This document shows positions 1 through 64,000 of a DNA stretch of 64,000 nt, in pieces (within the stretch, counting starts at the first letter, position 1; each line of letters begins with the position of its first letter). Made by a program: the position numbers and the translations under genes. The notes below the pieces were generated by a model that was given only the letters and a program-made list of their open reading frames with translations, did not search any database and was not told where the DNA came from. Origin of the DNA: Roseobacter sp. SK209-2-6 (GTDB lineage: Bacteria; Pseudomonadota; Alphaproteobacteria; Rhodobacterales; Rhodobacteraceae); assembly GCF_000169455.1 (NCBI RefSeq), contig NZ_AAYC01000005.1:186001-250000 (forward strand), given 5' to 3'.

Positions 1-76
1 CGAACACTTCAACCACTCGAAACCTGCATTGGCGGTATCCTGGAGTTTGGGCCCAGTCCACAGTTGCTATCGCTTT

Positions 77-925
77 TCAGGAGGTCAGGAGCTCGATTTG
101 GTAGTCTTCCAAGCGGTCCTGGAGAAAAGTGTAGTCCCGTCGGGCTTTGCTTTGGGTCTCACGATCCAGAGTGAGGATACGGAAATCCTCCTCCCGGTCA
201 GAGAACGCTTCAGGCGGGGTAGTTTCATCCTGCCATGGCAAACAAAAAAGAGAGTTCCCGTAAGTTTCGCCAGCCCTGTTCAGGGATAGGAAAAAGACCT
301 GGTTCTCCAGGGCCCTTGCGATGGCAAAGGGGTGCCAGGTGTGAAAGCTCTTGTCCCGGTAATAGGCGCCGCAATGAAGGATTGCATCGACCCCATGGTC
401 GATGACGAGCGTGCGAGCCAGTTCCGGGATACGAATGTCGTAGCAAATGATGGGGGACAGCTTAAAGCCGTTGATTTCGAATACAAAAAGATGGTTGCCG
501 CGATGGAAATACTCTTTCTCCATCGATGCGCCATATTGGGCCAGATGCAATTTGTCGTAATGGCCGACAAGCTGACCGTCAGGGCCGACCACCCCTGTGC
601 AGATGAAGGGGCCGCCTTCGCCGGCCCTCGCAAAGCCGAAGGACACTGATACCCCGTGCTCGATAGCCACTTGCCGCCAGGCTTGGAACGAGGCGCCGTC
701 GAGCGGCTCGGCCAAGTCGTCCAGCCGCGCAAAGGTTTCACGCGAATAGTCGATGCTCGACAGTTCCGGCAGCACCACCAAGTCCACGGGCGTATCGGAG
801 GCACGAAGACGGGCCCGGACTTTCCCAACCGAGGCGGCAAGATGTGCGTCCCGTTCGGCTGCTCTGGTCATTGCAGGTATGCTAATCTGGCAGGCCAGAA
901 TTGTGAGCTTATCATTGGTGGGCAT
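77..925 (-). CDS. carbon-nitrogen hydrolase (nitrilase superfamily)
   Basis: 282 residues, the usual size of the nitrilase/amidase superfamily. The Glu-Lys-Cys triad is visible: Glu54 in LVVLPEL, Lys125 in HYDKLHL and Cys161 in IICYDIRIPE. Family members hydrolyse amides, ureas or nitriles in the cytosol; the substrate here cannot be read from sequence. The start lies 3 bases after the stop of the upstream RpiR regulator gene, so the two are probably cotranscribed. Next to a TRAP carboxylate importer and CoA-activation genes, a role releasing ammonia from an imported amide is plausible, but this is inference. The family call is secure. Confidence 0.9.
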   Translation of the reverse strand: MPTNDKLTILACQISIPAMTRAAERDAHLAASVGKVRARLRASDTPVDLVVLPELSSIDYSRETFARLDDLAEPLDGASFQAWRQVAIEHGVSVSFGFARAGEGGPFICTGVVGPDGQLVGHYDKLHLAQYGASMEKEYFHRGNHLFVFEINGFKLSPIICYDIRIPELARTLVIDHGVDAILHCGAYYRDKSFHTWHPFAIARALENQVFFLSLNRAGETYGNSLFCLPWQDETTPPEAFSDREEDFRILTLDRETQSKARRDYTFLQDRLEDYQIELLTS

Positions 926-928
926 TTT

Positions 929-1837
929 TCAGACCTTCTTGTTTTGCCAGTATTCGTTCATACGTGTCCGGTCGGCTTCGATCCGCTCGATCCGCTCCAC
1001 TGTCCGGCTTGACTGACCGATGGTGAAAAAGCCGATCAGCGCTTCGATCAAGACTGTGCTGCCAACGTAACTTTCAAAGAACAGCGGGCTGCGATTTGGA
1101 CCCAGAAGCACGTAGTCCGCCTCCAAAGCAATGGGCGCTGCCGGGCTGTCCGTGATGGCGATGACTTTTGCCGTGCGTTCCCGAGCGATCCGGGCCAATT
1201 CAATTGAAGCGCGGGCGCAGGGCTGCTGACTGACGGCAATCATCACGTCACCTTCCCCGATATCGGCCACCGGGTCCGCGAAGACACCGCCGTCGCCCCG
1301 GACAAGCCGGAATTTTCCGCTGGCCATGCCGCCAATGTAATGCGCATAGGCCGAAAAACTGGCCGAGGCCTGCATGCCGACAATATAGACTGTCCGGCTG
1401 TCATTCAGAACCTTGGCAACGCTGGCAAAGTAATCCGGATCAATCGAGTCGAATACTGCCGTCAGGTTGTCCATTGTAGCGGTTCGGAATTTCCCCCAAG
1501 TTTCGCGCGCTTCAGCATCGCCGCCGGATTTTTGCAGGCTTTCGGCCCTCAGGTGATATTCGCTGATGTCGTTCTGTTGGACCTGCTTGCGGTACACTTC
1601 GCGCAATTCGCTGTAGGTCTCAAACCCCAGGGCTTTTGCAAGCCGCGCGAAATTTGGCAGCGAAACACCTGCGTTGGTCGCCACCTGGCGCATCGATAAG
1701 GTCGCGATATCACCCGGATGTTCAAGCATGTAGGTCGCAACCACCTTCAGCGCGCGGGGAAGCTGAGGCAGCTGCGCCTTCAGACTCTGCGTGACACTGA
1801 GGTACATGTTCATATCGTTTGCCGGTTCTTTTGGCAT
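929..1837 (-). CDS. MurR/RpiR family transcriptional regulator
   Basis: 302 residues. An N-terminal RpiR-type helix-turn-helix covers about residues 1-80 (TLSMRQVATNAGVSLPNFARLAKALGF), followed by a SIS domain at about 125-265 that normally senses a phosphorylated sugar or other small ligand. The start is preceded by a GGGAAG ribosome site. It lies between the TRAP large permease gene and the hydrolase gene on the same strand. A second RpiR protein lies at 5260-6159, so two paralogous regulators flank the TRAP genes. Confidence 0.9.
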   Translation of the reverse strand: MPKEPANDMNMYLSVTQSLKAQLPQLPRALKVVATYMLEHPGDIATLSMRQVATNAGVSLPNFARLAKALGFETYSELREVYRKQVQQNDISEYHLRAESLQKSGGDAEARETWGKFRTATMDNLTAVFDSIDPDYFASVAKVLNDSRTVYIVGMQASASFSAYAHYIGGMASGKFRLVRGDGGVFADPVADIGEGDVMIAVSQQPCARASIELARIARERTAKVIAITDSPAAPIALEADYVLLGPNRSPLFFESYVGSTVLIEALIGFFTIGQSSRTVERIERIEADRTRMNEYWQNKKV

Positions 1838-1981
1838 TTGGCTTCCCTGTGTTTTAACGGGCGCCTGCGTGATTCATTTGTGACGCCTCGTTGCAGTTGG
1901 TTTAACAAATGCAACTTGTGCAACAGGGAATTTCAGGCCGGGCTGCTATTGGGAGACAGACCGCCTGGCCTGTGGCTTGGA

Positions 1982-3274
1982 TCAACGGCTGAGCAGAAGA
2001 TCCGGCAGCCATAGCGATAACTGCGGCACAAATGTGGTCAGCACCAGGGTCGGCAGCCAAGCGCAGAAGATGAACAGCAGTGTCGGGCCAAGCATTCTGC
2101 TGACCGGGGTTTCTGTCACCTGCGCGCCTAAATACAGGAGAGGAGCCGTGGGCGGGGTCACATTGGCCATACCAAGGTTCACTCCAAGGATCGCAGCAAA
2201 ATGGATCGGATCCACACCAACGCTCTGCACAATCGGCAATAGCAGCGGGGTTGACAGCAGCAGCCCAGAGATATCGTCCATCAGCATCCCGATCAGGATC
2301 ATCACCAGGTTGACCATCAGCAAAATCACAATTGGATTTTCCGATACCGAAAACACCATTTCACGGGCGAGCGTGGGGATGTCTTCGAAGATCAGGAAGC
2401 GGCTGACAATGAGGACCATAAAGATCATGGTCATCACCACGCCGATGGTGACGCCGGCCCCGGCAAGCGTGTTTATCAGCCCACGCCAAGTCAGCCCCCG
2501 GTAGACGTAGATCGCAATCGGGATCGAGTAGACCACCGCGACACCTGCGGCCTCTGTGGGGGTCATGATGCCGCCGTAGATGCCGCCGAGTATGATCACC
2601 GGCATAATCAGCGCGGGCATAGCCTGGCGGGACTGCAGCTTGAAGACTGGTAAGAAATTCGCAGGCTTTTCAGTGACTTTGATGTCCTTGTATTTGCGCA
2701 GGGCAAACTGGTTGGTCACGATCAGAAGAATAATCAGGATGATCCCGGGAATGACCGTCGACAGGAAGGCCTTCAGCACCGACTGCTGTGCCACCCAAGC
2801 ATAGAGAATATGAGAGGAACTGGGCGGGATCAGCAGGCCAAGCGGACTGGCGCTGACAATCAGCGCGGCCGACAATCCGTCGGGGTAATTGGCCTTACGC
2901 AGATGCGGCATCATGATGCCGCCGATGCAGGTCAGTGTAGCATTGGCACTGCCCGAGATGGAGCCGAAAATGCCGCTGGCCACAACCGCTGCCGCCGACA
3001 GGCCACCCTTGATATGCCCGATGAACAGTTCCGCCAGCGCCACTAGCGGCGCGGCAATCTTGCCCTTCTCCATGATCGCGCCTGAAATCATAAACAGCGG
3101 GATCGCCAGCAACACCAGGGTGTTCATCTTCCAATACCCGGCGGGCAAATATCCAGTGATGTCATAGCCGCCCGTATAAGCGAGGAAGAACAGCACTGCG
3201 CCGAATGCAATATAGACGCTGACACCCAGCAGGAGCATCCCGCAGATGATCACGATACTTCCGAAAATGATCAT
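1982..3274 (-). CDS. TRAP transporter large permease (DctM)
   Basis: About 430 residues with roughly a dozen hydrophobic segments. Family-typical blocks are visible, such as GGIYGGIMTPTEAAGVAVVYS and the C-terminal GVNLGMANVTPPTAPLLYLG. An upstream in-frame extension to 3433 is rejected because it is non-hydrophobic; the ATG at 3274 overlaps the small-permease stop as ATGA. DctM is the inner-membrane subunit that couples sodium-driven import of organic acids from the periplasmic binding protein. It is the third gene of the binding protein, DctQ, DctM order. Confidence 0.93.
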   Translation of the reverse strand: MIIFGSIVIICGMLLLGVSVYIAFGAVLFFLAYTGGYDITGYLPAGYWKMNTLVLLAIPLFMISGAIMEKGKIAAPLVALAELFIGHIKGGLSAAAVVASGIFGSISGSANATLTCIGGIMMPHLRKANYPDGLSAALIVSASPLGLLIPPSSSHILYAWVAQQSVLKAFLSTVIPGIILIILLIVTNQFALRKYKDIKVTEKPANFLPVFKLQSRQAMPALIMPVIILGGIYGGIMTPTEAAGVAVVYSIPIAIYVYRGLTWRGLINTLAGAGVTIGVVMTMIFMVLIVSRFLIFEDIPTLAREMVFSVSENPIVILLMVNLVMILIGMLMDDISGLLLSTPLLLPIVQSVGVDPIHFAAILGVNLGMANVTPPTAPLLYLGAQVTETPVSRMLGPTLLFIFCAWLPTLVLTTFVPQLSLWLPDLLLSR

Positions 3275-3825
3275 GCCTTTGTATCCGTTTTTACCGTGCC
3301 ATTGGACTGCGGGCCATCGATCAGGTGCAGCACAAAATAGATGGAGTTGAAGAGAGTCATGAAGAAGAAGCCGACCATGATTGCGGTGCGCGGCACCACT
3401 GCGGGAATCTTCAGGGCCGTGGTCCGCTCCCAAAGCGGATAGGCCAGAATTTCACTTTCGACGGCGAGATAGCACCAATAAACGATGTAAATGCCGATCA
3501 GGATCTCAATCAAATAGACCAAGATGCCGCGCCACCAGGCCAGTTTGGAGTTTCCAAGAATAACGCCGAGGATATCCGCGTTCACATGAGACTTGCGCTC
3601 GGCCGCCAGAGCCGCACCAAAAAAGAAGGTCCAGAAGCTGATCGCCAGCAGCCATTCCTCATAAGCAAAGAGATTGCCTGCAAAGCCGTAGCGGATGATC
3701 ACCACAGCCAAGAAGGTGAAGGCCATCAGCAGGCCGCCCGCCGCGACGAACAGGCGCATAAACCGCAAAGCTGCACGAAGCGGTGCGCCAAGGACTTGCG
3801 GTACTCTTTCTGCAATCTCGCTCAT
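3271..3825 (-). CDS. TRAP transporter small permease (DctQ)
   Basis: About 184 residues with four hydrophobic helices and the DctQ signature of an acidic and Trp-rich second helix (FAYEEWLLAISFWTFFFGAALAAERKSHVNADIL). The ATG at 3825 is chosen over an upstream one because a GGGAGGGGGC ribosome site precedes it directly. Its stop overlaps the DctM start by 4 bases (ATGA), so translation is coupled. It follows the binding-protein gene after an 82-base gap. Confidence 0.92.
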   Translation of the reverse strand: MSEIAERVPQVLGAPLRAALRFMRLFVAAGGLLMAFTFLAVVIIRYGFAGNLFAYEEWLLAISFWTFFFGAALAAERKSHVNADILGVILGNSKLAWWRGILVYLIEILIGIYIVYWCYLAVESEILAYPLWERTTALKIPAVVPRTAIMVGFFFMTLFNSIYFVLHLIDGPQSNGTVKTDTKA

Positions 3826-3907
3826 TTGCCCCCTCCCAAGAACATTTTGCAGCCGGGCGGTCGGCACGGTTTCCCGCCGACCACCCGATCTTCATAAACG
3901 CTAGGGA

Positions 3908-4921
3908 TCAATTTCCGGTCAGGCGGTCGATGGTTTCCTGTCCAACCGAGTCGACCATGGTCGGCCAGATATTCTCGCGGACCCAGGCGCCCATGGCTGC
4001 CTGCTCATCCCCATTCAGTGCCAGGATTTCATAGCCTTTGCCTTCAAGCATCTCGGCAAATTTGGCATCGTTTTCCCGATTGTAGGCAAAGAAGTCATCC
4101 GACGCTTTGCTGAACGCAGCCTGCACGACTTCGCGCTGCTGTTCGTTCATTTTGGCCCAGGTCTTTTCCGACGCATAATAAGAAGTCAGCTCAGAAACAG
4201 AGTTGTACTGGACGTAGTATTTGCCAACGTCCGACTGCGCGAAGATCGAATAGGTCGCTGATTTCGTACAGCAGATCGCGCCATCCACAATGCCCGATTG
4301 CAGTGCTGGAAAAATATCGCCCCAAGCCATGGTAGTTGCCTGGAAGCCCAGCCCTTCGACCATGTTCTTGACCACAGGTGAAGACCAAACCCTGATGTTC
4401 ATGTTCTTTGGCCCAAGGTCGGCCCAGTTATCAGGTTTCTTGTTGGCAACGATGCCGGTGAAACCTTCCGGATTATTTGCCAGCAGGCGCAGGCCCAGTT
4501 CGCTCAGGCGTTCTTGCAAAATCTGGTTAAACGGGCTGTCCATGTTGCGCATGACAGCATCCATTTCATCGAAATCATTGACGAGGAAGGGCATCGACAG
4601 GAACTCGAGCCGCGGATCCTTGTGCGAGTAGATGAAGGCGGCAGTGAAATCGATGTTGCCGCGCATGGTGTCTTCCATCAGCGCTTCGCCCGAACCCAAC
4701 TGGTTGGCGGGGAAGAGAGACATTTTCAGACCCACGTCAGCCGCTTCGATGTCAGCTTTGATCTGCTCCATCATTTTGGTCCCGGGGTGATCGACCGGAA
4801 ATGTACCAGCAAATTTCAGGCGCATATCGGCTGCAGATGCCAGTGTGGCGACCGACATTGCAAGCACGCCTGCCAGGCCGGTGCGCGCCAGGGTTTTTCC
4901 GATTTTCAGTGTTTTGAGCAT
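3908..4921 (-). CDS. TRAP transporter substrate-binding protein (DctP)
   Basis: 337 residues. A Sec signal peptide (TGLAGVLAMSVATLASA) ends near residue 30, and the rest is a DctP fold. The conserved Arg that binds substrate carboxylates is in NMNIRVWSSPVV, and the family motif FPALQSGIVDGAI follows. It should capture a carboxylate in the periplasm for the DctQM permease encoded downstream. First gene of the TRAP operon; a 338-base control region lies upstream. The ligand is not deducible. Confidence 0.92.
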   Translation of the reverse strand: MLKTLKIGKTLARTGLAGVLAMSVATLASAADMRLKFAGTFPVDHPGTKMMEQIKADIEAADVGLKMSLFPANQLGSGEALMEDTMRGNIDFTAAFIYSHKDPRLEFLSMPFLVNDFDEMDAVMRNMDSPFNQILQERLSELGLRLLANNPEGFTGIVANKKPDNWADLGPKNMNIRVWSSPVVKNMVEGLGFQATTMAWGDIFPALQSGIVDGAICCTKSATYSIFAQSDVGKYYVQYNSVSELTSYYASEKTWAKMNEQQREVVQAAFSKASDDFFAYNRENDAKFAEMLEGKGYEILALNGDEQAAMGAWVRENIWPTMVDSVGQETIDRLTGN

Positions 4922-5259
4922 GATTTCCTCCCTTACTCACAGCTTTTGGTCGGCGCTCCCCGGCGCCGGCGGCAATTGTTCTCCGCTTTGCGCAGCCATT
5001 TGACGGGGCGAGTCGCTAGCGGTGTTACCCGAACCTAGCGACAAGTTGGTTTCGTTTGCAATACTTTTTACATTTTGCGTTACATTTGATAAATTTCAAC
5101 TCTAACGCACACCGAGCACGAGGCCTTCACTCACGTCAGCGAGTGAAGACAGAAACGACCTTGCAAACCGGTGGAAAAATTGGGGTGTGACCGGGAAAAT
5201 TTGGCCCGCCGCCTAAGAAAGCGACTCCGCGCACGAGCATGGGCGCACGGCGTCAGTTG
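4922..5259. promoter_or_regulatory. control region upstream of the TRAP operon
   Basis: 338 bases without a gene, between the second RpiR gene and the TRAP binding-protein gene, both on the minus strand. It contains an AT-rich tract (5050-5098) with two direct TTACATTT repeats at 5068-5075 and 5080-5087, 12 bases apart, about one helical turn. It also holds a perfect 8-base inverted repeat (CTTCACTC / GAGTGAAG) at 5125-5148 with no T tract. The repeats could be an RpiR operator and the palindrome a second site or an RpiR-gene hairpin; both are inferred. Confidence 0.45.
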
Positions 5260-6159
5260 CTATTTTCGCCGCAATTTCGGAAGCTTCGACTGCCAGTAAG
5301 CTCCGAAGTCTTCGCGCAGGGCTTCATACTTTCCAATCCTTGTCTGTGCCTGTTCCCCGCCTTGGCTGACAAGGTGAAACAGCAAGCATTCCAGAACTGC
5401 CATTGCTCCGGCAAAACAGCTGAAATGGTGCTGCGACTGCAAAGAGACTTTGAGAAAAAGATCGACCTCGATGCCAGGCGCGATCAGCTCGGAATCGGAA
5501 ATCAGGATCACGCGGGTACCGTTGCGCTTAGCCAGCCTGAGCGCGCTGATAGTATCCGCGCTGTAAGGCGGAAAGGTGATTGCGAGCAGTACATCCTGCG
5601 GATTGACCGAGATCATTTCGTCAACCGGACTGCCCATATGCCGCGGTATCAAGTGCAAGTTCGGAAGCGCCATGCGACCCACGTAATGGAAGTAGTAAGC
5701 CAAGGCGTAGCTCGCACGCGTAGCGGTTACATATGCGCTTTGGGCCTCCATCAGCATGTTGACAGCGGCTTCGGCTTTGTCCGCGGTAAGCAGACGCAGC
5801 GAGCGTTTGACAATGTCGATCTCATTGCGGGCCGTTCCTGCCTGCGCCCGACCAAAATCGCTGGCACCAGACATCCTGTCGATCCAGTCCTCCCCCGAGG
5901 CTGAATCGTATTTCTCAACCAGAGAGACACGGAAGGGTTCGCGAAACTCATCAAAGCTGGAAAACCCGGTGTGGCTGGCGAGACGGACAAACGTATTGGC
6001 GCTGACCCCGGCTTTTGCGGCAGTAATTCGGATCGGATCCAGCCCAAATTCATTCGTATTATCAACGATATATTTGGCAGCCATCTGCAGGCGCGGCGGC
6101 AGGCTGTCCATTGCTGCAATTAGACTTCTGCAAATTCCGCTCTTGTTTGCTCCATGCAT
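5260..6159 (-). CDS. MurR/RpiR family transcriptional regulator
   Basis: About 299 residues from the ATG at 6159; an upstream start at 6240 would add a non-conserved segment and consume the divergent promoter. The N-terminal RpiR helix-turn-helix (IRITAAKAGVSANTFVRLASHTGF) precedes a SIS domain. It is divergent from the enoyl-CoA hydratase operon at 6259 and upstream of the TRAP operon, well placed to control both. It shares architecture with the regulator at 929-1837 but clearly differs in sequence. Confidence 0.9.
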   Translation of the reverse strand: MHGANKSGICRSLIAAMDSLPPRLQMAAKYIVDNTNEFGLDPIRITAAKAGVSANTFVRLASHTGFSSFDEFREPFRVSLVEKYDSASGEDWIDRMSGASDFGRAQAGTARNEIDIVKRSLRLLTADKAEAAVNMLMEAQSAYVTATRASYALAYYFHYVGRMALPNLHLIPRHMGSPVDEMISVNPQDVLLAITFPPYSADTISALRLAKRNGTRVILISDSELIAPGIEVDLFLKVSLQSQHHFSCFAGAMAVLECLLFHLVSQGGEQAQTRIGKYEALREDFGAYWQSKLPKLRRK

Positions 6160-6258
6160 CGGCGCACCCCATAAAAAACAAATGTTCTGACATCTTTTGT
6201 GAAAGAATATCTGCACCCTCTCTATTAGTCCATCTGTCAAGTGTCGAAAGAGAGCGCT
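6160..6258. promoter_or_regulatory. divergent promoter region, RpiR gene / enoyl-CoA hydratase operon
   Basis: 99 bases between divergent starts, AT-rich compared with the flanking genes. It contains AACAAATGTT at about 6178-6187 and a second A/T-rich stretch ending in TTTTGTGAAAG. A related ACAAATG word occurs in front of the other RpiR gene near 1905. These are possible regulator sites, but no consensus is known to me, so the assignment is tentative. Confidence 0.35.
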
Positions 6259-7041
6259 ATGCCGTACCAGACCATCATCTATCGCAAGTCAGGCCCTGTG
6301 GCCGAAATCCGTTTCAACCGGCCACACCGCCTGAATGCTGTGATTTCAGAATTCTACTCTGAAATACTCGATGCGCTGAACGTTGCAGAAAAGGACGCTG
6401 ATGTCCGCAGCATTGTGCTGACTGGCGAGGGCCGGGCGTTCTGTGTAGGCGCTGATCTGAAAGAACATGGGGCTGGAACACGGACCGAATTGGAAAAGCT
6501 TGCCTACCTGCAGCTTGGCAATGATGTCTGCGAACGGATCTACAAACACCCCAAGATCATTATCGCCGCGGTCAACGGCTACGCGCTTGGCGCCGGGGCG
6601 GAAATGTCCTGCTCAGCGGACATTATCCTGATGAAGGAGAACGCGCAGATCGGCTTCCCGGAGATTTCGATCGGCACGCATGTGGGCGGAGGTGTTACCG
6701 AAATCCTCCCACGGCTAGTCGGGTTAGCCAAGGCCCGGGAACTGATCTTTACAGGCCGCCGCATCACCGGCGCCGAGGCCGCCGCAATCGGGTTGGCAAC
6801 CCGTGTCTTTGCAGATGAGGAATTTGAAACGGGCGTTGCCGGGTTTGCCGCCGAAATCGGCTCCAAGGCTCCCTATTCCCTGCGGTTTGCAAAGGAGAAC
6901 CTGAACGATTCAGACCGGGACTATGCCTCCCGGCTGGTCACCGAGCTGGACGCTCTGCGGACCTGCATGCTGACCGAAGACTGGCAAGAAGGCGTGAATG
7001 CCTTTGCTGAAAAACGCGCCCCCGTATTCCAAGGTAAATGA
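6259..7041 (+). CDS. enoyl-CoA hydratase/isomerase family protein
   Basis: 260 residues of the crotonase fold. The oxyanion-hole motif is AFCVGADLKEH and both catalytic glutamates of true hydratases appear conserved (FPEISIGTHVGGG and LAKARELIFTG). The ATG at 6259 is preferred to the GTG at 6241 because an AGAGAG ribosome site precedes it. It should add water to, or isomerise, an acyl-CoA. It starts a three-gene operon with an NDP-forming acyl-CoA synthetase and a second crotonase, implying CoA-dependent breakdown of an imported acid. Confidence 0.9.
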   Translation: MPYQTIIYRKSGPVAEIRFNRPHRLNAVISEFYSEILDALNVAEKDADVRSIVLTGEGRAFCVGADLKEHGAGTRTELEKLAYLQLGNDVCERIYKHPKIIIAAVNGYALGAGAEMSCSADIILMKENAQIGFPEISIGTHVGGGVTEILPRLVGLAKARELIFTGRRITGAEAAAIGLATRVFADEEFETGVAGFAAEIGSKAPYSLRFAKENLNDSDRDYASRLVTELDALRTCMLTEDWQEGVNAFAEKRAPVFQGK

Positions 7042-7060
7042 TCAGGCAGGGTCAATAGTC

Positions 7061-9205
7061 ATGAGCAACGCACTGAACCGTATCTTCAATGCCGCGTCGA
7101 TTGCCATAATCGGCGCATCAAACGACCCCGCCAAGCGCGGCAACCAGGCGATCCGCAAGTTGCGCGCCGACGGCTACGCGGGCGCAATTTATCCGATCAA
7201 CCCAAAGGCCCCGGAAGTCCTGGGACTGAAAGCCTACCCTTCGGTTCTCGAGGTCGAGGGCAGCATTGATGTGGTGCTGGTATGCACCCCCGCCAAAACG
7301 CTGCCCGCCATCCTGGCTCAATGCGGTGAGAAAGGCATACCGGGCGCCGTGGTGCTTGCTGCCGGTTTTTCGGAAACAGGCCCCGAGGGAGAGGCAATCG
7401 CAGAGGCTACATTGGCTGCTGCCAAAGCCCATAACGTGCGGCTGGTCGGTCCCAACACCAATGGCGTGTTTAACCTTCACAACAATATGAACATGGTTGG
7501 GGTTCAAGACGTAGAACCTGGCAATATCGGCATCTGCTCGCAATCCGGAAACATGATGCTGGCCTTTGTCACCGAAGCAAAACGCCGGGGGGGGGTCGGC
7601 TTTTCCTCTTATGTCGGGGTTGGTAACCAGCTGGATGTGACACTTTCGGAGTATCTGCAGTACTTCGCGGATGACGCGGATACCAAGGCTCCGGTGTTCT
7701 ACGTGGAGGGGTTCCGGGACGGGCGCGCGTTTCTCGATACCTGCCGCGAGGTTACGCAAAGGAAGCCAGTGATCATCTACAAATCCGGCCGGACAGAGGC
7801 GGGACAGGTCGCGGCCAGCTCACACACCGGCTCACTGGCCTCCAGTTTTGCCCTTACCCGCGGACTGCTAAAGCAGGCTGGCGCAACAGTCGTGGAGCAA
7901 TCGGACAAGATCCTGTCGATCGCTGAAGGCCTGTCAAAACTGCCAGTCCCCATGGGGGGCAAAGTTGCGATCCTGGCCGATGGTGGCGGGCACGCAACAG
8001 TGACAGTGGACGCGCTGGTTGATGCTGGGGTCGAACTGGCCAGCCTGTCTCCAGCAACCATCGAAAAGCTGCGCAGCATCCTGCCGGCCGCTGCGTCCTG
8101 CGTGAATCCGGTGGATGTGGCTGGCGGCACCGATGACAACCCTTTGATCAGCGCGGCCTGTGCAGAGGCGATCCTGGCGGATCAAAACGTCGATATCCTG
8201 ATGGTGATCGGCATGTACGGTGGGTTTGCTGCACGGTTCAATCCGGCCCTTCTGGAGGTTGAAACAGAGACTTCGCAGCGCATGGCTGCCCTCGCAGAAC
8301 ACCACGGAAAACCGCTAATCGTTCAAAGCGTTTACAATGCCCTGCGTACCCGGCCCATTGAGGCGCTGAAGGACGCGGGCGTGCCGGTTTTTGTCTGGCC
8401 CGAGCCTGCTGTGCGCTGCGTGTCGGAGCTGATCGGCTATGCACAAGCCCGGCGCCGAAATGCAGCCTCTCCGCTGGTCCGTCCTGATGAACCGGCACCA
8501 AGCGGCACCGCACTGGTGGACAGGGTTGTCAACACCGGGCGGGACGCTTTTTATGAATACGAAGCCAAGGACCTGCTGGCGACTTATGGCATCAAAGTTC
8601 CGGGGCAGTTCCTAGCCCGCTGCGAGGACGATCTGACACAGGTCTCCACTGCACTGGGGGATGCGCCGATGGCGATGAAGATCGTTAGCCAGGATATCCT
8701 TCATAAATCTGACGCCGGCGGTGTGAAACTGAGGGTTTCAGGCGAACCGGCGCTGCGTGCAGACTACCGTGAAATTCTGGCCAATGCCCGCGCCTACAAC
8801 CCAGATGCCGATGTGCATGGGGTGCTGATCGCCCCAATGGCAGAGCCCGGTGTTGAAGTCATCATTGGGGTGGTGCATGACCCGATGTTCGGCCCTGTAT
8901 TGATGTTCGGACTGGGCGGCATCTTTGTGGAAGTGATGAAGGACGTTTCCTTCCGCGCTCTGCCGATGAGCCGCGCCGATGCCCAAGAAATGGTAGAAGA
9001 AATCCAATCCAGTAAAGTACTGGACGGGGTTCGCGGCGGCCTGCCGGTGGACAAACTCGCTCTGGTGGACCTTATGATGAAAGTGTCGCAGCTGGCACTC
9101 GCCCATCCTGAAATCAAGGAAATCGATCTCAATCCTGTCATCCTGCGAAGCGACGGCTATGACATTGCCGATGCCCGGATGATCCTGAATTCAAAAGGCC
9201 ACTGA
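7061..9205 (+). CDS. acetate--CoA ligase family protein (NDP-forming acyl-CoA synthetase)
   Basis: 714 residues in the alpha-beta fusion order of NDP-forming acyl-CoA synthetases: CoA-binding Rossmann domain (SIAIIGASNDPAKRGN), ligase domain, the phospho-accepting His at about residue 255 in SSHTGSLA, and a C-terminal ATP-grasp domain (YGIKVPGQFLARC onward; EIDLNPVIL near the end). It makes acyl-CoA from a free acid, ATP and CoA, with ADP as product in known members. Start chosen at 7061, 19 bases after the first crotonase gene. The acid is unknown. Confidence 0.9.
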   Translation: MSNALNRIFNAASIAIIGASNDPAKRGNQAIRKLRADGYAGAIYPINPKAPEVLGLKAYPSVLEVEGSIDVVLVCTPAKTLPAILAQCGEKGIPGAVVLAAGFSETGPEGEAIAEATLAAAKAHNVRLVGPNTNGVFNLHNNMNMVGVQDVEPGNIGICSQSGNMMLAFVTEAKRRGGVGFSSYVGVGNQLDVTLSEYLQYFADDADTKAPVFYVEGFRDGRAFLDTCREVTQRKPVIIYKSGRTEAGQVAASSHTGSLASSFALTRGLLKQAGATVVEQSDKILSIAEGLSKLPVPMGGKVAILADGGGHATVTVDALVDAGVELASLSPATIEKLRSILPAAASCVNPVDVAGGTDDNPLISAACAEAILADQNVDILMVIGMYGGFAARFNPALLEVETETSQRMAALAEHHGKPLIVQSVYNALRTRPIEALKDAGVPVFVWPEPAVRCVSELIGYAQARRRNAASPLVRPDEPAPSGTALVDRVVNTGRDAFYEYEAKDLLATYGIKVPGQFLARCEDDLTQVSTALGDAPMAMKIVSQDILHKSDAGGVKLRVSGEPALRADYREILANARAYNPDADVHGVLIAPMAEPGVEVIIGVVHDPMFGPVLMFGLGGIFVEVMKDVSFRALPMSRADAQEMVEEIQSSKVLDGVRGGLPVDKLALVDLMMKVSQLALAHPEIKEIDLNPVILRSDGYDIADARMILNSKGH

Positions 9206-9206
9206 T

Positions 9207-10007
9207 ATGACTGACAAGCTTCTATACGAACAACATGGCCACGTTGTGACCCTCACTTTCAATGTGCCAGAAAACCGCAATGTGATGACGGATGCTGACA
9301 TGTGCGCGGCACTGGTCACGGCAATGCGGCGCATCAACGATGACCAATCAGTACGCTGCGCCATCCTGACCGGCGCTGGCAAAGCCTTCTCTGCTGGCGG
9401 CAACTTGAAGCATATGAAAGAGAAGAAATCTATCTTTGGCGGCGATGCAGTGACGGCAAAAGATGGCTACCGAACTGGCATTCAAAGCGTAACCAGGGCC
9501 GTGTGGGACTGCGAGGTGCCAATCATCGCTGCGGTGAACGGACCCGCCTACGGCGCTGGCTGCGACACGACCTGCATGTGCGACATTCGCATCGCCTCCA
9601 CGCGCGCGGTTTTTGCAGAAAACTTCGTCAAGGTCGGAATTATTTCCGGAGATGGCGGCGCCTGGCTGCTGCCGCGCCAGATCGGACTGTCGCGCGCGGC
9701 GGAAATGACTTTTACAGGTGAACCGATCGATGCATCCACGGCACTGGAATGGGGGCTTGTCTCCAAAGTTGTTGAACCTGAAGAACTGCTGGCGGAAGCC
9801 AATAGGCTGGCAGAACGGATTTCTGCCAACCCGCCCCGGCAACTGCGGATGGCAAAGCGTTTGCTGCGGGAAGGGTTGAACACAAAGCTCGACAGCCTGC
9901 TTGAGTTGGCAGCTGCCTACCAAGGGGCCTGCCATCAGACCGCAGATCATACGGAGGCGGTTGATGCTCTGCTGGAAAAACGGGTACCGGTGTTTACCGG
10001 CCGATAG
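9207..10007 (+). CDS. enoyl-CoA hydratase-related protein
   Basis: 266 residues, crotonase fold, starting one base after the synthetase stop. The oxyanion-hole motif AFSAGGNLKHM is present. At the first catalytic Glu position the sequence reads FAENFVKVGIISGDGG, so that Glu is missing, while the second (LSRAAEMTFTG) is kept. This pattern is typical of crotonases acting as isomerases or on unusual substrates rather than simple hydratases. It differs strongly from the first crotonase of the operon, so the two probably catalyse successive steps. Confidence 0.88.
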   Translation: MTDKLLYEQHGHVVTLTFNVPENRNVMTDADMCAALVTAMRRINDDQSVRCAILTGAGKAFSAGGNLKHMKEKKSIFGGDAVTAKDGYRTGIQSVTRAVWDCEVPIIAAVNGPAYGAGCDTTCMCDIRIASTRAVFAENFVKVGIISGDGGAWLLPRQIGLSRAAEMTFTGEPIDASTALEWGLVSKVVEPEELLAEANRLAERISANPPRQLRMAKRLLREGLNTKLDSLLELAAAYQGACHQTADHTEAVDALLEKRVPVFTGR

Positions 10008-10719
10008 CTGGTTCTTTCCAAATCGGGCACTCAACTTGCTTCTGGTGCCAGAAATTTTACTGTGAAAAGGCCTAAAGAAATGAGGCTGGACGCATGTGTG
10101 CCGTTTGGATGCCAAACAATGGCATTTGCGAAGCGCGAACTCAGTAGAAGCCGGACCCACAGGGATGCCTAGGCTGTGTCCGTAGCGAAAGGCTTCTGCA
10201 TCCGCTCCTCTTCTACCCACACGCCATGCGGCGAAAGTGCCGTTTGGTCGAAACGTCGGTACCTGGCCGGAAACGACATCTGTGGATAGCTGAACTTCGT
10301 TCCTGTTCCCGGACACCAGGGCAAAGTACCCCTGTTAAGTTCTGAAGCCCAAAATCGGAAATATTCCGAGTACCCGTCCCGGCATCTTGTATTGTTGGAT
10401 GCCCACCTACGCTTCAGCACACCTCCAGACAGTGACCACTTCGGGCTGTCTGCAGTCATCAGGCTCCCGGATCGCCACACGATCTTGCTGCAGACACGCT
10501 GCCACGGCAAGGCGACTGAGATCCCGAGGTGTACCTTGGGTTTTCTTGCTGAGCGCGCTCGCAGCACCAAAAAATTACAGCAGGCGCATAGTCATTCGCG
10601 CAGCAATGCGGTGGGAAAGCCTGCCATTCAAGCAAGGCTAAGCAGAATGAATTTTTGAAACCACACAGCTTGGGCTGATACGAGGTTTTAACCTTGTTCA
10701 ACTTAGCCGAGGAGGTCGA
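10008..10719. other. 712-base intergenic region without a recognisable gene
   Basis: Between the convergent ends of the CoA operon and the RidA gene. The longest open frame (10169-10570, minus) has no ribosome site, a composition rich in Arg, Ser and Trp and no motif I recognise. Other frames are short and overlapping. It looks like decayed sequence. I see no inverted repeats flanking it and no transposase motif. Confidence 0.5.
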
Positions 10720-11058
10720 TCAGTACGCAGCGGTCACGATTATCTCGACCTTCAGTTCCGGGTGGGCGAGTTTTGCTTCACCGCAGGCGCGGGCGGGAGC
10801 TTGGCCCTCAGGAATCCACGCGTCCCAGACGGCGTTCATTTCCGCGAAATCTGCCATATTGGCTAGCCAGATAACCGCCTGTAGCATCTGGTCCGGCGAC
10901 GATCCGGCCTTTTCCAGAAGAGCGTCAACACGCGATAGACAGTCGCGGGTCTGTTCGGTGACCGTGGCCCCATCCCCGACCTGCCCACATAAATATGCAA
11001 CCCCGTTGTGTTTGACGATTTTGCTCATTCGCGCGCTCGTCTCGATCCGTTCAATCAT
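10720..11058 (-). CDS. RidA family protein (reactive imine deaminase)
   Basis: 112 residues, slightly shorter than typical RidA. The conserved C-terminal Arg ([11 protein letters not shown]) and Glu ([11 protein letters not shown]) that bind and hydrolyse imines are present, as is the LCGQVGDG block. RidA proteins hydrolyse 2-imino acids released by amine-oxidising flavoenzymes. It is the last gene of the seven-gene minus-strand operon, 9 bases after the FAD subunit gene, which fits quenching of the imine product of that dehydrogenase. Confidence 0.88.
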
Positions 11059-11067
11059 AGAGGCCTC

Positions 11068-12462
11068 CTATTCAGTCGCGTCTTGTGTCGTTTCGTTCAT
11101 TGCCGCGAGTTCGCCCAGCGTCACAGGTTTGAGAGGGGCGCGGATGCGATAGTAGCCTGTCTCATCCGGAGATTGTCCGTTGGCATCGGCCAGCAGCGCG
11201 GTCACCGTTAATCCGCAATAGCGGCCCTGACAGGGGCCCATGCCCGCGCGTCCGAAAGCCTTGGTCTGGTTTGGACCGAGGCAACCTATCTTTGCGTAGC
11301 CGCGAATACTTCCTGCGGTGACCTCCTCGCAGCGACAAACCACGGTGCTGTCGGTAGGTTGCAACGCGGCACTATAGGGGGGATAGGCAGCGTCCAAGAA
11401 CGGGCGCACGGCCAGTTCCCGCGCCAGTGCCCGGCGTAGTGGAGCAGCCATGCGATTGCGATCCTGTGTCGACAGGCGTTTGGCATTCTCAGCGATTTTC
11501 AAGACCGTTAGTCGTCCTGTGTGTTCAGCCACTTTTGCACCGCCAATGCCAGCGCCATCGCCTGCGATGAATACCCCCGCGACATCACTTTGACCCCATT
11601 CGTCAAGCTCAGGCACAAATGCGCTTTGGGCCGCATCCCACCCGTGAGAAACACCAAGGGATCGGGCCGCCTGGGCATTGGGAACAACGCCATGATGAAG
11701 AAAGACCGTTTCACAATCGATCCGCTGCCTGCGGCCTTTGTGGGTGAATGTCACGGCCTCGGTCTTGCCATCACCTTCAATGGAAATCTCGGTTGCGCCT
11801 GTATAGCGAGGCACCTTAGCGCGCTTGATTTCGGCCAGCATTTTCAGGCCCTTGGCCATGTAGGGCCAACCCCGAATGGCTCCTCCCAAATGGCGTAGAG
11901 CACGGAAAGTATCGCCTCGCACCTGTGTTTCAATCATTGCCGCTGGCGGTAAGCCCGCGCGCACCATCTGCGCGGCGATCAGATACAGAAGCGGACCGGA
12001 GCCCACCAATACCGCACCTCGGGCCACAACGCCGGATTGTTTCAGCAAAATCTGACCCGCTCCAGCTGTCATCACGCCCGGCAGGGTCCAACCTGGAATA
12101 GGCATGGGGCGTTCTAGCGCACCGGTTGCCAGCAGAATGCGATCTGCCAGAATCTGCGCTCCACGTCCCTCACAGGTGTAGGAAATGCGAAACTCATCTT
12201 CGATGGCCCAGACAACAGCACCGGCGATGTGATCGACCGCGCTCTGCCTTAGCGCCTTGGTCAGCCGCGTTCCATCGGTGTAGTCCTTACCAAGAATTTC
12301 TCCACGCTGCGGGGCCGCCTTGTCGACGTCGCGGTAGATCTGCCCCCCGGCTCGAATTTGTTCGTCCAAAACCGCAGTGCTCAACCCCAAATCGGACGCC
12401 TGCGCTGCGGCTGCCATGCCCGCCGGACCTGCGCCAATGATGGCGACGTCATACTTGTCCAT
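11068..12462 (-). CDS. FAD/[2Fe-2S] oxidoreductase, HcnB/LhpE/OoxA-like subunit
   Basis: 464 residues. An N-terminal FAD dinucleotide fold (DVAIIGAGPAGMAAA) and an NAD-type fold (GAVLVGSGPLLYLIAAQ) are followed by a C-terminal BFD-like iron-sulfur domain with Cys in VVCRCEEV and GPCQGRYC. This architecture is found in HcnB, opine oxidase A and the D-hydroxyproline dehydrogenase complex. Its start overlaps the stop of the ferredoxin-like subunit (TAATG). Together with the next two genes it should form a membrane-associated or cytosolic amine/imino-acid dehydrogenase. Confidence 0.88.
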   Translation of the reverse strand: MDKYDVAIIGAGPAGMAAAAQASDLGLSTAVLDEQIRAGGQIYRDVDKAAPQRGEILGKDYTDGTRLTKALRQSAVDHIAGAVVWAIEDEFRISYTCEGRGAQILADRILLATGALERPMPIPGWTLPGVMTAGAGQILLKQSGVVARGAVLVGSGPLLYLIAAQMVRAGLPPAAMIETQVRGDTFRALRHLGGAIRGWPYMAKGLKMLAEIKRAKVPRYTGATEISIEGDGKTEAVTFTHKGRRQRIDCETVFLHHGVVPNAQAARSLGVSHGWDAAQSAFVPELDEWGQSDVAGVFIAGDGAGIGGAKVAEHTGRLTVLKIAENAKRLSTQDRNRMAAPLRRALARELAVRPFLDAAYPPYSAALQPTDSTVVCRCEEVTAGSIRGYAKIGCLGPNQTKAFGRAGMGPCQGRYCGLTVTALLADANGQSPDETGYYRIRAPLKPVTLGELAAMNETTQDATE

Positions 12463-12758
12463 TATGCACCCCCCTGTTCGCTTGGGCGCGAAATAACCAA
12501 GCCTTCGCTCACTTCGAGCATGCAGGCTTGACGGGTCACGCCGTCAAGCTCGATCAAACAATCAAAACAGGCCCCCATCATGCAGAACGGCGCGCGGGGA
12601 GCGCCTGAAACGGGATTATGGCGAAACACTTCAACACCAGCAGCCAACAAGGCTGCAGCAAGGTTTGATCCTTCTGGCAAGCTGAGCGTTTTACCCTCCC
12701 ATGTCACGTCTACGCGGGGGCCGCTTTCAATCTCAAGAAATGGCGAAGCGGTCTTCAT
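12462..12758 (-). CDS. (2Fe-2S)-binding subunit, HcnA/LhpF-like
   Basis: 98 residues from the ATG at 12758; a longer frame to 12833 lies inside the preceding gene. A ferredoxin-like fold is shown by the cysteine spacing in PFCMMGACFDCLIELDG and a last Cys in TRQACML. Such a small subunit transfers electrons between the two flavin subunits in HcnABC-type dehydrogenases. It overlaps the DAO subunit gene by 26 bases and the next gene by one base. Confidence 0.88.
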   Translation of the reverse strand: MKTASPFLEIESGPRVDVTWEGKTLSLPEGSNLAAALLAAGVEVFRHNPVSGAPRAPFCMMGACFDCLIELDGVTRQACMLEVSEGLVISRPSEQGGA

Positions 12759-13833
12759 TGAACACCTCCAGATCTGGCGCTGCATGGGTTCCTTCCAGCC
12801 AGTCAGGCAGGAGCCGCGCGTGGGCGGCGGCAAGGGTTATACCGCTGTGGCAGGTCACAAGGAATGCGCCAGGCATCACAGTGCTCTCCTGATATATCGG
12901 CAACCCGTCGGGCGAAAGAATGCGCAAGGCGCCCCAGCTGCGCACCAATTGCGCTCGGGCTAGCGCTGGGTATGCAGCGATCGCCTCGGCCGCCAGTCCA
13001 GACAGACCGGGCTGGGTCACCCGATCATCAAGCCCAACTTCTTCGTTGGTGGCCCCTATCTGGATGCCACCTTCATCGACTTGCCTTGCAATCAATGACG
13101 GACGGTTGATGAGCTTGGGGAGCTTCTCGGTGATCAGCACCTGACCGCGTTGAGGCCGGATGGGGGCTTTGAATCCCATCTTTGGACCAAGCCCTGCAGC
13201 TCCAAGACCGGCGGCCAGTACGACTTTACCTGCACTTATAGTCGAACCATCTACGCAGGAGATTTGGAAACCATCCGGCTGTCTCACATCTGTGACGGTC
13301 TTGCCGTTAAGAACCTTTCCACCCATGCGGCGCACATCAGCGGCCAGGGCCAAAAGTAATTTCAGAGGGTTCGCGTGACCATCTTGATAGTGCAAAATCG
13401 CGCCGACGACTTTCGGGCCGATATGCGGCTCCTCTTTGTGCAACGCATTATGCCCAAGAACTTCGTAGGGGTAATCCCCGCCGAGCTTAGCTTTTAGCTC
13501 TTCATATTTCTCAACAGTTGCTTCCAAGGTCTCTTCGGAGAAATGGAGGTCGTAGCCTCCCTTTTGTTCCAACGGTACGTTTTGACCGGTGTTCTCACCC
13601 AATTCGTTTGCGAATTCAGCCCAGATTTTTGCCGATTGCTGGGACCATTGGGCGTAGCGTGGTTGGTTCATCCCCTTGGATTGCACCCAGACCAGTCCGA
13701 AATTTCCGCGACTGGCACGGAAAGATCCGTCATCACCATCTAGAACAGTCACCGTTCGCCCACGTTGGAGCAAGCCCCAGGCAACCGAGAGGCCAACGAT
13801 ACCGCCTCCGATGATGGCATAATCGGTTTGCAT
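12733..13833 (-). CDS. FAD-dependent amino-acid dehydrogenase subunit, HcnC/LhpB-like (DAO family)
   Basis: 366 residues of the D-amino-acid oxidase/glycine oxidase family. FAD-binding GGGIVGLSVAWGLLQRG lies at the N-terminus and the family C-terminal block GAFLVTCHSGITLAAAHARLL binds the isoalloxazine region. It is the likely catalytic subunit, oxidising a secondary or D-amino acid to an imine. It follows the TRAP binding-protein gene, suggesting that the imported compound is its substrate. Hydroxyproline, proline-like and opine substrates are all possible; no LhpA racemase or LhpC deaminase gene is nearby. Confidence 0.87.
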   Translation of the reverse strand: MQTDYAIIGGGIVGLSVAWGLLQRGRTVTVLDGDDGSFRASRGNFGLVWVQSKGMNQPRYAQWSQQSAKIWAEFANELGENTGQNVPLEQKGGYDLHFSEETLEATVEKYEELKAKLGGDYPYEVLGHNALHKEEPHIGPKVVGAILHYQDGHANPLKLLLALAADVRRMGGKVLNGKTVTDVRQPDGFQISCVDGSTISAGKVVLAAGLGAAGLGPKMGFKAPIRPQRGQVLITEKLPKLINRPSLIARQVDEGGIQIGATNEEVGLDDRVTQPGLSGLAAEAIAAYPALARAQLVRSWGALRILSPDGLPIYQESTVMPGAFLVTCHSGITLAAAHARLLPDWLEGTHAAPDLEVFNEDRFAIS

Positions 13834-13895
13834 ATGATCCGTTCCGATGTTGGAGAATGTGTCAGGGCAGCGGCTGCCGCCCTGACTGGAAAGGC

Positions 13896-14894
13896 TTAGT
13901 TGCCTGCAGCAGCAACTTTATCGAGGATCGCCTGCCCCCATTCGACACCGACGTCTTTTAGAACGGCGGGCCAAACTTCGGCCCGGGCCTTTGCAGCCAT
14001 CGCCGCGAGGTCATCTTCGCTCAATTTGGCAACGGTGGCACCAAGCTCGTCAACAAGTCGCTGCTCGTTTTTACCCTGATCCGTTTCAGCAACTTCCCAA
14101 CGCGTGGCTTCGAACGCAGCGGCTTGTTCTTTCAAGGCAGCTTGATCTTCTTCAGACAACTCAGCAAGGCTGCCGTTCGAGATAATCATGTACCAGACTT
14201 CGAAGTGCGTGTTGGCTGGGATATAGGTCTTTGTCACGTCACGGAACGAGGCATAGTAACCTTCGGCACCGGAACCGATCACACCATCAACCACACCAGT
14301 CTGAACGGCGGTGAACGCTTCGGAGAACGGGATTGGAGCAGGGATATACCCAAGTGCCTCGCCGGTGAGCTGGAAGCTTTTGATGCCCGGGACGCGCACT
14401 TTGATGCCGTTAGGTCCAACCGAACCAGGGTTGGCGTTTTCAACATTCAAAGAAATGCCGCCGAAATAGACAGGATATGCGGCTAGCATTGTGATGTCTT
14501 GCTCAGCGTAAAGCCCAGCCACGGTATCGCGCACTACTCCTCCGGGGCCATAGACAGCACGGGCCTGATCCCAGTTGCCTGCAAGGTAAGGGAAGGAGCT
14601 GATCTGCATTCTACGATCCGCCGCCGCAGCTGCGGGCTGGGTTGCCATATCGATTGCACCCACACTTATGCGTTCCTGGACGCTCGTGTAGTCTCCAAGA
14701 GCAGACGCGGGAAAAATGTTGATTTTCACATCCCCGCCAGTGGCCTCATCAACGGCTGCCGAAAAGGCACGTAGCTCGACGTCAATCGTGGCATCTTGCG
14801 GGCGCACGTGGCTCATCTTCAGATCGGCTGCGGCGCCATAGCTACCAAATGTCATGAGCGCTGCGGTCGCTGTAGTAAGGAATGCATGTTTCAT
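13896..14894 (-). CDS. TRAP transporter substrate-binding protein (DctP)
   Basis: 332 residues from the ATG at 14894, which has a strong AAGGAGG ribosome site; the longer frame to 15029 is rejected. A signal peptide (TATAALMTFGSYGAAA) precedes the DctP fold. The substrate-binding Arg lies in GIKVRVPGIKSF, and FTAVQTGVVDGVIG is the family motif. It is only distantly similar to the DctP at 3908-4921. It is placed between the DctM gene and the dehydrogenase genes of the same operon. Confidence 0.92.
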   Translation of the reverse strand: MKHAFLTTATAALMTFGSYGAAADLKMSHVRPQDATIDVELRAFSAAVDEATGGDVKINIFPASALGDYTSVQERISVGAIDMATQPAAAAADRRMQISSFPYLAGNWDQARAVYGPGGVVRDTVAGLYAEQDITMLAAYPVYFGGISLNVENANPGSVGPNGIKVRVPGIKSFQLTGEALGYIPAPIPFSEAFTAVQTGVVDGVIGSGAEGYYASFRDVTKTYIPANTHFEVWYMIISNGSLAELSEEDQAALKEQAAAFEATRWEVAETDQGKNEQRLVDELGATVAKLSEDDLAAMAAKARAEVWPAVLKDVGVEWGQAILDKVAAAGN

Positions 14895-14937
14895 ATTGGT
14901 TCCTCCTTGTTGGGGTGCATTTTGGTTCGAGATAGGT

Positions 14938-16248
14938 TTAGGGGGCCACGTCATATCCAAAGAAACGTGGCAAGAAGAGTGACAGGTCCGGCCAGAGCGA
15001 GGTGAGAAAAACCACGGGCACATAGCCAAACAAGATCAGTTTCATAGCGGGCGGAATGACTTTGGTGACCTTCACGTTGCCAATTCGGGCACCCAGATAA
15101 AGGATTGAAGCATAGGGTGGGGTCACGCCGCCCATCGCTGTGTTGACGCCCATGATCGCGGCAAACTGCACCGGGCTAACTCCGATCGCATTCATCAGGG
15201 GCAAGAGCAGCGGGGCAATCAGGATGATTGCTGTCACGTCGTTGACAACCATGCCGACCAGAAACAGCATGATGTTGATAAGGATCAGTAGCACGACCTT
15301 GTTCTCTGTGATCGAGAAGATACCCTGCACAAGTTGTTGCGGGATGCTTTCAAAAACGAACATCTGGCTAAGGATCATCGAGAACAAGATCATCATCATG
15401 ATCGCGCCCACGGCGGTCGCCGCTTCTTTGCCAGCCGATAGGAAGTTCTTCCACTTCAGGCCTTTGTAGATCAGAAAGCCAACTGGGACGGCATAGATAA
15501 CGGCGACAGCAGCGGCTTCGGTTGGGGTCATGATACCGCCATAGATGCCACCAAGAATAATCACGGGCATCAACAATGCAGGGAAAGCATGGAAGCCGCG
15601 ACGGGCAACTTCGCCAGAGAGCTCCGAGAAGGAAGGTTTGTCATCCAATACGAGGTCAAATTTGCGCGACATGATGATATTGATTACCGAAAACGATGTC
15701 ATGATCAGCAAACCAGGTCCGAGCGTGGCAAGGAAGCAGGCGAGGATGGATGTGTCCGTGACCCAACCATAGACGATCATGGTGACCGAAGGTGGGATCA
15801 GAAGGCCAAGGATGGATGAGTTCGCAATCAGCGCAGTGGCATATTCCCGTGGATAGCCACGTTTCTCCATCTCAGGGATCAAAAGCGGACCAATGGCTGC
15901 AATACCCGTCAAGCCAGAGCCCGAGATCGCGCCGATCACGGCGCAAGATACCGCCGCCACTACTCCTAAACCGCCCCGTACATGGCCTATGAAAGCATTC
16001 ACAAAACGCAGAAGCGAAGCTGCAATCCCGCTCTCTGACATAACAGTCCCAGCAAGGACAAAAAGGGGGATGGCCAGTAGAACTGGGTTGCCCAACTGCT
16101 GTGCCCCCCACAACATCATCCCTTTCATGGTCACGTCACCCATGAAATACATGACCATCAATGCGGACCCAAAACAGTAGGGCAGCGGAACGCCTAATGT
16201 GAGCGTGATAACCAACAGAGCAATGGCAAGAAGTGCAATCTCAATCAT
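14938..16248 (-). CDS. TRAP transporter large permease (DctM)
   Basis: 436 residues of very hydrophobic sequence with DctM motifs GGIYGGIMTPTEAAAVAVIYA and GVNTAMGGVTPPYASILYLG. The ATG at 16248 is used because it overlaps the DctQ stop as ATGA; the frame further upstream is the shadow of dctQ. It forms the sodium-coupled translocation channel with DctQ. The order dctQ-dctM-dctP differs from the first TRAP locus (dctP-dctQ-dctM). Confidence 0.93.
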   Translation of the reverse strand: MIEIALLAIALLVITLTLGVPLPYCFGSALMVMYFMGDVTMKGMMLWGAQQLGNPVLLAIPLFVLAGTVMSESGIAASLLRFVNAFIGHVRGGLGVVAAVSCAVIGAISGSGLTGIAAIGPLLIPEMEKRGYPREYATALIANSSILGLLIPPSVTMIVYGWVTDTSILACFLATLGPGLLIMTSFSVINIIMSRKFDLVLDDKPSFSELSGEVARRGFHAFPALLMPVIILGGIYGGIMTPTEAAAVAVIYAVPVGFLIYKGLKWKNFLSAGKEAATAVGAIMMMILFSMILSQMFVFESIPQQLVQGIFSITENKVVLLILINIMLFLVGMVVNDVTAIILIAPLLLPLMNAIGVSPVQFAAIMGVNTAMGGVTPPYASILYLGARIGNVKVTKVIPPAMKLILFGYVPVVFLTSLWPDLSLFLPRFFGYDVAP

Positions 16249-16715
16249 GAGAACTCTCCGGTTTTCAAGCTGCGGATATGGCGCACCAAATGCGATGCTG
16301 TGTAGATCATCATCAGCGTCAGGCCGACGACCAGCGCCACATCGGAATAGAAAGTCGGGATGTACAGGGTCGGGCTTTCGCGCCAGACACGCCATGCGTA
16401 CTGTGTATAATCCCAGGCCCAGGACAACAGCCATAGGCCGACGATCAGGCTGATCATCTCTCCTATGATTGCCAGAATTGTGTGACCGCGATCCGTTTTA
16501 ATAAAGATCTCAAGAACATTGGCACGGATATGGGTGTTCTCTCGAGAAGCGTTGACGGATCCAAGTATGTAGAGCCACACAGTTGGATAGGCCATCGTCT
16601 CTTCCAGCCCCATAACCGGGACCTGCAGAACGTAGCGTGTGATAACCTGAACGAACTGTCCTAATGCCACCGAAATGATCAGTGCCGTCAGAAGGTATTT
16701 AGCAAATCTATCCAT
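16245..16715 (-). CDS. TRAP transporter small permease (DctQ)
   Basis: 156 residues, four hydrophobic segments, with the Glu-containing second helix typical of DctQ (MGLEETMAYPTVWLYILGSV) followed by ENTHIRANVL. First gene of the seven-gene minus-strand operon; its stop overlaps the DctM start. A divergent LysR gene begins at 16822, so the shared 106-base region should carry both promoters. Confidence 0.9.
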   Translation of the reverse strand: MDRFAKYLLTALIISVALGQFVQVITRYVLQVPVMGLEETMAYPTVWLYILGSVNASRENTHIRANVLEIFIKTDRGHTILAIIGEMISLIVGLWLLSWAWDYTQYAWRVWRESPTLYIPTFYSDVALVVGLTLMMIYTASHLVRHIRSLKTGEFS

Positions 16716-16821
16716 CTGTCCCCCGACCCACAGGTTTCAGAATGTGGGCTATCGCACCATCACACTGGACATTTGGCATCAAATCAATTTCATAATATCT
16801 TTAACTCCATCAATTGAATTT

Positions 16822-17757
16822 ATGGCTATGCATCTATCCTTTCGACAACTTTCGACCTTTCGAGAAGTAATGCGGTCTGGCTCCATTAGTCGGGCTGCCC
16901 GGTCAGTTGGTCGCACGCAGCCGGCCGTCTCAACAATGGTTCAAACCCTTGAAGATCAGTTAGGTTTTGCCCTGTTCATAAGATCGCACGGCAAACTGAC
17001 GCCCACGCCCGAAGCCTATTTCTTTCTGGAAGAATGCGAGGATATTCTGGGCCGCGTGGAACGTACGGAACGCACGCTGGAGCGGATCAGCTCACTGCAA
17101 TCCGGCAAGCTCAAGATCGCTTGCCACCCTGCAGCGTCGAGTGCTTTCTTACCACGTCTCCTAACCAGGTATCTTAAGGACCGAAGCGATCTTGATGTAT
17201 CATTCATCATGAGGTCCTCAGACGTGATCGAAGACCTGATCGCATCGCAACAATACGACCTTGGGTTTGCCGAGACTCCGCAGCCACGCGCTTCGATCCG
17301 GCAAACGGATTACGACCTTGAATGCGTTTGCGTGTTGCCAAAAGACGATCCATTGGCGAGTGCGGAGGTCGTCACGCCCGATGACCTGGATGGCCGCCCT
17401 ATGGCCGTTCTTTTCGATGAGCATGGAACGGCGGTTCAAACAGAGGCCGCCTTCCGCTCAGCCGGATGTCATTTCAATAAGCGGATTGAACTTCGCACCT
17501 GCCTTCCGGGATTGCAGTTTGTGGCGGCGGGCCTTTGTGTGATGGTTTGCGACATGATCACGGCCTATAGTCATCTGACACAGGACCCAGAAAAAGCACG
17601 GTTGTCGATCAGACGTTTTCGTCCGCAAATATCGAACAGCGTTTCAATCCTGACGCCGGGCTACGCCACACAATCCATGGCAGGCCAAGACTTCATAGGC
17701 GAGCTTCACACCGCAGTAGAGCAGATGCAGATCGAGATCCGCGACAAGTTGAAGTAA
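16822..17757 (+). CDS. LysR family transcriptional regulator
   Basis: 311 residues from the ATG at 16822 (a second ATG is at 16828). The winged helix is at the N-terminus (LSFRQLSTFREVMRSGSISRAARSVGRTQPAVSTMVQTLE) and a periplasmic-binding-like ligand domain covers about residues 90-300. It is divergent from the TRAP/dehydrogenase operon, the standard arrangement for a LysR activator of the neighbouring genes. The in-frame extension to 16675 overlaps dctQ and is not supported. Confidence 0.9.
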   Translation: MAMHLSFRQLSTFREVMRSGSISRAARSVGRTQPAVSTMVQTLEDQLGFALFIRSHGKLTPTPEAYFFLEECEDILGRVERTERTLERISSLQSGKLKIACHPAASSAFLPRLLTRYLKDRSDLDVSFIMRSSDVIEDLIASQQYDLGFAETPQPRASIRQTDYDLECVCVLPKDDPLASAEVVTPDDLDGRPMAVLFDEHGTAVQTEAAFRSAGCHFNKRIELRTCLPGLQFVAAGLCVMVCDMITAYSHLTQDPEKARLSIRRFRPQISNSVSILTPGYATQSMAGQDFIGELHTAVEQMQIEIRDKLK

Positions 17758-18063
17758 CCGCAACTGAACTACGCAGTTATGCAACTCGCAACGCTGACTG
17801 AAGTGAAGACGTCGTGGCAAAGTTCAATGTCGGCATTGGCGAGATAAACGCCTTCCCAGGCAGGCATGCTGCAAGCGCTTAGCGATGCTGCATCAGCGAG
17901 GTGGGCAAAATGATCGGCTGGTTAGTCCCGCGCCTGCACCGTTTGACCCTGTTTTGAGACCTTCGCTGCAGGAGTGGCAATGTCCGGTTTGAGGTTTATT
18001 GCAACATGTCTATTCGCACCGGCAACCTTGACTTACGCATGATTGCAATGCCCTTTATCGAGG
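17758..18063. other. intergenic region, nothing recognised
   Basis: About 300 bases between the LysR gene and a small hypothetical gene. I see no gene, no strong hairpin and no clear operator. Short words such as CAATGTCGGC recur here (near 17825) and near 22660, suggesting that both gaps hold decayed copies of the same dispersed sequence. This is weak. Confidence 0.35.
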
Positions 18064-18477
18064 ATGTTCAAATACGTTCACCTTCCCGCTGACGTTCCAA
18101 TTTCCATCCCGACGGGAATGACGCGATTCAAGTGCTTAATATTGATCGAGCGGGAAATCAGTAACGACTACAGGAACGAAGTCAGCGCAGCTCTTGTAGC
18201 AGCTGGGTGTCTTTATGCTTTAGCATGGGGTCTTGATTGTTCCATATGGGACGATGCCGTCGATTGGGCGTTCCTTGAGCACTACGACTACGGAGAATAT
18301 CCTGAAGATAAATTTGTCATGACGACATGGCATGACAACGAAACGCTTGAGGAAACTGTGGATTTTGCGAAGCACTGCACGGAGTATTCCAATGTGAAAC
18401 TTGACGATATTTTGGTCCTAGATTTCTCCAAGCAAGAACGCAGCGATTTCATTCAGAAGCTCTACTCAGACAAGTAA
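18064..18477 (+). CDS. hypothetical protein, resembles DUF7684
   Basis: 137 residues from the ATG at 18064; a TTG seven codons earlier is possible. The core reads RFKCLILIEREISNDYRNEV, then LVAAGCLYALAWGLDCSIWDDAVD, then EDKFVMTTWHDNETLEETVDFAKHC. From memory this pattern matches the uncharacterised DUF7684 family. It is acidic with conserved Trp, Cys and His. It is isolated, with no operon partner, in a region richer in A and T than its neighbours, which suggests acquired DNA. No function can be assigned. Confidence 0.6.
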   Translation: MFKYVHLPADVPISIPTGMTRFKCLILIEREISNDYRNEVSAALVAAGCLYALAWGLDCSIWDDAVDWAFLEHYDYGEYPEDKFVMTTWHDNETLEETVDFAKHCTEYSNVKLDDILVLDFSKQERSDFIQKLYSDK

Positions 18478-19066
18478 AAGCCGCCATTCGTTGACATCGA
18501 AGCATTCGGCACTCTAGGGCTCTCTGCCTACTTGCGGCGATGCGGCAGCGAGGTTGCGGCGAAATCGCACCGGCTTTTGGCCACTAGATGACGCCAGCCA
18601 GCCAAAACTCGACATTCGCTCTAGGCACGGCCCACACTCCGCTGTAGGTCCTAAGATCCTGGGCTTCTTTCCCGAAAGCGGACGCTTGGTGCGTGATTTG
18701 GCATTCTTTGATACCGCAGACTGCAGCTGCGTCAGCAAAGCGCAGAAAGCTGACTTTGCAAACTCTGAACAACTACTCCAAGTCTGCCTTTCGACCGATC
18801 AATCAGATTGGTTGTTCTGAGCCCCTAGCCGCCACTTTTGGTGCAAACAGATGAAGCAGGTTGTGCCAGTAGTTTAAGCCCAGAGCGGACGGCCCAACCG
18901 GTGGAAACGGGCGCGCGAGATGACATTGGGGCAAGGTCATGCTTTAGGCTAGGCGAGCATTGGAAACACCCTCAACAAGGCTTTGTAGAACCGTTCTTCT
19001 GGGACACAAATTTCCATTGGTAAATTCACCATTGACACAATCAAATTTGCACTCATACATAGCGCT
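18478..19066. other. intergenic region with no supported gene
   Basis: About 590 bases before the cobalamin riboswitch. Several short frames exist on both strands (for example 18514-18738, minus, and 18554-18820, plus), but they lack ribosome sites and are Arg/Ser/Cys-rich, as expected of non-coding DNA. The stretch 18700-18740 (GCAGACTGCAGCTGCGTCAGC) is locally palindromic. The promoter of the riboswitch operon must lie toward its right end. Confidence 0.4.
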
Positions 19067-19252
19067 GATGGTTTTTCCGGGGGACACTCCTGGAAAATGA
19101 AAAGGGAATACGGTGAGGTGTAGCCAACAGGCGCCAAATCCGTGACTGCCCCCGCAACTGTGAGCGGAGAGCATTGCTGCAACAAGCCACTGCCCCAAGG
19201 GGTGGGAAGGCGTAGCAAGGCATCGACCCGCGAGTCAGGAGACCTGCCATCT
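19067..19252 (+). ncRNA. cobalamin riboswitch
   Basis: The sequence has the conserved blocks of the B12 riboswitch in order. An upstream arm lies at 19069-19105. Next come the GGGAA / CGGTG / TAGCC-like segment at 19103-19124 and the B12 box with CCGTGACTGCCCCCGCAACTG at about 19139-19160. The CCACTG...GGGAAGGC arm lies at 19187-19212, and GACCCGCGAGTCAGGAGACCTGCC at 19225-19248. It sits 48 bases upstream of the first AUG of a BtuFCD-like transporter operon. Binding of adenosylcobalamin or a relative should repress the operon. Confidence 0.95.
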
Positions 19253-19296
19253 AGTAGTTCACCAACCCAGGACGGGGAGTCCTGAAGGAGGCTTAG

Positions 19297-19383
19297 ATGG
19301 CACAAAATTACTGTGTACACGGGACCGGTACCTTCTCACTTCGCGCGATTTTCTGCGAGGCGAGACATGACCAAGACCATTGA
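19297..19383 (+). CDS. possible 28-residue leader ORF behind the riboswitch
   Basis: An ATG at 19297 has the best ribosome site in the area (GAAGGAGG, 5-base spacing), 45 bases after the riboswitch. It opens a 28-codon frame ending at 19383 that overlaps the start of the DUF1636 gene at 19367 in another frame. The DUF1636 start itself has no good ribosome site, so translational coupling through this leader is plausible. It may alternatively be the remnant of a longer first gene. Low confidence as a functional peptide. Confidence 0.35.
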   Translation: MAQNYCVHGTGTFSLRAIFCEARHDQDH

Positions 19384-19723
19384 CCACTGCATACTGATTT
19401 GCGCGACCTGTAAAGGGACAGGCGATGCCAACAGAATGCGCGCAGCGTTGGCTGCCCGTGTTTCCAAACGGTTCGCTCTGCGCGCAGTTGAGTGTATGGC
19501 GGGCTGTGACAGGCCTATTTCTGTTGGCTTGCAAGGGCCAGGCAAGACACAATACCTCTTTGGTGAGATTGAAACTGAAGCCGATATCGAGGCGATTTCA
19601 GTTTTCGCACAGCAATATCTGACGAACGAAACCGGCTGGAGCAAAGCATCAGACCGGCCCAAGGAATTGCGCAACAAGACCCTGGCACGGCTTCCTGCCC
19701 CTCGGTCGGAGGGCAAGTTATGA
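19367..19723 (+). CDS. DUF1636 family metal-binding protein
   Basis: 118 residues from the ATG at 19367. Cysteines are paired as in thioredoxin-like [2Fe-2S] proteins: CILICATCKG near the N-terminus and VECMAGCDRP in the middle. DUF1636 proteins are described as predicted metal-binding proteins and are often found near cobalamin genes. Its stop overlaps the ATPase start (ATGA). Being first behind a B12 riboswitch suggests a part in corrinoid or cobalt handling; the exact role is unknown. Confidence 0.8.
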   Translation: MTKTIDHCILICATCKGTGDANRMRAALAARVSKRFALRAVECMAGCDRPISVGLQGPGKTQYLFGEIETEADIEAISVFAQQYLTNETGWSKASDRPKELRNKTLARLPAPRSEGKL

Positions 19724-20526
19724 CAGGGTCTTCCGCTTTTCTCAGCGTTCGTGATCTGGAGTATTTTGCTCTGAACGGCGATGCGCTCCTCTCCGGAGTA
19801 TCTTTTGATCTTGAGCGTGGCGCGATACTTGCCATTGCCGGGCCAAATGGGGCGGGCAAGTCTACCTTGTTGAACCTGCTTTCCGGCAGTGAACCGCTGA
19901 CACTTGGAGAGGTTCTGATAGGCGGTTCAAGCTTGAGCAAAATGAAAGCCGACGAGCGGGCGGGGATAGTTGCGCTGGTCAGCCAACAGAGTTCGCCGGA
20001 TGGGCGGTTGCGGCTTCAGGACTATGTTGCTCTGGGGCAATTGCCTATCGCGACACGCCGTTCAGCAGGTCAAAATGCCCAGGCGGTTCAGTCCATTCTG
20101 AATCTAACGGGCCTGTCAAAGTTGGCTCTAAAGCCCATGGCCCAGCTATCGGGGGGCGAGCGTCAACGTGCGCATATTGCCCGCGCCTTAGCCCAGGAGC
20201 CCGAGCTGCTGTTCCTGGATGAGCCCACAAATCATCTCGATCCGGACGCCAAAGGACGCATGCTCTCTCTGGTTGCTTCGCTGGGTATCACCATTGTTAT
20301 GGTCGTGCATGATCTGGTGATGATTCCGGAGTTTGCGACCCATGCGGCCTTGATGAAATCAACGCGGATTGTCGCCTTTGGCGCGGCCTCAGATGTGCTC
20401 ACGCCTGAAAATGTCCAGGCGACCTTTGGGGTCAGCTATCTGTGCCTGCCACATGAGGGCCGCATGATCCCAGCGCTTGATATTCGTAAAACCAATTTGC
20501 CAAATCTGAAGGAAAACGCGCAATGA
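19720..20526 (+). CDS. ABC transporter ATP-binding protein, BtuD/FecE-like
   Basis: 268 residues. Walker A is GPNGAGKST, the signature is LSGGERQRAHIARAL and Walker B is LLFLDEPTNHLDP. This is the FecCD-class ATPase that powers import of iron chelates, haem or cobalamin. The riboswitch upstream points to cobalamin. ATGA overlaps join it to the genes on both sides (19720-19723 and 20523-20526). Confidence 0.9.
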   Translation: MTGSSAFLSVRDLEYFALNGDALLSGVSFDLERGAILAIAGPNGAGKSTLLNLLSGSEPLTLGEVLIGGSSLSKMKADERAGIVALVSQQSSPDGRLRLQDYVALGQLPIATRRSAGQNAQAVQSILNLTGLSKLALKPMAQLSGGERQRAHIARALAQEPELLFLDEPTNHLDPDAKGRMLSLVASLGITIVMVVHDLVMIPEFATHAALMKSTRIVAFGAASDVLTPENVQATFGVSYLCLPHEGRMIPALDIRKTNLPNLKENAQ

Positions 20527-21470
20527 AAACTCTATGGTCTGCAGCCCTTCTTATGGGGGTTGCCAGTGGCGCCGCCGCCTATGAGGTCACCGTCGACAAC
20601 TGCGGCAAACCGCTCGTCTTTGACACGACACCTGAGCGGTTGGTGGTGCATGACATCAATATGTCGGAGATGGCTTTTGCTCTTGGCCTGCAGGACAAGA
20701 TGGTTGGCGTCACCGGGATCACCGGATGGTACAAGACGAGCCCTGACTTTGACAAAGCCCGCGGTAACCTTCCCGAGCTAGCGCCCAAGTACCCCACAGT
20801 GGAGAACCTGATTTCTGCTTCCACCGATCTGTTCTTTGCTGGATGGTACTATGGGATGAAGCCGGGCGGTGATGTAACTCCAGACACGCTGGCACCTTTT
20901 GGGATCAAGACCTTGGTCCTGACAGAAAGCTGCGTTCACCTGGATAAGGATCGCCCCAAAGCCAGCATGGACCTGTTGTTTGATGACGTCTTGCGTCTTG
21001 GCCAGGTTATGCAAGTGGAAGCCAAGGCTGAATCCCTAGTTGCAGGCTGGAGGCAGCAATTGTCCGCGATCGAAGCCAAAACCGCTGAACAACCCAAGCC
21101 GCGTGTGTTCCTTTTGGATGGCCCTGCTGACGCGCCCTTCACTGCGGGAAAGTTCGCTATTCCCGACGCTATGATCACTGCCGCAGGCGGCACCAGTGTG
21201 ACCCATGATTTGGACACCAGCTGGGGGCGGACCTCTTGGGAGGCCGTCGCCGCGGCAAACCCAGAGTTCCTGGTACTGCTGGACTATCAGAATGGAAACG
21301 GTGCCGAAGAGACCTTTAAGTTCCTGCAAGAGCACCCGGTCATGGCACATGTTGATGCGGTCAAGAACGCCCGTTGGGTGGGGCTTCGCTACGAAGAACT
21401 GACGCCTGGACCCGCCAATATCGCAGCCATCGAGAAAATGGCTGAGGCCATGCACCCGGGCCTTAACTGA
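20523..21470 (+). CDS. ABC transporter substrate-binding protein, BtuF-like
   Basis: 315 residues with a signal peptide (AALLMGVASGAAA, mature from about YEVTVDNCGK) and the class III binding-protein fold: ERLVVHDINMSEMAFALGL at the start and DTSWGRTSWEAVAAANPEFLVLLDY before the end. It captures the chelate in the periplasm for the permease encoded one base downstream. Cobalamin or a cobalamin precursor is inferred from the riboswitch. Confidence 0.88.
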   Translation: MKTLWSAALLMGVASGAAAYEVTVDNCGKPLVFDTTPERLVVHDINMSEMAFALGLQDKMVGVTGITGWYKTSPDFDKARGNLPELAPKYPTVENLISASTDLFFAGWYYGMKPGGDVTPDTLAPFGIKTLVLTESCVHLDKDRPKASMDLLFDDVLRLGQVMQVEAKAESLVAGWRQQLSAIEAKTAEQPKPRVFLLDGPADAPFTAGKFAIPDAMITAAGGTSVTHDLDTSWGRTSWEAVAAANPEFLVLLDYQNGNGAEETFKFLQEHPVMAHVDAVKNARWVGLRYEELTPGPANIAAIEKMAEAMHPGLN

Positions 21471-21471
21471 T

Positions 21472-22485
21472 ATGGGCCGATTTGGCCTATCGCTACTCTT
21501 GGGGGCGGCCGCTTTGGTCGCCCTTCTCTTGCTGTCCGTTCTCTACGGATCAACAGACGTACCAGTGTCAGAGGTTCTCACCGCTATTTCATATGGGTTC
21601 GGGTTCAACAATGTAGACCCGGAACCGATCCATCGGATCATCTTTGATCTGCGTCTGCCGCGCGCCCTTTTTGCAACCCTGATCGGCGCCGGATTGGGGT
21701 TAGTTGGCGTGGTGTTGCAAACCACCACCCGCAACGATCTGGCAGATCCGTTTTTGTTTGGTCTTTCCTCAGGGGCTGCTGCCGGGGCAGTGTTCGTCAT
21801 CACCGTGACCGGCGACATCTTGGGTATCTGGACCCTCCCGATTGCGGCCTTTGGCGGCGGATTGATCGCCTCAGGCATTGTGTTACTTCTTGTACGCTCC
21901 TTGCAGAGTAGCGCCCCAGAGAAGCTCATTCTGGCGGGGCTGGCCGTATCTTTTCTCTTTGCCGCCATAACCAACTATCTGATTTTCTCGGGTGACAACC
22001 GGGCTGCTCATTCAGTGATCTTTTGGATGCTGGGCGGGTTGGGACTGGCCCGCTGGGAAACGCTGCCTCTGGTCGGCTCAGGCCTTGCTTTGATCGCCAG
22101 CTATTCCCTATGGCGTGCCCGCTGGTTGGATGCTTTGTTGACTGGAGACACAACCGCCGCCAGCCTCGGTGTGCCAGTTGGAGCGCTGCGGACCCGAATG
22201 TTCCTGATCAGCGCCCTTGCCACCGCCGCCTTTGTGTCAGTTGCTGGTGTCATTGGATTTGTCGGTCTCATGGTGCCACATATTGCTCGCGGGCTAGCCG
22301 GCCCAATGCACCGGAAACTCCTGCCAATGGCAGCCATCATAGGCGCAGTTCTTCTCACTGCATCGGATATCGCATCGCGGGTTCTTCTTGCGCCACAAGA
22401 GCTCCCAGTGGGAATTGTGACGACCGCAGTTGGGTCAGTGTTTGTGTTTCTCTTGCTTTTAGGAACCAAGGGAAAGTCGTGCTGA
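21472..22485 (+). CDS. FecCD-family ABC transporter permease, BtuC-like
   Basis: 337 residues, about nine or ten membrane helices. Family motifs include LRLPRALFATLIGAGLGLVGVVLQTTTRNDLADPFLFGLSSGA and the cytosolic coupling loop in VAGVIGFVGLMVPHIAR. Last gene of the riboswitch operon. No TonB-dependent outer-membrane receptor gene is present in the operon, so outer-membrane passage must use a protein encoded elsewhere. Confidence 0.92.
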   Translation: MGRFGLSLLLGAAALVALLLLSVLYGSTDVPVSEVLTAISYGFGFNNVDPEPIHRIIFDLRLPRALFATLIGAGLGLVGVVLQTTTRNDLADPFLFGLSSGAAAGAVFVITVTGDILGIWTLPIAAFGGGLIASGIVLLLVRSLQSSAPEKLILAGLAVSFLFAAITNYLIFSGDNRAAHSVIFWMLGGLGLARWETLPLVGSGLALIASYSLWRARWLDALLTGDTTAASLGVPVGALRTRMFLISALATAAFVSVAGVIGFVGLMVPHIARGLAGPMHRKLLPMAAIIGAVLLTASDIASRVLLAPQELPVGIVTTAVGSVFVFLLLLGTKGKSC

Positions 22486-22798
22486 CCAACCGCTTTTGAG
22501 GAAGCTCTCAAATGTAGGCCCCCAAAAGGTACTCTCAGGAGGCCGTCCTAGTTTGGAAAATGGTGCTATCTTGGGCATAGCTGGCACAATTTCTTGCTCG
22601 GACTACAGCTGCAATGAAGGTCAACTTAGCGACACTAGGATCAGTATCGCGCGACATTGCAATGTCGGCTTCTAGAGTATGCAGTTTTAGAGCAATCACT
22701 GCATGTGGCTGAGGGTGTGTGGAAGCTCATTTGGCATTTCAGTTTTCAGGGTTTTCTGCCGGTTTCATTTGGGTTGTCCAGTTTCCGGGCCAACTAGG
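22486..22798. other. intergenic region, nothing recognised
   Basis: About 310 bases after the transporter operon. No gene, no terminator with a T tract and no mobile-element ends were found. It leads into a truncated LysR coding fragment, so it probably contains deletion debris. Confidence 0.4.
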
Positions 22799-23026
22799 GG
22801 CGCATTGCGCTATGACACCTTCGCCTCGGCCCTCTCTGCGGCCCGCGCGGGACTGGGCATCTTGCTGGGCTCGCTACCTCTCTGTCAGGCCGATCTGGAA
22901 AGTGGTGCATTGATCCAGATGAGCACAGAGGTGATGCCACATCATGAAAGCTATTGGCTGCTGGCCTCCAAAGAGCGCATTTCCCGGCAGCGATGGGAAG
23001 TGCTGCGAGAAACCATGGCGAGATAA
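22799..23026 (+). pseudogene. C-terminal fragment of a LysR-type regulator
   Basis: About 75 codons match the end of a GcvA-type LysR ligand domain: LRYDTFASALSAARAGLGIL, then LPLCQADLESGALIQ, then SYWLLASKERISRQRWEVL. No helix-turn-helix or first half of the ligand domain exists upstream in any frame, and the in-frame ATG/GTG at 22703 encodes unrelated sequence. This is a truncated remnant of a regulator gene. Confidence 0.7.
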
Positions 23027-23070
23027 TCACGCAACTCAGGAAAACTGGGCAGAGCTTTGATCCATGCTAG

Positions 23071-23148
23071 GGCAGCGCCCGAGCCTGGGTGGGTGCGCAA
23101 GCGCCCTCCCGTGGGGAGGGTCGGGCGCTGCCAAAGCGGAGCTTTGGC
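23071..23148. repeat. GC-rich hairpin repeat, copy A
   Basis: A perfect 12-base inverted repeat (GGCAGCGCCCGA at 23071-23082, TCGGGCGCTGCC at 23121-23132) encloses an inner perfect hairpin CCCTCCC-GTG-GGGAGGG. It is followed by AAAGC-GGA-GCTTT. The inner GGGTGCGCAAGCGCCC block resembles copies near 33081 and 48514, so this is a dispersed intergenic repeat. Confidence 0.7.
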
Positions 23149-23271
23149 AATTGGCGAAACGTTTAGTATCCAGCGCCCTTTCAAAGCTCCCTCCGCGGGC
23201 AAACCCACCGTCAAATTACGGTGTCCTGACAACTGCTTTGCATAGAAAATGTCGTGTGATAGCTATTTGCT

Positions 23272-23607
23272 ATGTCAAAGGTAGTTCCCCTCAGCGACGA
23301 AACCGCGCTCGAGTTTGTCGAACGAGCAGACGTTTTGAAGGTTTCTGATGAAGCAATCAACGAAGTTCTGCGGCAACATTTTGACTTCGCAAGTGACGAA
23401 GAGATCAAAAAGCTGAAACTACAGTCTAAACCCTTTTGGGTTCAGTTTTATCAGCATCGTGTTCAAGAATTACTTCAAAGAGGCGGATCGCGATTTGCTG
23501 CAATTAGGTTTGTCCAGAGAAAGAACGAAAGCGCAGAGGAACGTAGAAAGCTCTCTGAAACTGAAATTGAAAGACTAGTTGACTCGGTTGGTAAGTGGTC
23601 CCGCTAA
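23272..23607 (+). CDS. hypothetical protein
   Basis: 111 residues, highly charged and helical in appearance (EAINEVLRQHFDFASDEEIKKLKLQSKPFWVQFYQHRVQELLQRGG), rich in Lys and Glu with no Cys, signal peptide or membrane segment. I do not recognise a family. Codon use is more A/T-rich than in the flanking operons. It stands alone between a hairpin repeat and the convergent TetR gene. It may be a recently acquired orphan gene. Confidence 0.55.
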   Translation: MSKVVPLSDETALEFVERADVLKVSDEAINEVLRQHFDFASDEEIKKLKLQSKPFWVQFYQHRVQELLQRGGSRFAAIRFVQRKNESAEERRKLSETEIERLVDSVGKWSR

Positions 23608-23679
23608 AGAAACTATTTCAGAGCGCACTTTCGATCAAAGCGCAGCATCCCATAAACTGGGCTCAAAGCAGACGCTACT

Positions 23680-24276
23680 CTACAGCCCCCGCACCCCGTT
23701 CAGGGTCAGGTTGGCGACCAGCTCGGCATAATCCTCGCGTGCCTTAGGGCCTGCGCCAGAGTTCCACATATAATACCAGTTCAGCATGCCAAAGACCGAC
23801 ATGGTGGCAGAGCGCAGTTTCTCCGCATCATTCGCAAACACCTCTGGCGCGACAGACTGTAGGGTATTGCTGAGAAACTGCACCATCTCGCGCTGGTATC
23901 CGCGCAGGAGCTTTTGCTGATCCTCCGGCAACGCCCCCATAGAACCCGACTGCACCTTGTGCTCATAATCGGCCCCCTGATAGGCGAGCAGGATCTCTGC
24001 CACCACCTGGCGCAGCGCCTCATCTGGGGCAAGCTGGGCGACTTCGACACCGCAGACGCGGTCACGCAGGTCAGAGAGGTAGGTATCAAGGAGGCCGAAA
24101 AGCACAGCATCCTTGCTCCCATAATAGTGGTAGATATTGGCCTTCGAGATCCCGCACTCGCGCGCCAGTTGGGTCATCGAAGCCCGATCATAACCGGCCT
24201 CGGCAAAGACCTTGGCAGCAGACTTCAGGATCTGCTGCCGCTTCTCGTCGTGATCTTTTGCAATGGTGCGGGCCAT
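23680..24276 (-). CDS. TetR family regulator of the phenylacetate genes
   Basis: 198 residues. The TetR helix-turn-helix lies at about residues 10-60 (ILKSAAKVFAEAGYDRASMTQLARECGISKANIYHYYGSK). It ends the paaG-paaI-paaK-tetR operon, 8 bases after paaK. A TetR-style palindrome (ACCGAC-TG-GTCGGT) at 26941 in the paaG/paaZ divergent promoter is the obvious target. The effector would be phenylacetyl-CoA by analogy with PaaR proteins; that is inference. Confidence 0.85.
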   Translation of the reverse strand: MARTIAKDHDEKRQQILKSAAKVFAEAGYDRASMTQLARECGISKANIYHYYGSKDAVLFGLLDTYLSDLRDRVCGVEVAQLAPDEALRQVVAEILLAYQGADYEHKVQSGSMGALPEDQQKLLRGYQREMVQFLSNTLQSVAPEVFANDAEKLRSATMSVFGMLNWYYMWNSGAGPKAREDYAELVANLTLNGVRGL

Positions 24277-24284
24277 GAGGCGGG

Positions 24285-25595
24285 TTACTCCTTGCCGCGA
24301 TTGTCGACAACGCGCTTGGCCTTGCCCTGGCTGCGCTCGACCTCGCCCGGGTCCCCTACGATAATCTCGGTAGAGACGCCAACCATATCCTTGATCCGCT
24401 TGGTCAGCATCCGCGCCGCGGCGGTCTTGCTCAGCTCATCGGTGGCGCCGGGTTCGGCCTCGACAAAGACCCGCATCGCATCCATGCGGCCGGATTTATA
24501 GAGCTCGATCTGGTAGTATGGCGCCAAGCCGCCAGTGGCCAGGAGCTGCTCTTCGATCTGGCTGGGGAAGACATTGACCCCGCGCAGGATCATCATGTCG
24601 TCGCTGCGCCCGGTGATCTTCTCCATCCGCCGCATCGAGCGTGCGGTACCGGGCAAAAGCCGGGTCAGGTCGCGGGTGCGGTAACGCACCATCGGCAGTC
24701 CCTCTTTGGTCAGCGTGGTGAAGACCAGCTCGCCCAACTCGCCATCCGGCAACACCTCGCCCGTCTGCGGATCGATGATTTCGGGCAGGAAGTGATCTTC
24801 CCAGATCACCGGACCATCCTTGGTCTCGACGCATTCATTGGCAACACCGGGCCCCATGATTTCACTAAGGCCATAGATATCGACCGCATGCATATCAAAA
24901 GCCTGTTCGACCTCGCGGCGCATGGCGTCTGTCCAGGGCTCAGCCCCAAAAACGCCGACCTTCAGCGAGCTGTCGCGCGGATCCAAGCCTGCGCGGTGGA
25001 ACTGCTCCAGGATATTCAGCATGTAAGAAGGCGTCACCATGATGCCATCGGGCTGGAAATCACTGATCAGGCTTACCTGTTTTTCGGTCTGGCCGCCGGA
25101 CATCGGCACCACTGTAGCGCCGAGGCGCTCGATCCCGTAGTGCGCACCCAGCCCGCCGGTGAAAAGCCCATAGCCATAGGCATTGTGCACCATGTCGCCC
25201 TTGCGCAGGCCCGAGGCCCGCAGGGAGCGCGCCACCAGATCGGCCCAGTTGGAAATGTCATTGGCGGTATAGCCAACCACGGTGGGCTTGCCGGTGGTGC
25301 CAGAGGAGGCATGCAGGCGGATGATCTCTGAGCGCGGCACCGCAAAGAGCCCGAATGGGTAGTTGTCTCGCAGGTCGTTCTTATAGGTGAAGGGGAACTT
25401 CGCCAGATCCTTCAGTTCTTGCAGGTCCTCCGGATGCACGCCAGCGGCTTCAAACCGCTCCTTGTACATCGGCACATTGTCATAGGCATGGCGCAGCGAC
25501 CATTTCAGCCGCTCCAGCTGCAGTGCGCGGATTTCGTCGATCGAGGCGATTTCGACCGGGTCGAGTTCATTTCTATTCGGGCTCAGATCTTCCAT
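24285..25595 (-). CDS. paaK: phenylacetate--CoA ligase
   Basis: 436 residues, the normal PaaK length. The AMP-forming motif SSGTTGKPTVVGYT is at about residues 97-110 and the C-terminal domain has GRSDDMMILRGVNVFPSQIEE, with a late Lys in the SQGKAKRVVDNR block. It activates phenylacetate with ATP and CoA, the first step of aerobic hybrid phenylacetate degradation. It is cotranscribed with paaG and paaI upstream. The paaABCDE epoxidase genes are not in this window. Confidence 0.95.
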   Translation of the reverse strand: MEDLSPNRNELDPVEIASIDEIRALQLERLKWSLRHAYDNVPMYKERFEAAGVHPEDLQELKDLAKFPFTYKNDLRDNYPFGLFAVPRSEIIRLHASSGTTGKPTVVGYTANDISNWADLVARSLRASGLRKGDMVHNAYGYGLFTGGLGAHYGIERLGATVVPMSGGQTEKQVSLISDFQPDGIMVTPSYMLNILEQFHRAGLDPRDSSLKVGVFGAEPWTDAMRREVEQAFDMHAVDIYGLSEIMGPGVANECVETKDGPVIWEDHFLPEIIDPQTGEVLPDGELGELVFTTLTKEGLPMVRYRTRDLTRLLPGTARSMRRMEKITGRSDDMMILRGVNVFPSQIEEQLLATGGLAPYYQIELYKSGRMDAMRVFVEAEPGATDELSKTAAARMLTKRIKDMVGVSTEIIVGDPGEVERSQGKAKRVVDNRGKE

Positions 25596-25624
25596 AATTT
25601 CCTCCCACGCCAGCTTTCTGGCGT

Positions 25625-26056
25625 CTATTCCTCAAACAATTGACCTTTGATCGCACGGGAAAGGCCACGAAAGGCTGCAATCATCTGGCCTGTCTGGTTC
25701 TCAACCGTGACATCGTAGATGCCGCTGCGCCCGGTCAGAGAGACCTCCTCAGCCTTCGCGATCAGCCTATCGCCCAGGCGTCCCGGCGCGGTGAAGGTGA
25801 TGCTGTTGCTCTGGGCCACGGTGGATTGGTTGCGGCTGTTGCAGGCAAAGGCAAAGCAGCTGTCCGCCAGCATGAAGGTCACCCCACCGTGGCAAATGCC
25901 ATGGCCGTTGCAGTGATGGTCTTCAACCGTCAACTCGATGCGCGCGCGCCCCTCGTCCACCTCGATGAGCTCCATGCCCGCCCATTTGGAGGCCTTGTCG
26001 CTGGCCCACATCGAGGCCGCTGCTTTTTCGGCGCGTTCCCTTGGGGTCACGGTCAA
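25625..26056 (-). CDS. paaI: hydroxyphenylacetyl-CoA thioesterase
   Basis: 143 residues, hotdog fold, with the PaaI signature GHGICHGGVTFMLADSCFAFACNSRN. PaaI removes CoA from dead-end intermediates of the pathway. The frame can start at TTG 26056, overlapping the paaG stop, or at GTG 26050, which is better spaced from the AAAGGA ribosome site; I cannot decide between them. Placed between paaG and paaK. Confidence 0.92.
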   Translation of the reverse strand: MTVTPRERAEKAAASMWASDKASKWAGMELIEVDEGRARIELTVEDHHCNGHGICHGGVTFMLADSCFAFACNSRNQSTVAQSNSITFTAPGRLGDRLIAKAEEVSLTGRSGIYDVTVENQTGQMIAAFRGLSRAIKGQLFEE

Positions 26057-26838
26057 TGTCCTTTAAAGCTTGGTGCACGCTTTTCCAAAAAGGCAGAGAC
26101 CCCTTCGGCATAATCGGCGCTTTCGCCGCAGGTTTTCATGGCATCGGCCTCCTGCTCCAGATGCGCGTCCAGCGTCGCCACTGCGGCGTCTTGAATGCAG
26201 TGCTTGCTAAGGCCCAAACCCAGAGTGGGTCCATTGCCCAGCTTCTCTGCCAAAGCACGCGCCTCTGTCATTAGATCCGCATCCGGCAAGGCTTTCCAGA
26301 TCAGTCCCCAGTCTTCGGCTTTCTTCGCAGGCAGCGGCTCAGCGGTGAAGGCCAGACCCTTTGCGCGCGCCTCTCCCAGAAGGCGGGGCAGATGCCAGCT
26401 GCCGCCGGTATCGGGTATCAGCCCCACTTTGGAGAAAGATTGGATAAATTTTGCGCTCTCGGCGGCAAAGACCATATCGCAGGCCATAGCAATATTCGCC
26501 CCCGCCCCCGCCGCAACGCCATTGACCGCGCAGATCACCGGAAACTCCAAGGAGCGGATCAGCCGTACCAGCGGCGCATAAAAGGTTCGCACCGTGTTGC
26601 CCAGGTCTGGCGGTCCGTCCATCTTGCTGGGGTCCCTGTCGCCCAGGTCCTGCCCCGCGCAAAAGCCGCGCCCGGCGCCGGTCAGCAGGATCGCCCGCTT
26701 GCCGCTGTCGCGCGCGTCTTCGATGGCTGCGCGCAGGGCATAGTGCATCTCGTCGTTGAAACTGTTCAGCCGGTCGGGCCGGTTCAGAGTGATCTCCACC
26801 CATGTACCGTGATCCGAAACCAGAATAGAATCCGCCAT
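26053..26838 (-). CDS. paaG: 2-(1,2-epoxy-1,2-dihydrophenyl)acetyl-CoA isomerase
   Basis: 261 residues, crotonase fold. The oxyanion-hole block GAGRGFCAGQDLGDRD and the PaaG-type active-site region FSKVGLIPDTGGSWHLPR, with the catalytic Asp in PDTGG, are present. It converts ring-1,2-epoxyphenylacetyl-CoA to oxepin-CoA. First gene of the leftward paa operon, divergent from paaZ across a 198-base promoter region carrying a TetR-type operator. Confidence 0.93.
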   Translation of the reverse strand: MADSILVSDHGTWVEITLNRPDRLNSFNDEMHYALRAAIEDARDSGKRAILLTGAGRGFCAGQDLGDRDPSKMDGPPDLGNTVRTFYAPLVRLIRSLEFPVICAVNGVAAGAGANIAMACDMVFAAESAKFIQSFSKVGLIPDTGGSWHLPRLLGEARAKGLAFTAEPLPAKKAEDWGLIWKALPDADLMTEARALAEKLGNGPTLGLGLSKHCIQDAAVATLDAHLEQEADAMKTCGESADYAEGVSAFLEKRAPSFKGH

Positions 26839-26940
26839 GCCTTACCCCTCTCTGCTGCTTCAGCCCGCAGGCTGACAGCCCTTGCCATCCGCCGCCCCTG
26901 AAACAGGAGCGCAGCATTGCTTTACAAACTTCTTGCATAA

Positions 26941-26954
26941 ACCGACTGGTCGGT
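26941..26954. promoter_or_regulatory. TetR-type operator in the paaG/paaZ divergent promoter
   Basis: ACCGAC-TG-GTCGGT is a perfect inverted repeat of 6-base arms, about 100 bases upstream of both paaG and paaZ. TTGACC on the minus strand overlaps its edge and TTTACA / GCATAA lie beside it, so it would cover promoter elements. The form is typical of operators for TetR repressors of CoA-linked catabolism, and a tetR gene ends the paa operon. Confidence 0.7.
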
Positions 26955-27036
26955 CAATATATCTTCAAACGCAGAATTCACATCCTCCCCAGAGGCGCCA
27001 TCTTAGTGGCCGCCCTAGACAGGAAAGGGACAGCAC

Positions 27037-29067
27037 ATGACACTTCTTGAGGTTTCCAGTTTCGCCGCCGGAGAATGGGTCGCACCGGGGTCCGGCGCCC
27101 GCAGCATTGCCAGCGCCATCACCGGTGCGCCGCTGGCCCAGGCCGGGAACGACGCGCTGGACGTGCAGGCGATGCTCAGCTTTGCCCGCGACAAGGGCGG
27201 ACCGGCCCTGCGCGCCCTGACCTTCCATGACCGCGCCCGTATGCTGAAGGCCCTGGCGGCACATCTGAACAGCCACAAACAGTCGCTTTATGACATCAGC
27301 TTTGACACAGGTGCCACCCAAAGCGATCACATGATCGATATCGACGGCGGCATCGGCACCATGTTTGTCTTTGCCTCCAAAGGGCGGCGCGAGATGCCCG
27401 ACGGCCATGTCTATCTGGATGGCGATGTCGAACAGCTGAGCCGTAACGGCAGCTTTCTGGGTCAGCATATCTGCACGCCCTTGCAGGGCGTTGCGGTGCA
27501 TATCAATGCCTTCAACTTCCCCGTCTGGGGTATGCTGGAAAAGCTAGCGCCGACCCTGCTGGCCGGCGTGCCCGCCATCGTGAAGCCTGCGACTGCCACT
27601 TGCTATGTCACCGAACTGGCGGTGCGGCTGATGCTGGAAAGCGGTATCCTGCCAGAAGGTGCGTTGCAGCTGGTCTCCGGTGGCTTGGGCGATATGCTCG
27701 ACCATCTGACCATGCAGGATGTGGTCAGCTTCACTGGCTCGGCCCATACCGCGCTGAAACTGCGCCAGACTCCGGCAATCCTGGAAAACTCGGTGCGATT
27801 TGTCGCCGAGCAGGACAGCCTCAACGCTTCGATCCTGGGGCCGGATGCGGTGTCAGGCACGCCGGAATTCGACCTCTTCATCAAAGAGGTCAGCCGCGAG
27901 ATGACCACAAAGGCGGGCCAGAAATGCACCGCCGTGCGCCGCATCATCACGCCGGAAAGCCAGACCGAAGCGGTGATCGAAGCGCTCTCTGCCCGCCTGG
28001 CCAAGGTCCAAATCGGTGATCCGCGACTTGAGAGCACTCGCATGGGCGCGCTGGTTTCAGCCAGCCAGAAGCGCGACGTGCTTGAAAAAGCTGCGATCCT
28101 CGCGGGTGAAGCCACCCGCGTCTTTGGCAACCCCGAAGGTTTCGCCGTTGAGGGCGCTGATGCCGAAAAAGGCGCCTTTGTGCCGCCGATGCTGTTCCAC
28201 TGCGAAACCCCCGACAGCGCCCAGCGCGTGCATGACACAGAGGCCTTCGGTCCGGTTTCGACCGTGATGAGCTACCGCGATCTGGACCACGCAATCACTT
28301 TGGCCAACCGTGGCGAAGGCTCACTGGTAGCCTCGGTCATCACCCATGATGCAGAGGTCGCGCGCGCGGTGGCGCTCGGCTCCGGTGCATTCCATGGGCG
28401 GCTCTACTTCAACAACCGCGATTCGATGAAGGAAAGCACCGGCCATGGCTCCCCCCTGCCCCATATGGTGCATGGCGGACCCGGCCGCGCCGGTGGCGGC
28501 GAGGAACTGGGCGGGGTACGCGGTGTAAAACACTATATGCAGCGCACCGCCATTCAGGGCAGCCCAGAGATCCTGTCAGCGATTGGCGAGAAATGGGTGC
28601 CTGGTGGGAAAGAGGTTGCAAGCCCGGCACATCCCTTCTCCCGCAAATTCGGCGAACTCTCGATTGGCGAGACCCTGCATACGGATCCGCGTACCGTGAC
28701 GCTGCAGGATATCGAGACCTTTGCCCATTTCACCGGCGACACCTTCTATGCCCATATGGATGACGAGGCCGCCAAGCGGAACCCCTTCTTCCCCGGCCGC
28801 GTCGCCCATGGCTACCTGCTCCTCTCCTTTGCCGCCGGCCTCTTTGTGCAGCCCGATGAGGGCCCGGTTCTGGCCAACACCGGGCTGGACTCGCTGCGCT
28901 TTATGAAGCCGGTGGAGGCAGGCGACAGCATCAAGGTGCGCCTCACGGTCAAGAAGAAGACCCCGCGCAATGAAGAATATGGCGAAGTGCGCTGGCATGT
29001 GACCCTGACCAACCAGGAGGATGAGATGGTCGCGGAATATGAGCTTTTGACCATGAATGCCTTTTAA
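27037..29067 (+). CDS. paaZ: bifunctional oxepin-CoA hydrolase / 3-oxo-5,6-dehydrosuberyl-CoA semialdehyde dehydrogenase
   Basis: 676 residues, the length of bifunctional PaaZ. An N-terminal aldehyde dehydrogenase domain carries catalytic Cys297 (KAGQKCTAV) and Glu258 (RFVAEQDSL). The C-terminal MaoC-like hotdog domain has the Asp/His pair in [16 protein letters not shown]. It opens the oxepin-CoA ring and oxidises the resulting aldehyde. Transcribed rightward from the shared paa operator. Fully intact. Confidence 0.95.
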
Positions 29068-29094
29068 AGGCGTCTTTCAAAAAGATCTTTTATT

Positions 29095-29121
29095 GCGCGG
29101 GCTGGTCTAACCTGCCCGCGC
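29095..29121. other. hairpin between paaZ and the PaaX-like gene
   Basis: GCGCGGGC and GCCCGCGC form a perfect 8-base stem with an 11-base loop. It lies just after a palindromic AAAAGATCTTTT at 29080-29091. There is no T tract after the stem, so it is not a clear terminator; it may attenuate or protect the paaZ transcript. Confidence 0.4.
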
Positions 29122-29137
29122 CCCCTATTCTGCCGCC

Positions 29138-29938
29138 ATGACTATTCCGGCAGATAATTGGTTTGAAACCAGCATTGCACAGCTTAACGATCCGCAGGAT
29201 ATGCGTGTCTGGTCTATCATTGTCTCTCTCTTTGGTGATCTCGCACAACGCCCCGGAGAGCAGATAAGCGGCAGCGCGCTTACCCGGATCATTACCCCCA
29301 TGGGAATCAAGCCGGAGGCCGTGCGGGTTGCGCTACACCGATTGCGCAAAGACGGATGGCTGGAAAGCACCCGTTCGGGTCGCGCGTCGGTCCATTTTCT
29401 AACCGATTATGGCCGCAGCCAGTCAGCGGCCGTCACCCCACGCATCTACGCCAGAAGCGCACCTGCGGCGCAGCCCTGGCATCTTTTGATCGCTGAGGAT
29501 GGGCAAAATGCGCAGGCGCTGGAAGAAATTCTGTTGCTGCCGCAATATATCGCGGTCAATCGGACCTGCGCTTTGGGCATTGGCCCCGCACCTGTGGGAT
29601 TGTCAGAATTTCTCGTTGCATGTTCCACAGAGCTGCGGGTGCCGGAATGGCTAAAGTCGAAACTCTTCCCGGAGGATTTGGCGATCAACTGTACCCGGCT
29701 TTGCTCAGCCCTTTCGAATATCAAGATCGCAGAAGAACCCAGCGCCTTTCAGTCCGCTGCACTGCGCACTCTCATCGTGCATCACTGGCGTAGGATTGCT
29801 TTGCGACAGCCGGATCTTCCTACTGAATTCCATCCCGAAAGCTGGCGAGGCGAGATCTGTCGCCAAAGCGTCTTCCAGCTTCTTGATCAGCTCCCGCCGC
29901 CGGACCCAGCACTTCTGGCGCAAACCTCCTCTGATTGA
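29138..29938 (+). CDS. paaX: PaaX family transcriptional regulator
   Basis: 266 residues. The N-terminal winged helix (GSALTRIITPMGIKPEAVRVALHRLRKDGWLESTRSGRASVHFL) and PaaX-type C-terminal region (TLIVHHWRRIALRQPDLPTEFHPESWRG) are both visible. PaaX represses paa operons in enterics and is released by phenylacetyl-CoA. Here it lies 70 bases after paaZ, so the locus carries two candidate regulators, PaaX and TetR. Confidence 0.88.
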   Translation: MTIPADNWFETSIAQLNDPQDMRVWSIIVSLFGDLAQRPGEQISGSALTRIITPMGIKPEAVRVALHRLRKDGWLESTRSGRASVHFLTDYGRSQSAAVTPRIYARSAPAAQPWHLLIAEDGQNAQALEEILLLPQYIAVNRTCALGIGPAPVGLSEFLVACSTELRVPEWLKSKLFPEDLAINCTRLCSALSNIKIAEEPSAFQSAALRTLIVHHWRRIALRQPDLPTEFHPESWRGEICRQSVFQLLDQLPPPDPALLAQTSSD

Positions 29939-29956
29939 CCGCCGAAGGAGCGTCCA

Positions 29957-30940
29957 ATGTCTGCCCTCAGTACCTTGGCCATTGCGGCCCTCGCAGCCCC
30001 TGCAGCTCTCCTGGGTGGTTCACATTTCAAGACACGCCGACTGGCGCGTGAAGCCAGAGAGGCGGTCCCGCCAATTGGGCACTTTCTGGACACGGCCAAA
30101 GCGCGGATTCACTATGTGGATCTAGGTCCACGCGAAGCCCCGCCGCTGGTGTTTATCCATGGGCTCAGCGGCCAATTGCAGCATTTCACCTATGCCCTCA
30201 CGGATCTGCTCTCCGATGAGTTTCGCGTCATTGCACTGGACCGACCTGGTTGCGGCTATTCCACCCGGAGCAGTGACGCCATGGCACGGCTTCCGGAACA
30301 AGCCGATATTTTGCTGGAGTTCCTGAGGCGGCTCGACATTCATCAACCCACGTTGATCGGCCACTCGCTTGGCGGCGCGGTTGCGCTTGCTATGGCGCTG
30401 CAAGCACCTGAGGACATCCGTGGCCTCGCATTGCTATCCCCCTTGACCCATCCTGCGGCTGAAGGGCCAGAGGCCTTTAAGGGCCTGATCGTCCACAGCA
30501 GTTTGATCCGGCACCTGATGGCGCAGACCGTCGCGATCCCCACTGCTCAGCGCACCGCCGGGCCGGTTCTGGACCAGATTTTTGCCCCAGAACGCTGCCC
30601 CGACGATTTTTTGACAAAAGCGGGCGGAATCCTCGGCCTGCGCCCCGAAGCCTTTGTTGCCGCCTCTGCGGATGCGAGCTTCCTCTATCCTGTCATTGCA
30701 AACCAGGCCGCCAGCTATGCCAAAGATCTACAATGTCCAGGTGCCGTCCTTTTCGGAGCCGAAGACAGGATCCTGGACCCCACACACCAGGGCACATCGA
30801 TGGAAGCCCTGGGTTATCCTTGCCAACTCCTCCCAGAGCGGGGTCATATGCTGCCGATCACGAGCCCCAAAGCCTGTGAAGAATTCATCAGAAATACCGT
30901 CAGCAAGCTCCCGGCCTATGCACACAAAGATGCAAAGTAG
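29957..30940 (+). CDS. alpha/beta hydrolase
   Basis: 327 residues. An N-terminal hydrophobic segment (TLAIAALAAPAALLGG) could anchor it. The triad is Ser in GHSLGGAVALA, Asp in GAEDRILDP and His in ERGHMLPI; the oxyanion region is FIHGLSGQLQHF. It starts 18 bases after the PaaX-like gene, so both are likely cotranscribed. Substrate unknown; a link to aromatic acid metabolism is only positional. Confidence 0.88.
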   Translation: MSALSTLAIAALAAPAALLGGSHFKTRRLAREAREAVPPIGHFLDTAKARIHYVDLGPREAPPLVFIHGLSGQLQHFTYALTDLLSDEFRVIALDRPGCGYSTRSSDAMARLPEQADILLEFLRRLDIHQPTLIGHSLGGAVALAMALQAPEDIRGLALLSPLTHPAAEGPEAFKGLIVHSSLIRHLMAQTVAIPTAQRTAGPVLDQIFAPERCPDDFLTKAGGILGLRPEAFVAASADASFLYPVIANQAASYAKDLQCPGAVLFGAEDRILDPTHQGTSMEALGYPCQLLPERGHMLPITSPKACEEFIRNTVSKLPAYAHKDAK

Positions 30941-31046
30941 GGCGCAGTTTTCGCTGCGGGAAAAAAAACTGAGTTTTCCAACAAACTTGTGCATTTCCGC
31001 CTTGACCGCACCCGCGCCATTCCGTAAATCGCCCCTCACGGAACAT

Positions 31047-31123
31047 GGCGCGGTAGCTCAGTTGGTTAGAGCGATCGACTCATAATCGATAGGTCGGGAG
31101 TTCAAGTCTCCCCCACGCCACCA
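31047..31123 (+). tRNA. tRNA with CAT anticodon (Met, or Ile2 if lysidine-modified)
   Basis: 77 bases fold into a full cloverleaf with encoded CCA: D arm GCTC/GAGC, anticodon stem ATCGA/TCGAT with loop CTCATAA, T arm GGGAG-TTCAAGT-CTCCC. The acceptor stem GGCGCGG/CCACGCC has one C5-A68 mismatch. The anticodon arm and the TTCAAGTC region recall tRNA-Ile2 as much as elongator tRNA-Met; sequence alone does not settle it. No initiator features are seen. Confidence 0.92.
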
Positions 31124-31196
31124 CCTCCCCCTCCTAGAATATACAGCCTGCCAGCCAGCATTATGCGGAACTGTCCGCCGCTTGCCCCGCACCCTT

Positions 31197-32132
31197 TCAA
31201 CGCCGTGCCTGGCCTTGCCGCATCTGCCGAGGAGAGATCCCGAAATGCTGGCGGAAAGCGCGCGAGAAACCAGCGGCAGAACCGAAACCGCAGGCCAGCG
31301 CCACCTCAGTGGCGGGCATAAGTGTCTGTGCCATCAAATGTCCAGCCTGCTCCAGCCGCAGTGCCAGATAGTGGGCGCTTGGTGTACGCCCCAAGCCGCG
31401 CTGGCAACGCAGCCGCAGCTGCTTGTTGCTATGGCCCAGAGCCTGGCACAGGGCAGTAACAGGCAAGGGCTGCGCGAGATTTTCCTGCATCAGCGTTTCC
31501 ATCTGGCGCAGGATCGGATCCTCCTGCGCCCTATTGCGCTGTGGCTCTTCTCCTTTGCGGATACGCCCGTGGGACATCGCCTCGGCGACGGCAGCGGCAA
31601 AATCAGCGCCTTTTTCCTGTCCAACCCAGGCCAGCATGGCATCGCCGGTTGCCGTGCCTCCAGCCGCGGTCAGCCGTTTCCTGTCCAGGCTGTAGATCTG
31701 ATCAACTAAGGAAACTCCCGGCCAGCTTTCACGGAAATCCGCCTCAGCCTCGTAGTGCAACACTGCCCGCACACCATCCAAGAGGCCCAGCTCTGCCAGA
31801 ATCACCGTGCCTGTATCAACACCGCCAATAACGCAGCCCCTGCGCCGAATCCGCGCCAGATAGGATTTCAGCCGCGCGGAGATATGGCGCCGGGGATTGT
31901 AGCCTGCGCAAAGCAGCACCAGATCCGGCGCTGACTCTACGCTCCAATCCTGACTGTCCGGGGAGACCATCCCTCCGTTTGAGGCCGCCACTGGCGCGTC
32001 AGTTGCCGTGAGCACTTGCCAGCTAAAGACCTCCTGCCCTGCGGTCTTGTTGCCTAGGCGCAGGGTCTCGGTCGCCAACACATAGGCCAGCATCTGGAAT
32101 TCAGGGAACAAGATGAAGCGAACATTCAACAT
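31197..32132 (-). CDS. GlxA family transcriptional regulator (DJ-1/PfpI plus AraC)
   Basis: 311 residues from the ATG at 32132. An N-terminal DJ-1/PfpI-like domain (FILFPEFQMLAYVLATETLRLGN; VLLCAGYNP) is fused to a C-terminal AraC helix-turn-helix pair (PATEVALACGFGSAAGFSRAFRQHFGISPRQMR). GlxA/GbdR-type proteins sense nitrogenous metabolites and activate catabolic genes. It is divergent from the class II aldolase gene at 32229 across 96 bases, its probable target. Confidence 0.9.
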   Translation of the reverse strand: MLNVRFILFPEFQMLAYVLATETLRLGNKTAGQEVFSWQVLTATDAPVAASNGGMVSPDSQDWSVESAPDLVLLCAGYNPRRHISARLKSYLARIRRRGCVIGGVDTGTVILAELGLLDGVRAVLHYEAEADFRESWPGVSLVDQIYSLDRKRLTAAGGTATGDAMLAWVGQEKGADFAAAVAEAMSHGRIRKGEEPQRNRAQEDPILRQMETLMQENLAQPLPVTALCQALGHSNKQLRLRCQRGLGRTPSAHYLALRLEQAGHLMAQTLMPATEVALACGFGSAAGFSRAFRQHFGISPRQMRQGQARR

Positions 32133-32228
32133 ATGGGCAAAATGAAGCAAAAATTGGTCACTTCAAGACAAGTTTTTACGTCCTCCAAGATCGAAGCTCG
32201 TGTCAGTGACAACAACAGGAACGCCCGG

Positions 32229-33020
32229 ATGAAGATCTTTACCCCCGAAACCACCGGCGGCAGGCCCGCCACTTGCTCTGATGCAGAATGGGAGGCGCGC
32301 TGTGAATTGGCGGCTATCTACAACGGGCTGGTCAAATACCGGCTGACCGATCAGACCAACCAATGGCATGCGGTGCGGGTGCCCGGCGAGGACGCCCTGC
32401 TGACCCATCACTATGGCTGGATGCATGAGGAGGTCACCGCTTCAAACCTGATCAAGGTGGGGTTCGACCGGGTCAATCACAACCCGGAGAATGGCGCGCC
32501 GAACCCCTCAGCCACCGAAATCGGCAAGCTGTTCTTTGAGGCAGAGCCGGACATGAACTGCATCATGCACATCCATACCAAGGCGATCATGGGTGTCTCT
32601 GCCCAGGCCGGGGGTGTTGGCCCCTATAGTCAGGCCTATCTGATGATCGGTGGCGGCGATGTGCTGGGCTACACGGATTATGAGTTCGAATGCACCGATG
32701 ATTTCCTCACCGGCTTGCTGAATGCGGGACGCGGCAAGAAAGCCGTGGTCGAGGCCTGGCATGGCGCCTTTGTCTTTGGAGCCACTGCGGGCGAGGCTTT
32801 CTTCCGCTCTTTCTATCTGGACCAGGCCTGCGCGGTGCAACTGGAAGTGCAAAAGGCCGCAGCCTGCCCCGGCGTTGAGATCCGCACCATTCCGGAACAC
32901 GAACAAAAGCGTCATCTGGCGGATATGTCCACCAGCGACTGGTACGGCTACGAGGGGGAGTTGGAGTGGCTGGCCATCCGCCGCCGCCTGAACGTGGAGG
33001 CCCCGCACTATTTAACCTAA
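32229..33020 (+). CDS. class II aldolase/adducin family protein
   Basis: 263 residues from the ATG at 32229, preceded by AACAGGAA. The family metal-binding His-x-His is in NCIMHIHTKAIMG and a later His in EAWHGAFVFGATAGEAF; the third-His region differs from L-fuculose-phosphate aldolase. Start at 32133 is rejected because it would abut the divergent gene. Members act as aldolases, epimerases or decarboxylases on sugar phosphates or hydroxy acids. Substrate not deducible. Confidence 0.85.
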   Translation: MKIFTPETTGGRPATCSDAEWEARCELAAIYNGLVKYRLTDQTNQWHAVRVPGEDALLTHHYGWMHEEVTASNLIKVGFDRVNHNPENGAPNPSATEIGKLFFEAEPDMNCIMHIHTKAIMGVSAQAGGVGPYSQAYLMIGGGDVLGYTDYEFECTDDFLTGLLNAGRGKKAVVEAWHGAFVFGATAGEAFFRSFYLDQACAVQLEVQKAAACPGVEIRTIPEHEQKRHLADMSTSDWYGYEGELEWLAIRRRLNVEAPHYLT

Positions 33021-33080
33021 ACTGCACACAGCCTACACGCTTCAAAACTGAATTAGCATCCCCACCCGTCAAGCTAGTGA

Positions 33081-33137
33081 CGGGCACGCGCCTGGCCGCC
33101 CCAAGGCGGGCGCGTTCCGCCCCCGCCCGGGCAGCCG
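33081..33137. repeat. GC-rich hairpin repeat, copy C (inverted)
   Basis: Read on the minus strand, this segment matches copy B near 48514: CCGCCCCAAGGCGGGCGC followed by CCCCGCCCGGGCAG aligns with only small gaps. It lies between the convergent ends of the aldolase gene and the sugar ABC ATPase gene, the expected place for a dispersed hairpin that can act as a bidirectional terminator. Confidence 0.6.
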
Positions 33138-33150
33138 CTGAGTACCGGGT

Positions 33151-34179
33151 TCAGACTTTGAGACGTCCACCTTCACTGTCAAAATAAAACGCCTTTTCAG
33201 CAGCGTAGCCCAGGCGCAACTCCTGGCCGAGGGTGATCTCATGCTGGCCAAAAAGGCGCACGGTGATCTGACCTGCCTCTCCCTGTGCAGCCTCGGCCAT
33301 CGGCCCGGACAAACGGCCAATCAGATTGGTATCCCCGCCCAGCCTTTCAACATGCTTGACCTGCACCGTCAAAGGCCCATCAGCATCCAAACGCAGATCT
33401 TCCGGGCGGATGCCGATCTCGCTGGCGCCATTGTCTGCAAGCAGCCCTGCGGGCAGGAAATTCATCGCAGGCGCCCCCAGGAAACCCGCTACAAAGCGGT
33501 TCGCCGGATTATTATAGAGCTCCATCGGGCTCCCAACCTGTTCCACCCGCCCGTCGCGCAGCACAACGATCTTATCCGCAAGGGTCATCGCCTCAGTCTG
33601 ATCATGAGTCACATAGATCATCGAAGTCTTCAGCGCCTGGTGCAGATTGGCAATCTCCAGCCGGGTGTTCATCCGCAGGGCCGCGTCCAGGTTCGACAAA
33701 GGCTCATCAAACAGGAAGAGTTTTGGCTGGCGCACGATGGCGCGGCCAATGGCAACCCGCTGCCGCTGCCCGCCAGACAGTTCGGAAGGGAAACGGTCGA
33801 GATAGGCATCGAGATCCAGCATCCGGCTGGCCTCTGCCACCCGCTCTTCGATCACCGCCTTGCTCTGACCCTCTTGCTTCAGCGCCAGGGACATGTTGCC
33901 GCGCACATTGAGGTGCGGGTAAAGCGCATAGCTTTGGAACACCATAGCGATGCCGCGCTTGGAAGGGGGCACATGGTTGACCAGATCCCCGCCAATGGTG
34001 ATCTCGCCGCTGCTGGCATCCTCCAACCCCGCGATCAGCCGCAGCAATGTGGACTTGCCGCAGCCTGAGGGGCCGACAAAGACGGTGAACTCGCCTTCTT
34101 CAACCTCGATGTTGATATCCTTCAGCACCTCCACCGGGCCAAAGCTCTTGTTCACGGAATTGAGGCTGAGGGCTGTCAT
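33151..34179 (-). CDS. sugar ABC transporter ATP-binding protein, UgpC/MsmK type
   Basis: 342 residues. Walker [10 protein letters not shown], signature [15 protein letters not shown], Walker [14 protein letters not shown], and a C-terminal TOBE/OB regulatory domain ([12 protein letters not shown]). This is the carbohydrate-class CUT1 ATPase driving the permeases at 35485-37249. Its start overlaps the stop of the oxidoreductase gene (ATGA). Last gene of the murQ-led leftward operon. Confidence 0.93.
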
Positions 34180-35225
34180 TGCGTTTTCTCCGTCGTATTG
34201 GGTTTTGCCAGCTCCACCGGCGCGCCTGCTCGAATACTCTCATCCGCCGCCAGGCAGACCGCGAGGGAAAGCACCGCGTCCTGCATATGGCGTGAGAGGT
34301 CCAGATCTTCAGCGATGGCGCGCAACACATAGGTCTGCTCCAGATCGCAAAGCTCTTGATGGCCGGGCTCATCCGGAAGGGTGATGACCCGATCACCCGC
34401 GGGTTCATGGCGCAGGATGTTGCCCACCGAGGTATGGCCATCGACGTCGGAGGACCCCGTCTTATCCGCCTCAACGATGGAGACCGATCCATTTGGCGAC
34501 ACGATGTCTTTTACAAAGAACGCCGTCTCCGACATCATCGGACCCCAGCCGGCCTCATACCAGCCGACAGAGCCATCGGCGAACCAGACCTGCAGCTGGC
34601 CGTAGTTATACATGTCTGCAGCGATCTCTTGCGAGAGGCGCAGACCCATGCCGCTGACCCTTATGGGTGCGGCATCTGTGATCTGGCACATGACATCCAG
34701 GTAATGCACACCGCAATCTACAATAGGACTGGTGGTCTGCATCAGTGCTTTATGGGTTTCCCACTCGGCACCGGCGCTTTGCTGGTTGAGGTTCATGCGG
34801 AACACATAAGGCCCGCCCAGATCCCGCGCCTCAGCAATCAATCGCTGCCAGGAGGGGTGATGGCGCAGGATATAACCAACGACCAGCTTGCGGCCCGCCG
34901 CCTTCGCCTTGGCAACCACACGCTGTGCTTCCGCTACCGTGGTGGCCAGCGGCTTTTCGACAAAGACATGGGCACCACCCTCCATCGCCGCGCAAGCGTA
35001 GTCTGCGTGGCTGTCTGAATAGGTGGCGATGACCGCCAAATCCGGCGTCATCTCAGCCAGGGCCGTTTGGAAATCCTTGAAGATCGGATAGCCCTGCAAT
35101 TCAGGATGATCGGTCTGGCCGGAGCGGTTGACCAGAGCAACGATTTCAGAGGCAGGGTTTCTGTGATGCGCCAAGGCATGGGAGAGACCCATATTGCCAA
35201 GGCCAGCGATCAAAACACGGGTCAT
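34176..35225 (-). CDS. Gfo/Idh/MocA family oxidoreductase
   Basis: 349 residues from the ATG at 35225 (GGAGGTG ribosome site). The N-terminal NAD(P) fold starts [18 protein letters not shown], and the EKPLATT motif with catalytic Lys is in [16 protein letters not shown]; a later His/Asp block is [14 protein letters not shown]. These enzymes oxidise or reduce sugars and sugar derivatives. Cotranscription with an amino-sugar transporter suggests it modifies the imported glycoside or amino sugar before cleavage. Confidence 0.9.
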
Positions 35226-35484
35226 GGGGCACCTCCTATGAGCAGCTTCGTCGCAAAGACCCGCGGGGTGGCGCAATCGCGGCGCCCCAGGGGGGCGGGT
35301 CGGCGCGGCCCGGCCTTAATGCCGGGCAACATCGTGGTTTCAAGTGCATTGCTCATTTCACCGCTCCCAGCCCCCCGGATCACAAGACCGGGGCGCTTGC
35401 GGCCCAGGCAACGCCCGTCCGCCCCTATGTGCGGACGTTTCGATTCCGCCCGCGGATGGGCCCTGCCCTTTTGCTGCGATATGC
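35226..35484. repeat. GC-rich repeat block inside the sugar operon
   Basis: 259 bases between the permease and oxidoreductase genes, unusually long for this operon. It contains inverted GC-rich words (for example CGGCCTTAATGCCGG near 35310). A 15-base exact copy of the permease gene end (TGCTCATTTCACCGC at 35350-35364) is repeated at 35482-35496. An 88-codon frame spans it (35222-35488, minus) with ATGA overlaps at both ends, but its Arg/Pro/Gly-rich product looks like translated repeat. Confidence 0.5.
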
Positions 35485-36324
35485 TCATTTCACCGCCCCC
35501 GAGGTCAGTCCACGGATCAGCTGGCGCGAAAAAATCACGTAGAGCAGCAGCACCGGCAGGATTGCCATGCTCAGCGCCGAGAGAACCGCGTTCCAGTCGG
35601 TCACGAACTGGCCGATGAAGACCTGACTACCGAGCGTAAGCGTCTTGACCTCCTCTGCCGGGGCCAGGATCAGCGGGAACCAGAGATCATTCCAGATCGG
35701 GATCATGTTGAAGACCGCAACCGTGGCCAGCGCCGGGCGCACCAGCGGCAGCACGATACGGCCAAAGATGGTGTATTCGCTGAGGCCATCAATCCGGGCG
35801 GCATCTTTCAAATCGTTTGAAACCTGCCGCATAAATTCGCTGAGGATAAAGACTGCCAGCGGCAGCCCCTGCGCGGTATAGACCAGGATCAGTGCCCAAA
35901 GCGTGTTGACCAGCCCGGTTGAGACCATCAGATCCAGGATCGCAACCGTGCCGATGCGGATCGGGATCATGATCCCCAGCGCCAGATAAAGCCCCATCAG
36001 CAGATTGCCACGAAAGCGGTACTCGCTGAGGGCAAAGGCCGCCATGGCTCCAAAAAGCAGCACCAGTGCCAGCGAGGCAACGGTGACGATCAATGAATTC
36101 TGAAAGTAGAGGAAGAAATCCCCCTGTTTCAGAACGGTCTGGTAGCCGACCAGCGAAAAGCTCTCTGCATCCGGCAGCGCCAGGGGTTCTCGGAAGATCT
36201 TTTTACGGGTCTTGAAGCTGTTGATCAGGATCACAAAGACCGGGAACAGGGCGATCAGCGTATAGAGGATCAGCGCCCCATGCATGGCCAGGGTGTTGAA
36301 GGGTCTTTTGCGTGCGGAACTCAT
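35485..36324 (-). CDS. carbohydrate ABC transporter permease (MalG type)
   Basis: 279 residues from the ATG at 36324; a frame to 36543 is a shadow of the preceding gene. Six hydrophobic helices and the EAA coupling motif (DAARIDGLSEYTIFGRIVLPLVRPAL) are visible. The C-terminus LIRGLTSGAVK is typical of MalG-type permeases. Pairs with the MalF-type permease encoded 10 bases upstream. Confidence 0.92.
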   Translation of the reverse strand: MSSARKRPFNTLAMHGALILYTLIALFPVFVILINSFKTRKKIFREPLALPDAESFSLVGYQTVLKQGDFFLYFQNSLIVTVASLALVLLFGAMAAFALSEYRFRGNLLMGLYLALGIMIPIRIGTVAILDLMVSTGLVNTLWALILVYTAQGLPLAVFILSEFMRQVSNDLKDAARIDGLSEYTIFGRIVLPLVRPALATVAVFNMIPIWNDLWFPLILAPAEEVKTLTLGSQVFIGQFVTDWNAVLSALSMAILPVLLLYVIFSRQLIRGLTSGAVK

Positions 36325-36334
36325 AGGCTTTTCC

Positions 36335-37249
36335 TCACAGCTGGTAGCGGCGCATCCGGGTCTGGATGCCAAAGAGATAGATACAGACCCCGACAAGAAT
36401 GATCGCGAACATGGCACCGGCAATGGCCGCGCCCATATGCGGGTCCCCAAGCTGGAGCTGAAAGCCAAAGAAGGTGCGATACATGAAGGTGCCCAGGATG
36501 TCGGTTGAGAAATCCGGCCCCGCCAGCGCCCCCTGGGCGGCATAGATCAGGTCGAAAGCATTGAAATTGCCCACGAATGTCAGGATCGAGATGATCCCGA
36601 TAGAGGGCAGGATCAAGGGCAGCTTGATCTTCCAGAAGGCGGACATGCCAGTAATGCCGTCGATCTCTCCGGCCTCCAGGATTTCCTCCGGGATGGTCAA
36701 TAGCGCCGCATAGATCAGCATCATCGGGATGCCGACAAACTGCCAGACAGAGATCAGCGCCAGCGTGGTCAGCGCATACTCTTCTTTGCCCAGCCAGGGC
36801 GCAAAGAGCGACTTCAGCCCAACCGCATCCAGCATCGAGGGCGCGATGCCCCAGATCGGTGAGAGGATCAGCTTCCAGGCGAAGCCCACGATCACAAAGC
36901 TGAGAATGGTCGGAATGAAAATTGCGGAACGGTAGAGAGCGGCAAACCGCAGGCGCGGGTGGCTCAGCAGAGCTGCCAGCGCAATGCCGATCGGATTTTG
37001 CACCAGCATATGGATCAGGAAGAACCAGAAATTATTGCCCAGCGCGTTCCAGAATTGCTCTGACCAGATCGGATCCCCAAAGAGGGTCTGGAAATTCTGC
37101 AGGCCTGTGTAGACGCGCTCTTGGTCGATCTTGCTGTAAAGCGCCAGACGCAGCGTGTTGAACAACGGGAAGATCATCACGGCGGTGTAGATCAGAACGG
37201 CAGGTGCCAGAAAAACCAATATATGCCAGCGGGTTCGCGGCTTTTGCAT
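36335..37249 (-). CDS. carbohydrate ABC transporter permease (MalF type)
   Basis: 304 residues with about six helices. The EAA loop is EILEAGEIDGITGMSAFWKIKLPLILPSI, matching CUT1 permeases. Starts 88 bases after the binding-protein stop and is followed closely by the MalG-type gene. It forms the inner-membrane channel for the sugar captured by the 37338-38606 product. Confidence 0.92.
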   Translation of the reverse strand: MQKPRTRWHILVFLAPAVLIYTAVMIFPLFNTLRLALYSKIDQERVYTGLQNFQTLFGDPIWSEQFWNALGNNFWFFLIHMLVQNPIGIALAALLSHPRLRFAALYRSAIFIPTILSFVIVGFAWKLILSPIWGIAPSMLDAVGLKSLFAPWLGKEEYALTTLALISVWQFVGIPMMLIYAALLTIPEEILEAGEIDGITGMSAFWKIKLPLILPSIGIISILTFVGNFNAFDLIYAAQGALAGPDFSTDILGTFMYRTFFGFQLQLGDPHMGAAIAGAMFAIILVGVCIYLFGIQTRMRRYQL

Positions 37250-37337
37250 GTTTCACTCCTGGCTGGAAAGTCGTCGGAATTCGAGTGGATGGCGCAGGGC
37301 TGCGCCATCCCGTGAGTGGTTTGGCCTGATTAGGCTG

Positions 37338-38606
37338 TTACTGCTGCGGTGCGTACCAGCTGGCCAGCCCGCTTTGCAGTTCCTTGCCCAGATCGGCAGG
37401 GGCAGAGGCGCCCTTGATCGCCGCGACAGAGGCGCCCCAGGTCTCATTCTCGAGGTTCGGGGTACCGCGCGACAGGATCTGATAGGTGGAGCGGATGGTC
37501 GACTCGCACTCACCCCGCCAGCTGACAAATTCCTTGGCTAGCGGATCGCTCAGCTCAACCGGGGTTTTCGACAGCGGGAAAAAACCTGGCAGCGCATTGC
37601 CAAAGATCGAAGCGAACTCGGGCGAGGCTACCCAAGAGAGGAAGGTCTTGGCCGCTTCCGGGTTGGCGGTGGCGGCATTCATACCGATGCCGATGTCGGT
37701 GTGATCCGAGATATAGCAGGTGTCGCCGGCGGCCTGGACCGGTGGCTTGAAGGCGCCCATTTCAAAATCGGCTTGCGTGTTGAAGCCGGAAATCTCCCAG
37801 CTGCCCGCCGGATAGATCGCAGCCCGGCCCAGGGTAAAGAGGTTCTGGCTGTCCGGATAGGTCTGCGCCTCAAAACCGTCACCAAGGTAGGGGCCCCATT
37901 TCGCCAGCGTTTCATAGGGGGCGACCCAGGCCTCATCCGTCAGCTTCTGCTCCCCGGCGATCAGCGCCAGACGGCCCTCTTCGCCTTTCCAGTAGTTTGG
38001 ACCAATGTTGTTGTAACCCATGGTGGCGGCTTCCCATTGGTCATTGGTGCCCATGGCCATCGGGATATAGCTGCCGTCCTCGCGGATCTTCTCAAGCGCA
38101 GCAAAGAACTCCTCTTCTGTTTCCGGCACTGCCAGCTCCAGCTCCGCAAAGGCTTCCTTATTGTAAATGAACCCATGGATCACAGATGCCATAGGTACGC
38201 AGAAGCTGGCGGAGCCATCGTCGGTCTGCCAGGCGGATTTCGCCACGTCGGAGAAGTTCCCCATTGCCGCCAGATCTGCCAGGTTGCTCAGTCGGCCCGC
38301 TTCATAAAGCGCCAAGGAAGCATCAAAGGGGCGGCAGGTGATCAGATCACCAGCAGAGCCCGCCTCCAGTTTCGAGTTCAGCACCGCATTATATTCCGCC
38401 GGGGCCGAAGGGGTGAATTTCACCTTGATACCGGGATGCTTGGCCTCAAATGCCGGGATGATCTTGTCCTGCCAAAGGGTCAGGTCATCATTGCGCCAGC
38501 TTTCGATTGTCAATGTGACGTTCTCAGCACTGGCGGCCGCCCCCAGCAGAACTCCGCTAGCGAGCGCCGTTGCGGCCAGTGCCTTTGACATAAATTTCTG
38601 TTTCAT
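37338..38606 (-). CDS. extracellular sugar-binding protein of an ABC transporter
   Basis: 422 residues with a Sec signal peptide (ALAATALASGVLLGAAASA) and a family 1 solute-binding fold (VTLTIESWRNDDLTLWQDKIIPAFEAKHPGIKVKFTP). The start has a GGGAGGAAG ribosome site. It lies 34 bases after murQ, so uptake and the MurNAc-6-phosphate etherase share a transcript. GlcNAc, MurNAc or a chitooligosaccharide is the inferred ligand, from context only. Confidence 0.92.
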   Translation of the reverse strand: MKQKFMSKALAATALASGVLLGAAASAENVTLTIESWRNDDLTLWQDKIIPAFEAKHPGIKVKFTPSAPAEYNAVLNSKLEAGSAGDLITCRPFDASLALYEAGRLSNLADLAAMGNFSDVAKSAWQTDDGSASFCVPMASVIHGFIYNKEAFAELELAVPETEEEFFAALEKIREDGSYIPMAMGTNDQWEAATMGYNNIGPNYWKGEEGRLALIAGEQKLTDEAWVAPYETLAKWGPYLGDGFEAQTYPDSQNLFTLGRAAIYPAGSWEISGFNTQADFEMGAFKPPVQAAGDTCYISDHTDIGIGMNAATANPEAAKTFLSWVASPEFASIFGNALPGFFPLSKTPVELSDPLAKEFVSWRGECESTIRSTYQILSRGTPNLENETWGASVAAIKGASAPADLGKELQSGLASWYAPQQ

Positions 38607-38640
38607 ATTCTTCCTCCCTTTTTCTATTTTCTTGATAGGC

Positions 38641-39543
38641 TTACGTGGAATGCAGGTCGCGCAGGCGATCCAGGACAGGTCTCAGATGCCCACGGCTCTG
38701 TGTGAGCTCGTTTTTTGCAGCAGCGTAGTCCTGCACACCTGCGGCCAGCAGGATTGCAATTTTGACATCGCCTTGCGCGTTTTGAATGGCAACCTCTGCC
38801 TGATCAGCGGAAACCTCTGCAATCGTAGAAACAATGGATTTCGCGCGCTGGCGCAGTTTCGCATTATCCGCACGCAGATTGACCATCATGCCATCATGGA
38901 TATGACCCAATTCAAGCGCCATGAGCGTTGAAAGGCTGTTGAGAGCTATCTTCTGAGCCGTGCCCGCCCCCAGTCGTGTCGAGCCTGAAAGGACCTCTGG
39001 CGGGGTTGGTAGCAAAACCGGAAAATCACTCTCCTGAAGCAGTGCAGCCCCTGGGTTATTCGCTAAGGCCACAACTGGACATTTTGCATTGCGGGCTATG
39101 CGGGCCGCTTCCAAAGTATAGGGCGTAGAGCCGCTTGCCGAGACGGCAATCAGACAGTCAGCAGGCCCCAGATCCAAAAGCTCACCTTGCAAGGACGCGA
39201 TGTCATCTTCAGTATCCCCGGGCATCTCCGCATTCTGGGGCACTCCACCAGCCATGAGAATTCGGATCTGATCAGCGGGAATTCCAAAGGTCCCCCCCAA
39301 CTCCATGGCATCCGCTGCCGCCATCAACCCCGAGGACCCGGCAGCAGTGTAGAACAAGCGCCCGCCGCCACCAATCGCAGCAGCCATGACTGTCGCAGCC
39401 GCACAAATCTGCGGCAACGCAGATAGCGCGGATTGAGCCGCCTCCCCCTGCGAGACCACCAACAGGCGCGCCGCCTCCAATTGCGGGCGCAGATCCAAGC
39501 CAGCAACCGAAGCATGTAACTTTTCCGTGTTCACCCCAGTCAC
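38641..39543 (-). CDS. murQ: N-acetylmuramic acid 6-phosphate etherase
   Basis: 300 residues, SIS fold, with the MurQ signature blocks LFYTAAGSSGLMAAADAMELGGTFG, the catalytic Glu region GDTEDDIASLQGE and ARNAKCPVVALANNPGA. It cleaves the lactyl ether of MurNAc-6-phosphate to give GlcNAc-6-phosphate and D-lactate in the cytosol. The start is GTG behind AAGGGA. It leads the sugar-transport operon and is divergent from a kinase gene, next to paired GGTATT operator-like repeats. Confidence 0.93.
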   Translation of the reverse strand: MTGVNTEKLHASVAGLDLRPQLEAARLLVVSQGEAAQSALSALPQICAAATVMAAAIGGGGRLFYTAAGSSGLMAAADAMELGGTFGIPADQIRILMAGGVPQNAEMPGDTEDDIASLQGELLDLGPADCLIAVSASGSTPYTLEAARIARNAKCPVVALANNPGAALLQESDFPVLLPTPPEVLSGSTRLGAGTAQKIALNSLSTLMALELGHIHDGMMVNLRADNAKLRQRAKSIVSTIAEVSADQAEVAIQNAQGDVKIAILLAAGVQDYAAAKNELTQSRGHLRPVLDRLRDLHST

Positions 39544-39577
39544 ACGAATCCCTTTCTATCGAGCAGATTGGAGAAAC

Positions 39578-39718
39578 AATACCTTTAGAATACCAAAAGT
39601 CCAGATATTTTTAAATGGCATATGTTTTCACTCCCCCGAACCCCGCCAACAGACCAATTTCGCCCCAAAAAATCAAAAAATCCTCTTTTCGATCGGTTAA
39701 AGGTATTATATAGGTATT
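39578..39718. promoter_or_regulatory. paired GGTATT repeats, probable GntR operators
   Basis: Two AATACC words (39578-39583, 39589-39594) lie in front of murQ, and two GGTATT words (39702-39707, 39713-39718) in front of the kinase gene. In each pair the hexamers are exactly 11 bases apart and oriented the same way relative to the gene they precede. The right pair overlaps a TATTATAT -10-like element. The gntR gene at 40622 is the likely partner. Confidence 0.7.
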
Positions 39719-39722
39719 CCCC

Positions 39723-40625
39723 ATGGAGATGCTCAGCACCTATTCCACAATCGCCATTGATGGCGGAGGCACGAGATGCCGCCTGGCCCTCACCTATAGG
39801 GGTCAGAGCTTTTTTGTTGAGACCGGCTCCAGCAACATCTCTTCCGATTTCAACCTCGCCTGTCGCGAAATCGTGGCCGGGCTACGACGCCTCTCTGATG
39901 CAAGTGGCCGCTCGCTTGAGGAGCTTTCCACCCTCCCAAGCTTCCTTGGACTAGCCGGCGCGGTTGGTGAAAAGACCTGTTCCAGGCTTTCCGAGGCGTT
40001 ACCTTTGGAGCACTGCCTGATCCAGGACGATCGCAGCACAGCGTTGCGCGGCGCACTCGGTGTGAGTGATGGCGCCATTGCCCATTGCGGAACCGGCTCC
40101 TTTCTGGCCAGCCAGATCCACGGGCACCCCCGCATCATCGGCGGCTGGGGTGCCGTTTTGGGGGATGAGGCCTCTGCGCAGTGGCTGGGGCGCCGGGCGC
40201 TGACCCTCGCGCTGAATACCGCGGATAAGCTATTGGCGGCATCCGACCTTACAGAGCATCTGCTAGATCGCTTTGAAGACCCCGCTGGCATTGTCGAATT
40301 TGCGGCCCAAGCCAGCCCCGCCGCTTTCGGCAAGTTGGCCCCCAGCATTGCCGAACATGCGGAGCAGGGAGACACTCTTGCAATAGAACTCATGCAATCT
40401 GGTGCCCACTACCTTGCGACCTCACTGGAGAAAATCGGCTGGAAACCAGGATTGACGCTGTGCCTCACCGGCGGCCTTGGGCCGCAATATGCGCCCTACC
40501 TTCCCAATGCGATGCAAAGCTGCCTGACCGCACCGCAGGGCGACCCGCTGGAAGGGGCAAAGCAACTGGCCCAGGAATACGCAAAACAGCTGGCACGCGC
40601 AGGTAAGCTAAAGGAGCACATATGA
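39723..40625 (+). CDS. BadF/BadG/BcrA/BcrD-type sugar kinase (N-acetylglucosamine kinase-like)
   Basis: 300 residues, ASKHA ATPase fold. Phosphate-1 motif AIDGGGTRCRLAL, phosphate-2 region GAIAHCGTGSFLA, and GGWGAVLGDEASAQWLGRRAL are all as in GlcNAc/MurNAc kinases of this family. It should phosphorylate the imported amino sugar for MurQ or NagA. The operator-like repeats end only 5 bases before the ATG, so the transcript may have a very short or no leader. Overlaps gntR by ATGA. Confidence 0.88.
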   Translation: MEMLSTYSTIAIDGGGTRCRLALTYRGQSFFVETGSSNISSDFNLACREIVAGLRRLSDASGRSLEELSTLPSFLGLAGAVGEKTCSRLSEALPLEHCLIQDDRSTALRGALGVSDGAIAHCGTGSFLASQIHGHPRIIGGWGAVLGDEASAQWLGRRALTLALNTADKLLAASDLTEHLLDRFEDPAGIVEFAAQASPAAFGKLAPSIAEHAEQGDTLAIELMQSGAHYLATSLEKIGWKPGLTLCLTGGLGPQYAPYLPNAMQSCLTAPQGDPLEGAKQLAQEYAKQLARAGKLKEHI

Positions 40626-41377
40626 ATATCGCGGATTTTCTGGCTCCGGATGGCTGGCTCTTGCAAAGCAGTGGCCCACGCTATGTGCAGCTGCGCCACC
40701 GATTGGAGCAGGCCATTGCAGAAGAGGTTCTCCCTTCTAATAGCGCCCTGCCCCCGGAACGTGAGATCGCAGGCATTACCGGCCTATCCCGTGTCACTGT
40801 ACGAAAAGCCATCCAGGAACTGGTCGAAAAAGGTGTTGTTGAACAAAGGCAGGGGTCCGGCACTTTTGTGAGGGAGCCGCTTGCACGCGTTGAGCAGTCC
40901 TTGACCAAGCTCACATCCTTTACCGAAGATATGCGACACCGGGGGGTCCAGACCTCCTCCACCTGGCTGGAACGCGGGGTATTTCTGGCCTCAGAGGAAG
41001 AGATTGAGACCCTGAACTTGGAAGCAGGCGCTTCGGTCTCTCGTATTCGTCGCCTGAGGCTGGCGGATGGTCACCCAATGGCGCTGGAACATGCGGCGCT
41101 TCCTTTGGACATTCTTCCCAATCCGATCGACATCACCAGCTCGCTCTATGACGTTCTGGATCAATCGGGCAACCGTCCCGTGCGCGCCCTGCAAAAGATC
41201 TCTGCCATCAATCTCGGCGCGGCAGAGGCAAATCTGTTGGGTGTTGCCGAGGGCACCGCCGGCCTGCGCATTCGGCGGATCTCCTTCCTGGAAAACGGGC
41301 GCACCGCAGAGCTGACACGCTCAGTCTATCGCGGCGACGCCTATGATTTTGTCGCGGAACTGCGCCTCACTCCCTGA
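40622..41377 (+). CDS. GntR family transcriptional regulator, HutC/NagR type
   Basis: 251 residues. The N-terminal GntR winged helix (LPPEREIAGITGLSRVTVRKAIQELVEKGVVEQRQGSGTFV) is followed by a UTRA ligand domain that in NagR/DasR binds amino-sugar phosphates. Coupled by ATGA to the kinase gene. It is the natural repressor for the GGTATT sites between murQ and the kinase gene. Confidence 0.92.
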   Translation: MNIADFLAPDGWLLQSSGPRYVQLRHRLEQAIAEEVLPSNSALPPEREIAGITGLSRVTVRKAIQELVEKGVVEQRQGSGTFVREPLARVEQSLTKLTSFTEDMRHRGVQTSSTWLERGVFLASEEEIETLNLEAGASVSRIRRLRLADGHPMALEHAALPLDILPNPIDITSSLYDVLDQSGNRPVRALQKISAINLGAAEANLLGVAEGTAGLRIRRISFLENGRTAELTRSVYRGDAYDFVAELRLTP

Positions 41378-41427
41378 ACCCCGGATATCAACACAGATTG
41401 ATCCCGGCCCGTCAAAGGTTACAAAAC

Positions 41428-42456
41428 ATGCTGATTGCTGCCACGCAAATGCGACGAGAGATTGAGGAAATTCCTCTGGCTGTAGAACGCCTTTTGAGTT
41501 CTGGGCAAATGACCATAGAAGACGCAGCTTCCGCGATCAGACAACAAGAGCCACAGCTGCTGCTGTCCGCTGCGCGCGGCTCTTCCGACCATGCCTGCAG
41601 TTACCTCAAATATGTCAGCGAAATCCTCCTGGGTTTGCCTATGGCCTCGGTCGGACCATCCGTGGCTTCAATTTACAACAGCCGCCTTATGCAAATGAAC
41701 GCCTTGGCGATTTCGGTTTCGCAATCGGGGCAAAGCCCGGACATCCTGCACCTGACACAGTCGTTCCGTCGTGCGGGTAGTTTCACCGTTGCAATCACCA
41801 ATGATGCCTCCTCCCCCTTGGCCCGAGCCGCGCATCGGACGCTCGACATCGACGCAGGACCCGAACTCAGCGTTGCGGCCACAAAAACCTTCGTCACCTC
41901 TTTGGTCGCAGGTCTGTGGTTGCTGGCAGAGCTGAAACAGGATCAACAGGTGCTGGCCGCTCTGCGACATTTACCAAGCCAGCTGGAAGCTGCGACGAGA
42001 TGTGACTGGTCCGAGGCCGTCGATGCCCTTACCGGGGGCTCCCTGTTCACCTTGGGGCGCGGGCCGACCTTTGCCATCTCCAACGAAGCGGCGCTCAAGT
42101 TCAAGGAAACCTGCCAGATCCACGCGGAGAGCTATTCCAGCGCCGAAGTGTTGCATGGGCCGGTCTCTATCGTTGATCAGCATTTCCCGATCATTGCCTT
42201 TGCCGCGGCAGATGCCGCAGAGCAAACGATCTGCGAAGTGGCTGATCAACTGGCGCAAAAAGGCGCGCAGGTCTTTACCACCAGCAGCCATGTTACCAGC
42301 GCTAAAACCCTGCCCCATCAACGTACAGGGCATTGGCTCACAGATCCGATCGCCATCATTGTCTCTTTTTACGCAATGGTGGAACAGGTTGCTGTACAGG
42401 CCGGAGTGAACCCAGACGCCCCTCGGCACCTGAAGAAAGTCACGGAGACCCTATGA
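41428..42456 (+). CDS. SIS-domain glucosamine-6-phosphate deaminase (NagB-II/GlmS-like)
   Basis: 342 residues from the ATG at 41428 (AAAGG ribosome site); a TTG at 41398 is less likely. Two SIS domains: the first with LLSAARGSSDHACSYLKYVSE and SVSQSGQSPDIL, the second with LGRGPTFAISNEAALKFKETCQIHAESYSSAEVLHGPVS. It lacks the glutaminase domain of GlmS, so it fits the NagB-II type converting glucosamine-6-phosphate to fructose-6-phosphate. Overlaps nagA by ATGA. Confidence 0.88.
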   Translation: MLIAATQMRREIEEIPLAVERLLSSGQMTIEDAASAIRQQEPQLLLSAARGSSDHACSYLKYVSEILLGLPMASVGPSVASIYNSRLMQMNALAISVSQSGQSPDILHLTQSFRRAGSFTVAITNDASSPLARAAHRTLDIDAGPELSVAATKTFVTSLVAGLWLLAELKQDQQVLAALRHLPSQLEAATRCDWSEAVDALTGGSLFTLGRGPTFAISNEAALKFKETCQIHAESYSSAEVLHGPVSIVDQHFPIIAFAAADAAEQTICEVADQLAQKGAQVFTTSSHVTSAKTLPHQRTGHWLTDPIAIIVSFYAMVEQVAVQAGVNPDAPRHLKKVTETL

Positions 42457-43631
42457 ATACGCCTGTGCATTTCTATTCCGGTGGCCCGATCTTTGATGGA
42501 AGCAAACTCCACCACAACTGCCTCGCACGGTTTGAGGCGGGCCGCCTGGTCGAGATCTTCGACGGCGTATCGCCACCGGCAGGTGCGCGCTGCACAGATC
42601 TAGCCGGTGATATTCTCAGCCCGGGCTTCCTGGACCTGCAGGTCAACGGTGGCGATGGCATCATGCTGAATGAAGCCATCAACCCAGAAGGCCTGCGCCG
42701 AATAGCGGCCGCACACCGGCGCCTTGGCAGCGTCCAGATCCTGCCGACACTTATCACCGATACCGCCGCAAAAACACGCGCAACCATTGAAGCCACAAAA
42801 CAGGCTATAGCAGAAGGCGTGCCTGGAATCGCAGGCTTGCACCTGGAAGGTCCGCACCTCTCGATCAGCCGCAAGGGTGCCCATGACGCCGATCTGATAA
42901 GGCCCATGACAGAGGAAGACCTCGACTATCTGGTTGATGCCGCAGAGAGCCTACCGGCTCTCCTCCTGACCATCGCGCCAGAAAATGTTTCGGTGCAACA
43001 GGTCTCTACTCTTGCACGCGCAGGGGCGATCATCTCGCTCGGCCATTCCGACGCCGACTATGAAACCGCCATCGCCTATGCAGAAGCCGGTGCAAGTGCC
43101 GTAACGCACCTTTTCAATGCAATGAGTCAGCTTGGAAATCGAATGCCTGGCATTGTGGGCGCCGCTCTGGAATGCACCAAGCTGAACGCCGGGCTGATCG
43201 CTGACGGCATTCATGTTCACCCATCGACCATGCGCGCCGCTTGGACGGCCAAAACAAGCGCTAATCAAGATGGCAGCACACAGGTGTTGCCCCGTGCCAG
43301 TGAGATCTTTCTGGTGAGCGACGCCATGGCGCCAGCAGGCTCGGATATTCAGAGTTTTGAACTCGAGGGGCGCAGGATCTCTCGTGAAAACGGCCGCCTT
43401 ACTCTGGAGGACGGCACATTGGCTGGGGCGGATCTGGATCTGACAACCGCAATTCGTGTCCTGACGCAGCAATGCGATGTCCCGCTCAAGGACGCCCTGG
43501 CGGCGGCCATTGCGACGCCGCGCAGAGTTATTGGAGCGTGGGGGGGCGGTGAATCCGCACTTGGGCTGGCGGAAAGCCAATTTATCAAGATCAAGGCAGA
43601 TCTCTCCTCAGCACATCCGGTGGTGGAATAG
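42453..43631 (+). CDS. nagA: N-acetylglucosamine-6-phosphate deacetylase
   Basis: 392 residues from the ATG at 42453. Amidohydrolase motifs: LSPGFLDLQVNGGDG, the Glu of GLHLEGPHLS, SLGHSDADYETA with metal-binding His, VTHLFNAMSQLGNR, GLIADGIHVHP and catalytic Asp in FLVSDAMAPAG. It deacetylates GlcNAc-6-phosphate before the SIS deaminase. It completes the route MurNAc-6-P to GlcNAc-6-P to GlcN-6-P to fructose-6-P encoded in this divergon. Confidence 0.94.
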   Translation: MNTPVHFYSGGPIFDGSKLHHNCLARFEAGRLVEIFDGVSPPAGARCTDLAGDILSPGFLDLQVNGGDGIMLNEAINPEGLRRIAAAHRRLGSVQILPTLITDTAAKTRATIEATKQAIAEGVPGIAGLHLEGPHLSISRKGAHDADLIRPMTEEDLDYLVDAAESLPALLLTIAPENVSVQQVSTLARAGAIISLGHSDADYETAIAYAEAGASAVTHLFNAMSQLGNRMPGIVGAALECTKLNAGLIADGIHVHPSTMRAAWTAKTSANQDGSTQVLPRASEIFLVSDAMAPAGSDIQSFELEGRRISRENGRLTLEDGTLAGADLDLTTAIRVLTQQCDVPLKDALAAAIATPRRVIGAWGGGESALGLAESQFIKIKADLSSAHPVVE

Positions 43632-43830
43632 AAAGCCCGCAACCTGACCAGAGGTTTTGCGATTTATCTGCAGCCCGAACCGTTCTTGCATCCCAAGCGA
43701 ACAACCCAAAGGCGCAGGAAATTTAACCAATACCGCCAAAGAGTTAGACTACACCTCCCGTCGAAAGTTCTAATATCGCACCAAAAACTCACCTATGACT
43801 TTGTTTCATCTCGGAAAAACCAGTTTTTCT

Positions 43831-43844
43831 TTGATCTAGAACAA
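43831..43844 (+). promoter_or_regulatory. FNR/Dnr-like box upstream of the nos operon
   Basis: TTGATCTAGAACAA matches the FNR/Dnr palindrome TTGAT-N4-ATCAA at nine of ten positions. A CATAGG -10-like element at 43865-43870 places the box near -41, the class II activating position. It lies 58 bases before the first gene of the nos region, consistent with control by low oxygen or nitric oxide. The rest of 43632-43902 shows no gene. Confidence 0.7.
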
Positions 43845-43902
43845 GTCGCGACATGCCCCTGGAGCATAGGTTCGGGTCGAAACAAAACCGAATCTTGCTC
43901 TG

Positions 43903-44367
43903 ATGTCCTCAAACCTGCAACACACACTTACTGGCAGAAAAATGCTGTCCCGCCTACTGGCGGCGCTGGCCTGCCTCATGGTAGTTTTGCAGCTTGCTCT
44001 GCCCAGTCTCGGGCAGGCTAGTGATCAGGGAACATGGGTGGAGATTTGCAGCGACCTTGGTCCTGTTGAGGTTGAAATTAGCAGCGGGGAAACCCGCACC
44101 CCTTCTGACGATTGCCCGGATTGTGACATTTGCCTGCTTTGTGCAGCTGAAAACGGCCAGGCCCGGCCTCTGACCCTTTCACAGACCTACGGCCCTGTTC
44201 CGCAGCACAGTGCACATTCCCTCAAGCAGGGGATTGTTCTCTTGAACCCGGCGCAATTCTGGCATGACGGCCGCGGCCCTCCCCGAATTCAAAAAACTCC
44301 TATGGAGCGCGCATCTGATGCCTCCATGGCAACCACCTTACAAGAAGGAGGGGCGCCATGGATCTGA
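43903..44367 (+). CDS. small Cys-rich exported protein, DUF2946-like
   Basis: 154 residues. A signal or anchor segment (LLAALACLMVVLQLALPSLGQAS) is followed by a cysteine cluster CPDCDICLLC at about residue 76. The form recalls DUF2946 proteins, but I am not certain. It is the first gene behind the FNR-like box and overlaps the nosR start by 10 bases, so it belongs to the nos transcript. The Cys cluster could bind copper for NosZ maturation; this is inference. Confidence 0.6.
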   Translation: MSSNLQHTLTGRKMLSRLLAALACLMVVLQLALPSLGQASDQGTWVEICSDLGPVEVEISSGETRTPSDDCPDCDICLLCAAENGQARPLTLSQTYGPVPQHSAHSLKQGIVLLNPAQFWHDGRGPPRIQKTPMERASDASMATTLQEGGAPWI

Positions 44368-46550
44368 TGCGCACCCTTTGCGGCTGGATTACAGCCCTTT
44401 TGATTTCTCTAGCGGCAGCAAGTGCCCCTGGACCGGCGCAGGCAGATAGCCTGGCCTCATTTCTCTCCGAACTTACTCCCAGTGATCTCTTCCCCGGAGC
44501 CGAGAGTTTTGGCCCGGTGCGTAGCGACGTGCCTGTTTCACCAGTCATCAAGGACGGTGAAACAGTAGCCTATGCCTTTCTGACCTCGGATTTTGTTGGC
44601 ACCACCGGATACTCAGGCAAGCCGATCCATGTTGTTGCTGCCATCGACATGGACGCGGTTCTAACTGGTGTGAAACTGGTCAAACACTCCGAGCCTATCG
44701 TTCTGATCGGGATCCCCAATTCCAAAATGGTGGCTCTGACCGAAGGCTACGCCGGCCTTGATCTGAAGGCTGAGGCCGCCACCGGCGGCGAGGCTCATGA
44801 TCTGGACATCATTTCCGGCGCCACCGTAACAATCATGATCATCGACGACAGCCTTGTGCGTGGCGGTATCAAGGTGGCCCGCGCGCTTGGCCTGGGCGGC
44901 CTCTCCCCGAATGTGGCGGATGGCCCCAAGCGCGAAGTCGATATGACTCAACGCGAAGTCTTTGACTGGCATACCATGGCAGGCGACGGCTCCACCCGCC
45001 GCATGACTCTCGACATCGGCCAGATCAACGCTGCCTTTGCGGATACCGGTGATCAGCGCGCGATCAAGCGCCCAGAACCCGGTGCGCCGGATGGCACCTA
45101 TATCGACATGCATCTGGCCCTGGTTTCGGTGCCTTCCATAGGCCTCAGCCTGCTGGGCGAAGCGGAATACAAGAACCTGACCGAGTGGCTGGAAGAGGGC
45201 GAAGAGGCCATCCTTCTCCTGGGACGCGGTGCCTATAGTTTCAAAGGCTCTGGCTATGTGCGCGGCGGCATCTTTGACCGTATTCAGCTGATCCAGGGCG
45301 ACAATTCGGTGCGCTTCTTTGACAAGCAGCAGCGCCGCCTGGGCGAGCTGGCCACCGATGACAGCCCCAGCTTCACCGAGCTGGATATCTTCAAGATCCC
45401 GGCGAATTCCGAATTCGACCCGACCGAACCCTTCCGCATCCAGCTGCTGGCGCAGCGGGTGGTTGGCGCCATCGACAAGACTTTCCTGACCTTTGATCTG
45501 GGCTACAAGCTGCCGGAGCAATACATGCTGCCAGTCGCTGCCCCAGTCGCGGTGGTCGACAGCGCCAGTGATGAGGCTGCAGCTAAATCGGCCCTGTGGC
45601 AGCGGATCTGGCGCGACAAGCAGGTGGAGATCGCCGTGCTCGGCGTCATGCTGCTGGTGCTGACCGCCGTCTTCTTCTTCCAGTTCCAGGCCACCATGAA
45701 TGCGCGCGCCTTCTATTGGTTCCGCATGGGCTACCTCAGTTTCACCCTGGTGTTCCTGGGCTGGTACGCCAATGCGCAGCTCTCGGTGGTGAACCTGATG
45801 GCCCTGACCGCCTCGCTGCGCTCCGGCTTTACCTGGGATGCCTTCCTGATGGATCCACTGGTCTTTATCCAGTGGTTCGCCATCGCAGCAGCTCTGTTGT
45901 TCTGGGGGCGTGGCGCCTATTGCGGCTGGCTCTGCCCCTTTGGTGCACTGCAAGAGCTGACCAACAAGCTGGCGCGCGCCCTGAAGGTACCACAATGGAC
46001 CCTGCCCTGGGGCCTGCATGAGCGCCTCTGGCCACTGAAATACATGATCTTCCTGGGTCTTTTTGGTCTTTCCATCGTCTCGATGCCATTGGCAGAGACC
46101 TATGCGGAAATCGAACCCTTCAAGACCGCGATCATTCTGAAATTCGTGCGCGACTGGCCCTTTGTAATCTTCGCACTGCTGCTGCTGTTGGCGGGTCTCT
46201 TTGTGGAGCGCTTTTATTGCCGCTACCTCTGCCCGCTGGGTGGCGCGCTGGCGATCCCCGCGCGGATCCGCATGTTTGATTGGCTGAAACGCTACAAGGA
46301 ATGCGGCAGCCCCTGTCAGACCTGCTCTAACGAATGCCCTGTCCAGGCCATTCATCCGACTGGTGAAATCAACCCCAACGAATGCGTCAACTGTCTGCAT
46401 TGTCAGGTGCTCTACCAGTCCGACACCAAATGCCCGGTGGTGATCAAACAGATCAAGCGCCGTGCCAAGACCGGCACTCCCGGTCCTGACCTCAAAATTG
46501 GCCGCCCGCCGGCCAATCACCCCAACGCGAACAAGACACCTGTTTCCTGA
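44358..46550 (+). CDS. nosR: NosR, FMN/Fe-S regulator and electron donor of N2O reduction
   Basis: 730 residues. Signal peptide, then a periplasmic FMN-binding domain with the flavinylation motif SGATVT at residues 153-158, several membrane helices, CPFGALQEL and [10 protein letters not shown] cysteine motifs, and two 4Fe-4S clusters near the end ([21 protein letters not shown]). NosR is needed for nosZ expression and passes electrons toward NosZ. The AAGGAGG ribosome site supports the ATG at 44358. Confidence 0.96.
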
Positions 46551-46561
46551 AGGAGGACATC

Positions 46562-48475
46562 ATGTCTGAAGACACCAAATCCAACCTGAGCGTGACCCGC
46601 CGCGGCCTCTTGGGCGCAACCGCAACCGGTGCAGCCCTGGCCGCCACCGGCGTTGGCAGTGCGATGATGGGCGCAGGCCCAGCCAAGGCCGCTGGCGCCA
46701 AATCAGCTCTGGCACCGGGCGAACTGGATGAATACTACGGCTTCTGGTCCTCGGGCCAGACCGGTGAGCTGCGCATCATGGGCGTGCCTTCCATGCGTGA
46801 GCTGATGCGGGTGCCGGTTTTCAACCGCTGCTCTGCCACCGGCTGGGGCCAGACCAATGAGTCACTGAAGGTCCTGACCGAAGGCCTGCTGCCGGAAACC
46901 AAGGAATTCCTCGCCGCAAACGGTAAGGTCACCTATGACAACGGCGACCTGCACCACCCGCATATGTCTTTCACCGACGGCAGCTATGACGGCCGTTATC
47001 TGTTCATGAACGACAAGGCCAATACCCGCGTCGCCCGGGTGCGCTGCGACGTGATGAAATGCGACAAGATCATCGAGATCCCCAACGCTCATGACATTCA
47101 CGGGTTGCGCCCACAGAAATACCCTCGCACCGGCTATGTCTTTGCCAATGGCGAGCACGAAGCACCGCTGGTCAACGATGGCTCGATCCTCGACAAGCCC
47201 GAAGAATATGTGAACATCTTCACCGCCATCGACGGCGACAGCATGGAAGTAGCCTGGCAGGTCATTGTTTCGGGCAACCTCGACAACACCGATTGCGACT
47301 ACCAGGGCAACTACGCCTTCTCGACCTCCTACAACTCGGAAATGGGTATGAACCTGGCCGAGATGACCGAGAGCGAGCTGGACCATGTTGTTGTCTTCAA
47401 CATCAAGGCCATCGAAGCTGCCATCGAGGCAGGCGAGTATCAGGAGCTGAAAGGCGTCAAGGTTGTTGACGGCCGCAAGGGCGCGCCCGGCAAGCTGACC
47501 CGCTATGTCCCGATCCCGAACTCGCCTCACGGTGTGAACGCGGCTCCGGACAAGAAACACATCATGATCGCGGGCAAGCTCTCGCCCACCGTTTCGGTCA
47601 TCGACGTGGAGAAACTGGCGCCGGTCTTTGATCAGGACGCCGATCCGCGCTCGGCCATCGTGGCAGAGCCGCAGCTTGGTCTTGGTCCGCTCCACACCGC
47701 CTTTGACAACCGTGGCCACGCCTATACCACCCTGTTCCTCGACAGCCAGGTGGTGAAGTGGGACATCGCCAAGGCAATCCAGGCCTATGCCGGTGCCGAC
47801 GTCGATCCGATCCTCGACAAAGTGGACGTGCAGTACCAGCCGGGCCACAACTCCACCTCCATGGGAGAGACCGCTGAGGCGGATGGCAAGTGGCTGATTT
47901 CGATGAATAAGTTCTCGAAGGACCGCTTCCTCAACGTTGGTCCGTTGAAGCCTGAAAACGAGCAGCTGATTGATATCTCCGGCGACAAGATGAAGGTGGT
48001 CCACGATGGCCCGACCTTTGCCGAACCGCATGACTCGATCATCGTGCACCGTTCCAAGGTGAACCCGGTGGATGTCTGGGAGCGCAACGACCCAACCTGG
48101 GCCGATGCCCGCGCCCAGGCCGAGGCCGACGGCGTGGATCTTGACGACTATCAGGACAGCATCATCCGGGACGGCAACAAGGTTCGCGTCTATATGTCGA
48201 GCCAGGCGCCGAACTTCAGCCTCGAGAGCTTCACCGTAAAGCAGGGCGATGAGGTCACCGTGATCGTCACCAACCTGGATGACATCGACGACCTGACCCA
48301 CGGCTTCTGCATGGCCAACTTTGGCGTCGCCATGGAGATCGGCCCGATGGCCACCGCCTCCGTCACCTTTGTGGCAGAGCGTCCCGGCGTGCATTGGTAC
48401 TACTGCCAGTGGTTCTGCCACGCGCTGCACATGGAGATGCGCGGCCGCATGTTCGTCGAGCCCCGGGGCGCCTAA
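46562..48475 (+). CDS. nosZ: nitrous-oxide reductase
   Basis: 637 residues. The Tat signal ([21 protein letters not shown]) marks clade I NosZ. The N-terminal beta-propeller carries the CuZ histidines (for example DLHHPHMS) and the C-terminal cupredoxin domain has CuA ligands Cys615, Cys619, His623 and Met626 in [14 protein letters not shown]. It reduces N2O to N2 in the periplasm. It follows nosR by 11 bases and appears intact. Confidence 0.98.
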
Positions 48476-48476
48476 G

Positions 48477-49841
48477 ATGCGCTGGCTCCACCCCCAATCC
48501 GATCCGGACACGACTGGGCGGCGCCCAGTCCGGGCGGGTGCGAAAGCGCCCGCCTTGGGGGCGGGGCGGGCGCTGCCCAGCCTGCTGCTGGGCCTGACAC
48601 TAGGCCTGTTTCAGATGGTCCCCGCCTCCTGGGCTGCCGAATGGCAGGTCCCCAATGAGGCGGGCGCCATTGCACATGTTCTCGCTCAGGCGGCGGACGG
48701 GGATACCCTCCGTCTGGCGCCTGGTATTTACAATGAACGCATTACACTTGACCGGCCCATCACATTGGATGGTCAGGGCCATGCGACGCTGCAGGGCGAT
48801 GGCCAGGGCAGCGTGGTCACAGTCACAGGTCCCGGCATTACCGTCCAGGGGCTGACCGTGAAGGGCTCCGGCTCTGATCACGGCACGATTGATAGCGGTA
48901 TTCAGCTGACAAAAACAGCCCGCGCGCCAGTGATCCGCGACAACACCGTCCTGGGCAATCTCTACGGCATCGACATCCATGGCGCCCGTGACGCATTGGT
49001 GACCGGCAATACCATCGAAGGCCGCCAGGACCGTCTGATGAACATGCGCGGCAATGGGGTCTATGTCTGGAACGCCCCCGGCGCCACCGTTGAAGGCAAT
49101 GACATCCGCTGGGGCCGCGACGGGATCTTTGTGAACTCCTCCAAGCGCAACACCTTCCGCGGCAACCTCTTCCGCGACCTGCGCTTTGCGGTCCACTACA
49201 TGTATGCCGACAACTCCGAGGTCTCGGATAATGTCTCAATCGGCAACCACCTGGGCTATGCGGTGATGTTCTCCACCCGGGTCAAGGTGATGAACAATGT
49301 CTCCCTCAATGACCGAGATCATGGCGTGATGCTGAACTACACCAATAAGGGTGTTATCAGCGGCAACTATGTAAAAAGCGCCAAGGACAAATGCACATTC
49401 CTCTACAATTCCCACAAGAACGATTTCTCCGGAAACTGGTTCCAGGGCTGCGGCATTGGCATCCATTTCACCGCCGGAAGCGAGGGTAACCGGATGGTAG
49501 GTAATGCCTTTGTCGGCAACCGGCACCAGGTGAAATACGTCTCCACCCAGTGGGTGGAATGGTCCGAAGAAGGGCGCGGCAACTACTGGTCTGACTTTGC
49601 AGGCTTTGATGTCGACGGCAATGGCATTGCGGATGCGCCCTACCGGCCCAATGACAGCATGGACCATGTGCTCTGGACCCAGCCTGCCGCCAAGCTCCTG
49701 ATGGGGTCGCCTGCCGTGCAGCTGGTACGCTGGTCGCAGTCCGCCTTCCCCGCGCTGCTGCCCGGCGGTGTTATTGACAGCAATCCCCTGATGCGCCCGG
49801 AACTACCGGAAGCCGCAAACAGGGTAGAACAGGATGGATAA
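48477..49841 (+). CDS. nosD: NosD, periplasmic copper-cluster maturation protein
   Basis: 454 residues from the ATG one base after nosZ. The body is a right-handed beta-helix of repeated strands (ITLDRPITLDGQG, IQLTKTARAPVIRDNTVLGNLYGIDIHG and so on), as in NosD. The signal peptide core (LPSLLLGLTLGLFQMVPASWAA) starts only after about 35 residues, because a GC-rich hairpin repeat (48514-48580) is read through at the 5' end. NosD works with NosFY to build the CuZ site. Confidence 0.93.
   Translation: MRWLHPQSDPDTTGRRPVRAGAKAPALGAGRALPSLLLGLTLGLFQMVPASWAAEWQVPNEAGAIAHVLAQAADGDTLRLAPGIYNERITLDRPITLDGQGHATLQGDGQGSVVTVTGPGITVQGLTVKGSGSDHGTIDSGIQLTKTARAPVIRDNTVLGNLYGIDIHGARDALVTGNTIEGRQDRLMNMRGNGVYVWNAPGATVEGNDIRWGRDGIFVNSSKRNTFRGNLFRDLRFAVHYMYADNSEVSDNVSIGNHLGYAVMFSTRVKVMNNVSLNDRDHGVMLNYTNKGVISGNYVKSAKDKCTFLYNSHKNDFSGNWFQGCGIGIHFTAGSEGNRMVGNAFVGNRHQVKYVSTQWVEWSEEGRGNYWSDFAGFDVDGNGIADAPYRPNDSMDHVLWTQPAAKLLMGSPAVQLVRWSQSAFPALLPGGVIDSNPLMRPELPEAANRVEQDG
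48514..48580. repeat. GC-rich hairpin repeat, copy B, inside nosD
   Basis: CTGGGCGGCGCCC at the left end pairs with GGGCGCTGCCCAG at the right end with one G-T pair. Inside, GGCGGGTGC-GAAA-GCGCCCGCC forms a second hairpin with a GNRA-like loop. It resembles copy A (23071) and inverted copy C (33081). Unlike those it lies inside a coding frame, in the N-terminal leader of nosD. Confidence 0.7.
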
Positions 49842-50742
49842 AATGCGCGATGAGCCAATCCTGAAGATTTCAAGCCTCGATAAGTTCCGGGGCAAAACTC
49901 AGGTACTGCATGGCATTGACCTAGAGCTTTATGCCGGCGAGCGGCTGGCGTTGCTGGGCCACAATGGGGCCGGCAAATCCACGCTGATCAAATCCGTCCT
50001 GGGCCTTATTAATGCTGAAGGCGGCACTATCTCAATCTGCGGGGCTCGGCCCGGCACAGGAGCCGCCCGTGTGGCCACAGCCTTTCTGCCAGAGGCCGTG
50101 AGTTTCCATCCGGCGTTGACTGGATTTGAACAGCTTAAGACTTTTGCGCGTCTTTCCGGCGAGAAACCCGATATCGCCGCCCTGCTGCAGCGGGTAGGCT
50201 TGGGTGAGGCCATGCACCGCCGCATCGGCGCCTATTCCAAGGGCATGCGCCAGCGCCTAGGCCTGGCGCAGGTTCTGCTGGGACGGCCCAAACTGGCGCT
50301 GCTGGATGAACCCACCAGCGGCCTGGACCCGATCTCACGCCAAGACCTCTATGCTATCATTGATGAACTGGCCGCCCAGGGCACCGCAGTGCTGATCGCC
50401 AGCCATGCCCTGACGGAGGTCGAGGCCCGCACTGACCGCATCGCCATCATGCGCAAGGGGAGCAAAGTAGCCGATGACACGCTGGCGGGCCTCTCGGCCC
50501 AGGCGGGCCTGCCCGTGAAACTGCGCCTGCGCGCCAGCGGGGATCAGGCAGATCGTATCGCGCTAGAAACCGGCGGGCGCCGCATCAACGGCGCTTCGGT
50601 CGAGATCCTCTGCACCCCGCAGGACAAGATGGCAGAGCTGCGCCGCATCGCCGCCTTGGGGGATGCCGTTGTGGATATCGACATGGTGCCACCACGGTTG
50701 GATGACCTCTATCGCCACTACTCCAACGAGGAGCTGAACTGA
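49834..50742 (+). CDS. nosF: NosF, ABC transporter ATP-binding protein
   Basis: 302 residues. Walker A GHNGAGKST, signature YSKGMRQRLGLAQ, Walker B LALLDEPTSGLDP. The ATG at 49834 overlaps the nosD stop; a second ATG is at 49843. NosF powers the NosY/NosD complex that supplies sulfur for the CuZ cluster of NosZ. Its stop overlaps the nosY start (TGATG). Confidence 0.95.
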   Translation: MDKMRDEPILKISSLDKFRGKTQVLHGIDLELYAGERLALLGHNGAGKSTLIKSVLGLINAEGGTISICGARPGTGAARVATAFLPEAVSFHPALTGFEQLKTFARLSGEKPDIAALLQRVGLGEAMHRRIGAYSKGMRQRLGLAQVLLGRPKLALLDEPTSGLDPISRQDLYAIIDELAAQGTAVLIASHALTEVEARTDRIAIMRKGSKVADDTLAGLSAQAGLPVKLRLRASGDQADRIALETGGRRINGASVEILCTPQDKMAELRRIAALGDAVVDIDMVPPRLDDLYRHYSNEELN

Positions 50743-51560
50743 TGCGTTTCCTCGCCATCACCCGCGCAGAACTGACCATCCTCAGACGTAATCTCTGGAT
50801 CTTTATGGCCACATTGATCATGCTGGCCTTTGCCTTGGCGCTGTCCTTTGCGGGCTCTGCCCCAACCGGGACCCTGGGCGTCGATATGCTGACCATTTCA
50901 GTTGCTTCGATGACCACGCTCTCAGTCTATCTGGCGCCGCTTCTGGCGCTTATGATGGGCTTTGATGCCATCGCAGGCGACAGGGACCGCGGCAGTCTCG
51001 CGCTGCTGCTCACCTATCCGGCGGGGCGCGGAGAGCTGCTGGCGGGCAAATTCCTGGCCCATCTCGCAGCGCTGACGATTGCCATGGTCATTGGCTTTGG
51101 CGCGGCCGGAGCAATTGCGGCTTGGTTTGGCGGGGCTGGAGCCGAGAGCCTCCTGGCGCTCGCACGGCTGGTACTGACCTCAATCCTGCTGGGTGCAGTT
51201 TTTCTAGTTCTAGGCTATGCGATTTCGGCCCTGGCCAATAGCACCACTGCTGCCGCCGGACTCTCTGCAGGGCTCTGGCTGGTCTTTGTGGTGCTTTTTG
51301 ATCTGGCGCTGCTTGGTGCCGTGGTCATGGATGGCGACGGTGTCTTTACGCAAAGCATCTTTCCCTGGGTCATGGTGGCCAATCCAGCGGATGCCTTCCG
51401 TCTGTGGAATATCGCCGCCTCCGAGGGCGTCGCACTCTCCAGCGGCATGGCCGGTGCCGCCGCCGCGCTGCCCACCTGGGCCGCCCCACTCTCCTTGCTG
51501 GCCTGGCCGATCCTCGGCTTTCTTTTGGCCCGCGCCGCATTTCAAAAGGTGGAACCATGA
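50742..51560 (+). CDS. nosY: NosY, ABC transporter permease
   Basis: 272 residues, six hydrophobic helices, with the NosY-type segment MGFDAIAGDRDRGSLALLLTYPAGRGELLAGKF after helix two. It is the membrane partner of NosF. Translation is coupled on both sides: TGATG with nosF and ATGA with nosL. Confidence 0.95.
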   Translation: MRFLAITRAELTILRRNLWIFMATLIMLAFALALSFAGSAPTGTLGVDMLTISVASMTTLSVYLAPLLALMMGFDAIAGDRDRGSLALLLTYPAGRGELLAGKFLAHLAALTIAMVIGFGAAGAIAAWFGGAGAESLLALARLVLTSILLGAVFLVLGYAISALANSTTAAAGLSAGLWLVFVVLFDLALLGAVVMDGDGVFTQSIFPWVMVANPADAFRLWNIAASEGVALSSGMAGAAAALPTWAAPLSLLAWPILGFLLARAAFQKVEP

Positions 51561-52090
51561 GACTTTCGCCCCTCGCCCCCCTGCTGGCTGCAGCCACCCT
51601 GGCGCTTACCGCCTGTCAGGAAGAAGAGGCCAAGGCGCCCCCAGCCCCGGTTGAACTGACGCAGACGGCGCTGAGCTATTTTTGCCAAATGAACATCGCA
51701 GAACATGGCGGACCCAAGGGCCAGATCCATCTGGAGGGCTATCCCGCACCGCTGTTCTTTGCCCAGGTGCGCGACATGGTGGCCTATCTCAAAGGGCCCG
51801 AACGGGATGCGGATATCACTGCGGTCTATGTCAGCGATATGGGCGTGGCAGCCAGTTGGGCCGAACCCGGCGCCGACAACTGGATCAATGTGAGTGACGC
51901 CGTGTTTGTCATCGACAGCAATGTGGCAGGCGGCATGGGTGCGCCAGAGCTGGTGCCCTTTGCAACAGCAGAAGCCGCCCAGGCCTTTGTTGACCGTTAT
52001 GGCGGCTACACCGGAACACTGGAAGAGATCCCTGCCGAGGTCGCTCTTGGCCCGATTGACCTCGACCTGAAATTGGAGACCCCCTCATGA
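51557..52090 (+). CDS. nosL: NosL, copper-binding lipoprotein
   Basis: 177 residues from the ATG at 51557. A lipobox (LALTACQ) sets the lipid-anchored Cys. The Cu(I)-binding region is in LSYFCQMNIAEHGGPKGQIHL, and the C-terminal half carries FATAEAAQAFVDRYGG as in NosL. It delivers copper to apo-NosZ. Overlaps nosY and nosX by ATGA on each side. Confidence 0.95.
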   Translation: MRLSPLAPLLAAATLALTACQEEEAKAPPAPVELTQTALSYFCQMNIAEHGGPKGQIHLEGYPAPLFFAQVRDMVAYLKGPERDADITAVYVSDMGVAASWAEPGADNWINVSDAVFVIDSNVAGGMGAPELVPFATAEAAQAFVDRYGGYTGTLEEIPAEVALGPIDLDLKLETPS

Positions 52091-52983
52091 GCCCCTCACA
52101 AAGCCGTCGGCGCTTTCTGTGCCTCTCCGCTTCGCTGATGGTTGCTGGTCCCGCACTTGCAGCCAACTCACCGGTTGCCCATTGGCAAGGCCACGCCTTG
52201 GGGGCCACGGCCCAGATGACCCTCGCCGGGCTTGACCCGCAAGAGGCAGCGCCGGTTTTTGCCCGCGTCGAAAAGGAGCTCTCCCGCCTCGAAGCCATCT
52301 TCAGTATCTACCGGCCCGATAGCGAAGTGGCGCGTCTGAACGCAACCGGTCGGATAGCCCTCCCCTCACCCGAGTTACTGGACATTCTTTCACTCTCTGC
52401 CAGCCTACATCGGGCCAGCAAGGGCGCCTTTGATCCAACTGTTCAGCCACTCTGGCAAGCACGGGCGCTGGGAAAAAGCGAAGCTGGTCTGAACAGAGGT
52501 TTTCAGCATCTGCGCTATGATCCCTCGGCCGTATCTTTTGCACGACCAGACATGGGCTTGACCCTGAACGGGATTGCACAGGGCTATATCACCGACCGAA
52601 TTGCAGCACTTCTGCGCAGCGAAAGTCTGACAGATATCCTGGTCGACATGGGGGAGATCAGTGCCTCGGGTCTCAGCCCGGACGGCAATGGCTGGCGTGC
52701 GGGGATCACCTCCCCGGCCGGAGACATCCTGCAGCGTGTGACGCTTCAGGATCGGGCGCTTGCGACCTCCGCCGGGAGCGGCACCCAGTTGAGCGATGGC
52801 AGCAGCCATATCCTGGACCCAAGGTCCGGTGAAGCTGCCCATCTTAAGCGCCTTGTTTCGGTCAGCGCCCCCTCTGCGGCCTTGGCAGACGGTTTTTCTA
52901 CAGCACTTTGCCTTCTCAGTCAGGAGGACGCATCAGAGCTGATACGCCACTTCCCCGGCACGCGACTAGAGCATTTTGCGTAA
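52087..52983 (+). CDS. nosX: NosX, FAD:protein FMN transferase (ApbE family)
   Basis: 298 residues. A Tat-type signal (SRRRFLCLSASLMVAGPALA) and the ApbE motifs GAFDPTVQPLW, LNGIAQGYITDRI and ILVDMGEISASG are present. ApbE enzymes attach FMN covalently to a Thr; the SGATVT site in NosR of the same operon is the obvious target. Last gene of the nos operon, followed by a terminator. Confidence 0.95.
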   Translation: MSPSQSRRRFLCLSASLMVAGPALAANSPVAHWQGHALGATAQMTLAGLDPQEAAPVFARVEKELSRLEAIFSIYRPDSEVARLNATGRIALPSPELLDILSLSASLHRASKGAFDPTVQPLWQARALGKSEAGLNRGFQHLRYDPSAVSFARPDMGLTLNGIAQGYITDRIAALLRSESLTDILVDMGEISASGLSPDGNGWRAGITSPAGDILQRVTLQDRALATSAGSGTQLSDGSSHILDPRSGEAAHLKRLVSVSAPSAALADGFSTALCLLSQEDASELIRHFPGTRLEHFA

Positions 52984-53005
52984 CCCTAGACAGTCAAACG
53001 CAAAT

Positions 53006-53039
53006 GGCCCCGCTGCAAACTGCAACGGGGCCTTTTTTT
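53006..53039 (+). terminator. rho-independent terminator of the nos operon
   Basis: GGCCCCG at 53006-53012 pairs with CGGGGCC at 53026-53032, with an inner TGCA/TGCA extension, and seven T residues follow at 53033-53039. It lies 22 bases after nosX. The adjacent minus-strand gene ends at 53088, so the convergent side is separated too. Confidence 0.92.
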
Positions 53040-53087
53040 GTTTTGGGGGCTCTCTCGCGACCTTGCGTGAAAGCTATCACAAAACGA

Positions 53088-54095
53088 TCAGAGCAGCGCG
53101 CGGATTTTCTCCAGTGTCGCGGAGTTGACCGCAACGCCTTCGCTTGCTGCACGTACCCGTGCTTTGGCCCGGCCATCACCGGGCAAGCGGCCGCCATCCT
53201 GCTCACGGATCGAAGCTACCAGGGCCGTCATACGATCTGCAAAGGCACCGCCGGAGGTCGCGGCGGGGTCAATCGCAATGAAGAACTGGCCGGTCTTGGG
53301 CGGGCCGCCAACAGGGCCGGAGAAGGGGCTGGCAACAGTCCCCAGGGTGGCACCGGTCATAGCGGCGGCCATCATCTCAACCATCAGGGCAATGCCGACA
53401 CCTTTGTAGCCGCCCGAAGGCACCATGGAGCCCTTGAGGCCCGCATCGGGATCCGTTGTTGGCTTGCCCTCCGCATCCAGCACCCAGCCTTCCGGCACCG
53501 GCTTTCCCTCGCGGGAGTGTTTCATCACTTCGCTCTTGGCAATGGTGCTGGCGGATTGGTCGATCAGCACCCGCGCTTCACCATCCTCACCGGGGGCCGC
53601 GATGGAAAACGGGTTGGTGCCAACAACTGGCTTTGCGCCGCCAGAGGGCGCAATGGAGGCCGGCGCATTGGTGAAGCCGATCCCCATAAGACCCGCCTGT
53701 GCCAGACGCTGGGTATGCACGCCCAGGACGCCGCAATTGTAGGAGTTGTTGACCGCAAGTGCGGCAATGCCCTGTTCGCGGGCCAGCGGGATCAGCGCCT
53801 CAAAGCCCTTGTCGATGGCGGCGTGGGCAAAGCCAGTAGCGGCATCCACGGCAACGACCGAAGGGCGCGGAGTGCTGAGCTGTGGCACTGCCTTGCCATC
53901 GACTTTGCCGCAGTCCACATGGCCTGCATAGATCGGCACATAGGCCAGCCCGTGCGAGGCAACGCCATCGGCCTCTGTCATCGCGGTTGCGACAGCCAGC
54001 GGGCGGGCGTTTTCCTCGGAGGTGCCCGCGGCAACCAGCGCCTTGAAGGCCAGATCTTCGATTTCGGAGAGGGTCAGCGTTTCAGTCGCGCTCAT
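53088..54095 (-). CDS. Ldh family oxidoreductase (ketimine / 2-keto acid reductase type)
   Basis: 335 residues of the malate/L-lactate dehydrogenase-2 family. Catalytic His in EADGVASHGLAY, the NAD(P)-binding block GAKPVVGTNPFSIAAPG, and SGGYKGVGIALMVEMM are visible. Characterised relatives reduce delta1-pyrroline- or piperideine-2-carboxylate, ureidoglycolate or malate. It ends the 60761-53088 operon. A cyclic imino-acid step is a reasonable guess in a cluster with an aldehyde dehydrogenase and sarcosine oxidase. Confidence 0.88.
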   Translation of the reverse strand: MSATETLTLSEIEDLAFKALVAAGTSEENARPLAVATAMTEADGVASHGLAYVPIYAGHVDCGKVDGKAVPQLSTPRPSVVAVDAATGFAHAAIDKGFEALIPLAREQGIAALAVNNSYNCGVLGVHTQRLAQAGLMGIGFTNAPASIAPSGGAKPVVGTNPFSIAAPGEDGEARVLIDQSASTIAKSEVMKHSREGKPVPEGWVLDAEGKPTTDPDAGLKGSMVPSGGYKGVGIALMVEMMAAAMTGATLGTVASPFSGPVGGPPKTGQFFIAIDPAATSGGAFADRMTALVASIREQDGGRLPGDGRAKARVRAASEGVAVNSATLEKIRALL

Positions 54096-54147
54096 CTCAA
54101 GGGTCCTTTTCTATTGTACTTGGCCGGGGGACCTGCCCCCGGAAAAA

Positions 54148-54795
54148 TCAATCGTTGTCGCTAAGGCCGGCACCGGCGCCTAAGATGCGCGAGGCTTCGG
54201 TTGCGGGCGCATAGGTGCGGTGGGCAAATTCACCTAGTTTTTCCCAGGCCTGGGGATCAACATCAGCGCGCATCACCGGCTCGCTCTGGCCGCTCATCTC
54301 GGCGGGGGCAGCACAGGTCAGCGTGCTGGCATGTGAACACAGGATTGCCTCCCGCTCCCCCTGCACACAGAGCCGCTGACCATCTGTGGTCAACCGAGCA
54401 TCTTCCCAGGTGACGGAAACCGGCACCCCAAGGCGCAGGGCTGCGCCAGCAGCGAAGGGCACCACCAGCAGCGGCAAAGAGACGTTTTCCATCTCGATCA
54501 CCTGCCCGGCCTCCATGCGCACTGCACAGTCACTCATGGCGGCACCAGCAATCAGAGGGCTCATCCGGCCAGCAGGTGCTGCCCAAGTGCCGCTCAGTAC
54601 CGCCGGAGAGAAATCCAGCGCCGGCAGGCGATCATTGAGGGTCAGGAGATCAGCTAGCATCTCGGCGCCAGGGAAGCTGAAGGCCGCCAGCCAGCGGGTG
54701 CCTTTGGCGGCTTCTTCCGCCAGGCCCCAGGAGAGGCCTGCACCGCGGGCGGCGCGTTTGCTCATGGCTTCGATTTCGTTCAGAGAATGGTTCAT
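54148..54795 (-). CDS. DUF3726 domain-containing protein
   Basis: 215 residues. It begins NHSLNEIEAMSKRAARGAGLSWGLAEEAAKGTRWLA, which matches my recollection of the DUF3726 family start. No signal peptide, membrane helix or known catalytic motif is seen. It lies 3 bases after the 561-residue unknown gene and 52 bases before the Ldh gene. The tight pairing with the other unknown protein suggests that they act together. Function unknown. Confidence 0.75.
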   Translation of the reverse strand: MNHSLNEIEAMSKRAARGAGLSWGLAEEAAKGTRWLAAFSFPGAEMLADLLTLNDRLPALDFSPAVLSGTWAAPAGRMSPLIAGAAMSDCAVRMEAGQVIEMENVSLPLLVVPFAAGAALRLGVPVSVTWEDARLTTDGQRLCVQGEREAILCSHASTLTCAAPAEMSGQSEPVMRADVDPQAWEKLGEFAHRTYAPATEASRILGAGAGLSDND

Positions 54796-54798
54796 CGC

Positions 54799-56484
54799 TC
54801 AGCCCTCCTGCGCATCGGGATAGACCCAGAAATCACCGTCGCGCTCGGCCAGTTCTTCTGGGAAAGGCGCGTTGCCGTACATGCAGATCCGCACCCAGCG
54901 ATCCGATCGCGGGTCGAAATGCATTGCCCCGAAAAAGGCCAGCTTGCAGCGCAGCATATCGATGGGTAGCACATTTTCAGAGATGGTATTGTCGCGGATC
55001 TCGGCATAGGGCGCACGGTTGGCGATCTGGGCGCGGCGCACCGAATGGCGGTGTTCGGGATGGCGCAAGAGGAACTCCGCCACCGGGGTGTCTTCTGGCC
55101 AATGGGCCAGCGCCTGATAGAGCGCGGTTGCATCGCGGCCCGGCGCCAGGGGCTGTTCGTATTCCTCGATCGGCTCCTCAAAGCGTTCGCCCAGGCGCGG
55201 TTCCAGCTTCTCTTCAGAAACATACCAGGCACGCGCTTTGTTGGCGGGTTGGGTCCAGTCGGTCTGCAGCGCCCAGCCGTAGACCTCCTGCAAAACCTCA
55301 CGCAATCGCGCCACCGTCATAGCACCCGCGATGCGGAAGGTGGCGGTATTGTCTGCCGCCATCTCATCCTCCAAGTCATCAATCAGCGCCCCATAGGGTT
55401 CCAGCATCAGCGAGGCCAGCCATTCCTGGCCTTCGACGCTCAGTGCTTCCGAGGCCCAAAGGTAGAGGCTGTTCCAGGGCTGAACCTCGGGCAGGCCTTC
55501 GTCTTCCAGCTTGGCCGAAAGCGCCGCTATATCGGCACGCAGCGCGGCGAGTTTTTCCACCTGCACCGGATGCTCAGAATGCCAATGGGCGACGGCCTCA
55601 CTATTGCGGGCAAAGAGGCTGTGGAACAGCTCTGCTTCCTCAGCGCTGGCCACTTCGACGCTGCGCACCCGTTGCAGGGCGGTTTCACGCGCGGCGACCC
55701 AGTTGCTGAACAGCACCGGGTGGTTCAAAAGAAAGGGCGCCATGCCCAGGCCGGTGGAATTGCCGATGCCCATGCTGCGAGCCAGATCGGGATCCAGACG
55801 GGCCGCCGTTGCACCTTGGTTGGCGGCGCGGGCATCCGCCATGTGCTGCACCAGATCACGCACAAAGGCGCGGGTCAGAAAGACCGAGAGCATCTCCACC
55901 TGGAACGGTACCCGGAATTCGGGCCGGTCCGCGATCATCTCACGGTCTGCAGCCCCCAGCTTGCCGGAGCCGTATACTGCCGTGGTGCGCATCAGGTAGC
56001 CGACCGCCTCGATCTGGGCGGCATCGGGCTGCTCACCGGCGGCCAGGGAACTGACCACATGCTCCCAAAGGCGCACGGACCGGTTGGCACGTGAGACCGA
56101 AAGCTCGGAGCCAGTCACGCGGCCTGCTTCCTGCACCGGAATATTGTGAGAAAGGCGTTCGATGTCATCGGTGCTAGGGATACCGTCAAACAGGGTGAAG
56201 GTCGCATCCCAGGCCTCTGCGATGACCCGATCCGAGCGTTTCTCGGCCGGCAGGTCATGAGCATAAGCGATCAGCGAATAGGCGCGTTCCGGCCCGTGCG
56301 CGGTATAGACCGCATGGCCCACGCCGCTCGCATCAATTTCAAAAGCAGTCTGTTCAAAGCGCCAGCCTTCCCGCGCCATGCGGCGGGTCAGGATACGCAT
56401 AAAGGACAGGCGCGATTGGTGAAAAGAGCCGAGACGCGCGAGGCGCATCACCAAATTGGGGTCGCGGCAGGAGACTTCGGTCAT
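54799..56484 (-). CDS. conserved hypothetical protein, 561 residues
   Basis: 561 residues from the ATG at 56484; the frame further upstream is not supported. No signal peptide and no long hydrophobic segment, so cytosolic. Distinct blocks are TTAVYGSGKLGAADREM (residues about 165-181), MGIGNSTGLGMAPFLLNHPVLFSNWV in the middle and CMYGNAPFPEELAERDGDFWVYPD at the end. I do not recognise a family. It precedes the DUF3726 gene by 3 bases within a BCCT/dipeptidase/aldehyde dehydrogenase operon. Confidence 0.8.
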   Translation of the reverse strand: MTEVSCRDPNLVMRLARLGSFHQSRLSFMRILTRRMAREGWRFEQTAFEIDASGVGHAVYTAHGPERAYSLIAYAHDLPAEKRSDRVIAEAWDATFTLFDGIPSTDDIERLSHNIPVQEAGRVTGSELSVSRANRSVRLWEHVVSSLAAGEQPDAAQIEAVGYLMRTTAVYGSGKLGAADREMIADRPEFRVPFQVEMLSVFLTRAFVRDLVQHMADARAANQGATAARLDPDLARSMGIGNSTGLGMAPFLLNHPVLFSNWVAARETALQRVRSVEVASAEEAELFHSLFARNSEAVAHWHSEHPVQVEKLAALRADIAALSAKLEDEGLPEVQPWNSLYLWASEALSVEGQEWLASLMLEPYGALIDDLEDEMAADNTATFRIAGAMTVARLREVLQEVYGWALQTDWTQPANKARAWYVSEEKLEPRLGERFEEPIEEYEQPLAPGRDATALYQALAHWPEDTPVAEFLLRHPEHRHSVRRAQIANRAPYAEIRDNTISENVLPIDMLRCKLAFFGAMHFDPRSDRWVRICMYGNAPFPEELAERDGDFWVYPDAQEG

Positions 56485-56590
56485 TCTGGTTAGCCTTTGC
56501 AATCTGGGTATTCGCGCGTTTCCTGAGCCCGGCAGATCCAGGCTGCGGCTGGGCACCAGATAGCGCCCAGCCGGAGTTTTTAAAGCGGGC

Positions 56591-58135
56591 TTAGCCCTCT
56601 TTGCCCTTGGCCAGGGTAATGCGCAGCGCATCCCAGAGCGAGGGCAAGAGCAAGAGCGAGACTGGCACCGCGGTGACCACGATAAAGCTCTGCAGCTTGG
56701 AAACACCGCCGGAACCAACCGAGATCAGGATCACCGCCATGACACCCATGGCAACGCCCCAGAACACACGCACGGCTGCGGGTGGGTTGTCACCATCGCT
56801 CATGGTGGCAGAAATCACATAGCTCATCGAGTCACCTGTAGTGGCCACGAAGATGGTGGTCAGGATCAGGAACAGGATAGAGATCACAAAGCCCATCGGC
56901 AGGTTATTGGTGATCGCCAAGAGGGCCGCAGGCAGGTTGAAGCCTTCGAAAGCGGCCGAGATGGTACCCGGGTTCTCCAGCTCCATCGCAATGCCGGTTC
57001 CACCGATGATGGTGAACCAGAAGTTGGTCACGATCGGGGCGATGATCGACAGCATGATGATGATCGAACGGATCGAGCGGCCGCGTGAGACGCGGGCGAT
57101 GAACATAGCCATCAGCGGGCCATAACCCATGAACCAGCCCCAGAAGAACACGGTCCACCAGCCGAGCCAGCCTGGCTCACCAAAGACGCCTGCATCTCCA
57201 CGGAACAAGGCCATCTGGAAGAAGTTGCCCAGATAAGTGCTGAAGCCGGAGAAGAAAGAGCCGAAGATGAACCCGGTCGGACCTGCCAGCAGGACAAAGA
57301 GCAAGAGAACCGCTGCCAGGATCACATTGATCTTGGAGAGGATCTGGATGCCGCGCGACAACCCGGTCATGGCCGAGATGGTATAGATGGCCACAAGACC
57401 CGCAATCACCATGAACTGGGTGGCAAAGACATCGGGAATGCCGAAGAGGTCCGACAGGCCATAGCTTACCTGCAGACCGAGGAAACCGATAGGACCAACG
57501 GTGCCGGCCACAACCGCGATGATCGAGGAGGCATCGGCAATCAGACCAATCGGGCCATTGATCGCCTTGTCGCCGAAGACGGGGTACAGCAGTGTGCGCG
57601 GCGCCAGCGGCAGGCCTTTTTCATAGTGATAGTGCATCAGCATCACGGTGGAGAGCGAGCCCAGAATGGCCCAGGCCAGGAAGCCCCAGTGCATAAAGCT
57701 CTGGGCGATAGCCGGGTTTACCGCAGCCTCAGTCGCGCCCTCGGCTCCGTAAAGCGGCGGCGAATAGAGAAAATGGGCAATCGGCTCACCCGCCGCCCAG
57801 AACACGCCACCGCCTGCGAGCAGGGTACACATGATCATCGAGCCCCACTGGAAGGTGGTGAACTCCGGTTTCGCCAGGGCGCCCATGATGGCACTGCCGC
57901 CGGGCAGAACGCAGAGCAACAAACCAATGAGGAATGTCGCCAGCAGGAGCACCTGCCAATATAGGCCGAAATAGGTCGCCGAGAAATTGAAGCCCCAATC
58001 AACCATGGCCGACAGGGTTTCGAGGTCGACCAGTGCCATCAGGCAGAATAGGGCAATAAAGCCCCCTGAGATCAGAAAGAGCGGCTTGTTAACACCGCCT
58101 TTCTGGCTCGTGTTGTCTTGTGTTACGTCAGTCAT
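56591..58135 (-). CDS. BCCT family transporter with altered aromatic box
   Basis: 514 residues from the ATG at 58135, about twelve helices. BCCT blocks GGGVFWAAGEPIAHFLYSPP (residues 108-127) and FIARVSRGRSIRSI (345-358) place it in the betaine/carnitine/choline family. In helix 8 the usual WAWWxxWxP motif reads FWGWFMGYGP (331-340), so two substrate-binding Trp positions are replaced by Phe and Tyr. The ligand is therefore probably not glycine betaine. Lies between the peptidase-family and 561-residue protein genes. Confidence 0.9.
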   Translation of the reverse strand: MTDVTQDNTSQKGGVNKPLFLISGGFIALFCLMALVDLETLSAMVDWGFNFSATYFGLYWQVLLLATFLIGLLLCVLPGGSAIMGALAKPEFTTFQWGSMIMCTLLAGGGVFWAAGEPIAHFLYSPPLYGAEGATEAAVNPAIAQSFMHWGFLAWAILGSLSTVMLMHYHYEKGLPLAPRTLLYPVFGDKAINGPIGLIADASSIIAVVAGTVGPIGFLGLQVSYGLSDLFGIPDVFATQFMVIAGLVAIYTISAMTGLSRGIQILSKINVILAAVLLLFVLLAGPTGFIFGSFFSGFSTYLGNFFQMALFRGDAGVFGEPGWLGWWTVFFWGWFMGYGPLMAMFIARVSRGRSIRSIIIMLSIIAPIVTNFWFTIIGGTGIAMELENPGTISAAFEGFNLPAALLAITNNLPMGFVISILFLILTTIFVATTGDSMSYVISATMSDGDNPPAAVRVFWGVAMGVMAVILISVGSGGVSKLQSFIVVTAVPVSLLLLPSLWDALRITLAKGKEG

Positions 58136-58197
58136 TTTCCCCTCCCATGGGAACGGGACCGGCATGGCCCCGCTTGCAATTCGGCTCTCGTCGTCCC

Positions 58198-59178
58198 TTA
58201 CGCAGCGCCGAAATTGTCCTTGAAAAAACGGTGCCAATTGCGACCCATGATCCCGGCAACCTCATCACCGTTCATGCCGGTGGCACTGAGACCGTCTTCG
58301 ATGTTGCCGAAATCGCGGTTGTCCTTGAACCAGCCGGGCATGTCCGGGAAACCGGGGGCGGAAGCAGAGCCTTCGCCGTAGTCGATTTCCTTGGTCCAGC
58401 GCCCCACGCGCATCCATTCGACGATGCTGTCGGGTTGATCCTGGCAAAGATCAGTACCAATGCCGAGGTGCTCCACCCCGTACTTGTCAGCGGTGCGCGC
58501 AATCATCTCGCAGAAGCTCTCAAGAGTGCAGGCGCTCTTGTCCTTCAGGTGATGCGGATAGACCGAAAAGCCGAGCATGCCGCCATTGCTGGTCACAGCC
58601 CGGATGACATCCTCTTTCTTGTTGCGCAGCGCCGGCGACCACTCATATGGGTTGGCATGGGTGATGGCGATCGGACGGGTGGAGAATTCAGCCGCCTCGA
58701 TGGTAGACCGGTCGGCAGAGTGGCTCATATCCACCACCAGGCCCACGCGGTTCATCTCTTTGATCACCTGTTTGCCCATGCGCGTGAGGCCCGGATCCTC
58801 CGCCTCGTAACAGCCGGTCGCCAGCAAGGACTGGTTGTTATAGGTGAGCTGCATGAAGCGCGCACCCAGGGTGTGCAGGATCTCGATCAGACCGATGTCG
58901 TCTTCCATTGGCGAGGGGTTCTGGAACCCGAAAAACACTGCGGTGCGGCCGGTTTCGCGCGCTTTTTCAACGTCAGAGGCCCATTGCCCCTTCATGATCA
59001 GATCCGGGTATTGCTCAAACCAGCGGTTCCACTGTTCGAAGTTCAGGACCGTCTCACGAAAGTTCTCATGATAGGCGATGGTGACATGGATCGCGTCCAC
59101 GTTGCCCTCACGCAACTGACGGAAGATCTTTTCCGACCAATTGGCATATTGCAGGCAGTCGATACGGTATCCGGTCAT
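58198..59178 (-). CDS. membrane dipeptidase family (peptidase M19) protein
   Basis: 326 residues from the ATG at 59178. Renal-dipeptidase features: VDAIHVTIAYHENF near the start, RFMQLTYNNQSLLATGCYE, LVVDMSHSADRSTIEAAEFSTRPIAITHANP with two metal-binding His, and GIGTDLCQD. A homologue of this type lies beside glycine betaine/dimethylglycine genes in Pseudomonas, so it may act on an N-methylated or cyclic compound rather than peptides. Two GC-rich hairpins precede it. Confidence 0.88.
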   Translation of the reverse strand: MTGYRIDCLQYANWSEKIFRQLREGNVDAIHVTIAYHENFRETVLNFEQWNRWFEQYPDLIMKGQWASDVEKARETGRTAVFFGFQNPSPMEDDIGLIEILHTLGARFMQLTYNNQSLLATGCYEAEDPGLTRMGKQVIKEMNRVGLVVDMSHSADRSTIEAAEFSTRPIAITHANPYEWSPALRNKKEDVIRAVTSNGGMLGFSVYPHHLKDKSACTLESFCEMIARTADKYGVEHLGIGTDLCQDQPDSIVEWMRVGRWTKEIDYGEGSASAPGFPDMPGWFKDNRDFGNIEDGLSATGMNGDEVAGIMGRNWHRFFKDNFGAA

Positions 59179-59210
59179 TCTTGCACCTCGATTTCGTGTA
59201 ACCAGCGCGT

Positions 59211-59257
59211 CCTCCCCGTTCGGGAGGGCTTGTGCTCCCGCCCAGAAAGGGCGGGAG
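59211..59257. other. two hairpins between aldehyde dehydrogenase and dipeptidase genes
   Basis: CTCCCGCCC-AGAAA-GGGCGGGAG at 59235-59257 is a perfect 9-base stem; next to it CCTCCCC-GTT-CGGGAGG at about 59212-59228 forms a second stem with one mismatch. On the transcribed (minus) strand no T tract follows, so partial attenuation or mRNA processing is likelier than full termination. Confidence 0.55.
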
Positions 59258-59309
59258 TTTTGGGGCATGTTTTGCGCCGATCTTTAGGTTACGACGCAGC
59301 TCTTTTGGC

Positions 59310-60761
59310 TCAGACCGGTTTGCCGGCGCTGATGTAGGCAGTCTTGACAGTGGTGTAGAATTCCGCTGCCGCCTTGCCCTGCTCGCGCGGGCCGTAAGAG
59401 CTATCGCCGCGCCCGCCAAAGGGCACGTGGTAGTCGGTGCCAGCAGTCGGCAGGTTGACGGTCACGACACCGGTGCGGGCATTGCGACGGAAGTGGGTGG
59501 CGCGGGCCAGCGACTGGGTCACGATGCCGGAAGTCAGGCCGAAGTTGGTGTCATTCACCACCGAGAGCGCCTCATCATAGCTGCCGACCTTGATCACAGA
59601 GGTCAGCGGCGCGAACATTTCCTCGCGGTTGATGCGCATATCGTTGGAGGTGCTCAGGAACACGCCGGGCGACATGTAGAAGCCTTCGGTTGGCATCTCC
59701 AAACGCTGGCCGCCGCAGGCGAGCTCCGCGCCTTCGCTTTGGCCCAGATCCACATAAGCCAGGTTCTCGTCCAGCTGCTGCTGGCTGACCACCGGGCCCA
59801 TCTGCACGCCTGCTTCCAGCGCGTGGCCGACTTTCATTGCCTGGGTGCCTGCAACCAGCTTTTCGACAAAGGTGTCGTGGATGGCCTCATGTACCACCAG
59901 GCGCGAAGATGCGGTGCATTTCTGGCCGGTGCCGCCAAAGGCGCCGCCCAGGGCCAAGGTGACAGCCAGATCCAGGTCGGCGTCATCCATCACTGCCAGT
60001 GCATTCTTGGAGCCCATCTCCATCTGAACCTTGGTCAGGTTCTGGATCGCTGCAGCGGCGATGCCCTTGCCTACGGGAACCGAGCCGGTGAAGGAAATGG
60101 CATTGACCTTGGGGCTTTCCACCAAACGCTGGCCGATAGAACGGCCGGAGCCCATGACCAAGGAGAACAGGCCTTTGGGGATGTCCTGCCGGTTGATGAT
60201 CTCTGCCAGAGCAACGGCAGAGGCCGGGGTGATATTCGCAGGTTTCCACACTACCGCATTGCCATAGCAAAGTGCCGGAGCGATTTTCCAGGATGCGGTA
60301 GCGGTCGGGAAATTCCAGGGCGAGATGATCGCAACGGTGCCGACTGCCTCTCGGCGCACGTCGATCTCGATGTCCGGGCGCACGGAGTCGGCGTTCTCAC
60401 CAAGCTGGCGCAGGCATTCTGCGGCATAATAAGTGAAGAATTGGCCGGCACGGAAGACCTCGCCCTTGCCCTCGGCCAGCGGCTTTCCTTCTTCGCGAGA
60501 GAGCAGCGTACCAAGTTCCTCGGCCCGTGCCATCAGCTCATTACCGATGGCGTTCAGAACCGCCTGCTTGCGTTCCAGCCCGTAAGCGGCCCATTCGGCT
60601 TGTGCGACTTGCGCTTGGTCCAGGGTCGCTTCCAGCTGGTCAGCGCTGGCCTGAGCAAAGATGCCAACAAGGTCCGAGAGGTCGGAAGGATTGCGATTTT
60701 CAATCTCGCTTTCACCAGCCAGCCATTCGCCGGCGATCAGGTTCTTTTGAAGTTCGCTCAT
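59310..60761 (-). CDS. NAD(P)-dependent aldehyde dehydrogenase (alpha-ketoglutarate semialdehyde type)
   Basis: 483 residues from the ATG at 60761. Catalytic Glu248 (VQMEMGSKN) and Cys282 (GTGQKCTASSR), NAD-binding GSVPVGKG. The PWNFPTATASWKIAPAL block and the C-terminal PFGGRGDSSYGPREQG resemble 2,5-dioxovalerate/alpha-ketoglutarate semialdehyde dehydrogenases. First gene of the minus-strand operon, divergent from a LysR gene. It probably oxidises an aldehyde made by the unknown enzymes downstream. Confidence 0.9.
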   Translation of the reverse strand: MSELQKNLIAGEWLAGESEIENRNPSDLSDLVGIFAQASADQLEATLDQAQVAQAEWAAYGLERKQAVLNAIGNELMARAEELGTLLSREEGKPLAEGKGEVFRAGQFFTYYAAECLRQLGENADSVRPDIEIDVRREAVGTVAIISPWNFPTATASWKIAPALCYGNAVVWKPANITPASAVALAEIINRQDIPKGLFSLVMGSGRSIGQRLVESPKVNAISFTGSVPVGKGIAAAAIQNLTKVQMEMGSKNALAVMDDADLDLAVTLALGGAFGGTGQKCTASSRLVVHEAIHDTFVEKLVAGTQAMKVGHALEAGVQMGPVVSQQQLDENLAYVDLGQSEGAELACGGQRLEMPTEGFYMSPGVFLSTSNDMRINREEMFAPLTSVIKVGSYDEALSVVNDTNFGLTSGIVTQSLARATHFRRNARTGVVTVNLPTAGTDYHVPFGGRGDSSYGPREQGKAAAEFYTTVKTAYISAGKPV

Positions 60762-60868
60762 GTGGAAAGTCCCGTTTTTGTCAGCATGCAATTGCGCAAC
60801 TGACTATGGACTCCGGACGTCCATTCATTCAAACTCAAATTAGTTAATCCAATTTCAGGAAAACTGAA

Positions 60869-61780
60869 GTGTCAATAAAGATCGAAATGCTCCGCTGTTT
60901 TGCCATGGTCGCCCGCCATGGCAATCTAAGCGATGCGGGGGAGCAATTGGGGCGCACCCCCTCGGCGGTCTCGATGATGCTGAAACAGCTGGAAGGCCAT
61001 CTTGGCGAGCCGCTGTTTGAAACCGATCGCAAGAGCAAGCTCACCGCTTTGGGCGCCTATGTTCTGGAGCAAGCAGAACGCGAGCTGCGGCAGTTCGACG
61101 GCACAGTGCAAAGCATCGAAAACTACGCCAAGGCGCGACACGGACGCGTGCGGATCGCCTCTGTCCCCTCGGTGGCAGCCACTGTTCTGCCGCAGGCAAT
61201 ATTGAGCTACACCAAAGACTTCCCCAATGTTCAGATCGAGCTGCGGGATATGGATTCCCCAGGCGTTCTGCGAGAGCTCACGCGCGAGACTGTTGATATC
61301 GGCCTTGCAACCGCCGGTCAGTTTTCCGGCATTCTGCACCGGCAGGAACTGGTCTCGGATGGCTTTGGGGTGATTTGTCCTATTGGCCACCCTTTTGCCA
61401 GTTCACAGCAACCATTGGCCTGGGACGCGCTGGAAGATCAGCGGCTGATAGCCAATGCGCTCTCTGAGCAGATCGCGGCACCGCAATCCCAGGCGCTGCA
61501 TCGCGATGCCCTCCTGAATGTTCACAACATGACCTCGATTCTGGCCATGGTCGGCGCCGGATTGGGTATTACACTGCTGCCGGAAATGACCGCCAGACTG
61601 GCCGAATCATCCGGGCTGGCCTTCGTTCCACTGGCAGACCCTGCGGCCCGCAGGCGGATAGATCTCCTGCGCAAGGCAGAGGCACCCGCCTCACCGGCAG
61701 CGCGCGAACTGGAAAAGCGGATCATTTCGACCGTTGCGGAGCTCGCATTTGAAACACCGACGCCAAGAGAGGAAGCCTGA
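60869..61780 (+). CDS. LysR family transcriptional regulator
   Basis: 303 residues from the GTG at 60869, preceded by AGGA. The N-terminal winged helix (IEMLRCFAMVARHGNLSDAGEQLGRTPSAVSMMLKQLEGHLGEPLFETD) and a standard effector-binding domain are present. It is divergent from the aldehyde dehydrogenase operon across about 107 bases, its presumed target, and is followed directly by the GlxA-type gene. Confidence 0.92.
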   Translation: MSIKIEMLRCFAMVARHGNLSDAGEQLGRTPSAVSMMLKQLEGHLGEPLFETDRKSKLTALGAYVLEQAERELRQFDGTVQSIENYAKARHGRVRIASVPSVAATVLPQAILSYTKDFPNVQIELRDMDSPGVLRELTRETVDIGLATAGQFSGILHRQELVSDGFGVICPIGHPFASSQQPLAWDALEDQRLIANALSEQIAAPQSQALHRDALLNVHNMTSILAMVGAGLGITLLPEMTARLAESSGLAFVPLADPAARRRIDLLRKAEAPASPAARELEKRIISTVAELAFETPTPREEA

Positions 61781-62779
61781 ATGACCAAGCCGATGACCCT
61801 GGGGTTCCTGATTTTCCCCGGCTTCCCCATGTCCTGCCTGACCTCAGCGATTGAGCCACTGCGCGCAGCCAATGAAATTGCTGGTAAAGCCGCATTCGAC
61901 TGGAAAATCCTCGCCGAAGAAGAGGGACCTATTCCCTCCTCCGCCGGTGTCGCCTTTGCACCGGATATGCTGCTCTCAGAGGCCGAGGGGCTAAGTCATA
62001 TCTTCCTGGCCTCACGACCCGACAGCCGTTTTGCCCATCCAGTAAAAGCCAATGCAGCGCTGCAGCGCCATCTGCGCGGCGGTGGCAAGCTGGGCGCCTT
62101 TAGCGCAGGGGTCTTCCCCTTGGCCCGCAGCGGCATGATGCAGGAGCACGCAATGGCGGTGCACTGGTGCTACGAGGCTGCTTTTGCCGCTGAATTCCCC
62201 GAGGTTGAGATCCTCCAAACCGTACTGCAAGACGAAGGTCCCTGCATCACCGTCGCCGGCGCAACGGCGGTGTTCGACCTTATGCTGAACATGATTGATG
62301 AGGTACTGGGGCCAGAGGTCACCACCGAAACCGCCTGCTGGTTCCAGCACCCCTTTGTGCGCGGCTCCAGCGTGCCGCAGCGACTGCCGGTTCTGGGCAA
62401 TGCTGCTGGCCAGGATATGCTGCCGCCCAAGGTGGCGCAGGCCATCGAACTCTTTGCCGAACACATCGAAGACCCGATCCAGATCAGTGCGGTTGCAGAG
62501 GCCATCAATATGTCGGCCCGCAGCCTGGAGCGCAGCTTCAAACGCGCAACCGGCCAGAGCCCGCTGAAATACTACCGTCAAATGCGGATGAACGAGGCGC
62601 GCCAGCTGGTGCTTTATACAAGGGATCCAATCACCACCATCGCCTATATGGTGGGCTATTCCTCCCCCTCAACCTTCCAGCGTCACTACCGGGAGTTCTA
62701 CGGCATCAGCCCGCTGAAAGACCGGGAGGCCAAGAACTCTTTACGGGTGACGGATGGCAGCTGCCTGCCATCCGTCTAG
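61781..62779 (+). CDS. GlxA family transcriptional regulator, GbdR-like
   Basis: 332 residues, starting immediately after the LysR stop. The DJ-1/PfpI domain begins LGFLIFPGFPMSCLTSAIEPLRAANEIAG, strongly recalling GbdR of Pseudomonas, and the AraC domain ends TTIAYMVGYSSPSTFQRHYREFYGISP. GbdR activates betaine, dimethylglycine and sarcosine genes. With a sarcosine oxidase operon next door and a BCCT carrier upstream, a role in methylated-amine catabolism is likely. Confidence 0.9.
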   Translation: MTKPMTLGFLIFPGFPMSCLTSAIEPLRAANEIAGKAAFDWKILAEEEGPIPSSAGVAFAPDMLLSEAEGLSHIFLASRPDSRFAHPVKANAALQRHLRGGGKLGAFSAGVFPLARSGMMQEHAMAVHWCYEAAFAAEFPEVEILQTVLQDEGPCITVAGATAVFDLMLNMIDEVLGPEVTTETACWFQHPFVRGSSVPQRLPVLGNAAGQDMLPPKVAQAIELFAEHIEDPIQISAVAEAINMSARSLERSFKRATGQSPLKYYRQMRMNEARQLVLYTRDPITTIAYMVGYSSPSTFQRHYREFYGISPLKDREAKNSLRVTDGSCLPSV

Positions 62780-62842
62780 AGCTGCTTTCAGGGCATCTGA
62801 ATCGATCCATTTGTTAAACGGCCCGACCGGTGGGCCGGGGAG

Positions 62843-62896
62843 CGCCTGACCTTCCCGTCAAACCGCAGGTTTGCCTCCGGCAAAACAGGAAGGCGC
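62843..62896. repeat. inverted repeat between convergent genes
   Basis: AGCGCCT...CCTTCC near 62843 pairs with GGAAGGCGCT ending near 62896, with an inner CCGCAGG / CCTCCGG stretch. It lies between the convergent GlxA-type and sarcosine oxidase gamma genes and could terminate either transcript. The C-terminal codons of the GlxA gene (62750-62778) also form GACGGATGGCAG/CTGCCATCCGTC. Confidence 0.5.
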
Positions 62897-62986
62897 TTTG
62901 CACCTTCCCAAGGTCAGCCACTGTGCCCATGTTTTCCAAAGAGCGCTTCAAAATAGTTGAACCAAGCCCTGGACCTAACCAATAAG

Positions 62987-63553
62987 TCAGAGGACCGAAT
63001 GCGCGGCCTCAACAAGTCCGTGATGCAGGGAGCCAGCAGAAGAGCGCGGCGCATAGATCGCCACCTTCTGCCCCGGCTCCAGACACCAGATAAAGCAGGC
63101 CATATGCTCAAGGCGGCTGCGGCTCACGTCGCCGACCTGCATCGCCAGCAAGTCCACATTGCAAAGACGTTCCAGAACATCGCCCAACCGCGCGCCCTCT
63201 AGATCAAAGCGGCACCAGCCATCGCTTTGCTCGGTTACAGAGCCGGCGGCGCCAACGGCTTCTTTCACTTCACTGTCCAGAGTTTCATGGGCCGCGTAAC
63301 CCGCCGAGATCATCCATTGGTCTGCTCCCATCCAGAAGCAGGAGTATGGCTCTCCCAGAACGCCTTTGCCGGGGGCGGGCAGCTCCGCGCCTAGCAGGGC
63401 CTGGGCACCCGCAGCACATTGCGCCTCTTCACCCCGACGGGCGGCAAGGCTGGCGAAGGCGCAATCGGCGCGTTCCTGAATGGTCAGGCCGTCAAAGCTA
63501 TCGACCTGCGCCGAGGAAGCCGCAAGTGCGGTGATTGATTTCAAACTATGCAC
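62987..63553 (-). CDS. soxG: sarcosine oxidase subunit gamma
   Basis: 188 residues from the GTG at 63553 (AAGGAG ribosome site), overlapping the alpha-subunit stop. Matches the SoxG pattern: YSCFWMGADQWMISAG in the middle, WCRFDLEGARLGDVLERLCNVDL and the C-terminal SRLEHMACFIWCLEPGQKVAIYAPRSSAGSLHHGL. SoxG is the small structural subunit of the heterotetrameric enzyme that oxidises sarcosine to glycine and passes a one-carbon unit to tetrahydrofolate. Confidence 0.93.
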   Translation of the reverse strand: MHSLKSITALAASSAQVDSFDGLTIQERADCAFASLAARRGEEAQCAAGAQALLGAELPAPGKGVLGEPYSCFWMGADQWMISAGYAAHETLDSEVKEAVGAAGSVTEQSDGWCRFDLEGARLGDVLERLCNVDLLAMQVGDVSRSRLEHMACFIWCLEPGQKVAIYAPRSSAGSLHHGLVEAAHSVL

Positions 63554-64000
63554 GGAGACGCTCTCCTTCGGGATCTACAAAATGGGCGCTGACAACTTCG
63601 ACCTGGATTTCCTGACCTGCGAGCGGGTTCACCGCGCGGATGATCTCCCCTTTGCGAGCATCGCCATTCTTCAGAAAGCCAATGCCAATCGAGCTTTCGA
63701 GCACCGGCGAATAGGCGGCTGAGGTGACATAGCCTTGGTCAACCTTGGCATTGACCGCACCGCTGGCATTCATCAGATGGGCACCGGCAGAAATGGTCTC
63801 ATCCGATTTAACCGGCCGGAAGCCGACCAGCTTCAGAGCATCCTCTTCATTCATCCCCTCACGTTCGCTGAGGGTATTGCCAATGCAGTCCTTCTTTTTG
63901 CTGACCATCCGGCCCATGCCGAGGTTCAGCGCCGAAGTGGTACCGTTGAGCTCATTGCCCGCCGCGTGACCTTTTTCGATCCGCATGACCCCCAGCGCTT
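63546..64000 (-). CDS. soxA: sarcosine oxidase subunit alpha, C-terminal part
   Basis: About 150 codons reach the window edge, so the gene is cut by the window. The sequence is the GcvT-like C-terminal domain that binds folate in SoxA: GMGRMVSKKKDCIGNTLSEREG, LVGFRPVKSDETISAGAHLMN, GYVTSAAYSPVLESSIGIGFLKNG and the ending VEVVSAHFVDPEGERLRA. It overlaps soxG by 8 bases. The soxB and soxD genes should lie further right, upstream in transcription. Confidence 0.92.
   Translation of the reverse strand, partial: ALGVMRIEKGHAAGNELNGTTSALNLGMGRMVSKKKDCIGNTLSEREGMNEEDALKLVGFRPVKSDETISAGAHLMNASGAVNAKVDQGYVTSAAYSPVLESSIGIGFLKNGDARKGEIIRAVNPLAGQEIQVEVVSAHFVDPEGERLRA

Follow-up and report, generated by a model that had tools for sequence, protein, structure and literature searches.

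A probable homarine catabolic operon in Roseobacter sp. SK209-2-6 and the protein pair proposed to open the pyridinium ring

Which compound is degraded by an operon in which a BCCT carrier and three enzymes of recognisable family accompany two uncharacterised proteins? The question is raised by a 64,000-nucleotide stretch of the genome of Roseobacter sp. SK209-2-6 (contig NZ_AAYC01000005.1), which was analysed as a whole and is referred to here as the window. Six minus-strand genes are present at 53088-60761, as found by reading of open reading frames and by Pfam and NCBIfam profile searches (Table 1). The layout given in a first-pass annotation of this DNA was correct: two of the six proteins are uncharacterised, the families being those given by Pfam; the U561 stop and the DUF3726 start are separated by three bases (TGA GCG ATG); and the genes for the LysR and GbdR-like AraC regulators point away on the plus strand.

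Table 1. Features of the operon and its surroundings, in window positions.
Feature	Position	Strand	Evidence or remark
Aldehyde dehydrogenase, 483 aa from ATG	59310..60761	-	PF00171 E 3.9e-148
M19-family amidohydrolase, altered metal site	58198..59187	-	PF01244 E 2e-68; alternative start 59268
BCCT carrier	56591..58135	-	PF02028 E 3e-149
U561, 561 aa, no known family	54799..56484	-	Without Pfam or NCBIfam match
DUF3726 protein, 215 aa	54148..54795	-	PF12525 E 5.3e-27
Ldh_2 reductase, DpkA-like	53088..54095	-	PF02615 E 3.2e-94
LysR regulator, divergent from operon	60869..61780	+	PF00126/PF03466
AraC/GbdR-like regulator, tail to tail with sox-like genes	61781..62779	+	NF052371 GbdR, below cut-off
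MgdD-like (soxG-like) subunit	62987..63553	-	TIGR01375 48.5 bits vs cut-off 143.95
MgdC-like (soxA-like) subunit, cut by window end	63546..64000	-	Clade and synteny

We consider it likely that these genes form a catabolic operon for homarine (N-methylpicolinate), together with a follow-on enzyme; the gene set probably breaks homarine down to glutamate. A homarine catabolic operon, homABCDER, was reportedly described by Ferrer-Gonzalez et al. in 2026 (Nat Microbiol 11:1531), and the five structural genes and the LysR gene of the window probably correspond to it. The published operon reportedly comprises five structural genes and a regulator, the same number as here, the aldehyde dehydrogenase, M19 hydrolase, U561, DUF3726 and Ldh genes and a divergent LysR gene all being in the window; the in-operon carrier and the linked set of the N-methylglutamate dehydrogenase (Mgd) type vary between the genomes examined here. 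A literature search found no paper under the name homABCDER. The pathway, called unknown in the first-pass annotation, is very probably one already published in 2026. The accompanying suggestion of betaine-like catabolism fared better, in that an N-methylated cyclic betaine fits because of the betaine carriers, the DpkA-like Ldh, the adjacent Mgd-type set and the constant U561-DUF3726 pair, with homarine, one of the compounds then listed, as the best candidate. A passage of PMC8269262 describes homarine as a metabolite abundant in the sea and its breakdown as uncharacterised in 2021, and Mgd is reported in a passage of PMC13390433 to take part in homarine catabolism.

With the substrate, step order and N-formyl intermediate that we infer, the BCCT carrier would take up the betaine, after which U561 and DUF3726 would oxidatively open the pyridinium ring between C5 and C6 to an N-formyl-N-methyl aldehyde (C7H9NO4), a role assigned to the pair by elimination in which U561 is the proposed catalytic subunit and DUF3726 its partner. 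The aldehyde dehydrogenase would oxidise the ring-opened semialdehyde to the acid; the M19 hydrolase, acting as an N-deformylase, would take formate off to leave N-methyl-2-iminoglutarate; the DpkA-like Ldh would convert this to N-methylglutamate; and the Mgd-type set would demethylate the latter to glutamate and methylene-tetrahydrofolate. The proposed route follows the same logic as trigonelline degradation, with ring opening to an N-formyl aldehyde, an aldehyde dehydrogenase and amide hydrolysis. TgnA/TgnB of the trigonelline pathway are a luciferase-like monooxygenase and a flavin reductase, whereas neither U561 nor DUF3726 matches an oxygenase family, no Pfam family of the TgnA/TgnB type being found in either, and the product proposed for the window is N-methylglutamate. 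The operon itself encodes neither a reductase nor a cofactor partner that could serve an oxygenase.

It is unlikely that the true substrate is a different N-methylated cyclic betaine (trigonelline, a pipecolate or proline betaine) which homarine merely resembles. Trigonelline degradation ends in methylamine and succinate semialdehyde, products which would need neither the DpkA-like Ldh nor Mgd, whilst homarine carbon would map onto N-methylglutamate by loss of C6. Carriers of the operon type can nevertheless be broad, and a passage of PMC8269262 (2021) reports poorer growth of R. pomeroyi on homarine than on trigonelline; according to a later correction, the homarine standard contained picolinic acid. 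In PMC8269262 the known trigonelline route begins with the TgnA/TgnB oxygenase.

For the window U561 no Pfam or NCBIfam family and no credible match among PDB sequences was found, and a Pfam scan over 44 members gave nothing credible (best E 0.037). No invariant His or Cys was found in the family; the U561 alignment (A1) holds 44 sequences and omits L050, L051, L053, L054, L056 and L060 of the 20 loci L049-L068. Structure prediction, proposed earlier as a check on both proteins, gave a confident AF2 model for U561 (pLDDT 89.6, pTM 0.91) with no Foldseek match in the PDB at E<=0.001, and a model for DUF3726 (pLDDT 94.1) whose Foldseek matches are Ldh_2 enzymes (best E 3.1e-4, prob 1.00). On this model DUF3726 has a trimmed Ldh_2-type fold; the protein lacks 120 residues relative to the operon Ldh and shares only the fold with that family: it has no PF02615 match and no SHG motif, the SHG string occurs in one of 45 aligned rows (alignment A2, the window protein with 44 ORFs out of 76 candidates, those dropped having mainly false N-terminal extensions), and two remote partners match PF02615 at E 0.005 and 0.025, below the cut-off. 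The literature search found no paper on DUF3726.

A doubtful suggestion is that the pair represents a novel type of oxygenase lacking any protein-bound metal, in which DUF3726 would help to transfer hydride to C4 of homarine and O2 at U561 would cleave the resulting enamine C5=C6 bond. DUF3726 would then be a trimmed NAD(P)H-reductase fold treating its substrate like nicotinamide, and the U561 fold would be new to the PDB; adding O2 to 1,4-dihydrohomarine (C7H9NO2) yields the exact formula of the N-formyl aldehyde, C7H9NO4. If true, remote relatives, e.g., those on the S. meliloti megaplasmids, may perform the same chemistry on other N-heterocycles. Opening of the ring by water and not O2, to N-methyl-2-aminomuconate semialdehyde which the aldehyde dehydrogenase would oxidise towards six-carbon acids, is very improbable: it keeps six backbone carbons where the Mgd-type set and DpkA-like Ldh point to five-carbon N-methylglutamate, and it leaves the M19 hydrolase without a task. 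In its favour are the origin of picolinate from 2-aminomuconate semialdehyde in tryptophan breakdown, the scores, below cut-off, of the aldehyde dehydrogenase on NCBIfam muconate-semialdehyde models, and the want of an invariant His or Cys in U561.

The best NCBIfam models for the aldehyde dehydrogenase are 2,5-dioxovalerate and alpha-ketoglutaric semialdehyde dehydrogenase, the second being the type proposed for it earlier; both models score below cut-off. In M19 renal-type dipeptidases the metal ligands are HxD, Glu and two His. The window protein, whose nearest solved relative is 2i5g, belongs to this family and keeps both histidines (His183 and His204, aligned with His of the solved dipeptidase 3id7), but has Gln116 (numbered from 59268) in place of the Glu of 3id7 and no N-terminal HxD; Gln116 is kept in at least 95% of 76 rows. 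The Ldh of the operon belongs fully to the Ldh_2 family (DpkA, YiaK, AllD), with PF02615 above cut-off and the SHG motif, and among solved structures comes nearest to the N-methyl-amino-acid dehydrogenase DpkA, its best relatives being the DpkA-type 1wtj/2cwf/2cwh (E 2.2e-56; next 1.5e-40). One literature passage lists 2-oxo acids for DpkA, and 2-oxoglutarate is not among them. An Ldh at 58% identity or more is absent from 14 of 35 U561-bearing genomes, and no replacement could be named, the best paralogues there reaching 38-45% and two genomes having none at E<=1e-50; in L092, a locus of Roseovarius type, the five genes examined beyond DUF3726 have capsule or membrane roles.

The co-occurrence of U561 and DUF3726 is more than chance: among 24 genomes of the family (G012-G035) eight have both and the other 16 have neither. 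In 124 of 129 loci the gene immediately after U561 encodes a protein with the DUF3726 tail motif; the loci were all picked for holding U561 and are not independent, some of L049-L088 and L089-L168 being the same contigs. Of the five exceptions, four give a DUF3726 match by BLAST, and in the fifth a 241-aa ORF is annotated at that position. A listing of the constant neighbours of the pair, as proposed earlier, shows that M19 joins it in most loci and the aldehyde dehydrogenase and Ldh less often. At 45% identity or more, the best 80 of 571 confirmed loci hold U561 in 80, M19 in 78, the aldehyde dehydrogenase in 54 and Ldh in 32, with DUF3726 at 28% or more in 79. Mainly unrelated neighbours, which would have spoken against a common pathway, are thus not seen in near relatives, but 20 more remote loci keep just M19 (in 15) and DUF3726, the hom-type aldehyde dehydrogenase and Ldh each reaching 45% in two. 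A separate substrate for the branch at about 47% was considered and dropped, as its Aminobacter and Pararhizobium members carry the full five-gene set.

Beside the five-gene set, the carriers observed were of the BCCT or the glycine-betaine ABC type. BCCT at 45% or more occurs in 12 of the best 80 loci, and glycine-betaine ABC transporters replace it in Aminobacter, Pararhizobium, Roseateles and Shinella. A LysR gene, on either strand, is found in 27 of these 80 at 45% or more and in 51 at 28% or more.

The first-pass annotation stated that sarcosine oxidase follows. Sox-like genes do start at 62987 and continue beyond the window end (soxA-like gene complete at L018:4547-7504, soxB-like gene at L018:7811-9061), but they are best read as N-methylglutamate dehydrogenase, because their clade lies near methylamine (mgs) genes in six of 13 mgs-bearing genomes, the distance to the mgsC-like gene being at most 25 kb (35 genomes searched). 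In a tree of 34 rows (the window, three same-genome paralogues and 30 of a much larger number of matching loci) the window SoxA-like protein falls in a 19-row clade, with support 97/99 from a bootstrap that had not settled; this is the clade of the sets beside mgs-gmaS, and in the row nearest the window (L198) an mgsC-like gene is some 4.5 kb away. Five of the six linked regions were read (G235 was left out), mgsC being named by reading of the sequence and gmaS by TIGR03105. An AraC gene stands beside the sox-like set in four of the five, with the homologue (47-52%) close to these sox genes and to mgsC-gmaS in L228, L229, L231 and L232 but not in L230. In R. pomeroyi tmaR is beside mgdABCD, according to a passage of PMC13390433; the soxBDAG-like set here with its AraC gene is similar, differing by the adjoining betaine operon. 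The AraC/GbdR-like regulator is TmaR-like by position only.

That these genes encode a true sarcosine oxidase unrelated to the operon is improbable given the clade and the synteny with mgsC-gmaS. Each of the four SoxA-like proteins encoded by this genome passes the NCBIfam soxA subfamily model, which would suit a sarcosine oxidase, yet the soxA/soxB models do not separate Mgd from Sox, and the three remaining copies are found at other sites, next to dnaG/rpoD in one case and next to a creatinase-like gene in another (named by reading). In favour of this alternative, linkage to the operon is rare, SoxA at 45% or more occurring in five of the best 80 loci, which span at most 10 kb each way. The clade is absent from 17 of the 35 U561-bearing genomes and occurs without an mgsC-like match in seven, two of which (G110, G152) have it within 7 kb of U561. 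Ldh (at least 58%) and the clade occur together in 15 genomes, Ldh only in six, the clade only in three and neither in 11 (Fisher p 0.006, relatedness ignored; p 0.06 once mgsC-bearing genomes are removed).

If the reading as a homarine operon with an Mgd-type set holds, proteins of unknown fold would open a pyridinium ring, with relatives well outside the sea, including on rhizobial megaplasmids, by a chemistry that is directly testable; DUF3726 and a family without a Pfam entry would gain a function, and some genes annotated as sarcosine oxidase may be N-methylglutamate dehydrogenase. On a plasmid filed as Roseateles XES5, a record flagged UNVERIFIED_ORG, a sox set, regulators, the five genes, a betaine ABC carrier, purU and folD lie together; the Roseateles SoxA is only slightly closer to the window type (52%) than to the dnaG-linked paralogue (50%).

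The six minus-strand genes of the first-pass annotation, including two uncharacterised genes (those of U561, a 561-residue protein, and its partner DUF3726) separated by 3 bases, were all present as described. The LysR and GbdR-like regulators that it placed beyond the operon were likewise seen: a LysR gene and an AraC/GbdR-like gene lie on the plus strand, followed by a set of genes annotated as sarcosine oxidase ("sox-like") which runs past the window end.

Genes of the operon and their positions in the window
Gene	Position	Strand	Family search
Ldh_2 reductase (Ldh)	53088-54095	minus	
DUF3726	54148-54795	minus	
U561 (561 residues)	54799-56484	minus	Pfam and NCBIfam: no family
BCCT carrier	56591-58135	minus	
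M19-family hydrolase (M19)	58198 to 59187 or 59268	minus	
Aldehyde dehydrogenase (ALDH)	59310-60761	minus	

A search of 295 genomes of the family found U561 in 133 and, where both proteins were searched (24 genomes, G012-G035), it was either present with DUF3726 (8) or neither was (16). Listing the constant neighbours of the two in the genomes that share them had been proposed as a check; the pair proved constant, with a protein carrying the DUF3726 tail motif directly after U561 at 124 of 129 loci, most commonly (65 of the 124) by a 4-base overlap with the U561 stop codon, and M19 proved to be its usual neighbour. Among the best 80 of 571 confirmed U561 loci from named genomes, DUF3726 was present in 79 at at least 28% identity and, at at least 45%, M19 in 78, ALDH in 54 and Ldh in 32; among 20 more remote loci (L049-L068) M19 was present in 15, and ALDH and Ldh at at least 45% in only two each, these locus counts not being independent since some loci occur in two sets. 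The core is thus U561 with DUF3726, usually plus M19; ALDH and Ldh often join it close to the window's own U561 branch but rarely further out. The BCCT carrier was found in 12 of the same best 80 loci at at least 45% and in 23 at at least 28%, with no carrier seen within reach in many of the 80; a glycine-betaine ABC transporter replaces it in Aminobacter, Pararhizobium, Roseateles and Shinella. LysR was present in 27 of these best 80 at at least 45% and in 51 at at least 28%; at at least 38%, 28 copies run against U561 and 23 in its direction. Ruegeria TM1040 and Aliiroseovarius share the window's gene order of sox set, AraC, LysR and operon.

The pathway encoded by this operon has very probably been known since 2026, when a homarine operon, homABCDER, yielding N-methylglutamate and glutamate, was reportedly described from Rhodobacterales, SAR11 and SAR116. 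The window's five structural genes plus LysR fit this arrangement, and the U561 relatives, found in Rhodobacterales, a SAR116 genome, Granulosicoccaceae and Acidimicrobiales, fit Rhodobacterales and SAR116 among its hosts. The earlier proposal of betaine-type catabolism, with the two uncharacterised proteins acting first, is largely borne out, albeit for a pathway which is very probably no longer new. In 2021 homarine was without a characterised degradation pathway and TgnA/TgnB were thought unlikely to act on it, according to the available part of one paper (PMC8269262), and quick uptake of homarine from diatom metabolites by R. pomeroyi is described in the available part of another (PMC12817926).

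To give N-methylglutamate, homarine (C7H7NO2) would have to shed C6. Oxidative cleavage between C5 and C6 would yield an N-formyl-N-methyl aldehyde (C7H9NO4), which ALDH would convert to the acid; M19 would release formate, leaving N-methyl-2-iminoglutarate for reduction by Ldh, and N-methylglutamate dehydrogenase (MgdABCD; Mgd) would then give glutamate and methylene-tetrahydrofolate. Each gene would have a step, ring opening falling by elimination to U561-DUF3726, and this pair is the remaining point of interest in the pathway. A plasmid filed as Roseateles XES5 (flagged UNVERIFIED_ORG) carries the same genes alongside purU, folD and a sox set, an arrangement that fits one-carbon release; its SoxA is 52% identical to the window type and 50% to a dnaG-linked paralogue, a slight difference.

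A sarcosine oxidase had been noted beside the operon; the sox-like set is indeed there, but it is best read as N-methylglutamate dehydrogenase on the basis of its SoxA clade and of synteny with mgsC, the gene adjoining gmaS in the window's genome (gmaS by TIGR03105 match, mgsC named by sequence reading). The soxA model does not discriminate among the four full-length SoxA-like proteins of this genome, since all four pass it. In a SoxA tree of 34 rows the window protein falls inside a 19-row clade (97/99; bootstrap had not settled), and the row closest to it there, L198, has an mgsC-like gene ~4.5 kb away. The clade occurs in 18 of 35 U561-bearing genomes and an mgsC-like gene in 13, the two being at most 25 kb apart in 6 of these 13. 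An AraC gene stands beside the sox genes in four of five mgsC-linked regions read, and three also have dmm-like genes, thus resembling R. pomeroyi, in which tmaR adjoins mgdABCD near dmm (PMC13390433, available part). Seven of the 35 genomes have the clade with no mgsC-like match, and two of them (G110 and G152) carry it no more than 7 kb from U561; should these seven really lack mgs, their N-methylglutamate must have another source. The sox-like set is seldom linked to the operon (5 of the same best 80 U561 loci, at at least 45%). As no full-length SoxA-like gene was found on the contig that carries gmaS in the window's genome, the set in the window may be used by both pathways. On that contig gmaS is accompanied by dmm- and mgs-like genes, again named from sequence (G000 C19:137000-156500, L185).

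Among solved structures, Ldh was nearest to DpkA (E 2.2e-56; next relative 1.5e-40); 2-oxoglutarate is not among the 2-oxo acids named for DpkA in the available part of PMC6110843. Ldh at at least 58% and the Mgd-type clade were both present in 15 of the 35 genomes, with Ldh only in 6, the clade only in 3 and neither in 11 (Fisher p 0.006, kinship ignored); for the 22 genomes without mgsC, p was 0.06, with kinship again ignored. Such an association would be the expected pattern if Ldh makes the substrate of Mgd.

The U561 model (pLDDT 89.6, pTM 0.91) gave 96 Foldseek matches to the PDB at E<=10, of which not one reached E<=0.001, and among 44 relatives no Pfam E-value was better than 0.037; the predicted fold appears new relative to the PDB copy searched. 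Across 46 rows, down to ~30% identity, ten Arg residues are invariant (R25, R86, R122, R138, R166, R205, R430, R484, R512 and R532), as are others including W404, W420, Y421, S423 and E428. No His or Cys is invariant in these rows, which makes it unlikely that such residues form a conserved metal or heme site. The DUF3726 model (pLDDT 94.1) resembles Ldh_2 enzymes in its predicted fold (8 matches at E<=0.001, prob 0.99-1.00, query TM-score 0.40-0.56); profile comparison with the operon's Ldh aligned the first 44 residues only, at a probability of 49%. Unlike those enzymes the window protein has no SHG motif (the string occurs in 1 of 45 rows), and is therefore no normal Ldh. At the C terminus of the family (window 54148-54200) a conserved tail of P-x-S/T-x-x-S-R then a GAGAGL-type stretch is present in 44 of 45 rows despite a variable middle; it is the final 15-20 residues that the model gives with low confidence. 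In M19, Gln116, kept in at least 95% of 76 rows, replaces a Glu of the solved dipeptidase 3id7 and no HxD was seen, so this protein, too, is no ordinary member of its family, being unlike a normal dipeptidase.

A tree of 46 U561 proteins comprised one large group, which includes the window, and two remote groups. In the first remote group, U561 and a DUF3726-like protein occur with M19 and an IclR regulator. What follows them differs between hosts: S. meliloti Ak57 has an ABC carrier, an aminotransferase, succinate-semialdehyde dehydrogenase and RidA, Aminobacter has an ABC carrier and RidA, and Variovorax has a carrier protein of another kind. The remote set is on S. meliloti megaplasmids L190 and L189 (the latter of strain 1021 and without annotation in the collection), and in L190 it includes IclR, the DUF3726-like protein, M19, the ABC carrier, the aminotransferase, succinate-semialdehyde dehydrogenase and RidA. 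In the second, Bosea has an aldehyde dehydrogenase, an aldo/keto reductase, an alpha/beta hydrolase and an "amino acid synthesis family" protein nearby, with no M19 annotated within 9 kb. The pair seems to have been built into several pathways. The most remote U561 branch includes a Bosea plasmid (L196) and L066, the Bosea partner being a 266-aa protein with the tail motif.

The betaine block seems to sit within a denitrification region. A nitrous oxide reductase cluster directly adjoins the operon (window 44358-52983: Fer4/FMN-binding protein, Nos propeller, NosD, ABC, NosL, ApbE). After the sox-like genes, on the locus that continues past the window end, comes a five-gene ABC transporter with binding protein (L018:9250-13799), which reads as a branched-chain amino acid type and whose substrate could belong to the pathway; beyond it lie NnrS and a Crp-like regulator (L018:14181-16293).
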